Shown here: piece after piece, positions 1 to 34,381 of the stretch
Layout of the letters: every line of letters starts with the position of its first letter
How positions within the stretch are numbered: the stretch's first letter is position 1
Source: Thermoplasmata archaeon
GTDB taxonomy: Archaea; Thermoplasmatota; Thermoplasmata; Thermoplasmatales; Thermoplasmataceae
Length of the DNA stretch: 34,381 nucleotides
Direction: 5' to 3'
Assembly: GCA_021816745.1 (NCBI GenBank)
Contig: JAKAWY010000008.1
Span: 1 to 34,381, forward strand
Notes under the pieces: model-generated
Database searches by the model: none
What the model was told of the DNA's origin: nothing
Seen by the model: only the letters and a program-made list of their open reading frames with translations
Position numbers and translations under genes: made by a program

Positions 1-919
1 TTATGTCTGATTCCTGAACTGCTTCCAGCAGCGCTTCTGCGTCTCCCATTCCCAAAAGCCTTGAAAGGAACTTCTTGGGGTTGAAAATCTCAAAGTCATC
101 CAAATGCTCCCCTGTTCCCAGCATATATACTGGAGAGCCTGTTTCGGCCACAGCACTGAGTGCACCTCCGGCCTTTCCTGTACCGTCCATCTTTGAAATT
201 ATGGTACCCGTGATCCCTGCAGCATCCATGAGTGCCCTTGCCTGGGGACCGGCCTGTTGGCCAATAGTTGCATCAATCACCAGCAGAACCTCATCCGGTT
301 CCACTTCCTTCTTCAATTCCTTAATTTCCTTAAGGAGTTCATCATCCAGGGAATCCCTGCCTGCAGTATCAACAATTACCACCTGCACATCCTTCATTTC
401 CTGCATGGATGCCCTGTAGATCTTCAGTGGATTCTTTTCACCCTTTATTCCAAAGAATTTGGCACCGCACTGATCAGACAATGTCTTGAGCTGCTCATAT
501 GCTGCCGGCCTGTGAACATCGCATGCCACAAAACCTGTGGTCATGCCTTTCTTTGTGAAAAACCTGGCAAGTTTTCCTGCAGTGGTGGTTTTTCCATTTG
601 CGTACAAACCCACCAGCATTATTTTCTGTTTCTGGACCTTGAGTTGCGAACCCAGCCCCAGTAAATGTAGAAGTTCTTCGTAAACAATCCTTAAAATGTA
701 ATCCTGTGGTGGCATGCCTGCAGGAGGTTTTTCATTCTCTGATCTCTCCTGGATCCTCCTGGTAAGTTCCAATGTAAGTTTTACATTGACATCTGCTTTA
801 AGCAGGGCTCTCTGTATCTCCTTTATCATCTCCCTTATGGTTTCGCTGTCTATATGACCTGAATTTGAAATTTTCCTGAACACTTCTCTCAGGGAGGCAG
901 ATAATCCGTCTATTGCCAT
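1..919 (-). CDS. srp54: Signal recognition particle GTPase SRP54 (partial, C-terminus outside window)
   Basis: This is the protein subunit of archaeal SRP. It binds signal peptides and SRP RNA and delivers ribosomes to FtsY at the membrane. About 306 residues are present, starting at the ATG at 919-917: the N-terminal helical bundle and the whole G domain. The P-loop GLYANGKTT is at about 104-112, DTAGR at about 184-188 and the SKMDG base-specificity motif near 243-247. The frame runs open through position 1, so the methionine-rich M domain lies outside the window (the family is about 450 residues long). The P-loop departs from the usual GxQGxGKT by reading Y-A-N before GKT, while the key GK(T/S) is kept. 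It lies 9 nt downstream of tfs on the same strand, so the two are probably cotranscribed. Identification is firm. Confidence 0.96.
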   Translation of the reverse strand, partial: MAIDGLSASLREVFRKISNSGHIDSETIREMIKEIQRALLKADVNVKLTLELTRRIQERSENEKPPAGMPPQDYILRIVYEELLHLLGLGSQLKVQKQKIMLVGLYANGKTTTAGKLARFFTKKGMTTGFVACDVHRPAAYEQLKTLSDQCGAKFFGIKGEKNPLKIYRASMQEMKDVQVVIVDTAGRDSLDDELLKEIKELKKEVEPDEVLLVIDATIGQQAGPQARALMDAAGITGTIISKMDGTGKAGGALSAVAETGSPVYMLGTGEHLDDFEIFNPKKFLSRLLGMGDAEALLEAVQESDI

Positions 920-928
920 TTTACACCT

Positions 929-1234
929 TCAATATTCTCTCCACCTGTGGCCACACTGCTGGCAGGTGTATATGGCCGTTTCAGGTTCATCAGCAGCCCT
1001 GGTCTGCTTCAGTACATAATATGCACCCTTATGGCTGCATTTTGGGCAGACCGCTTCAGAATCCAGTGGTTCAACCCTGGTTCCTTCCCTGATCACAACC
1101 ATTTCCTTGCCGGTACTCTTGGAGGTTATCTTGTTTTCAGCATCCTTTTCAGGTTTCATCTCATGACCGCACACGTTGCATACGTATTTCCCGTTGGTGG
1201 GTATTATGAGTGATCCACATGATGAGCAGAACAT
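929..1234 (-). CDS. tfs: Transcription elongation factor TFS (TFIIS-like)
   Basis: A 101-residue, two-zinc-ribbon protein that stimulates RNA polymerase to cleave backtracked transcripts. The N-terminal ribbon has C3-x2-C6 and C19-x2-C22. The C-terminal ribbon has C63-x2-C66 and C91-x2-C94, with the acidic hairpin D82-E83 inside an RAADEPET motif, the residues that reach the polymerase active site in TFIIS/TFS. Length and both ribbons are complete, which argues for TFS rather than a short RpoM subunit. A TATA-like stretch at 1251-1260 lies just upstream on the minus strand, consistent with a short or absent leader. The gene is followed after 9 nt by srp54. Confidence 0.95.
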   Translation of the reverse strand: MFCSSCGSLIIPTNGKYVCNVCGHEMKPEKDAENKITSKSTGKEMVVIREGTRVEPLDSEAVCPKCSHKGAYYVLKQTRAADEPETAIYTCQQCGHRWREY

Positions 1235-1250
1235 GATCTCATATTTTGTC

Positions 1251-1260
1251 CTTATATTTG
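1251..1260 (-). promoter_or_regulatory. TATA-like box upstream of tfs-srp54
   Basis: Read on the minus strand this is CAAATATAAG, centred about 21 nt upstream of the tfs ATG. Such spacing fits a leaderless or nearly leaderless archaeal transcript. Assignment is by position and composition only. Confidence 0.45.
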
Positions 1261-1302
1261 TTTTTTCGTGATCGACTTCAATGATTCACAGCTAATCAAA
1301 AT

Positions 1303-2196
1303 TCATTGTGCCTGTTTCACACTTTGCCAGGTGGGCAATTTCCTGCCTATGGAGAAGAGTATTCCCAAAAAGATCAGTGCCATTCCACCGGCCTGTATCA
1401 GGGTAAGGGTTGTGCCCAGGATGAAATAGCTCAGGATGACAGATATGGCTGGCACAACGAAAAGCAGGGATGAAACTTTTCCTATCTCATGCTTCCTGAA
1501 CAGGATAAGGTATGCATAATATGCAATGGCTGTTCCCGGAATTCCTGTAAGGAATCCTGCAATGAGGAGCATGGTGCCCGGATTGTAAATCTGGGATGGA
1601 ACCCCGAAGAAAAACGAGATAAGAAGCATGGGTGGCACAGCTACAAGGAACTGGTAAAAGTTGGCAGAAACACTATCCTCCCTGGTCATGTATTTCTTAA
1701 AATACACTGTTCCCGTTGCCCATGAGAGTGAACTTAAGAAGGAAAGGGCCACACCGTAAAGTGAAGCTTCAGTGATGCTGGAATAAAAGATGATGATCAT
1801 TCCTGCAAAACCCATGGCAATACCCGCTATGGTTCCGCCATTGAATTTCTCCTTGAGGAATACAATTGAAAGCAGGGTGGCGGAAATTGGATATGAATAT
1901 ATCACAATCACACTCAGAGAAGATGAAATGAACAGTTCAGAGTAAAACCACAGGTTCATGAAGATCAACACGTTGAATATGGAAAGGATGGCCATTCTTC
2001 CAAAGGAGGCTAGGCTTTTCGGCAGGGAGATCCTCCTGTTGAAAATCACAAGTATGCCTATCATTGCGAAGAATACCCTGAAGAACAGGAGATCAAAATT
2101 GTTTCCATATTTCAGTCCTATGGATGAGACAGGGTAATTGGAGGCCCAGAATGTGGACATTAAAACGAATAGAATTACGTCCTCCCTGTCTGTCAT
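1303..2196 (-). CDS. EamA/DMT-family permease
   Basis: A 297-residue, strongly hydrophobic protein with about ten predicted membrane helices in two five-helix halves, the layout of the drug/metabolite transporter (EamA) superfamily. The N-terminus (about residues 8-30, with FWASNYPVSSIGLKYG) matches the first helix and following loop of that family, and a second repeat begins near residue 145 (SSLSWATGTVYFKKY). Substrates of these permeases (amino acids, nucleotide precursors, toxic compounds) cannot be told from sequence. It starts at ATG 2196 and is monocistronic: the upstream gene is divergent and tfs begins after a gap of about 70 nt. Confidence 0.88.
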   Translation of the reverse strand: MTDREDVILFVLMSTFWASNYPVSSIGLKYGNNFDLLFFRVFFAMIGILVIFNRRISLPKSLASFGRMAILSIFNVLIFMNLWFYSELFISSSLSVIVIYSYPISATLLSIVFLKEKFNGGTIAGIAMGFAGMIIIFYSSITEASLYGVALSFLSSLSWATGTVYFKKYMTREDSVSANFYQFLVAVPPMLLISFFFGVPSQIYNPGTMLLIAGFLTGIPGTAIAYYAYLILFRKHEIGKVSSLLFVVPAISVILSYFILGTTLTLIQAGGMALIFLGILFSIGRKLPTWQSVKQAQ

Positions 2197-2360
2197 GAAG
2201 TGTCATAATTCTTTGTTATTTAACAACTTTGAGCAAAAAATATCCTTTCAAAGGGAAGTTGTTTCATTCTGATAAATTGTTTCTGATATGGCAAATCAAC
2301 TTTGCCTGTTTCTGGTTATTTTTCCACAAAAACTTATACGCAGGGCTTTCATAAACGATC

Positions 2361-3791
2361 ATGGCAGTGGAGGGGTACCTTTTCAGGAACAGGTCACAGA
2401 TTATAGAATTCTTCCAGGAAAAGGGCATGCTCATTGATCCAAAGGCACTGGAAATGATCATGGAAAAGTCCCTGGGAACCCTTATTGTCAAGTTGGTAAA
2501 CAATGAAACTTTGAGCCAGGGATATGTAAAAGAGGGCGATGTTCTCAAGATCATATCAAGCCAGCTGGAAACCCTTTCCACAGTGAATGAAATAGATATT
2601 TCCGGTATCAAGGCGAACAGTTCAGTGGATGACTTCAGGAAAGTATTTGTGGACAGGTACAGGAAGCTTAAAAGCATCGTAATAACCGCAGGAAAAATGA
2701 GGGGAGTCACTGACATAGCCAATGTAAAAAAGATGCCCAGCGGATTCGTGCGCACGGTGGGAATGGTCAGTGATGTTTCAATTACAAAGAATGGGCACAA
2801 AAAATTCAGGATTGAGGATCTTGATGATCATATTGATGTGATAATCACAAGCAAGAATGCACTCCACAGGGAACTGATCCTGAATGATGAGGTTCTTGGG
2901 GTTATAGGAAGCAAGCCCGAGATGAGAAACGATTCAATGAAAAGCGAGCCTGTGATCTTTGCAAACGAGATAGTGAGGCCCGATGTTCCATCCAGGATTG
3001 TGGATGATACTGGTAGGGAACCAGAATATATTGGATCCATCAGTGACATACATGTTGGTAGCAAGACCTTTCTCAGTGATTCCTTCGTGAAAATGGTGGA
3101 CTGGATAAAGTCATCGGGGGAGGATGCTGCGAGAATGAAGCACCTGATTCTAAGCGGGGATGTGGTGGATGGAATTGGTGTATACCCGGGACAGGAGAAT
3201 GATCTGGAGATATTGAATCCCTATGAGCAGTATGAACAGCTTGCTGAATATGTGAATGAGATTCCTTCAGATGTAACTGTATATATCATGCCGGGAAATC
3301 ACGACACTGTGAGGCTGGCTGAACCGCAGCCTGCCTTCAGCCAGAAGATCAGGGGAATGTTCAACTCCAACGCAAGGTTCCTTCCAAATCCATATAATCT
3401 CGCTTTGAAAGGCAAGAACATTACAGTATATCATGGAATGGCCCTGAATGATCTTGTGGAACTCATACCGGGGGGAAGTATGTCCAGCATCGGAACGGCC
3501 ATTGAACTCATGCTCAAAAGGAGGTATATGGGTTCTTCTTATGGTGGCAAAACACCAATCATACCTTCAGAGCAGGATTTTCATGTGATGGATAAGGTTC
3601 CGGACATATTCATAACAGGGCACATACACGGCCACCATCTTGGCAACTACAACGGAGTAAGATATGTGAATTCTTCCACATGGCAGTCGCAGACGGAGTT
3701 CCAGAAAATGATGAATTTTGCACCTGATCCATGCATATTGACCATGTTCGATCTTAATTCAAGGCAGGTTGTGAAAAAAGACTTCAAGTGA
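2361..3791 (+). CDS. polB: DNA polymerase II (PolD) small subunit DP1, 3'-5' exonuclease
   Basis: DP1 is the proofreading nuclease subunit of euryarchaeal polymerase D and partners the catalytic DP2 subunit, which is not in the window. The 476-residue protein has an N-terminal helical region (1 to about 70), a central OB-fold-like segment (about 125-200) and a C-terminal calcineurin-like phosphodiesterase domain. Metal-binding motifs are all present: D229-I-H231 (SDIHVGS), GD267, the G312-N313-H314-D315 box, YHGM near residue 357, and GHIHGH at about 420-425. This is therefore predicted to be an active Mre11-like nuclease. The ATG at 2361 follows directly on an AT-rich stretch without a clear Shine-Dalgarno. 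It is convergent with the small helical gene ending at 3795. Confidence 0.96.
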   Translation: MAVEGYLFRNRSQIIEFFQEKGMLIDPKALEMIMEKSLGTLIVKLVNNETLSQGYVKEGDVLKIISSQLETLSTVNEIDISGIKANSSVDDFRKVFVDRYRKLKSIVITAGKMRGVTDIANVKKMPSGFVRTVGMVSDVSITKNGHKKFRIEDLDDHIDVIITSKNALHRELILNDEVLGVIGSKPEMRNDSMKSEPVIFANEIVRPDVPSRIVDDTGREPEYIGSISDIHVGSKTFLSDSFVKMVDWIKSSGEDAARMKHLILSGDVVDGIGVYPGQENDLEILNPYEQYEQLAEYVNEIPSDVTVYIMPGNHDTVRLAEPQPAFSQKIRGMFNSNARFLPNPYNLALKGKNITVYHGMALNDLVELIPGGSMSSIGTAIELMLKRRYMGSSYGGKTPIIPSEQDFHVMDKVPDIFITGHIHGHHLGNYNGVRYVNSSTWQSQTEFQKMMNFAPDPCILTMFDLNSRQVVKKDFK

Positions 3792-3794
3792 GGA

Positions 3795-4136
3795 TCAGAG
3801 CGTTCTGAGAATTATCTCCTCAAGCTCTTTCCTGAAGGTTTCAATTATATCTTTTGTCGCCACATCCCTTACAGATTCTGGTGCACTCAGGAATCCTATC
3901 TTTGCAGTGATCTTGGCCATTTTTGCCATGGAATCGTACTGCATGATCTTTGCCTCCAGGAATCCCTCCACAATGGAGGCCAGTTCCTTCTTCAAATCAG
4001 GATTCTCGTTCAGTTTTTTCTTGATATATTCCTTGATAAGATCCTTGATAATTTCCCTGATGGATTCGAAATACATTTCCTCTGAAGGAAGACTCCTCAT
4101 GACCTCATCGAGGTATTTTCTAATATCATCAGCCAT
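3795..4136 (-). CDS. Small helical protein of unknown function
   Basis: The likely product is 113 residues, starting at the ATG at 4136-4134 (MADDIRKYLDEV). A longer reading up to 4217 exists, but its extra residues are low-complexity and contain the probable TATA-like sequence of the gene, so the shorter start is preferred. The protein is almost entirely charged amphipathic helix (runs such as IKDLIKEYIKKKLNENPDLKKEL), with no cysteines and no membrane segment. I do not recognise the family. Composition resembles the core genes around it, so it is probably a lineage-specific chromosomal gene. Confidence 0.7.
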   Translation of the reverse strand: MADDIRKYLDEVMRSLPSEEMYFESIREIIKDLIKEYIKKKLNENPDLKKELASIVEGFLEAKIMQYDSMAKMAKITAKIGFLSAPESVRDVATKDIIETFRKELEEIILRTL

Positions 4137-4433
4137 GTTATGTGAGTATGTAAGCATAAATAAAGATTCATTAACTTGTTTGTAAATGGAGGATGTTTTG
4201 TTATTATTAGTGTGCATAATTTCTTCTTTAAGATCTTATGAGCATATTGCAATAAGCGCACTTTCCTATTCCTGGCTGCACTTGGGATTAAAGATACTTG
4301 ACAATAAATTAGAGATAAACTACTTGGAATAAGCATGGAATCATTATGAATGACTTTGATTTGTTTCTAGTGAACAAGATCATAAATACATGAAAATTCT
4401 TGAATTATTATATCTACAGTAGTTTTGCATGTA
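4137..4433. other. Intergenic region, no gene seen
   Basis: An AT-rich gap between the minus-strand helical protein gene and the promoter of the rpl41e/tRNA-Trp unit. I see no credible open reading frame on either strand. Its left end holds the TATA-like sequence (about 4149-4163, minus strand) for the gene ending at 3795. Confidence 0.5.
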
Positions 4434-4447
4434 AATATTTATAATAT
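4434..4447 (+). promoter_or_regulatory. TATA box for rpl41e/tRNA-Trp unit
   Basis: AT-only run around TATTTATAATAT, the clearest TATA-like element in this part of the window. A start site about 25 nt downstream falls near 4466, leaving a leader of roughly 97 nt before rpl41e. Confidence 0.6.
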
Positions 4448-4464
4448 GTATTGGTATTCAGCCA

Positions 4465-4562
4465 ACGTTGGTCGAGCATAAGCTCCCATATGAGCATATA
4501 TCCGCAAGATTCAGGCAACTAAATCTATGGATCTGCAGGTTGCTCAAGCTTGAGGTGAAATA
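4465..4562 (+). promoter_or_regulatory. Possible structured leader of rpl41e/tRNA-Trp transcript
   Basis: About 97 nt between the predicted start site and the rpl41e start codon, noticeably GC-richer than the sequence upstream. It contains several self-complementary segments: CCAACGTTGG (4467-4476), GCTC..GAGC around 4487-4500, GCAAC (4516-4520) with GTTGC (4539-4543), and the palindrome CTCAAGCTTGAG (4544-4555), which overlaps the Shine-Dalgarno GAGGTGA at 4552-4558. This could control translation of rpl41e or 5' processing of the tRNA. No known riboswitch class is recognised. Confidence 0.4.
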
Positions 4563-4670
4563 TTGAAGAGAAGTTCTAGGGACTGGAAAAAACGCGGTAA
4601 CATGCGATGGAAGTGGAGAAAGAAGAGAATAAGAAGACTAAAGAGACAGAGAAAGGCCAACAAGAATTAG
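4563..4670 (+). CDS. rpl41e: Ribosomal protein L41e
   Basis: A 35-residue, extremely basic peptide of the large ribosomal subunit, far too short for routine gene callers. Residues 14-31 ([18 protein letters not shown]) are the L41e signature. I use the TTG start at 4563 rather than the internal ATG at 4602 because it sits 4 nt behind a good Shine-Dalgarno (GAGGTGA, 4552-4558) and because the extra N-terminal residues ([13 protein letters not shown]) match the longer archaeal form of L41e, which begins MKRRPRKWKKKG in Thermococcales. The TAG stop shares its final G with the first nucleotide of tRNA-Trp. Confidence 0.9.
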
Positions 4671-4707
4671 GGAGCATGGGGTAATCAGGCATCCTAATGG
4701 GCTCCAG

Positions 4708-4774
4708 TCAGGTTTTGATTAGAACTGGGTCATCTGATTCGTGATGATTGACTGGAACTATGAACCGGGAAGAG
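4708..4774 (+). ncRNA. tRNA-Trp intron acting as box C/D 2'-O-methylation guide
   Basis: The intron contains a perfect C box GTGATGA (4741-4747), a perfect D box CTGA (4734-4737), a weaker C' TTGATTA (4715-4721) and a weaker D' ATGA (4760-4763). The guide 4749-4756 pairs over 8 nt with pre-tRNA TCCAGTCA (33 into the intron); the fifth nucleotide upstream of D' (G4755) faces C34. The guide 4727-4731 pairs with GACCC; the fifth nucleotide upstream of D (G4729) faces C39. Both obey the N+5 rule, predicting Cm34 and Cm39. This parallels the euryarchaeal tRNA-Trp intron known in Haloferax, which guides Cm34 and Um39. The C/D order is permuted, as expected for an RNA that works as a circular or excised intron. 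Confidence 0.85.
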
Positions 4775-4792
4775 ACCCGCAGATCTGGGTTC

Positions 4793-4809
4793 AAATCCCA
4801 GTGCTCCCA
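4793..4809. repeat. attL-like core: 3' end of tRNA-Trp
   Basis: Seventeen nucleotides (AAATCCCAGTGCTCCCA) of the T arm and acceptor stem are repeated identically and in the same orientation at 6796-6812. Duplication of a tRNA 3' end flanking a tyrosine recombinase is the hallmark of site-specific integration. Confidence 0.85.
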
Positions 4810-4816
4810 TTTTTTT
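4810..4816 (+). terminator. T-tract terminator after tRNA-Trp
   Basis: Seven consecutive T directly follow the discriminator base, the usual archaeal poly-T termination signal for a stable RNA unit. Confidence 0.6.
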
Positions 4817-4856
4817 AAATCCCTTTTCACCACGATCAATTCTTCCATTTTTCCCT

Positions 4857-5495
4857 TCATATTGCTGCCTCCGCTTCTAATAGAAAAAATCCGGGGATTT
4901 GCACCCTCCTGTACATTTTGTACACCTCGTCCTGCACGTCTTCCGTACGTATGTGGGTGTAAATCACCGTGGACGATATGTCCTTGTGCCCAAGATAGAC
5001 CTGTACCTTCCTTAAGTCCAGTCCGCCTTTAAGCAGGTTTGTGGCGCAGAAATGCCTGAGCGCATGTGGATGGAGTTCAGGCACACCCGATCTTCTTCCG
5101 CACTCCTTGATCTCCTGTGATATAAGTCCTGGTGTGGTTCTGACCTTGTCCCCGGTAAGAAATGCATGGCTGTCTGAACTTATCCTGTACTTCGCTATGT
5201 ATTCCCTGATGGCGTTCATGGTAAGGTCGGAGAATGCAACGTTCCTGTTTGCCTCATTCTTCGAGGAGCGCACAAACATGCCATGGGATGAAATATCCAC
5301 CAGATTGGCCCTTGCAAGCTCTGAAACACGCAATCCCCCCTCTGCAAGCACCCTAACCTCCACGTATATCCTGGACCACTTCCTCACATGGGCCTCCTGC
5401 TTTTTCCAGTCCCTGATTTTCCTGTCCCTTTCCGCATCAGAGGTCTTGATTATGGATGCGAACTGCTCTGCAGGGATCTTTTGGATCGTACTGCC
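4857..5495 (-). pseudogene. Tyrosine recombinase A, N-terminally truncated
   Basis: Phage/XerA-type integrase catalytic domain. The open frame on the minus strand runs from the codon after a stop at 5498-5496 down to 4857. Recognisable similarity begins at about 5483 ([11 protein letters not shown], the linker into the catalytic domain), and there is no proper start codon above the GTG at 5387. Catalytic residues are all visible: R in GGLRVSEL, a beta-hairpin K in SSKNEANR, H-x-x-R in HALRH, GH in YLGHKD, and the nucleophile Y in VIYTHI. The N-terminal core-binding domain is missing, cut at the junction with recombinase B. The 3' end lies about 50 nt from the tRNA att core, the usual place for the integrase of a tRNA-targeting element. 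Confidence 0.85.
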
Positions 5496-5942
5496 CTAAT
5501 CCTCGGGTTCAACTCAGGGATGAGGGTATCAGAGATAACTCATATTGATGTCGGCATGATAGATTTTGAGAATGAGAGAATAAAGATCTGGGATGAAAAG
5601 AAGGATCGATACCGTGTTGTTTACCCGGGTAAAGTGGCCATGTCTATGATCTCGCTTTACATGAAAGAGAAAAACATCAAGGGGCCCAGGCTATTTGACT
5701 TAAACGAGAAAACACTTGAAAGGCATTTTCAGAAATTAACCTCCTCTGCTTTGAATGATAAACGTTCCTGGCATACAGTGAGGCATACGTACATCACAAT
5801 ATGCAGCCGCAGGCGTATAGACCATAAGATCATTATGGAAAATACAGGCGATTCACTTCAAACCATCATGCGTGTCTATAATAACCCGAGTCCAGAAGAT
5901 ATGAGGATTAATGCCTTGGACATCGGAAGAGAACTTAACTAA
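5484..5942 (+). pseudogene. Tyrosine recombinase B, N-terminally truncated
   Basis: Catalytic half of a second, different tyrosine recombinase on the opposite strand. Similarity starts abruptly at about 5484 ([18 protein letters not shown]) and runs to the stop at 5942. Visible motifs are R in SGMRVSE, H-x-x-R in WHTVRHTY, and a candidate nucleophile Y in RVYNNPS. The usual GH/GW box is replaced by TGDS, so activity is doubtful even apart from the truncation. The open frame extends back to 5388, but those codons are the antisense of recombinase A and carry no integrase similarity. No start codon belongs to it, so it is a remnant. Confidence 0.8.
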
Positions 5943-6027
5943 TTCCTTTTCTCAAGGGTTTATCAATAATTGATACTGCAGTAACAAAAAATATTATGGA
6001 TTTTCGTTTCATAAAAAATGTTTATAT

Positions 6028-6135
6028 TTAGATCCAGAGTGAAAGGGCCCAAATTAAAAGTGCAAGAGACAGACCAAGGCCTATGAAACCAGCGGCACCG
6101 GTATATGGGTTTCTTTTCTGTTCATACCTCTGCAT
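6028..6135 (-). CDS. 35-residue single-span membrane peptide
   Basis: Reads from ATG 6135 to a TAA at 6028: a basic, polar N-terminus (MQRYEQKRNPYTG) followed by one hydrophobic segment of about 20 residues ending at the C-terminus (AAGFIGLGLSLALLIWALSL). The N-in/C-out orientation is inferred from the positive N-terminus. It lies 23 nt downstream of another tiny membrane peptide on the same strand. Function unknown; tiny accessory subunits of respiratory oxidases look like this, but nothing here proves it. Confidence 0.5.
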   Translation of the reverse strand: MQRYEQKRNPYTGAAGFIGLGLSLALLIWALSLWI

Positions 6136-6158
6136 ATTAGATTATTCCTTGCATATAA

Positions 6159-6242
6159 TTAAAATTTGCCCTTTGTAGACCAATCCAGTATGTAAAGTAT
6201 TGAACCCACTACTGCTGCTATTGCAACAAGTGTCCACCACAT
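6159..6242 (-). CDS. 27-residue single-span membrane peptide
   Basis: Reads from ATG 6242 to a TAA at 6159: MWWTLVAIAAVVGSILYIL followed by a short charged tail (DWSTKGKF), i.e. one membrane helix. Its start overlaps by 25 nt the end of the second frame of the split gene at 6218-6678, so it would be translationally coupled to that gene. With the 35-residue peptide below it, it forms a small three-gene minus-strand unit. The coding assignment rests on the clean helix and tail pattern and the operon-like spacing; no family is recognised. Confidence 0.45.
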   Translation of the reverse strand: MWWTLVAIAAVVGSILYILDWSTKGKF

Positions 6243-6678
6243 TCCTGCAGCTCATGCATGTCCAGGATGAATTCCATGTCGTAGTAGAGCCTCACGCCTC
6301 CGAACTTTTTCACCAGGTATTCGGGTACAAAATATGGGAAATAGTTCATCGATGCCATCAATGGATCAGTTTCCTCTTCCTGCCCGATCATTTCCTGAAC
6401 CCCCTTTTCTCTGTGTTCTTCACGTGAAAGATCCTGTTATATTTCTCATCCATCGGGATGGATATCCTCAGCTGGATGGGATTGCTGGAAATCCTGAAAC
6501 AATCCTTTGGATGCCTGGATTCCCACCTTATGAGTTCATCGTTTGCCTGGACAAAATCGTCAAAGAACAGCCAGGAAACCTTTTCCGGAGAGACGATCTC
6601 ACCATTCATCCCATCCATGTACCTATCGAGCCTTGTCTGAGGGTCAGGGATCTGCCTTAGGTCGAAGGTTTCCATCAT
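6218..6678 (-). pseudogene. Unknown protein (about 150 residues) interrupted by a -1 frameshift
   Basis: The first frame starts at ATG 6678 or 6675 behind a strong Shine-Dalgarno (GGGAGGTT on the minus strand, 6681-6688) and reads METFDLRQIPDPQTRL... to HVKNTEKRG, then terminates at 6388. The continuing reading, one base back, is well-formed protein (VQEMIGQEEETDPLMA...YFVPEYLVKKFGGVRLYYDME...) to a stop at 6218-6220. The switch lies in the run AAAAGGGGG (minus strand; 6400-6408). One extra G would restore a single frame, so this is a recent indel, a sequencing slip, or programmed slippage. It is a soluble protein rich in aromatic and acidic residues; I do not recognise the family. Confidence 0.6.
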
Positions 6679-6795
6679 TCAACCTCCCTAATATGATCTG
6701 AAAAAGTTGTAGAATCTGAAATATTACACAGTTCGATTGCAACATGTTCTGGAAACCCTGAATTAACGAGCTGGAAAAACAAGAAACCTTTATCA

Positions 6796-6812
6796 AAATC
6801 CCAGTGCTCCCA
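6796..6812. repeat. attR-like copy of the tRNA-Trp 3' end
   Basis: Identical to 4793-4809 over 17 nt and in the same orientation, with no tRNA body next to it. It marks the right end of the 2-kb element; the AT-rich accessory island starts just beyond. Confidence 0.85.
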
Positions 6813-6949
6813 CTCCCTGCGACTCCCCGTTTTTCCTTTTTATAATTTTGTTATCACTATAACTGATTCAATAAAATTGATTTTCCAGAACAATGCTGTA
6901 CAGATGAAAATTGTTATCCATGGGCCATCATTGTTAAAACGAAAATCGC

Positions 6950-6963
6950 TATATTTATTAATA
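6950..6963 (+). promoter_or_regulatory. TATA box for the winged-helix/GHKL operon
   Basis: AT-rich CTATATTTATTAAT, centred about 26 nt upstream of the ATG at 6983. This is the spacing of a leaderless archaeal transcript; no Shine-Dalgarno precedes that ATG. Confidence 0.6.
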
Positions 6964-6982
6964 TCTGTCTTGTATACAAATA

Positions 6983-7498
6983 ATGGAATCACTGTATGAA
7001 AGATACTTCAATTCTTTGATTCCATATGTTATTATATATAATAGGGAATTCCAGAAAAATTTACAAGCTACAGTACTTAAAAATAGATTTTCAGACATAT
7101 TATCATCTAATCTAAAAATTAAAGGATTTGTGGAGATTGGAAAAAAAATTGTTGAGCGCAGAACATTTGAAACATCATTATCTGACAATGAGCAGTGTGT
7201 TGACGAGCAGCTCAATAGTGTAAAATTCTCCATGAAGAATTCACTGGAGAACTCTTTTTTTTTCCGACCGATGCTAATTCTTATTTTTCTTAGGCTCTTT
7301 GGAAAAGGAAAGGTCTCCCAGATTAAGGAAGAGATCCCGTGCTCATTCAATGATCTGAAAGAACTTGAAGAAATGAATCTGATAACTCAGAAAATCGATG
7401 AATCAAATGGGAAAAAGGAAAACTATGTGATGCTTACCGAGAAAGGAGAGGAAGTCCTTTGTAAGATTGATGAAACTGAGAAAATTGTGAAAAGGTGA
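6983..7498 (+). CDS. Winged-helix protein of unknown function
   Basis: 171 residues. The first 90 are helical and charged and not recognised. Residues about 96-160 look like a winged helix-turn-helix: FLRLFGKGKVSQIKEEI, then FNDLKELEEMNLITQ, then a basic wing and NYVMLTEKGEEVL, the typical xLTxxGxxL ending of MarR/ArsR-type folds. It is the first gene of a four-frame run on the same strand with gaps of 9 nt or less or overlaps. It could regulate the operon or be its DNA-binding subunit. Base composition is clearly more AT-rich than the core genes to the left. Confidence 0.65.
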   Translation: MESLYERYFNSLIPYVIIYNREFQKNLQATVLKNRFSDILSSNLKIKGFVEIGKKIVERRTFETSLSDNEQCVDEQLNSVKFSMKNSLENSFFFRPMLILIFLRLFGKGKVSQIKEEIPCSFNDLKELEEMNLITQKIDESNGKKENYVMLTEKGEEVLCKIDETEKIVKR

Positions 7499-7507
7499 GA
7501 AGATAAA

Positions 7508-7813
7508 ATGACAGAATTTAAATCGACAAAAAAACCATTAAATCTAATAATAAAAATGAGGCATGGCTCAAATGAAAGAGAGGAAATATTCCTGAGGCGC
7601 TTTTCTAATCTGGACATAGAATGGATGGATGTTCCTTCTATCCGAGAAGTCTCCACGCTCAAAAACGAGATAAAAAAAGGTGAATGGAAATTGAAGATCA
7701 AAACGCCTTTTAGTTCTCATATGGTTGTTTGTGGGAAGTGTTACAACAAATTTAAGACTACAAATCAAAGAGCGTACCTATTGTATAGATGGAGGGACAC
7801 TTTTGACAACTGA
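7508..7813 (+). CDS. N-terminal part of a probable split zinc-ribbon protein
   Basis: 101 residues as read, starting at ATG 7508, 9 nt after the winged-helix gene. The first 73 residues are a basic domain of unknown type. A zinc knuckle then begins (VVCGKCYNKF, C75-x2-C78), after which the frame continues only to a TGA at 7811. The expected second half of such a ribbon appears in the next frame (YCIDGGTLL, about 7774-7800), like the CxxCGxxxx..FCPxCGxxL pattern with its second pair altered. I therefore think this frame and the next were one protein of roughly 330 residues, joined by a +1 shift somewhere in 7745-7777. Two overlapping genes remain possible. Confidence 0.5.
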   Translation: MTEFKSTKKPLNLIIKMRHGSNEREEIFLRRFSNLDIEWMDVPSIREVSTLKNEIKKGEWKLKIKTPFSSHMVVCGKCYNKFKTTNQRAYLLYRWRDTFDN

Positions 7814-8492
7814 TGTAAGTAGTTTGAGATGCTACTCCAGCTCTTCTGAGAGTTTTCCTATAATCCGTGTTCTAGGAGGAAATCCTGCACCAGGATTTCT
7901 TTTTCTTGTTTGCGAGAGTGCTATTACTAAACATGTTAACAAAATCACTGTTGAAAGCAGCAGAACAGGTACTTCATATGAATTTGAATATTCAGCTGAA
8001 ATTGATTCTGTAAAGAGTTTGGATAATTCATACAAAGATATGCTTAATGATTATCCCATTTATCTATTGAATAATTATGTAGCTGTGAAGAATTCCTATG
8101 TTCTTGGTTCAAAAATAGAGATGGCAGCAGGAATTAGATTTATCATAGAGCAATTTATATATAAAGTAGTTGCCAATGGAGCAGGATTATCGAATAAAGC
8201 AATGCGATCCATCGGCGTTGAAAAATGCATAAAGATTTTAGAAAATTCTAATGATGTCTCTACAAGCGCTCCAAACACAGAGCAAGCAATCTCAAACTGG
8301 ACTCAGACACAAAAAGCAATGGGAAAAATGCCGAATACAGAATCCCTTGTTAAATTCCTTGAAGCCTATGACACGACTTCAGATGAACTGCATGATGGTT
8401 TAAAATCGCGTGGAGTGTTATTTGATGCTTTTAAAGATACCATGATTTTTCTACTAGAATTCTATAATTTAAAAAACGAATGGAGGGAGTAA
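7725..8492 (+). CDS. C-terminal part of probable split zinc-ribbon protein, helical domain
   Basis: Open frame from 7725 (TTG) to the stop at 8490-8492, up to 255 residues. There is no convincing start, and the first 88 nt overlap the previous frame. It opens with the likely second half of a zinc ribbon (YCIDGGTLL...SSLRC) and a beta-rich stretch (residues 45-85). It then has a long helical region with AAGIRFIIEQFIYKVV, resembling the core helix of DUF4145/HEPN-like domains found with defence nucleases. That resemblance is weak and no RxxxxH catalytic motif is seen. A strong Shine-Dalgarno at its 3' end (8482-8489) serves the GHKL gene, so the two are translated in concert. Confidence 0.55.
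   Translation: MFVGSVTTNLRLQIKERTYCIDGGTLLTTDVSSLRCYSSSSESFPIIRVLGGNPAPGFLFLVCESAITKHVNKITVESSRTGTSYEFEYSAEIDSVKSLDNSYKDMLNDYPIYLLNNYVAVKNSYVLGSKIEMAAGIRFIIEQFIYKVVANGAGLSNKAMRSIGVEKCIKILENSNDVSTSAPNTEQAISNWTQTQKAMGKMPNTESLVKFLEAYDTTSDELHDGLKSRGVLFDAFKDTMIFLLEFYNLKNEWRE
8482..8489 (+). promoter_or_regulatory. Shine-Dalgarno deciding a TTG start
   Basis: GGAGGGAG lies 4 nt before the TTG at 8494 and inside the end of the upstream gene. It supports TTG 8494 as the start of the GHKL ATPase in an operon where internal genes use Shine-Dalgarno signals. Confidence 0.7.
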
Positions 8493-8493
8493 A

Positions 8494-10362
8494 TTGGAAC
8501 AGGAAGAATTTACTGGAACGTTTCCTTTACAAATATCACCGAAAATCATTCAACACATTTCTTCAAGTATGTATAGGAGTCCTTCCAGCGCAATTAAGGA
8601 GTTATTAATTAACTCATTTGACGCAGATGCAACTGAAGTAGAGCTTATTTTTTCATTTGATAAAAATGATCAAGGAAAACCCAAACTTAAGGGGATAGAA
8701 GTCAGAGATGATGGATCCGGTATGGATGGCCAACAACTAAGAACGATATTCTCTGAGATCGGAGACAGCCTTAAGAGTAGAATAGGATCCGATCCTAATG
8801 CCGACCTTTTAACGGAAAAATTCAAAAGACCCTTAGTTGGCAGGTTAGGCATTGGAATATTGGCAATCGCTTCGTCTACATCTTCATTCGAGGTAATCAC
8901 TAAAAAGGCAGATTCAGAAGATGAATTTGTTGCTGAAATTTCTATAACACAATTCGACAAGGCAATTGAAAAAGTTGCCGCTATTGAAAATTTCCCTATG
9001 GGAAAGGTTAAGATTATCAAGAACCATTCTAGTAAGACTCAAAAAGGTTACACAAGAGTTGTAGTAAGTGAGTTTAAGCCACCTTTTATGGCTCTAATAA
9101 ACCACGATGTTGATAAAACATTCGTCTTTAAGGAAATATGTACTCCTGATGATACCGGTACATTTGATTGGGAGAAATACTTCAAGGCTTACTTAAACGA
9201 ATTTTACGACAATGAAAGGATATCTAAAATGGAAGAATTGGATAAAGCAATAATCCAATTAGGTAACATTGTTCCGGTAAGATATCTTAGTGATGGCCCA
9301 GTAAGAAGTATCTTCAAATATGATGGAAAGGAATACAAAATTCTTAACGCAGAGGGACCAGTGATAAAAAAAATAAAAGAAGATCTTGAAAAATACAATT
9401 TTAACGTTAAAGTTTCCATAGATTACAATTCAAACAACTTCCACAATTCATTTTATATCTTTAAACCCCAGTTATTTCCAACTGAAAATTTACTAAATGA
9501 ATGGAAAAATAGCGGTAAGAATATTGACCAATTGAAACCAAATATCTTCGAGTTTTCACATAAAAATGACATTGGAACAAACGGAGCTAAACACGAGATT
9601 GAAATACGAGGATATGCATATCATCAAAATTCAAGAATAAATCCTAGAGAGTTTAGAGGGCTTTTATATAGGGTTTACAATGTAACAATAGGAGAGGAAT
9701 ATAAGGATGACTTAAGGCTCTATAGTAATAATCCAATCGCTTTGCACCAGACTTCAATTGAAATTTATTTAGACAAAGGCTTCCAATCCGTAGTTAACAT
9801 TGACCGTGAGAGTTTCTACCAAGGGGGAGATGCTTTTCAATACTTAAAGGCATACTTGGAGCACACTTTATCTGGAGGTGATAAGTTTCTAGAGGATGTA
9901 ATGAACGACACTATAAAAATTCTTAGGGACATTGCTAAAGATAACACATCTCCATCAGAAAAACGCCCTCCACAAGTTTATGAGATGATTGCAAATGCAT
10001 TCAATAAAACCAATAATAATACGATCCTGTCTCAAATTAAAAAAGATATGAAAGAAGGGCTTTCTTCTAAAAGATATGCATCCTCACAACATAAGATGAG
10101 TGACCCAGTGTTAAAATACGTTCAGAAAAAAAATATTGCGGAAAAATCCTTGGTCATTCCTGGAGAAGATTCGGAGACAGCAAACCTGACAGTAGATAAA
10201 GGAATTGCCATTTACAAACTTCCTTCAGTAAAATCTAGAAATAAGTCACTCTTTGAAGAGGTTGTAAAATTTACCCTTCTCTCTATAATGAAGGATGGAG
10301 AGTCCAGTCTTAACAAGGATCAAATCGAACTGTTGGTTGAACTGATAAATACATATTCTTAA
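8494..10362 (+). CDS. GHKL (Hsp90/MutL-like) ATPase, probable defence protein
   Basis: 622 residues, start TTG 8494. The N-terminal ATP-binding Bergerat fold is complete: N box E36-LLINSFDADA with N40 and D43, G1 box D72-D-G-S-G-M77, G2 box G116-RLGIGIL. The middle (about 210-470) resembles the transducer part of GHKL ATPases (e.g. YRVYNVTIGEE). The C-terminal part is helical and basic with no recognised nuclease. Such stand-alone GHKL ATPases with unassigned C-termini are frequent in defence islands (MORC/Tiamat-like architectures). It is the last gene of the winged-helix/zinc-ribbon operon and is convergent with the DndC-like gene. Family assignment is firm; the role is inferred. Confidence 0.85.
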   Translation: MEQEEFTGTFPLQISPKIIQHISSSMYRSPSSAIKELLINSFDADATEVELIFSFDKNDQGKPKLKGIEVRDDGSGMDGQQLRTIFSEIGDSLKSRIGSDPNADLLTEKFKRPLVGRLGIGILAIASSTSSFEVITKKADSEDEFVAEISITQFDKAIEKVAAIENFPMGKVKIIKNHSSKTQKGYTRVVVSEFKPPFMALINHDVDKTFVFKEICTPDDTGTFDWEKYFKAYLNEFYDNERISKMEELDKAIIQLGNIVPVRYLSDGPVRSIFKYDGKEYKILNAEGPVIKKIKEDLEKYNFNVKVSIDYNSNNFHNSFYIFKPQLFPTENLLNEWKNSGKNIDQLKPNIFEFSHKNDIGTNGAKHEIEIRGYAYHQNSRINPREFRGLLYRVYNVTIGEEYKDDLRLYSNNPIALHQTSIEIYLDKGFQSVVNIDRESFYQGGDAFQYLKAYLEHTLSGGDKFLEDVMNDTIKILRDIAKDNTSPSEKRPPQVYEMIANAFNKTNNNTILSQIKKDMKEGLSSKRYASSQHKMSDPVLKYVQKKNIAEKSLVIPGEDSETANLTVDKGIAIYKLPSVKSRNKSLFEEVVKFTLLSIMKDGESSLNKDQIELLVELINTYS

Positions 10363-10379
10363 AAAAATAAGACGAAATA

Positions 10380-11393
10380 TCAATACCCTTCATATCTACT
10401 GGACCTAAGAAGCACTTCACAACGCTCTATCTCTGGATCGGTAATAAGTTCTAATCCTACATCTTTCTCCAATGAAAGTAGCTTTTCAAGGATAGTGATT
10501 CTGAATTTCTTATTGAGACGCCCCTTTCTTCCATCTTTTCTTATGTATCGGTTTTCAGGTTTCAACTTTTCTTCTTGTATCCACTCTCTGAACTCCAATA
10601 ATTTTGTGATTACAGGGTTCCCGGCTTTGGCAAAGGAGATCATGGTTTTGTCTCTCATTACTACAGTACACATCCAGCAACCGAATCTCATGGAAGTATT
10701 CCCATAGAGGTCTATCACGTACTGGGTCTCAGGGATGACTTTCCTTGCAGGCATCATAAGGAAATACCACACTTCTTCAGCACTCCAGTGAATGATAGGT
10801 GCAGCAACATCTATCCCCTTCTGGTTTACCCACACATCACTTCCACACTCATTGGCCCCACCATTCAAGCAAGAACTCTTAAGCCTTATATCCCTCTGTT
10901 GGCTTTCACCAATCCTCAGACCTGTAATGAAAAGACCTGAATCTTCATGCAACTTCCTGGAAGGTTTGATCTTCATTTTCGGTGTGCACCACCTAAAACG
11001 TGGCCCTGGAGGAGGATAACCTCTACCAATCATCCTTACCCAGAAAGTGTCTTCTATTTCAGGCTTGACAATCTTAACTTTCGCAGGGTATCTCTTTTCC
11101 ATGGCATCAAGGAATCCATATGCAACTGTGGACATCTGCGGTATTTCCATAAGCGTGTCTGAGTATGTTATATTGAGATCTATGTCTCCGTGCAACTCTT
11201 TCATATAAAGAGCAAGTACAACAAGGGCAGTGCTGTCTTTGCCGCCCGAATAGGTGATAATCCACCTTTTATTTTTAATGTAAAGTTTTTCAAAAATTTC
11301 TATGCTTTTCTGGAATTTCTCAAAGAAAATAGAAGTAATGAATGATGGAAGATCTAATATTTCTCTTTCTTTTATTACTTTTTGAAATTCCAT
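10380..11393 (-). CDS. dndC: DndC-like PAPS-reductase-family sulfurtransferase
   Basis: 337 residues, ATG 11393. The adenine-nucleotide alpha-hydrolase (PP-loop) motif SGGKDST is at 49-55, followed by YSDTLMEIP at 77-85 and GRGYPPPGPRFRWCTPKMK at about 123-141, which is characteristic of DndC. Cysteines C136, C175, C183, C239 and C242 (the last two in RFGCWMCTVV) could ligate the Fe-S cluster known in DndC. In Dnd/Ssp systems this protein activates DNA for phosphorothioate formation together with a cysteine desulfurase and DndD/DndE. None of those partners is in this window, so it is either an orphan, works with remote partners, or belongs to a different system with its GHKL neighbour. Confidence 0.85.
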   Translation of the reverse strand: MEFQKVIKEREILDLPSFITSIFFEKFQKSIEIFEKLYIKNKRWIITYSGGKDSTALVVLALYMKELHGDIDLNITYSDTLMEIPQMSTVAYGFLDAMEKRYPAKVKIVKPEIEDTFWVRMIGRGYPPPGPRFRWCTPKMKIKPSRKLHEDSGLFITGLRIGESQQRDIRLKSSCLNGGANECGSDVWVNQKGIDVAAPIIHWSAEEVWYFLMMPARKVIPETQYVIDLYGNTSMRFGCWMCTVVMRDKTMISFAKAGNPVITKLLEFREWIQEEKLKPENRYIRKDGRKGRLNKKFRITILEKLLSLEKDVGLELITDPEIERCEVLLRSSRYEGY

Positions 11394-11466
11394 AGATAAA
11401 TACGTTCTAATATATTAAGATCTTATTGCTTTAAAGTACAATTATCATTGATTATTACTAGTTGGA

Positions 11467-11487
11467 GTAATCAATTTTTGTGATTAC
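11467..11487. repeat. Inverted repeat, 7-bp arms
   Basis: GTAATCA and TGATTAC separated by 7 nt. It lies about 75 nt upstream of the DndC-like start; it could be an operator or an RNA hairpin. No known motif. Confidence 0.4.
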
Positions 11488-11643
11488 ACGTTATGGCCGC
11501 TGAAGGACTTGGACTTCTCTTTGATGAAGGTTGGGTTCGCTAAGTTATTTGAAAATATTAACATTTTATCGAGACTTCACGCCCAACTTTTGTTTATGAT
11601 CCTCTGAAAGAGTATATGGGAATGTTTGTTTTAGCGGAGGTGT

Positions 11644-11667
11644 CAACAACTTTCCACTATGTTGTTG
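11644..11667. repeat. Inverted repeat, 7-bp arms
   Basis: CAACAAC and GTTGTTG separated by 10 nt in an otherwise geneless stretch. A hairpin is possible on either strand; no T-tract follows. Confidence 0.35.
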
Positions 11668-11778
11668 TGAAAAATTACTCAATAAATATATTTAGAATTT
11701 ACTCAGAGAATTTTGCATCAAATGGTTTTTTGTGGCCTATTTTTATTTGGAATTGTTATGTGTTCATCTTGATTATTC

Positions 11779-12027
11779 TTATTTTATCAGGGATGGTTCT
11801 CTACCGTACTTTTTGTTAATCCATTTTGAAATGGCAACTTCCATATTTGCTGCTCTCTCTTCCGAACCCAAGTTTCCTTGCAATTCATCTTTTATTATCT
11901 CGTTGATTGAATGAGATTCCTTTAATTCATAAACATATACGGATCCAAATTCATATCCTCCATAGCTAATCAATATATCTTTCTCGTCTTTCCTTCCCTT
12001 TATGAGAAAATAAGATTTCTTCGACAT
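11779..12027 (-). CDS. Small protein of unknown function
   Basis: About 82 residues from the ATG at 12027 (MSKKSYFLIKGRKDEKDILISYGGYEFGSVYVYEL...), with a beta-rich first half and a helical second half. A longer reading from a GTG at 12072 exists, but that stretch holds the best TATA-like sequence (about 12050-12062), centred about 28 nt from ATG 12027, so I prefer the shorter form as leaderless. It is divergent from the SIR2-TPR gene, with about 100 nt between their starts, so they might share regulation. No family is recognised; a role as partner or immunity protein is only a possibility. Confidence 0.55.
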   Translation of the reverse strand: MSKKSYFLIKGRKDEKDILISYGGYEFGSVYVYELKESHSINEIIKDELQGNLGSEERAANMEVAISKWINKKYGREPSLIK

Positions 12028-12123
12028 ATAAAGACACAATCGAAAATGGATATTAATATATCTATTTAGCACAGTTGGAAAAAGGTAAAGTTTTTATTAG
12101 GAATATATTTTATTATTAAGTGT

Positions 12124-13893
12124 ATGCTAATTCCAAGGGGAGAGGAGTATATTGGGTTAGACTTTAAAACTATGAATCCAATATTCTTACTTGGTGCAGG
12201 AATTTCTTTTTTATCCGGAATACCTGGAAGCGATACTATCAAACAAATTATTGAAAAGAATCTCCCAATCGATTCGTCTGATCGCCAATTATTAAATGAT
12301 GTTCTTTTGAACACCCCACTAGAAATGTTATTTTCTTTGGCTAACGGTCTGTTGAAGTATAAACCTATAAAACTTCGATCTTTGATGATAGATTTTATGA
12401 AAGCATCTCCCAATATCAACCATTTTAACCTTGCGGGAATCGCACAAGGTAAGCCTGGCACTGTATTTCTCACCACTAATTATGATATTTGTTTAGAAAA
12501 TGCATTGGAAATTCTTGGCCTACAAAGGGAAATTGATTTTTCGGTAGAAATCTTGCCTAAAGAAGACACTTTGCCCGAACTAAGATTAAATGATAAAAAA
12601 ACAAGAATTATTAAGCTCCATGGTAGTGCTGACGAATGGAAATCAACACTCACCTCAATTGAAGACGTCACCTCAAATCTATCTAACTTCCAATATGCAA
12701 AGAAATTGATAGATATTTTTGCGTACAAAGATAATAGGCCTCTTTTGATTCTTGGTTACAGTTTTTCCGATAAATATGACATAAACTCTATTCTAAAGCT
12801 CTTAAGGGAAGGTAGACGACCCATTATATACATTAAACATGAAAATGGCAAAACACCATATGCAGTTCAACCATCGGAAAATTCTAGTCATGTTCCTCTT
12901 TTGCAACCAGAAGATTTTGTAATAATAGGTGACACAAGTATATTTATTCAAGAATTATTTTTTGAAAACAATATTATTTGCAGCTTTAATTTTGAAAGTG
13001 AAAGAAAACATGCTGTTAATGAATCAAATTATGGTTGGTTGCAGATGGATAAGGGCAATGGGTATGTCCTAGCTGGGAGATTATTTCGACATGCTGGGAA
13101 GAACGAGGAATCAAAGAAGTATTTTAATAGAGGGAGCTTAGCCGTAAATAATTTTCTCACTGAAGCAAATATTGAATGCATTTTAGAATCTGCTTCTTTC
13201 TACTCAAGTCTTGATGAGGCTTACAGCAGTTATAATTCCATACTTGAACTACTACCTAAACTAAATAGAAATAACGCAGTAAAGTTTAGAGCGTACATTG
13301 GATTGATGGATAATTCACTTATAACAGGTAAAATCTCTAAAGCATCTGAATACCTAGAACTTGCAAAAAGGGAGATTAAATATGTTATACCGAAAGATAA
13401 ACAATATTATCAAGCTAGATACTATCATTCAGCTGGCAATTTAAAGAGATTCCAAGACAATACAGATAAAGAACTCGAAAATTATTCTAAGGCAATGAAA
13501 TTAGCCTTTGCAATCGGCAATATAGAGTTGATGGGAATTTCATTATTCTCTATCTCTCAAACTTACTATTTGATTTATGAAAGTAGAGTCAACAAGGATC
13601 GATTTATGTATGACAATTCTAAGAATCTGTTTCTGGAATGTCTATCTGTAGGAATGAGATCTAGGTTTTTTTATTCTCTGCTTGGAAAGAACAATATCGT
13701 AGATTTATTAGATGAATTTTTAAGTGAATATTTTAATAATGTTATACTAAAGGGAAATTACAACAGCTTTGTTAAAAATTCATTTGATATAATGAATGAA
13801 AAATATTTAACAAATGATTTTAGTGATAAATTGAAAGAAGAACTCAAATCCATATTAGATGGGCTAATTAAAACCTATAATCCTGATTTTTGA
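12124..13893 (+). CDS. SIR2-like domain protein with TPR-like C-terminal half
   Basis: 589 residues. The N-terminal SIR2-like (NAD-binding, SIR2_2 type) domain spans about 17-240: GAGIS at 24-28, TTNYD at 117-121, KLHG at 164-167 with the candidate catalytic H166, and LGYSFSD at 210-216. The rest (about 290-589) is helical with tetratricopeptide-like repeats (e.g. AYLGLMDNSL-type helix pairs, YYQARYYHSAGNLKRF). In characterised defence proteins such SIR2 domains hydrolyse NAD+ when infection is sensed and kill or arrest the cell; here that is inferred. The start could also be ATG 12172, which places the Rossmann strand at the N-terminus. It is a stand-alone gene with its own AT-rich promoter at about 12100-12116. 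Confidence 0.82.
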   Translation: MLIPRGEEYIGLDFKTMNPIFLLGAGISFLSGIPGSDTIKQIIEKNLPIDSSDRQLLNDVLLNTPLEMLFSLANGLLKYKPIKLRSLMIDFMKASPNINHFNLAGIAQGKPGTVFLTTNYDICLENALEILGLQREIDFSVEILPKEDTLPELRLNDKKTRIIKLHGSADEWKSTLTSIEDVTSNLSNFQYAKKLIDIFAYKDNRPLLILGYSFSDKYDINSILKLLREGRRPIIYIKHENGKTPYAVQPSENSSHVPLLQPEDFVIIGDTSIFIQELFFENNIICSFNFESERKHAVNESNYGWLQMDKGNGYVLAGRLFRHAGKNEESKKYFNRGSLAVNNFLTEANIECILESASFYSSLDEAYSSYNSILELLPKLNRNNAVKFRAYIGLMDNSLITGKISKASEYLELAKREIKYVIPKDKQYYQARYYHSAGNLKRFQDNTDKELENYSKAMKLAFAIGNIELMGISLFSISQTYYLIYESRVNKDRFMYDNSKNLFLECLSVGMRSRFFYSLLGKNNIVDLLDEFLSEYFNNVILKGNYNSFVKNSFDIMNEKYLTNDFSDKLKEELKSILDGLIKTYNPDF

Positions 13894-14473
13894 AGGAGAA
13901 CCTAATTTAGACTTGTAATATATTCCTGCATAAAGTTAATTTTCATCTATATAAGATATGATTCTGATCAACTTTGTTCAGTGATAGCTAGATTTCATTG
14001 GAAATTCATTTATTTGACTCTTTACTTAAATTTTGAAGTGTTATTAACGGATTGAAACCATTAATGCTAATATTTTGGATATGATTAGACTAATAAAAAT
14101 TGTGAAACCTAGGTGGTAATATTCAAGCGTTTGACTTTTACACATAGAAAAGAGGTTGCAAGAGAAGCAATCCCTTCAGAACATTCCTCATGATTAGTCA
14201 AAGAAATTATAAATTTGGGTACACTCCCCAATCTTCAAATCTTTTGGAGAATAAATTACAAATTTTTAACTCAATACCGATCTATAAAAAATAAAAGTGT
14301 GTAAATCCAAAAGTCGAACTTATTATTTCTGAACTGAAATTGAAGTTTAGTATATCTTATCTTTGAAAACTCGGAGAAAAGCACTTATAATTTATTTGTA
14401 TATTAATATTTTATATGAATACCTTACCAATATTATGTATAGCTAATGCAAATTTATATGTAGGGTTAAAAAA
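13894..14473. other. Intergenic region, mostly empty
   Basis: About 580 nt of AT-rich sequence after the SIR2 gene with stops in all frames and no recognisable RNA or repeat. TATA-like runs near 14395-14415 and 14450-14460 probably serve the short frame at 14474. Confidence 0.45.
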
Positions 14474-14620
14474 ATGACTAAAGAAAGGGCTGCAGTGTTA
14501 ATAGATAATTATTATTTAAAAAAGGAATTTTTAAATGGAAAAATGAGTTTTCTAAGAATAGAGCCAAAAAATTCATATATAGATGATAGAATACTTGATA
14601 GGTTATCATGGAATACGTAA
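14474..14620 (+). pseudogene. Possible NYN/LabA-type nuclease fragment (48 codons)
   Basis: ATG 14474 to TAA 14618-14620. The start, MTKERAAVLIDNYYLKKEF, resembles the first strand of NYN (LabA/DUF88) RNase domains, which begin with a hydrophobic strand ending in IDxxN; the Asp and a downstream Asn/Tyr are present. The remaining catalytic acids of a domain of about 150 residues are absent, so this would be an N-terminal remnant. It lies 86 nt upstream of the HEPN-STAND gene. The match is short, so confidence is low. Confidence 0.35.
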
Positions 14621-14706
14621 AAATTTAGCATTATACCATTTCCAGGCTTGGAATGAAATGGTTTTTGTTTGAATCGCTAAATTTACGTAAATAACGAGAA
14701 CTTGGA

Positions 14707-17538
14707 ATGAATGGTGTAAATCATATGTCAATAAGTGAGATGAAAACCAACAGAAAGTATGGTTACGACATTTTAATCAATAATTTCGAACATTCGTTGA
14801 AGCAATTTCTTTCTCAAGAGGTGTTCTTAATATATTTTGGAAAATCATGGATTGAGCATATTCCGAGCGGTATTTTTCAAGAATCTGACCTTGAAAGAAT
14901 GGAAGAACACTCAAAAGATGCTCCTATAGAAGAGTATTTTGATCAACTCACTTTACTTCAACTCAAACAAATTATTTTGACCGGAGAATTTTTTAATTAT
15001 TCTAAACCATATATCGGCGAACTTGGCAAGGAAAAATTTGACGAACTTTTCAATTCTTTAAACAAACTGCGACGAAATATAGCACATGCTAAAATATCAT
15101 TTAGCTCAGAGGATTTAGAATCGTTAAAAGATCTGGTAATTTCCGTATGCAATGGTCCAAGATCAAACGATGTTGTTGAGTACATAAAACTTGAAAAATA
15201 CAAATTGGCAGCGGAGGTTCCTAAAGTATTTTACGAAGATTATGACATTCCAAATAATCTACCATACGAAGATTTTGATTTAGATGGAGGTTTTGTCGGA
15301 AGAGATAAAGAAATCAGGGAATTGAAGAAACTACTATACTCAAATCAAGATAGAATAATCACAATTATTGGAGCAGGGGGGGTTGGCAAATCTGCCACAG
15401 CCATTAAGTTATCACATGAAATGATTCTAGATCAGAACAACCCATTTGATGCGATAATGTGGTTTAGTGCCAAAGAGAATAAGCTTACAGATACAGGTAT
15501 AGTTCCTTTAGATTCTGGAATAAAAAGTGAAATGGATTTGCTCAAAGGAATCGCTGAAATCTTAGATTCCATTAAGGCTGAGGCTTTGAAAAGTGCAAAA
15601 GCCACTTTTGATATGTATCGGAATTTTCTTTATGATGCATTTTCCAATGGTAGAGTATTGCTTATCGTTGATAACCTTGAAACAATTCTGTATAGTGATG
15701 CTTTAATAGAATTCATTAAAGACATTCCCAGACCTAGCCAAGTTCTCACAACAAGTAGAAAGGGATTAGGAGAAATTGAAAGAAGATACCAACTGGGAAA
15801 TTTGAATGATAAGGATGCTCTAAGGCTATTCCGATTAGTATCAAGGGAAAGGAACCGAAAAGATCTGGTAGGTCTGAGTGATTCGGCAATAAATAACTTG
15901 TGTTTCAAAGTTAGAAACTACCCACTACTAATAAAGTGGTCAATAGGTCAAGTTTGCTTAGGAAAAGAAATAAACATTGCTTTCTCAGTGATATTAGAGG
16001 GTAACAGTGAAATCGCTCAATTTGCGTTCAATGATGTTTTCTCATTGCTATCTCCCAGTTCAAAGACTGTACTATTTAGTATAATAGTTTATGAAAATAA
16101 ACGTATTCGAAAACCAATTCTAGCCAATATCTCAAAATTAGGTGACGATGACTTAGATAATGCTATCAAAGAACTTCAACTAAGTTCATTTATAATTTCT
16201 GAAGTAATTGAAGGTTCCGATTCTACTGAAACAGTGTATTATATGCTGGACTTGACTATGGGATTTGTTGAAACAAAACTTCAGAATGAAGTGGAAACAT
16301 TACGTATATTGCAAACTAATAAATATCATTTAGAAGATCAGATACAAAATGAGGAGATTGCAAAATCAGCCTATGCTCAATCTTTGTTTTCATTAGGTGT
16401 GAAGACAGACAGTGATAAAATTGCTTTCACATATATTAAGTCCGCTAAGAATTACCAATTCAAGGGAGATCTTACAGAGGCTGAAAAATTATTCAAAGAA
16501 GCAATCAAATATTCTCCCAACTTTTCATATGCGTTGATTGAATATTCAAAGTTTGAGTTCGAACGAGGTTTTATTAGAAGGGCACTTGAATTAATAAAAA
16601 AAGCTGTTGACTCTGATGATTCAAATTTTCATTCATGGTTTACATATGGCAAAATGCTGCGTAAAAATAGGAAATATTCAGAGGCAGTTTCTGCATTAAA
16701 ACAGGCTAAAAAATTAAATCCAGAATATCTACCTATTTACAACGAACTTGGAAGGACTTATACATTCTTAGGAGAATACGATTATGCTGACGCGGAGTTT
16801 CATTCTGCATTAATAGATCAAAAATATCCAAATATACGACATAAAATTATTACTTTGCAATATTTAGCAAACAATTTTAAAAGAAAAGCTGAAGCGTGCA
16901 GGGAAAGAAAAGATCTTGAAGGGGAACTTAATAATTTTAAAAATTCTCTTTCATCCATTGATGCTGCACTCGAACTATCTCCTCGCGATATCAAACTCTT
17001 GAGTCTAAGGTCCAGCGCCTACGTAGAATTAGGTGTAGTTCTCTGCAAAACCGATAATTTAAAAGAAGGTATTTCCTATCTTTACAAAGTCGTAGAACCA
17101 ATTAGACTGGGTAATAGTTTGATTGATCCAATAAATCCTGCTTTTTATGAAGCTTGTTATTATTTGGTCGTTTTTGCAGGAAAGGGTAATCTTATTAGTC
17201 AAAACGAAATGAAGAAACTAGTTTCAAAGGGGAAGAGCAATTGTGTAGGGAACCCAAAATGGGAGAATAAATTCAAGAAACTTGGTGAGGAGAAAAACTC
17301 AGAGAATTTTGAAAATGTGGGAGCATCTACATTATACGGTTACGTAAAATTTTACAATTACAACAGGATTTTTGGTCTTATAGAATCTGGAGGTCAGGGT
17401 TATTTGTTCTTTCCGAATTCTTTCAAAGATCACATAAATAAAGAATCATTAATTGATTGCAAGGGTAGATATGTGTGCTTCATTCCCGGTGTAAGCGATG
17501 GTAAGAATATTGCCACGCTTGTTTCATTTAAAGATTAA
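14707..17538 (+). CDS. HEPN - STAND NTPase - TPR - cold-shock-domain protein
   Basis: 943 residues; start ATG 14707 (ATG 14725 also possible). Domains in order: a helical N-terminal domain (about 15-150) with LRRNIAHAKIS at 121-131, where R122-x4-H127 fits the HEPN RNase motif; then an NB-ARC/STAND NTPase (about 195-500) with GFVGRDKE, P-loop GAGGVGKS 222-229, Walker B LLIVDNLE 318-325 and TTSR 348-351; then TPR repeats (about 575-860); and finally residues 878-943 (GYVKFYNYNRIFGLIESGG...GKNIATLVSF), which follow the cold-shock-domain pattern with degenerate RNP1/RNP2. STAND proteins are NLR-like sensors that oligomerise on ligand binding. A reading consistent with the architecture is that TPR and CSD sense viral protein or RNA and HEPN cuts RNA. 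No partner gene is seen. Confidence 0.85.
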   Translation: MNGVNHMSISEMKTNRKYGYDILINNFEHSLKQFLSQEVFLIYFGKSWIEHIPSGIFQESDLERMEEHSKDAPIEEYFDQLTLLQLKQIILTGEFFNYSKPYIGELGKEKFDELFNSLNKLRRNIAHAKISFSSEDLESLKDLVISVCNGPRSNDVVEYIKLEKYKLAAEVPKVFYEDYDIPNNLPYEDFDLDGGFVGRDKEIRELKKLLYSNQDRIITIIGAGGVGKSATAIKLSHEMILDQNNPFDAIMWFSAKENKLTDTGIVPLDSGIKSEMDLLKGIAEILDSIKAEALKSAKATFDMYRNFLYDAFSNGRVLLIVDNLETILYSDALIEFIKDIPRPSQVLTTSRKGLGEIERRYQLGNLNDKDALRLFRLVSRERNRKDLVGLSDSAINNLCFKVRNYPLLIKWSIGQVCLGKEINIAFSVILEGNSEIAQFAFNDVFSLLSPSSKTVLFSIIVYENKRIRKPILANISKLGDDDLDNAIKELQLSSFIISEVIEGSDSTETVYYMLDLTMGFVETKLQNEVETLRILQTNKYHLEDQIQNEEIAKSAYAQSLFSLGVKTDSDKIAFTYIKSAKNYQFKGDLTEAEKLFKEAIKYSPNFSYALIEYSKFEFERGFIRRALELIKKAVDSDDSNFHSWFTYGKMLRKNRKYSEAVSALKQAKKLNPEYLPIYNELGRTYTFLGEYDYADAEFHSALIDQKYPNIRHKIITLQYLANNFKRKAEACRERKDLEGELNNFKNSLSSIDAALELSPRDIKLLSLRSSAYVELGVVLCKTDNLKEGISYLYKVVEPIRLGNSLIDPINPAFYEACYYLVVFAGKGNLISQNEMKKLVSKGKSNCVGNPKWENKFKKLGEEKNSENFENVGASTLYGYVKFYNYNRIFGLIESGGQGYLFFPNSFKDHINKESLIDCKGRYVCFIPGVSDGKNIATLVSFKD

Positions 17539-17958
17539 GCAATTATTAAGATCTACTAGAAATCAAGAAAAAATATTTTTAAATTTATCCAATGATGAAT
17601 ACGGTAATCTTCCCGATAAATTTTCTGATGTTCAGCAATGAAAACAAAAAGATTTCAAAAATACTAAGGAAACAAAAATAGAGTTTCTATCAGTTAAACA
17701 CTTTCATTCACATATATGGAAATTCTAAGAGACTTTTAATGGAAATCTACGCTAGTAAGAACTGGAGTGTCATGATGAATATAATGGGTATTTCTTTTCA
17801 CGGGGTGTAGGATTTAAGGGTACCTAGCAGTTGGTAAAGAGGATATTATGACAGTCTTTGAACTCAAAAGAAAAATTATATGCAAAACGTCAAGGCAAGT
17901 TTTAAGATGAATAAGTCAAGTAAAAGTAAACGTTATTAAATTTAGCCAGGGTGTGAAT
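17539..17958. other. Intergenic region left of the IS element
   Basis: 420 nt with no convincing gene. A short frame ending at about 17641 (LSNDEYGNLPDKFSDVQQ) may be a decayed gene end. The rest has frequent stops in all frames. Confidence 0.4.
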
Positions 17959-17994
17959 GTGTAAATGGCAAGTGAATTCTGTCCAATTATGGCA
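17959..17994 (+). repeat. IS21 left terminal inverted repeat
   Basis: Begins GTGTAAATGGCAAGTGAAT and matches the reverse complement of 20056-20091 at roughly two thirds of its positions, including GTGTAAA, TGAAT, TGTCCAA and GGCA blocks. Confidence 0.8.
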
Positions 17995-18063
17995 GACGAA
18001 AAGTTTCCAGTTTTGGCAATCGAAAAATAGCCAGTCCCATATGCAGAGTTTGGGTGCAGCGGG

Positions 18064-19257
18064 TTGCTTGAACAGGAGGGATGGTACATGATAAAGAGCA
18101 TGAAGGATCAGGGGCTTTCCATCAGTGAGATTTCAAGGAGACTGGGGATAAGCAGGACAACTGTAAGGAAATATCTCAGATCAGGAAAGTTGCCACAATA
18201 TCAAAGGATCCCTGCAGAATCCATGATCAAATCGTATATTCCTCTCATGAGGGAGATGATTGATGTGCACAATCTCTCTGCAGTGAGGATATACGAGGAG
18301 CTGAAGAAGAAAGGATTCCAGGGTTCATATTCCCTTGTGAAGCAGTACAGCAGGCCCATGAGAAATGACAGGAAAATAATGGCAGTCTACAGGTACGAAA
18401 CCGATCCTGGAAAGCAGTCTCAGGTGGATTTCAGAGAGTTTGGATACATAGATATTGACGGGAAAAGGAGAAAACTGTATGCCTTCAGCATGATCCTTGG
18501 ATACTCCAGGGTGAGGTATGCAGAATTCACCACTGATATCAGCACACGAAATGTGATCCGCATGCACCTCAATGCCTTTCACTTATTTGGTGGATACAGA
18601 GATACAATCCTTTATGACAACATGAAACAGATCGTCCTTGAACGCAAGCTCAAAGCTTCAGAGTCAAGGTTCAACGGAGAGTTCATGAGCTTCTCCCAGT
18701 ATTATGGTATAATTGTAAGACTCTGTTATCCCTACCGTGCACAGACTAAGGGAAAGATCGAGAATACCATCAAATATCTCAGGTACAACTTCTGGCCAGG
18801 CAGATCCTTTGAGTCCATCCCAGACATCAATGTACAATGTCAGGAATGGCTTCTGAAGGTCAATTCCCATATCCATGGCACCACCCATGAAATACCACAT
18901 GAAAGACTGAAGAATGAGCATCTCAATCCCATGGATTCAGTGCAGGACTATTCCATCAGGATAGAGAAGATAAGGAAAATATCCAGGGACTGCTATGTTT
19001 CCTACAAGGGGAACAGATATTCAGTTCCATGGATATACGCAGGCAGGGCCGCTAGGATCACAGAATCGTCAACCCTGAAGATACAGATTGATTCTCTGAT
19101 CGTGGCAGAACATGATATTCTCCCCGGATCCGGAAGAATATCAAGGAGGAAATAGCATTTTGAAGGCCTCCTCAAAGCGATCAGGGGACAGAATATGGAG
19201 AATTTCCAGACAAGGGTGAAGAAGCGTGATCTGTCAGAATATGAGGAGGTCATTTAA
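18064..19257 (+). pseudogene. istA: IS21 transposase IstA with in-frame stop
   Basis: DDE transposase. The TTG start at 18064 is preferred because the N-terminus MLEQEGWYMIKSMKDQGLS matches the usual IstA opening; a Shine-Dalgarno (AGGAGGGA) before ATG 18088 makes the shorter start possible. There is a helix-turn-helix at about 19-38 (LSISEISRRLGISRTTVRKY). The catalytic triad is visible as D in SQVDFREF, D in LYDNMKQ and E in KGKIENTIKYL. The frame stops at a TAG (19153-19155) after 363 codons, then continues in the same frame with 33 sensible codons (HFEGLLKAIRGQNME...SEYEEVI) to TAA 19255-19257. A nonsense mutation therefore truncates it just before its natural end. Confidence 0.88.
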
Positions 19258-20014
19258 TGGATTCTTATGAAAGGGTGCATGAAAGTTTGATCTCTCTTGG
19301 AATGGACACCATTGAACACACCATTGACAATTATCTGGAGAATGCCAGGGACAAAAGCATCATGGAGATCCTGGATCATCTCCTCTCTGAAGAGGTGAAG
19401 AGCAAGCTCTCCAAAAGATATGATACAAAGTTGAAGTATGCAGGTTTTCCCTTCAGAAAAACCATGGAGGAGTTCGATTTCCCGTTCCAGAGATCCATCG
19501 ACAAGTCAGTCATAGATGATCTCATGACACTCAGATTCATGCATAATAAAGAGAATATGGTATTCCTTGGACCTCCCGGAGTAGGGAAGACACATCTTTC
19601 GGTTGCATTGAAATAAGGGCTCTCCAGTCCGACGTTTCCGCGTATTACACATCTGCAGTGAAACTGGTGCAGTCTCTCAGGAAGGAATACCAGAGAGACA
19701 GGTTTAACATCCTCCTCAGGAGCTATTCAAAGTACAGGATCATGATAGTTGATGAGATTGGTTATCTGCCATTGAACCGTGAGGAATCAAATCTCCTATT
19801 CCAGTTTGTCTCGCACAGGTATGAGAAATCATCCACGATCTTCACATCCAACAAGTCTTTTTCAGAATGGGATGAGGTCATGGGAGATCAGGTGATGGCA
19901 TCAGCCATCCTGGACAGGATTTTACATCATTGCACGGTGTTGAACATCAAGGGTGAGTCTTACAGGCTCAAAGACCGGCGGAAGGGTAATCCTCCGCCTT
20001 ACAGGGAGAAGTGA
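19257..20014 (+). pseudogene. istB: IS21 helper ATPase IstB, frameshifted
   Basis: AAA+ ATPase that assists IstA. It starts at ATG 19257 overlapping the istA TAA. The first frame (119 codons) includes the Walker A motif FLGPPGVGKTH and stops at 19614-19616. The remaining protein continues in another frame from about 19604 (IEIRALQSDVSAYYTSAVKLVQSLRKE) with Walker B IMIVDEIGYLP and SHRYEKSSTIFTSNKSFSEW, to the stop at 20014. Comparison with normal IstB (..LAIALGIEAI..) suggests loss of a few bases at 19605-19612. Inactive. Confidence 0.88.
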
Positions 20015-20055
20015 AAAAAAATGGAAAACATAAATACGGGTGGACAGATTTCATT

Positions 20056-20091
20056 TGCCGATTTTGGACAATATTCATCTGGCGTTTACAC
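20056..20091 (-). repeat. IS21 right terminal inverted repeat
   Basis: Reverse complement begins GTGTAAACGCCAGATGAAT and pairs with 17959-17994. It lies 41 nt after the istB stop. Confidence 0.8.
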
Positions 20092-20687
20092 TCTCTGATA
20101 GTGAGCGTTTTTAACAAAGCCTTCATATTAATTCATGGATAATCTTGAAAAAGAAGTATCAAATTCATCTGAGACCTGAAAATTAATTTCTAAATTCCTT
20201 TGGAAGCTGATGAAATTGAAAAAGAATCAGGTTTAGAAATGGATCCATTCTTAGGCAAGGATTCAACCATTAAAAATTAATTAATATACTAAATAAACGT
20301 ATTTGCAATAAAATTTTTGGAATTACAGATTAAGTTGGACTCATAAGTGGAACTATCTAAATGCGTCTACAGATTTTAAAGGATAACTGTCTCGTCAGTC
20401 GATCCAGTTGTAAAGATGCATGCTATGGGCTATTGAGAACAAATAAATTTAAATTGGAACTTATGTATTTATTGTGGAAGATCATGAGTGGTATAATTTC
20501 AACATCTCTCTATGAAAATATATTTTCTGCAGGATATGTTAAAATTCCAAAAGTTCTTGAACTTAAAGTTTTTATTTTTAATTTTATAAAATACTTTTTC
20601 TTTCTGAGAATATTTTAAGGAAATATTAGAATGGTTGTAATATCTAACATTCCGTTTTTATATTTTTAAAATCTTTTGAACAAAAAA
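20092..20687. other. Intergenic region with decayed short frames
   Basis: About 600 nt right of the IS. Near 20136-20280 there are broken frames that read like an acidic small protein (MDNLEKEVSNSSET, stop, then in another frame IPLEADEIEKESGLEMDPF), possibly an antitoxin-like remnant, but no intact gene. The frame 20361-20618 is low-complexity and not credible. Confidence 0.35.
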
Positions 20688-22808
20688 TTAACGGATTATA
20701 ATCCAAGAAGTCATTGTACCCGGTTTCTTCATTGATTCCCTCTTCTCCACGATCCATTTTTCGTTTTGGTTTCCTCCAGAAAGTGCAAACATAACGACAG
20801 GTACAAGTCGAAAAGCTTCATGGTTTCTTTCCTCCTCATCAGTTATACCTGTCATCACATTTTTAATTCTTTTTTGTAGCTCCATCCAGGGAATTCCCTT
20901 TTCTTTTATTTTCTTCATAAAATCTATATCTTGTTCTATGGTTCTTTTTGCCTGCCTAACATAAACATCTATAACATCAATTCCCTCATTTGATGAAGTA
21001 TCTGCTACCTCTGTTTCTTTTCCTTCCTGATCAGAATATGATTCTTTAGCTATCTTCTGTAATTCATCTCTAAATTTATTACTCATACGCTTCGCGTATA
21101 TGTTTTCTGATTTTTTGGTATATTCTGTGTCCAAAGGAGTATACATGTCCCCGAAGGAAAGCACTCTTATCGGTATTGGATAGGCATGCCCATTTGCACT
21201 GCTCCAGAATACTCCATTTCCCTGTATTGGTTCATTAAGTAAACTTGATAAAATATCGGAACTAAAATTGGAATTAGCCTTTTTAACATTGTTTAAATCG
21301 CCTTGTGATAATAAATGAAAAATAAACCAATTATCTCCCTGACTTAACAATTGCCACGAAATACTTCCCGGTTGTTGAGTTATGAGAACTGCTCCCAGAT
21401 CATACTTCCTTCCTTCTTTTACCCACGTTACATAAGGGCCTTCTCCTGAGGAAACCGAGGATTCGCTCAATACTGACTGTGCCTCTTCAACAACCATTAT
21501 TGTTGGAATAGTATCGGGATTTGACTTAGTAAACTCCTTTTGATTATGTTCGAATATTCTTTGCAGTATTAAGCCAGACAATATTAAAGAAGACGAACCT
21601 CGAATCTGTGACACATCAAATATGCATAGTTTTCCTTCCTTCAAGGAATGTAATAACATATCCACCATAAGACTGCTAGGATCATGAAGCATCTTGACAA
21701 TAGCTGTCATATTAGCTCTTGCAGCATATATTTCAGCACTTTGTTGTTCAGGATCAATGCCAAGCAGACTTCCAATTTTAACTTCATCAGCAAAATTACC
21801 AAGTTTATGGATTTCATCCACTAATTCTCTCCAATTCTGTTCATTTAATCCTTTAAGTTTTCTGACATTCTGTTGATCCTGCTTTTCTGGTGATAGAGCT
21901 ATGGATATCACATCTGAAGGTTTTAGTCTCCTAATATCCAGCCTAATAGTTCCAGCAATGAATGATCCATAGAAATCACTGGGGGGCTCTCTTTGAGTAA
22001 AAACCACGATTTTATCTTTCAGTTCTGGCACATCGCATAAACCAGGGTGACCTTTATCGTCTGGCCAGAAATATTCGCCATCAGGATCGAATAGAACAGT
22101 ACCGACAGGAACTCTTCTGTTTCCTCTCTTTTGAACGGTAGGGCTTTCCTTGTAAAGATTGCTGAACAGTAATTTTATGAGGTTTGATTTACCATATCCA
22201 GCCCTGGCGAAAACGAATGTTCTTCTAGAAATTAGGCTTGATATCTGAAATCTTGGAGTGACTTTTGGGCCGATAATTCTCATCCAGGGCTCCTGTTTCA
22301 ACCTTTCATCTCCTTTTGCGTAAATGAACTCTCCTAAAGCAAGCCATCCTATTTCTGCCCCTTCAGAGGTTTCATTAACAATTTCTTTTAAAATTTCCTC
22401 AGAGAGAAAAGCGACATTGCTTCCAACATGGGGCAATCTCCTGTGTGAAGGAGCATAAACAATGGAACCGTTTGATGATCTAAGTACTCCAAGGACTCTA
22501 ATGTTTACACGATACTTTAGGTACTGTTCCCGAAGATCTTCCGGTATTTTCCTATTATCTGCTGCTACTCTTAAACCATAATCTTCTCCAGCTCCGCTGG
22601 CAAGTTTACCCTCTGCAGAGAGTGATGTTATCCTTCCTAAAACCCCTTCATTTTCATCCTCAAGTTGAACAATGAGGAATTGGCCATGCATTGGAATGCT
22701 TTGAAAATCACTCTTGTATGGCAAAACCAGGTCCGCATGAAATTCTAAACCGCCCTCACTGAATCCCTTAAAGATTCCTATGCTATTTTTTTCATCAAAA
22801 AGTTTCAT
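20688..22808 (-). CDS. herA: HerA-family DNA-translocating ATPase
   Basis: 706 residues, ATG 22808. The N-terminal HAS-barrel-like region is at 1 to about 150. The RecA-like FtsK/HerA core has Walker A RAGYGKSN at 202-209 (K207), FDPDGEY near 238-244, and Walker B IMVVEEAQ with E441-E442, followed by ITQQPGSIS (sensor). HerA forms a hexameric ring that feeds DNA to NurA. Its start overlaps the nurA stop by 4 nt (ATGA), so the two are translationally coupled. In the housekeeping version HerA-NurA is linked to Mre11-Rad50; those genes are absent here, and the partner is a DNA methyltransferase in an accessory island, so I infer a defence role. The C-terminus (about 590-706) is charged and unassigned. 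Confidence 0.9.
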   Translation of the reverse strand: MKLFDEKNSIGIFKGFSEGGLEFHADLVLPYKSDFQSIPMHGQFLIVQLEDENEGVLGRITSLSAEGKLASGAGEDYGLRVAADNRKIPEDLREQYLKYRVNIRVLGVLRSSNGSIVYAPSHRRLPHVGSNVAFLSEEILKEIVNETSEGAEIGWLALGEFIYAKGDERLKQEPWMRIIGPKVTPRFQISSLISRRTFVFARAGYGKSNLIKLLFSNLYKESPTVQKRGNRRVPVGTVLFDPDGEYFWPDDKGHPGLCDVPELKDKIVVFTQREPPSDFYGSFIAGTIRLDIRRLKPSDVISIALSPEKQDQQNVRKLKGLNEQNWRELVDEIHKLGNFADEVKIGSLLGIDPEQQSAEIYAARANMTAIVKMLHDPSSLMVDMLLHSLKEGKLCIFDVSQIRGSSSLILSGLILQRIFEHNQKEFTKSNPDTIPTIMVVEEAQSVLSESSVSSGEGPYVTWVKEGRKYDLGAVLITQQPGSISWQLLSQGDNWFIFHLLSQGDLNNVKKANSNFSSDILSSLLNEPIQGNGVFWSSANGHAYPIPIRVLSFGDMYTPLDTEYTKKSENIYAKRMSNKFRDELQKIAKESYSDQEGKETEVADTSSNEGIDVIDVYVRQAKRTIEQDIDFMKKIKEKGIPWMELQKRIKNVMTGITDEEERNHEAFRLVPVVMFALSGGNQNEKWIVEKRESMKKPGTMTSWIIIR

Positions 22809-23959
22809 TGATATCGCCTTCCAGTTAAATCGGGTGTAAATAGAAAATTATCAAGTTTAGTAGTTTTTTCAGGTTCAACAAGATCTCTGACAGATTTAAG
22901 GACAACATCTTGAAGTATGTCCAAATCTAAATCGACTACCTGAGCAAATTTGTCTGCATTTTGAAGACATTTTGGATAGTACGGTATTGGAAAACCGTCT
23001 ATTGCATCTGAAAGTAAATATGCGAAAATTTGTTGGTTTTTCCCAGACTGTGAAGAAAGTATATCTACTGGCCATACTGGATCGCCAGTTTTTGGGCCAA
23101 ATCTTACAAAAAACATATCTCCTGCATTGAACTTTGGGCTCTCTCCTCCTTTACCGGAAGATTCTTGACCTCTTGCCCACTCCTGCCATTTATATGCCTT
23201 AGCCTCCATATCTCTAGGAATCCTAACATATTTGGCATCACCGGAAGGAATTACGTCTTCAATAGCCATAGCCATTCCATATCTTTCAATCACTTTACTA
23301 TGTTTAGCAAGGCCTACTAAGTATAAGTTTCTATGATCTTCTTTCTTAATTCGATCAATAGATTCTTCTATTTTATGAATCATTTTTGTGAACAGTTCAC
23401 CTCGAAAGATCTTGCTCCTTAGTAAACCATCTCTTACAAGAAGTGTATCTGTTGCAAAATCTCGATGGCAAATTCTATCATACAGCACAGCCCATTCACT
23501 TATATCTCTATACACTTGTACCCATGAGCTATTGACACTCTGTGGGTCATTCCGGATTTTTTCTCCACTTGGAATCATTGGGCTAAGTTCATTTAGGGTA
23601 CTAACTTCTAAATCACTCATAAGAGTACCAAGAGGGGTTGGTGATCCAGCATCATCAAACTGTTTCTTACTAACCTCATCAGTATCTGTCATTGGTGAAA
23701 CTGCGTCAAGAAACATCTGCTTTCCATAAGAATCTACAACTCTAACCAATTGCACATAAAAAGGGTCAAACACGAGTTTATTATTTCCACCATCACTTGC
23801 AACTAAAGATATTGATGTTGTAGTCCGAGGATATATTGTCTTAACTTCATCTCTTAGAGTACGTACCTCTGCTCTTAGTTCTTGCAATAATTTATTTTGA
23901 TCCTGAGTGCATTTCTCGATTGCGTTTCTAATCTGAGGTAAAGAATCTGTATCAAACAT
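22805..23959 (-). CDS. nurA: NurA-domain nuclease
   Basis: 384 residues, ATG 23959. NurA is an RNase-H-like nuclease that works with HerA. Visible motifs are D56 in SLVASDGG, D177 in TLLVRDGLL, K219 in LVGLAKHSK, and the C-terminal GFPIPYYPKCLQNADKFA, all typical of the NurA fold. A predicted coiled coil occupies about 12-42. It starts 2 nt after the methyltransferase stop and overlaps herA by 4 nt, making a three-gene operon. Catalytic residues appear intact. Confidence 0.88.
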   Translation of the reverse strand: MFDTDSLPQIRNAIEKCTQDQNKLLQELRAEVRTLRDEVKTIYPRTTTSISLVASDGGNNKLVFDPFYVQLVRVVDSYGKQMFLDAVSPMTDTDEVSKKQFDDAGSPTPLGTLMSDLEVSTLNELSPMIPSGEKIRNDPQSVNSSWVQVYRDISEWAVLYDRICHRDFATDTLLVRDGLLRSKIFRGELFTKMIHKIEESIDRIKKEDHRNLYLVGLAKHSKVIERYGMAMAIEDVIPSGDAKYVRIPRDMEAKAYKWQEWARGQESSGKGGESPKFNAGDMFFVRFGPKTGDPVWPVDILSSQSGKNQQIFAYLLSDAIDGFPIPYYPKCLQNADKFAQVVDLDLDILQDVVLKSVRDLVEPEKTTKLDNFLFTPDLTGRRYQ

Positions 23960-23961
23960 AA

Positions 23962-25152
23962 CTAACTCACTTTTCTTGCATATACGTCAATTTCATCCAT
24001 TGAATGTTTAACCGAAGAAAGGAATTGGTTTGATTGGCGTTGACCATCTTCAGACGATCCAGCGCTTTCAATCTTTTCAACTTGCCATTCAGATCCACTA
24101 TAGGAAAGGGATTTTTGAATAATAGATTCGAAATCGTATGGAGTTGATGGTAAAGCACCAAATCTGATCACGAGATGCGCATCATTATCGGAAATTAATG
24201 ATACATTTCTCCACACATTAGAAAGTTCTTTTTCAAATTTTTTTGGTGAACCCGATGCAAGATTATTTTTTATTGCATACTCTGGTTTTTCGTCTCCTCC
24301 AACAAACCACTCTCTAAGCCACTGATTTGTGCTATAATTGTTCATTCCAAGATAAGGAGGAGAAGTTACTATCCACCTGAATTTCTTGTTAAATTTTTTA
24401 GGGAAAATTTTTCTAGCGTCATGAAGATATGCTTGACTATTGACTTTTTTTGGCACATCTTCATAATACCTCCTTGCACGTTTATCAACTATATCCAAAA
24501 CATTAATTTTTTTTGGTGTGTAATTGTGTTTTATCCAGTATCTAACCGCTGAACCTGGTTTAGTTGTGTATGTTCTTGGCATTTGATTTGACAGATATGA
24601 TTGAATTTTTTTTCCAGTTGGTCCATGCAATGCTCCAAGCATTATACCCCTGAGACCAATTCTTGCATCAGTTTTACAATCATTTAACAAACTTTCCTTA
24701 ATTTTGCATATCTGGGCTAATGTATCATTGTCAAAAGCCAAGTCCCAAAATTCACCTTTAGGAATGTTGTCGGTAAAATTTTCATCATTTGATAATATTT
24801 TTTCGCACTCTCTTATTATTACTTCTGGAGTTATTTTTATAAGTTTTGCCTTAGTTATTGCTACAGCCACGGGGTCTTTGTCTATTCCTATGCTTTTTAA
24901 ACCCAGCAATCTTGACGCATAAATTGTTGTTCCTCTTCCGCAGAAAGGATCTAAAACCCAGTCATTAGGTGCTGCTATTTTGAGTTTATCTAAAGGAAAT
25001 TGGATAGGAAACATGGTGTAATACGGTGCTATTGCATTTAATGTAAACTGTTTCTTTGGGATTAAGGAAAGCACATCCAAATGATCGGCTTCAGTTGAGA
25101 AGTTTGATGTTTCTTTAGGATTTATTTTTCGAGCTATCTTTTCATTTAACAC
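23962..25152 (-). CDS. DNA methyltransferase (probable N4-cytosine type)
   Basis: 396 residues, probably from GTG 25152. The SAM-binding motif DPFCGRGTT is at 68-76 and acidic GIDKDP at 89-94; the catalytic motif TSPPY is at 263-267, with a long segment between them that may hold the target-recognition part. SPPY favours N4-cytosine over N6-adenine (NPPY/DPPY). It is the first gene of the operon with nurA and herA. Its likely job is to mark host DNA so that the NurA-HerA nuclease complex attacks only unmodified DNA. That function is inferred from operon structure. Confidence 0.88.
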   Translation of the reverse strand: MLNEKIARKINPKETSNFSTEADHLDVLSLIPKKQFTLNAIAPYYTMFPIQFPLDKLKIAAPNDWVLDPFCGRGTTIYASRLLGLKSIGIDKDPVAVAITKAKLIKITPEVIIRECEKILSNDENFTDNIPKGEFWDLAFDNDTLAQICKIKESLLNDCKTDARIGLRGIMLGALHGPTGKKIQSYLSNQMPRTYTTKPGSAVRYWIKHNYTPKKINVLDIVDKRARRYYEDVPKKVNSQAYLHDARKIFPKKFNKKFRWIVTSPPYLGMNNYSTNQWLREWFVGGDEKPEYAIKNNLASGSPKKFEKELSNVWRNVSLISDNDAHLVIRFGALPSTPYDFESIIQKSLSYSGSEWQVEKIESAGSSEDGQRQSNQFLSSVKHSMDEIDVYARKVS

Positions 25153-25615
25153 TCTTTTCCCCCAAAAAAATTAAATCAATATGTGTGAACATTATGAATT
25201 ATGTATAACTTATATTTTATATTAATTTTCCGCCTGTACACAATTTAAAGAGATAAAATAATGTACCAAAAATGTACTTTCTTTGTGATATTCATCTCAC
25301 GCATTTCTTGAAAGTAAATCATCAGTAGGATTCATCATGATTTAATTTAAAACCCCCTCTGGGGAAGATATTCTTAGGTTTTGAAAATTTGGATAATGAG
25401 GAAGATGAGAGTGATAACCTGAAAGAACTTGAATCAGATGGGAATCTGAATTATAAGTTTCAAATTCACTGAAAATTGTAACGGAGTGGTAAAAGAAATA
25501 CTCGGGATTGTATGATATTGACTATTTTCCGAAATGAGGCACTTCCCTTTGAAGACCTATGTCTTTCTAAAATAGATATGCAAGAATTTATCAATTAAAT
25601 TCTTATAATCTACTA
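25153..25615. other. Divergent promoter region between two methyltransferase units
   Basis: About 460 nt separating the minus-strand methyltransferase-nurA-herA operon from the plus-strand type IIG gene. It contains AT-rich promoter-like runs near 25195-25225 (minus) and 25583-25606 (plus). A frame ending at about 25471 (GFENLDNEEDESDNLKELESDG) has no start codon and looks like debris. Confidence 0.5.
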
Positions 25616-28450
25616 ATGGCAAAATTCCAGCCTTTAGGAAAATCTGCTGAGAACACAAAGAGCAGTTTTCTTACGGGAATATTATCAAATTTGGGTCTTG
25701 AAGCGTATTTTGAAAGAACTATCAATCTTTCTGGTGTCGAAAAGCCAGATATACAAATTGTGAAAAATGGATATTATTTTATCGAGGCTAAACAGCAACC
25801 AGCAACATTGCAGGATGCTACAGCAAAGGCTTTTAAATATAAGCAATCCTTAATTTCCAAGGGAATCACACCAAAAGTTGTTTTTGGAGTATTGTATTCA
25901 CCCGAATCGGATGGTCCTTGCGAACTAACTGCTATGTTTGACTATGATCCCTTTTTCATAAGGCGCAAGGTAAAAAATTTACAGGAATTAGCAGAATCGA
26001 TATATGAATTCGTTATTAACCCACCAAAAGTTTCAGAACCAGACGCTGAAACTACTATTAACACACTTCGGGACATAGTATCCAATATTACAAGTCAAAT
26101 GGGCAAGGTTCCAGTAAAGGATGTGGAAAAAGTATTTGGCGGAGAAAGTGTATTTGAAAATATTCTTGAGTATAAGCATGATAATCTTCCAGTAAACCAA
26201 ATGAGAAGAGCTGCCGCTTTTCTTTTGGTAAACCAATTACTATTCTACAGACTTCTTTCAAAGGAAAGTGAGGATTATCCAGATATTAACGAAGATCTGG
26301 TGAAGAGCCCTACTGATCTTTTAGTTTATTTTTCAAAGGTTCTCGAGAAAGATTATGCAGTAGTGTTTGGATTTGACGTTGTCTCAAAGATTCCACAGGA
26401 TGCTATGGATCATCTAAGATCTGCAATAGTGACTATCAAAGCATTGACACCTACAAAACTTCCACATGATATTGTTGGACGAATTTTTCATGACTTGATA
26501 CCAATTGAGTTGAGAAAAGTCGTCGCTGCTTTTTATACAAATAATGAAGCAGCGGAAATGTTGGCAGCTTTAGCTATAAAAGATAAGGATGACAAGGTCG
26601 CAGATTTTGCATGTGGAAGTGGTACCTTACTTGTTGCAGCTTACCACATGAAACAACGTTATTTAGCAATAGATGGAAATTTTAGTGAAGATGATCACTC
26701 ACGATTTCTTCAGTCGGATATAACGGGAATTGATATTATGCCATTTGCTGCACATCTGGCAGCTGTAAATCTTTCACTTCAGGCCCCATTATACGAAACT
26801 GAACGTGTACGAATTGCTATCTGGGATTCCACTGATCTTAAACCAAATAAATCTATTCCTGCACTTTCAGCTGAACTTACAGAGGCGTATAGAAATCCAA
26901 AGTTGGATATGTTTTTTGGACAAATGCCTAGACCACAAAAATATATGAAGAAAGGAGGTATTTCCTTGGACAAGGAAGGTAAAGCAGAGATGCCTTTATC
27001 ATCAGTGGACGTCACTATAATGAACCCTCCTTTTACTAGGCATGAAAGACTTCCTGATTCTTATAAGAAAAAAATGGGAACAAGGTTTAAAGAATATAAA
27101 AACTATTTTACCATTCAACTTGGTTTACATGGGTATTTTATCTTATTATCAGATAGATTTCTTAAGAAAGGGGGAAGAATGGCATTTGTTCTTCCAGCGA
27201 CAACTCTTCGCCTAAAGTCTTTTGAAGGTATCAAAAAATTGATTTCAGAGAGATACTGGTTGCAATATATCGTAATTAACGTAAGTCGCTCTGCCTTTTC
27301 CGAAAGCACACAGATAAGGGAAATATTATTAGTTGCTGAAAAGGGAAAAGCAGGAGATGGAACTATTATAGCTACAATAAAATCTATGCCCAATAATAGA
27401 GAAGAAGCTTTACAATTTTCAGAATTTATTAAAAATCAAGTGAATAATGAAAATCTTTCCACAATTAAGGTAAATCAAGAAAATGTACTTGAAAATATTA
27501 ACAGATATCTTGGAGATGATCAGCTAAAGGGCGAAGAAATTTTGTCCACTTTTCTTACTTCTACAAACAAACTCCGGAATCTAACCGAAGTTGTTGAAGA
27601 TAATAAGGGTAAGCATTTAAGAGGTATTCAGGTATGGAAAGGTGACAAGGTGTACGCTGCAAAGATGTTTATTCTTTTCTCTAAAGAAAGGGCAATTAAG
27701 GCCCAAGATGAATGGGTTCTTGAAAGCATTGCACAAGAACATATCAATGTAAAAAACAAAATTAACGGACTCCAAGTAGAAATTCCCAAGAAAAAAGTAG
27801 TTTTCTCTTTAAGAAGATTTTCAGGTCTCGGCAGAATGGATGTTTCCAATGAATTAGATTATCTAATAAAAAATGAATTTGATAAACTCAATTATTTCAT
27901 AACAGAAATTGGAAAATCCGATCTTGTGAAATGGGAAAAGAATCTAGAGAATAAACAAACACATCTTGTTATCATTGGAAGATTTGATATTTCAGCTACT
28001 GGCACAAAATCTCTCGCATATTATTCTGAATATGAATTTAGTCCATCCCAGATGTTTTGGCTTATAAAGGGGATGTCAGGCGAGGATTCTAAAATATTTG
28101 CATTATTCTGGAACAGTTCCGTTAACATTCTCCAGATCTTATCAAACAAAAAAGAAACTAGGGGTGCTTTTATCCAAATTCTTGCATATTCTTTCCAAGA
28201 TTTCTTTGTAATTGATCCTCAACTTCTTTCTTTCAAAAATAAGGCGAATTTGGTAAAGTGTTTTGAAGATATTTCACGAGAGGATTTACCATCAATCCTC
28301 TATAGATATGAGAATATGGATTCGAGGCAATTAAAAATTGATTATGCCATTTTAGAAGCACTTGGTGTAAGTTATAGTAATGATCAACTTAAAGAATTAT
28401 ATTCATTCATCGCTGGAGAGATTAAAAAGCTTAAAAGTGTAATGAAATGA
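25616..28450 (+). CDS. Type IIG-like restriction endonuclease-methyltransferase fusion
   Basis: 944 residues in one chain. The N-terminal PD-(D/E)xK nuclease has P44-D45 and E57-A-K59 (IQIVKNGYYFIEAK). A helical linker spans about 150-310. The N6-adenine methyltransferase core has DFACGSGT at 330-337 and NPPF at 470-473, with LKKGGRMAFVLPATTLR about 30 residues after. The C-terminal half (about 640-944) is the probable target-recognition region. This is the Eco57I/type IIG plan, where one protein both cuts and methylates. No separate specificity subunit follows. It is transcribed divergently from the methyltransferase-nurA-herA operon, so the two may be independent or one compound system. PglX/DrmMI-like methyltransferases lack the nuclease motif seen here. 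Confidence 0.88.
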   Translation: MAKFQPLGKSAENTKSSFLTGILSNLGLEAYFERTINLSGVEKPDIQIVKNGYYFIEAKQQPATLQDATAKAFKYKQSLISKGITPKVVFGVLYSPESDGPCELTAMFDYDPFFIRRKVKNLQELAESIYEFVINPPKVSEPDAETTINTLRDIVSNITSQMGKVPVKDVEKVFGGESVFENILEYKHDNLPVNQMRRAAAFLLVNQLLFYRLLSKESEDYPDINEDLVKSPTDLLVYFSKVLEKDYAVVFGFDVVSKIPQDAMDHLRSAIVTIKALTPTKLPHDIVGRIFHDLIPIELRKVVAAFYTNNEAAEMLAALAIKDKDDKVADFACGSGTLLVAAYHMKQRYLAIDGNFSEDDHSRFLQSDITGIDIMPFAAHLAAVNLSLQAPLYETERVRIAIWDSTDLKPNKSIPALSAELTEAYRNPKLDMFFGQMPRPQKYMKKGGISLDKEGKAEMPLSSVDVTIMNPPFTRHERLPDSYKKKMGTRFKEYKNYFTIQLGLHGYFILLSDRFLKKGGRMAFVLPATTLRLKSFEGIKKLISERYWLQYIVINVSRSAFSESTQIREILLVAEKGKAGDGTIIATIKSMPNNREEALQFSEFIKNQVNNENLSTIKVNQENVLENINRYLGDDQLKGEEILSTFLTSTNKLRNLTEVVEDNKGKHLRGIQVWKGDKVYAAKMFILFSKERAIKAQDEWVLESIAQEHINVKNKINGLQVEIPKKKVVFSLRRFSGLGRMDVSNELDYLIKNEFDKLNYFITEIGKSDLVKWEKNLENKQTHLVIIGRFDISATGTKSLAYYSEYEFSPSQMFWLIKGMSGEDSKIFALFWNSSVNILQILSNKKETRGAFIQILAYSFQDFFVIDPQLLSFKNKANLVKCFEDISREDLPSILYRYENMDSRQLKIDYAILEALGVSYSNDQLKELYSFIAGEIKKLKSVMK

Positions 28451-28830
28451 AATTAACATTCTATCATCAACAATTAGTTGGAATTGTTTTTGTTTAGAAA
28501 GCAAATTTCTCTAGTCAATTACATTTTTCTCTTTTTTAGATGTTTAGAGAATGAACCACCGACTCAACACTTATTTTAGAAATAACTCATATACCATATC
28601 ATGACGTGTGGGTCTAACAATGAAGATAAAGTCGCCAAAGAAAATTTGGATTAAATGTGCCTATAAGTAACAAATTCTCAAAGGAAAATCCAATGATAGA
28701 TCGGCCCATCTTCAAACGATTTGTTTATCTGAAGCATACAAACCAATAATTATGAAGAACTAGAGTGGAATATTGAGAACATAAGTTTGCCCAGAAACAA
28801 TTACAATATCAAATTTTAAATATAATGTTG

Positions 28831-28840
28831 TATTATAAAT
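28831..28840 (+). promoter_or_regulatory. TATA box for radical SAM/NERD operon
   Basis: TATTATAAAT, about 40 nt before the ATG; a second candidate lies at 28814-28826. The start site from the nearer box would fall around 28860, inside the inverted repeat. Confidence 0.5.
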
Positions 28841-28849
28841 CATTGATAA

Positions 28850-28871
28850 GAAATTTGGAAATGCAAATTTC
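28850..28871. promoter_or_regulatory. Perfect inverted repeat, candidate operator
   Basis: GAAATTTG and CAAATTTC separated by 6 nt, ending 7 nt before the ATG at 28878 and overlapping the predicted start site. The symmetry and position suggest a repressor site or a short 5' hairpin. Confidence 0.5.
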
Positions 28872-28877
28872 CACAAC

Positions 28878-30212
28878 ATGGAACTAATTAAACCAAAAAA
28901 GAAGTATAATGAGAATCAAATGAGAATTGCTCTCCTCTCATTGAATTGGTACAGAAGGAAGGATCCGAGGACACCTTTGGGTATAGCCTATATTTATTCA
29001 GTTCTTATGAACCTGAAATCAAGATATACAGATCTTGACGTTAATTTATTGCAGTTTGACACGAAAGGCAATTTAAGCGACGTTTTGCATGAAATAATGG
29101 TACTTGTTCCGGATATACTTGGCATCAGCGTTTATGCGTGGAATGCCTACCAGGTTAAAATGATAATAGATGCGCTTAGGAGTTTTGAATACAATGGTTC
29201 CATCGTGCTAGGTGGTTCAGAAATCACATATGGAGGTGATGAGTTAAATGATGAATTTTCTGGAGCAGATTACTTCGTTAAAGGTTTTGGGGAGCAAGCT
29301 TTCTCCGATCTGATAGAGGGAATGATTTCAGGAAATGACTTATCCATTAAAGGTGTATATAAAAATGGAGACAAAATAGGCAATTTATTGGCTGTTGCCC
29401 CTACTGGCATACCAAATTCACCTTTTAGTCACGATGAAATCATTCCGATGATTTCTGGAGACAAATTTATAAGATGGCAAACCCAAAGGGGTTGTGTCTT
29501 CAGATGTAGTTTCTGTGCATTTACTATTCCTTCTGGAAACGTTGAAGAAAGTGATATTGAAACTGTAAGATATGAACTTGAGAAGATTAAGGAAATTGGA
29601 ACATCAAGCGTAGCGGTTCTTGATCCAGTTTTCTTCCTAAACAAGAAAAGGGCAATAGAGATTCTAGACCTCATTTCCTATAAGTTACCTGGAATCAAAT
29701 TCAGCATACAGACAAGGTACGAACACCTGGACACTGAAATAATCGCTAAATTGTCGAGTATGAATGTAAAACTTGAATGTGGACTACAGACTTTAGACAA
29801 CAAGGTACAACTAAGGATAAAAAGAATAAATAACAGGGAAAAGGTAATTGATATGATGAAAGAACTTACTGACCAAAAAATAGAATATGAAACGCATCTG
29901 ATCTACGGACTACCTGAGCAAACAAATCAGTCATTTCTTTCAGACATTTACACTGTTGCAGAATCCGGAAACAGCAGATTGAGGGTCTTTCCTCTTTCTA
30001 AACTTAGAGGTACAGAACTAGCAAACACTACGAAGGATGGAGAAATTTATTTTTCTCCATTTTTCCCAAATGAGGTAATTCAAACTAGATGGATGACAGG
30101 AATTCAGATTCTCAATCTTAAGAAATTTCAGCGCAGATTGGAGGATGCTGGAGGGCAATTTGATTTAGGGTTGCTTGATTCTTTGTTACAAAAGGAGGAG
30201 GTTGTAAAATGA
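28878..30212 (+). CDS. Radical SAM enzyme with B12-binding-like N-terminal domain
   Basis: 444 residues. The N-terminal Rossmann-like domain (about 15-165) has the layout of cobalamin-binding domains of radical SAM methylases (PDILGISVYAW, VLGGSEITYGG, ADYFVKGFGEQAF), but the DxHxxG cobalamin ligand is not seen. The radical SAM barrel follows: C206-x3-C210-x2-C213 (GCVFRCSFC) for the 4Fe-4S cluster, then SIQTRYEHLDTEII and LECGLQTLD motifs typical of the class. The C-terminus (about 390-444) is short. It overlaps the NERD gene by 4 nt (ATGA), so the products are made together. The substrate is unknown. This class modifies RNA bases, peptides, lipids and small molecules; here it stands in a defence island next to a nuclease. 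Confidence 0.88.
   Translation: MELIKPKKKYNENQMRIALLSLNWYRRKDPRTPLGIAYIYSVLMNLKSRYTDLDVNLLQFDTKGNLSDVLHEIMVLVPDILGISVYAWNAYQVKMIIDALRSFEYNGSIVLGGSEITYGGDELNDEFSGADYFVKGFGEQAFSDLIEGMISGNDLSIKGVYKNGDKIGNLLAVAPTGIPNSPFSHDEIIPMISGDKFIRWQTQRGCVFRCSFCAFTIPSGNVEESDIETVRYELEKIKEIGTSSVAVLDPVFFLNKKRAIEILDLISYKLPGIKFSIQTRYEHLDTEIIAKLSSMNVKLECGLQTLDNKVQLRIKRINNREKVIDMMKELTDQKIEYETHLIYGLPEQTNQSFLSDIYTVAESGNSRLRVFPLSKLRGTELANTTKDGEIYFSPFFPNEVIQTRWMTGIQILNLKKFQRRLEDAGGQFDLGLLDSLLQKEEVVK
30192..30201 (+). promoter_or_regulatory. Shine-Dalgarno inside the radical SAM gene
   Basis: AAGGAGGAGG lies 7 nt before ATG 30209 and supports that start over the internal ATG at 30242. It implies reinitiation coupling of the two genes. 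Confidence 0.75.
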
Positions 30213-32977
30213 GCTTAAGAATATTCAAAGGTGGAGAATTGATGGAGACGGGTGAAAGAGAACAAGCGTACAAGATGATTGAGTATCTAACTCCGTTTTT
30301 TAATGAGAGAGGCAGTGACGTATTCATTGTTGTAAACCCTCTATTTAACGTAAATTCACCACAAATTGATTGCCTATTTTATAGACAAGGAAGAATCGTG
30401 ATTCTTGAGTTAAAAAACATACATGGGAGTTTCATCCCTGTAGCTGATGAGGAGAAACCGTGGATAGCAATATCAAATGAAGGAATCACAAAAGAAATTG
30501 AAAAGCAAAATAAGAACCCATTTGAACAGGTGAAGCATCAAAGGGGTTTCCTCATTAGATATTTCATTCATAATGTTCTAGATCATTCTGATATTTCTGG
30601 AAATGAAATGATAGCAAAGATTATTGGAGACAACATAAGTGGATGGATAGTAACAGCAGAAAATTCTAAACCGGAAGAATACGATAAGATAGGTAAATAC
30701 TGGAGCGATGTTGTACCTATAGGAAAGATGCTCAGCACAGCACTTTCTACCATCGGAACTGCCAAAAAGGATTCCATAGATGAGGAAAAATTTAAGAAGT
30801 TTTTGAGTAAAATTGGGGCTAAAGAGACTAGTCTTGAAAACTTATTTTTTAAGGGGGTGGTTCCAGAATACGAATCTGGAAAAGTTCCAACAGTGGAAAT
30901 TTTACTAAAATCCAATAATGAGGAAGAGAACAGGACTGCGATAAAGTATTGCAGAGAACTAAATCTTTTGCGCTATTTTGATGATCTCACAGCCTTATCC
31001 ATAATTGCACCCACAACGGTAAGATTTGATGCATTTTCATTACTTTTTGAATGGCTCAATAGATTTCAACAAAAATTTCCAATAAGTGATAAATATCTAG
31101 TCGTAAAACGTTCAATCATTGATTCTGATTTCAACATTCGGAAAATGGCTTATCAATTCCTTTTAAACAGTCCTTTTAAAATGGATAAAAACTTGCAAAA
31201 AATTGTTGAAGGCATTCTTGTAGAGGAAACTAACGGGGAACTGATAGTCCTGAATTTAAAAACATTTGAGTTCATGGAGAACATTCAAAATGCGGAACTT
31301 ACATTGAAGAATTTTTACAATCAGAAGATAGGATTAAGTTTCTTTTATTGGTTAAAGGAGTCAAAAAAACTGAATAAAACTTATTCAAAGCAATTGAAAT
31401 ATACAAGAGATAACAAACAAGAAGGAACGGAGGATAAAACAGAACTTCGCAATGAGATGGATAAAGCAAGGATTCAATCAAAATTATGGATTGATATTGC
31501 AAATGCTTGGATAGATGTCTCGTCAACATTAAAATCCAAGACTTTGGCTGCCCTTGTTTTAGAGCACTTAAAGAGAGTCGTTGAAGAATTCGAACCGCCC
31601 CAGAATTCTGATCTCACCCCTACTCCAACTATACGGGAGAGTATTAAGGCTTTGGCAAAAATTGGCAGCGAAGAGGCAAGAAATTATCTAAGGAAAACTC
31701 TTCTTAGTTCAACGAATGAATACATTCTCTATGATACAATAGAAGCTCTTGGAGAATTACAGGATAATGATTCATCCGATCAACTCATGAACTTATTGAA
31801 AAATGTAGACGAAAATAATTCAATTGATACTAATTACATCAAGATTCTAGCTTCAGATGCATTGTCCAGGATAGGCATCGTTGAATCCTTTGACCTAATA
31901 TGGGAACTTTTTCTATTGGATGTAAACAAGGAATCGGTTTCGGAAGAAGGGAAATCATATTTTAACAGCTTAAGGCGCTTAAATAGAGTCAAGCTTGAGA
32001 AAAAACTGTGGGAAACAATTGAGGAAAATGGCTATAACACGCAGACTTTTGAAACCTATGGAGAATCTATTAAACAGTGTGGAGGTAAATACACCATAGA
32101 TAAATGCAAACAGCTGATATTAGAAAGAAATCTCAAGATCGATAATTTTTACAAGAGTCCAGAAGGAATTCTTAGGTATGTCTTTTGGGCAAACCCTACA
32201 ATGGGGGATGCTGGAGTGAAATTGGGCCTTGAACTGCTTAAGACCGGCAGGAAAGAACTGGAAATGACTGGGCTTGATCTAGCTGAATCCTATATGTTAA
32301 ATAATGTAAAGGAGCTGGAAAAGTACGAGTACAGTGAAAATGAGGATACCAGGTACTTGGTTTCTATGATGTATTGTAAACTTAGGAATCAAGATAAAGT
32401 AGAATCAGCTATAATCTATGAAATTGAAAAAGATGCCTTCCCTTCAGCGTATTTGCTGGAAACCTTGATACCAGAAAAATGTTTCAAATCTTATTACATT
32501 GTTGGTGATGGAAACGTTCAGGAATGTGAGTTTGTCGTTGGCAATTCTGGTTTGTTCGTAACAACGTTTCCTATTCATGGGCACACATCGGCAACGGAAA
32601 AATTGCAATTTATTCCGTGGAACAATTTTTCTGCATATAGGAAATTTGGGATTCAAAATATCATAGTTGGGTTGCTAATCAAGACAAAAGAGGAAAAAAT
32701 TTCAAGTCTTATGCCAAGGGAAGCAGTTTCATGGAACTCTTTAGTGGGAAATAAGAAAGTGAATGAAGCAGGCATAAACTGTATAGTCAATGGCATAGAG
32801 AACAACGTTAGTGCCGGAATTGGACAGCAAGAAGTTGCTGCTACCTCTGACTCACTTTATGAAATCCTTAAATCAGCTTATATTCAAGAGGAAACACATT
32901 CATTTGGAGGAAACGTTCAAGAAAAAATCGAAATGTTCTCAAATAGGTTTAAAACTGAAATGATGAAATTAATTTGA
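30209..32977 (+). CDS. NERD-domain nuclease with HEAT-like repeats
   Basis: 922 residues. The N-terminal NERD (nuclease-related) domain is at about 14-140, with Q52-I-D54 (SPQIDCLFYR) and E67-L-K69 (ILELKN) giving the D..ExK active site of the PD-(D/E)xK fold. The central part is helical. Residues about 465-575 read as HEAT-like repeats (SIKALAKIGSEEARNYLRK, DTIEALGELQDNDSSDQLMNLL, ASDALSRIGIVESFDLIWEL). The C-terminal part from about 750 is a different, beta-containing segment of unknown type. The start overlaps the radical SAM stop, making a tight two-gene unit. NERD proteins are frequent in defence islands, but I do not know a described system pairing one of this size with a radical SAM enzyme. 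Confidence 0.85.
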   Translation: MSLRIFKGGELMETGEREQAYKMIEYLTPFFNERGSDVFIVVNPLFNVNSPQIDCLFYRQGRIVILELKNIHGSFIPVADEEKPWIAISNEGITKEIEKQNKNPFEQVKHQRGFLIRYFIHNVLDHSDISGNEMIAKIIGDNISGWIVTAENSKPEEYDKIGKYWSDVVPIGKMLSTALSTIGTAKKDSIDEEKFKKFLSKIGAKETSLENLFFKGVVPEYESGKVPTVEILLKSNNEEENRTAIKYCRELNLLRYFDDLTALSIIAPTTVRFDAFSLLFEWLNRFQQKFPISDKYLVVKRSIIDSDFNIRKMAYQFLLNSPFKMDKNLQKIVEGILVEETNGELIVLNLKTFEFMENIQNAELTLKNFYNQKIGLSFFYWLKESKKLNKTYSKQLKYTRDNKQEGTEDKTELRNEMDKARIQSKLWIDIANAWIDVSSTLKSKTLAALVLEHLKRVVEEFEPPQNSDLTPTPTIRESIKALAKIGSEEARNYLRKTLLSSTNEYILYDTIEALGELQDNDSSDQLMNLLKNVDENNSIDTNYIKILASDALSRIGIVESFDLIWELFLLDVNKESVSEEGKSYFNSLRRLNRVKLEKKLWETIEENGYNTQTFETYGESIKQCGGKYTIDKCKQLILERNLKIDNFYKSPEGILRYVFWANPTMGDAGVKLGLELLKTGRKELEMTGLDLAESYMLNNVKELEKYEYSENEDTRYLVSMMYCKLRNQDKVESAIIYEIEKDAFPSAYLLETLIPEKCFKSYYIVGDGNVQECEFVVGNSGLFVTTFPIHGHTSATEKLQFIPWNNFSAYRKFGIQNIIVGLLIKTKEEKISSLMPREAVSWNSLVGNKKVNEAGINCIVNGIENNVSAGIGQQEVAATSDSLYEILKSAYIQEETHSFGGNVQEKIEMFSNRFKTEMMKLI

Positions 32978-33006
32978 AACATAACTGCATCTATCCAAGA
33001 ATAATA

Positions 33007-33023
33007 CTGCGCTAACAGCGCAG
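33007..33023. terminator. Strong hairpin between convergent genes
   Basis: CTGCGCT and AGCGCAG with a 3-nt loop, 30 nt past the NERD stop and 84 nt before the corA stop. It is GC-rich within AT-rich surroundings. No T-tract follows on the plus strand, so it may protect mRNA 3' ends or mark a boundary rather than terminate by itself. Confidence 0.5.
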
Positions 33024-33106
33024 CAGGTTTGAATATGCTGAAAATAATACGTATTCATTAGGGAAGAATTATTAAGATTTATTTGAAAAAAGGTTAAAAA
33101 TGGGGA

Positions 33107-34123
33107 TCATACCCAGCCACGCTTCCTGAATATTAAAAGAAGGACTGAGGAAATAAGCAGCATGATCACTACCATACCATAAAATCCATAGATGGAAGAA
33201 GATGCAGGTTCGTAAAATCCCTTTGTGAAATTCATTCCATAGAAACCTGTCAGGAATGTAAGTGGAAGGAAGATGGTGGCCACTAAGGTCAGCAACCTAA
33301 GTATGTTATCTGTATACGCTGATCTCAGTGTGAAATACAAATCCCTGATATCACCTGCCCTAAGAGTATACGAATCCAGGGCCTCAATCATCTGGAACGT
33401 ATGATCATAGATATCCCTGAAATCATGGGACAGATCAGGTGACAGAAACTTAATTGCATCATTCTGTGCAAGGGACATAACATCCCTGTGCTGTGTCAAA
33501 GTGATTCTAAGATTTCCCATCTCCGATCTGGCCCGGGAAATGAAGGCCATTATATTTTTCAGGTCATTAAGCTCCTTGGAAGTGATATTATCAAAGTCCA
33601 GCAGATCAACCCTGACCGAAACAAGCCAGTTCTCCATGTCAGAAAGTGCGCTGAAGAAAGAATCCACAGAAAAATCAAATACCTGGTGCATCACCAGTGA
33701 AGGGAAATTTTTCTCCTTCTTGATAGTCTTGGCACGGTTCCCAATGGAATCAATAGAATGCTGCACCACAGAAGAAGGATTCTGGTGGAGTGTCAGCATA
33801 CCCTTCTCCATCAGTATGAGAAATATCTCCTCTGTATCATAACTGAATTCATCTTTTCCTGTTTTAGTGACATTTTTTGATACCATGAAGGTATAGCTAG
33901 GATAATCCTCAATCTTCACCCTCTGTTTTCCTGCATTGATATCCTCCACTGTCAGGGGATCGATGGAAAATCTCTTCTCAATATAATTAAGAAAATCAGG
34001 TGTGAAACCTTCCACATCCGCCCAGAACAGATCGTCTGGCCCGATCTGGTCCATTATTGAAATGTCTGTTCCTGAAGAGGCCCCAATCACCTTTCCGGAC
34101 AATTTTGAAACTGTTATCCTCAC
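33107..34123 (-). CDS. corA: CorA-family magnesium/divalent cation channel
   Basis: 338 residues, ATG 34123. It has a large cytoplasmic N-terminal domain (alpha/beta then long helices, about 1-270), followed by two C-terminal membrane helices. The signature YGMNF follows the first helix (LLTLVATIFLPLTFLTGFYGMNF), and the protein ends with a short basic tail (FRKRGWV). The family forms a homopentamer importing Mg2+. The length is normal for CorA. Codon use and composition match the core genes at the left of the window, so the accessory island ends before it. Confidence 0.94.
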   Translation of the reverse strand: MRITVSKLSGKVIGASSGTDISIMDQIGPDDLFWADVEGFTPDFLNYIEKRFSIDPLTVEDINAGKQRVKIEDYPSYTFMVSKNVTKTGKDEFSYDTEEIFLILMEKGMLTLHQNPSSVVQHSIDSIGNRAKTIKKEKNFPSLVMHQVFDFSVDSFFSALSDMENWLVSVRVDLLDFDNITSKELNDLKNIMAFISRARSEMGNLRITLTQHRDVMSLAQNDAIKFLSPDLSHDFRDIYDHTFQMIEALDSYTLRAGDIRDLYFTLRSAYTDNILRLLTLVATIFLPLTFLTGFYGMNFTKGFYEPASSSIYGFYGMVVIMLLISSVLLLIFRKRGWV

Positions 34124-34256
34124 TAAAATCCTAAGTCATAATTCTAAATATAATTTTTCAGGGAATCAGAAAATGTCCCTCATCTGTTTCATCGCAACTG
34201 AAAAACAGATTCAGGTGAATTTTATTAAGAATCAGAACATAAACAACAGATTGTAC

Positions 34257-34381
34257 ATGGTGAAGATACAGTTCCTGGAAAATGAATTCGAGCTTGACAT
34301 GGAGGGACTTGAAGAATTTGAGGCCTTCAAAAAAAAGTTAAGGATTCCTTACACATCTATCAAAAATGTGGAAGACACAGC
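34257..34381 (+). CDS. Start of an unidentified protein (cut by window end)
   Basis: 41 full codons from ATG 34257: MVKIQFLENEFELDMEGLEEF, then EAFKKKLRIPYTSIKNVEDTA, open at the window end. A TATA-like run at about 34217-34230 lies some 30 nt upstream, consistent with a leaderless or short-leader transcript divergent from corA. The IPYTSIKNV stretch resembles the opening strands of small PH-like-domain proteins, but too little is present to assign a family. Confidence 0.6.
   Translation, partial: MVKIQFLENEFELDMEGLEEFEAFKKKLRIPYTSIKNVEDT

Follow-up and report, generated by a model that had tools for sequence, protein, structure and literature searches.

Two overlapping genes in a 34,381-nt stretch of Thermoplasmata DNA (the window) form one translationally coupled unit, in which a B12-type radical SAM enzyme (rSAM) precedes a protein with a predicted NERD nuclease domain joined to HEAT repeats (NERD-HEAT). 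That these genes make up a genuine coupled module is very likely. New in this analysis are the identity of the rSAM, a member of family PDC-M51A, and the exchange of partners within that family. Nuclease or toxin genes of other, unrelated types are linked to relatives of the enzyme, a pattern suggestive of a little-known type of antivirus switch.

Organization of the two-gene unit

The rSAM gene (28878..30212; this and all features below are on the + strand) encodes 444 aa and was defined by ORF, Pfam, PADLOC and AF2 analysis. The NERD-HEAT gene (30209..32977; ORF, Pfam, AF2) encodes a 922-aa putative nuclease effector. As the preliminary description had it, the genes share an ATGA overlap (30209-30212), and a Shine–Dalgarno-like GGAGGAGG for the second gene lies within the 3' end of the first (30194..30201). 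GGAGG or GGGG is also found 5' of the NERD-HEAT start in three related loci (L016, L017 and L018). The same description claimed a promoter element, a perfect inverted repeat, with 8-bp arms, at the start site (28850..28871). We rejected this element, because an 8-bp inverted repeat is present in 21% of shuffled intergenic sequences of the same length and composition and is thus not beyond chance.

The radical SAM enzyme belongs to family PDC-M51A

Pfam searches identified Radical_SAM (2.4e-21) and B12-binding (1.5e-9) domains in the first gene product, the latter at residues 32-145 (28971..29312). The residues of the CxxxCxxC [4Fe-4S]/SAM motif (29493..29516), C206, C210 and C213, are invariant in an alignment of 18 relatives; the earlier assignment as a B12-type radical SAM enzyme holds. 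With a B12-binding Rossmann domain and a CxxxCxxC core, the protein falls among class 1 cobalamin-dependent radical SAM enzymes. The AF2 model (pLDDT 87) has CysS and TokK as its closest PDB folds (TM 0.73-0.75), and the TokK/CysS sequence profile matches at 1e-29. Trp88 (29139..29141), invariant in the 18 rows, aligns (to 7kdx) with Trp76 of TokK, which lies beneath the cobalt (PMC13331322). By modelled fold and this Trp, the enzyme is placed alongside CysS and TokK, both cobalamin-dependent methylases, and not with viperins; it would transfer methyl groups through cobalamin. It differs from CysS and TokK (KedN5-type) in length, being shorter by ∼200 residues with most of the C-terminal region missing, and in lying outside an antibiotic pathway. 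NCBIfam biosynthetic families (KedN5, PhpK and others) matched with 93 bits at best against a cut-off of 700, and the protein fell far under the cut-off of every NCBIfam family. As far as could be checked, then, it does not cluster with a named biosynthetic family having metabolic neighbours.

Viperins (pVip) share the radical SAM superfamily and core, and the association with defence, but the B12-binding domain and the nuclease partner belong to this rSAM. Viperin profiles matched it no better than noise (E 0.007 and 0.02; 12-14 bits), in line with the earlier view that the two are unlike.

The PADLOC model PDC-M51A matched the window rSAM with E 1.4e-75 and 252.7 bits over ∼370 of 420 positions; generic B12-rSAMs scored 100-137 bits and Myxococcota members ∼500 bits. 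In PADLOC, PDC-M51 has a second component, the thymidylate-kinase-like M51B, in place of which the window has NERD-HEAT. The sole PDC-M51B match in this genome was Tmk, on another contig, and tblastn with that Tmk revealed no thymidylate-kinase-like gene beside any fetched rSAM locus; we therefore rejected Tmk as the partner. The proposal of a new defence system thus holds in part: the rSAM family is already catalogued as a phage-defence candidate, whereas its pairing with NERD-HEAT, without PDC-M51B, stands. PDC-M51 is itself only a candidate, and our literature search on it found no published mechanism. Searches for rSAM enzymes with NERD, HEAT or NYN proteins, or in defence islands, returned no description of this pair.

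The partner is a predicted nuclease on a HEAT solenoid

The 922-residue protein matched Pfam NERD (PF08378; 4.9e-6, 27.5 bits against a gathering score of 22.1) and HEAT_2 (2.4e-7). Residues D54, E67 and K69 of the N-terminal NERD domain (PD-(D/E)XK type, E67-x-K69; 30317..30565) are invariant in six homologues, which upholds the domain assignment made earlier and, from sequence, predicts nuclease activity. AF2 confidence for the NERD domain itself was poor. A HEAT-type alpha-solenoid follows (residues ∼226-755; 30884..32473), modelled as helical repeats with pLDDT of ∼80-90 and matched by Foldseek to HEAT/ARM proteins. AF2 secondary structure, at low to medium confidence, places a mixed alpha/beta domain at the C terminus (residues ∼758-922; 32480..32974).

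NERD domains occur in PglW of BREX type 2 and in some DndF proteins, where they have been proposed to act as a suicide or backup effector (PMC10853773, PMC12839542). These proteins share the N-terminal PD-(D/E)XK domain with ours, but in ours NERD is fused with a HEAT solenoid, and the unit contains no kinase, helicase or other BREX type 2 or Dnd component. PglX- and MAD2-like methylase matches were obtained at 25616-28450, in another gene upstream of the unit.

The pair is conserved in Thermoplasmata

A B12-rSAM gene lies directly upstream, with overlaps of 4-8 nt, in five of the six full-length NERD-HEAT homologues, all from Thermoplasmata, a count at odds with homologues of the two genes rarely occurring together. 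NERD-HEAT identity among homologues is mostly 24-33%. In the window, L016, L017 and L018, the genes are adjacent and overlap by 4, 7, 8 and 8 nt, respectively, at ∼30% NERD-HEAT identity. Each gene occurs in only 4 of 350 Thermoplasmata genomes (∼1%), yet they adjoin and overlap in these four loci, so the pairing is beyond chance. At a further locus (L074, genome G491), NERD-HEAT is overlapped by a B12-rSAM of a different subfamily. Both genes are under purifying selection (L017 versus L018; dN/dS 0.18 and 0.25). Exceptions were also seen: G104 has NERD-HEAT without any rSAM nearby, in G010 a thymidylate kinase gene precedes a distant NERD-HEAT gene, and G239 has an in-frame TAG in the rSAM gene with NERD-HEAT intact, on a contig of only ∼3-fold coverage.

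The pairing with NERD-HEAT was found only in Thermoplasmata. The expected co-occurrence in distant archaea and bacteria was thus seen within this class and not in bacteria, where the same rSAM is solitary or otherwise partnered. Phages, plasmids and viral contigs yielded no close relatives of the pair: the rSAM matches on plasmids had ordinary neighbours and were generic enzymes, of DUF4080 type or other B12-rSAMs, and a NERD match on a Leptolyngbya plasmid had no annotated rSAM neighbour. We also sought an empty site through the flanking CorA gene, but none of the eight other genomes searched has CorA.

Relatives of the enzyme have other partners or none

At L021, an M51A rSAM gene overlaps an NYN RNase gene. 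At L019, the rSAM gene overlaps a 147-aa NYN/PIN-like gene, itself downstream of a NACHT/AAA STAND gene; one of these NYN RNase partners is assigned by motif only. At L067 and L068 the overlap is with genes for DUF4258, a family catalogued among RelE/ParE-superfamily toxins (PMC11980606). Both kinds of partner, NYN and DUF4258, consist of a single domain and have no ligand-binding domain in common with NERD-HEAT. Most Myxococcaceae copies (L057-L064 and L066) are solitary, without a conserved partner, and the rSAM is therefore not obligatorily a nuclease partner. In the phylum of the Myxococcaceae locus, 13 of 195 genomes carry it. No small peptide gene is conserved near the Myxococcota rSAMs. 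Among ten neighbours of outgroup B12-rSAMs we found no nuclease family.

Most of the archaeal loci have restriction-modification or STAND genes next to them. Loci L016, L018 and L069 border on Type I restriction genes, and a DNA methylase and a UvrD-like helicase are encoded near L021. The window itself holds SIR2, STAND-TPR, HerA and DNA-methylase genes. Association with defence genes therefore extends across several lineages, and the setting among defence systems is as first described.

A model for control of the nuclease, and its alternatives

An anti-invader role for the rSAM/NERD-HEAT module, whether in defence or toxin-antitoxin-like, is probable. As a whole, a nuclease-effector module controlled by radical-SAM modification is our best explanation, with about an even chance of being right. 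The effector role would fall to NERD-HEAT, with a nuclease domain of PD-(D/E)XK type and a HEAT solenoid that may recognize a target or partner. The rSAM, a radical methylase by homology, would control the nuclease, most likely by modifying it or something that it reads; infection or loss of the modification would then release it. Nuclease activity, methylation and control by the rSAM, as well as the direction of that control, are inferred. We only tentatively place the modification on the nuclease or the complex it belongs to, as opposed to bulk DNA or a small molecule in free form. Solitary Myxococcaceae rSAMs, NERD-HEAT without rSAM in G104, the distant NERD-HEAT of G010 and the poor NERD model are points against this explanation, as is the lack of a ligand-binding domain shared by NERD-HEAT and the NYN and DUF4258 partners.

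A bolder, rather unlikely extension is that enzymes of the family control a set of interchangeable nuclease toxins (NERD-HEAT, NYN and DUF4258/RelE-like), pairing with NERD-HEAT having arisen at least twice, in two rSAM subfamilies. Since radical methylation would gate the nuclease in such a class of conflict system, SAM and B12 status would gate it too. The overlap of a nuclease-type toxin gene with a modifying-enzyme gene (DUF4258-rSAM, NYN-rSAM) would resemble type VII (enzymatic) toxin-antitoxin systems, in a works-like sense only; solitary rSAMs set the family apart. To our knowledge, no radical SAM enzyme is among known antitoxins. The predicted vWA-MoxR 'FtsH ternary' conflict systems also include a standalone rSAM gene, a proposed peptide modifier (PMC7159879), but vWA, MoxR and FtsH genes were not found here, nor, at the Myxococcota loci, was a conserved small peptide gene.

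Alternatively, the rSAM could methylate or mark DNA or RNA that NERD-HEAT then spares or attacks. The unit does combine a nuclease and a modifying enzyme in one operon, and some loci adjoin Type I restriction genes. EVE domains read modified bases, and at L022 the rSAM gene comes after genes for EVE/NOV_C and HNH proteins; these neighbours are absent from sister loci 77-86% identical, and we regard them as incidental. This restriction-like scheme appears improbable: relatives pair with RNase-type (NYN, DUF4258) as well as DNase-type (NERD) proteins, which would require a single nucleic-acid mark to suit both, and such exchange argues against a plain modify-and-spare scheme for DNA. Solitary rSAMs, the lone NERD-HEAT of G104 and the interrupted rSAM of G239 (∼3-fold coverage) also speak against it.

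OxsB, a related enzyme, acts on a deoxyadenosine nucleotide. The window rSAM might likewise produce a modified nucleotide, a signal or another small molecule that is itself antiviral or activates NERD-HEAT. PADLOC's pairing with M51B, whose model matches thymidylate kinase, is reminiscent of kinase-linked viperins; solitary rSAM genes could work alone; and OxsB, a class-1 cobalamin rSAM, is a biosynthetic enzyme for oxetanocin A (PMC13331322). This too we consider unlikely, given that no thymidylate-kinase-like gene adjoins the fetched loci, that CysS and TokK, not OxsB, are the nearest characterized relatives, that the NYN and DUF4258 partners leave no room for a ligand sensor, and that translational coupling favours a protein complex. 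A biosynthetic or housekeeping rSAM with an incidental nuclease neighbourhood, as the ordinary neighbours of generic B12-rSAM relatives and the lack of a consistent partner in most Myxococcaceae might suggest, is very improbable against an overlapping order kept at such low NERD-HEAT identity in five loci and two rSAM subfamilies, and against the patchy occurrence of the genes.

Almost all that is known of radical SAM chemistry in prokaryotic immunity comes from viperins; a B12-type rSAM linked with nuclease effectors would bring in a second chemistry. The module with NERD-HEAT would help explain the PADLOC orphan candidate PDC-M51A. Exchange between DNase-type and RNase/toxin-type partners makes the enzyme's target testable by comparison of the pairs. 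The hosts of the NERD-HEAT pair are acid-loving archaea.

A radical SAM gene overlaps the gene for a putative NERD nuclease

At 28878–30212 of the window lies a gene for a 444-aa B12-binding radical SAM enzyme (rSAM; B12-binding domain, 1.5e-9; radical SAM domain, 2.4e-21). A second gene (30209–32977) overlaps it by ATGA, with GGAGGAGG shortly 5' of the second start, and encodes a 922-aa protein with an N-terminal NERD domain (4.9e-6) and HEAT repeats (2.4e-7). This NERD-HEAT gene is single-copy in the genome. The preliminary description, which proposed a two-gene defence system here, had placed the overlapping genes correctly, and the residues it named proved invariant: C206, C210 and C213 in all 18 aligned rSAMs, and D54, E67 and K69 in all six NERD-HEAT homologues. 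The perfect inverted repeat it reported does exist, with 8-bp arms, but such a repeat also arises in 21% of shuffled intergenic sequences.

The PADLOC model for PDC-M51A matched the window rSAM at 1.4e-75, whereas viperin models matched no better than 0.007, in keeping with the earlier view of the enzyme as unlike viperins. M51A is one half of a phage-defence candidate already catalogued by PADLOC, and the rSAM family has thus been listed as a defence candidate before. The model for the other half, the thymidylate-kinase-like M51B, matched a thymidylate kinase on a different contig of the genome; no M51B match adjoins the window rSAM, and no thymidylate-kinase-like gene adjoins the rSAM at the loci fetched from other genomes. 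By its PADLOC match the rSAM is therefore a member of the M51A family, but the window holds no PDC-M51 system, as the M51B component is absent beside it. The AlphaFold2 model of the rSAM (pLDDT 87) is nearest in fold to the cobalamin-dependent methylases CysS and TokK (TM 0.73–0.75). In a profile alignment, the invariant Trp88 coincides exactly with TokK Trp76, which sits beneath the cobalt, as is probably the case in CysS (PMC13331322). Hence, the rSAM likely uses cobalamin and transfers methyl groups. Its score fell far under the cut-off of every named biosynthetic family.

In the model of NERD-HEAT, the HEAT solenoid (residues ∼226–755) is well modelled and resembles HEAT/ARM scaffolds. The NERD domain is poorly modelled, so it is called a putative nuclease from its Pfam match and conserved residues. 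In BREX type 2 PglW and in DndF, NERD is regarded as a restriction-endonuclease-type effector (PMC10853773, PMC12839542).

The pair is rare and its linkage conserved

Each gene was found in 4 of 350 Thermoplasmata genomes sampled (∼1%), and searching 84,980 species genomes with the rSAM yielded 19 loci. At L016, L017 and L018, NERD-HEAT lies immediately 3' of the rSAM gene, with overlaps of 7, 8 and 8 nt, respectively; identity to the window proteins is 50–52% for rSAM and 29–32% for NERD-HEAT. The rSAMs of these three loci and the window cluster within the archaeal branch of the tree (93/94 support), and both genes are under purifying selection between L017 and L018 (dN/dS 0.18 and 0.25). In G491, a genome of the same order as the window organism, NERD-HEAT overlaps by ATGA a B12-rSAM gene outside M51A: its product draws no PADLOC match, has a CX4CX2C-like motif and shares 24% identity with the window rSAM over 248 residues. 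Overall, a B12-rSAM gene lies immediately 5' of five of the six full-length NERD-HEAT genes found in Thermoplasmata, which there bears out the adjacency anticipated in the preliminary description. The exception, in genome G104 (L011, L075), has no adjoining upstream B12-rSAM; its neighbours are an HNH nuclease gene and HerA-like and SMC-like genes, the latter two called by sequence reading alone, and the locus is apparently another defence island. In genome G010 a distant NERD-HEAT relative has a thymidylate kinase gene on its 5' side, and no rSAM was seen there.

Codon 367 of the L018 rSAM gene (10001–11347; L010 11361–12705; both G239) is followed by an in-frame TAG, past which the frame stays conserved. 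Because contig coverage is only ∼3-fold, this may be a reading error or a recent loss. LSA5.bin89, the MAG of L017, carries a second, broken M51A-type rSAM gene (L023 3060–3799).

Other partners and possible modes of control

At L021 the rSAM gene overlaps an NYN RNase gene (6.8e-18). At L019 it overlaps a gene for a 147-aa protein, itself 3' of a 1839-aa NACHT/AAA gene; the small protein, with no Pfam match, appears NYN/PIN-like from its motifs. This archaeal run of STAND, NYN/PIN-like and rSAM genes spans 606–7925. At L067 and L068, from two genomes of the phylum of the Myxococcaceae locus, rSAM overlaps genes with sub-threshold DUF4258 matches (0.0019 and 0.00012); DUF4258 is listed with the toxins of the RelE/ParE superfamily (PMC11980606). 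Among outgroup B12-rSAMs, a small control, no nuclease family occurred among ten neighbours.

The conserved linkage, effector-type nuclease and exchange of partners suggest a module in which rSAM would control a nuclease effector. That it does so by radical-SAM modification of the nuclease or its complex is our tentative preference, given the size and mixed types of the partners. A nucleic-acid mark made by rSAM seems less likely, since partners of both DNase type and RNase/toxin type poorly fit one DNA mark. A small-molecule product seems about as likely as such a mark: the NYN and DUF4258 partners are small and single-domain, with no space for a signal-binding domain, a point in favour of direct control or modification of a protein rather than a free messenger.

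Members of the rSAM family are present in 13 of 195 genomes from the phylum of the Myxococcaceae locus, and most Myxococcaceae copies have no consistent neighbour. These solitary rSAMs argue for caution in naming rSAM an antitoxin. In a Myxococcaceae MAG (L022 3183–6379), EVE/NOV_C, HNH nuclease and rSAM genes stand in a row, an arrangement absent from close sister loci.

A literature search that took in few subscription papers or bioRxiv preprints found no account of rSAM being coupled to NERD-HEAT, of another rSAM subfamily paired with NERD-HEAT, or of nuclease/toxin partner exchange. The interest of the pair lies in chemistry open to direct test.

Genomic surroundings

L016, L018 and L069 all have Type I restriction genes next to them; at L069 a short rSAM gene lies 3' of hsdM and hsdS. 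Near L021 are genes for a UvrD-like helicase and a Dam-like methylase. In the window, the region 5' of the pair holds a phage integrase gene, SIR2, a STAND-TPR protein, an IS21 element, a HerA-type ATPase and two DNA methylases, consistent with the earlier placing of the pair amid restriction and abortive-type systems. Within 20688–28450, the HerA-type ATPase, a 384-aa protein without assigned function and a DNA methylase form a single run on the minus strand, followed on the plus strand by a 944-aa N6-adenine methylase that shows PglX/MAD2-like matches; together they may form a restriction or BREX-like system not yet described. The SIR2-domain protein is followed by the STAND (NB-ARC)-TPR protein at 12124–17538; both are typical abortive-infection genes. 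On the left side of the island, the integrase gene (5388–5942) lies near a GHKL-ATPase protein (HATPase_c_3) and an adjacent PAPS-reductase/PP-loop protein on the opposite strand (8494–11393).
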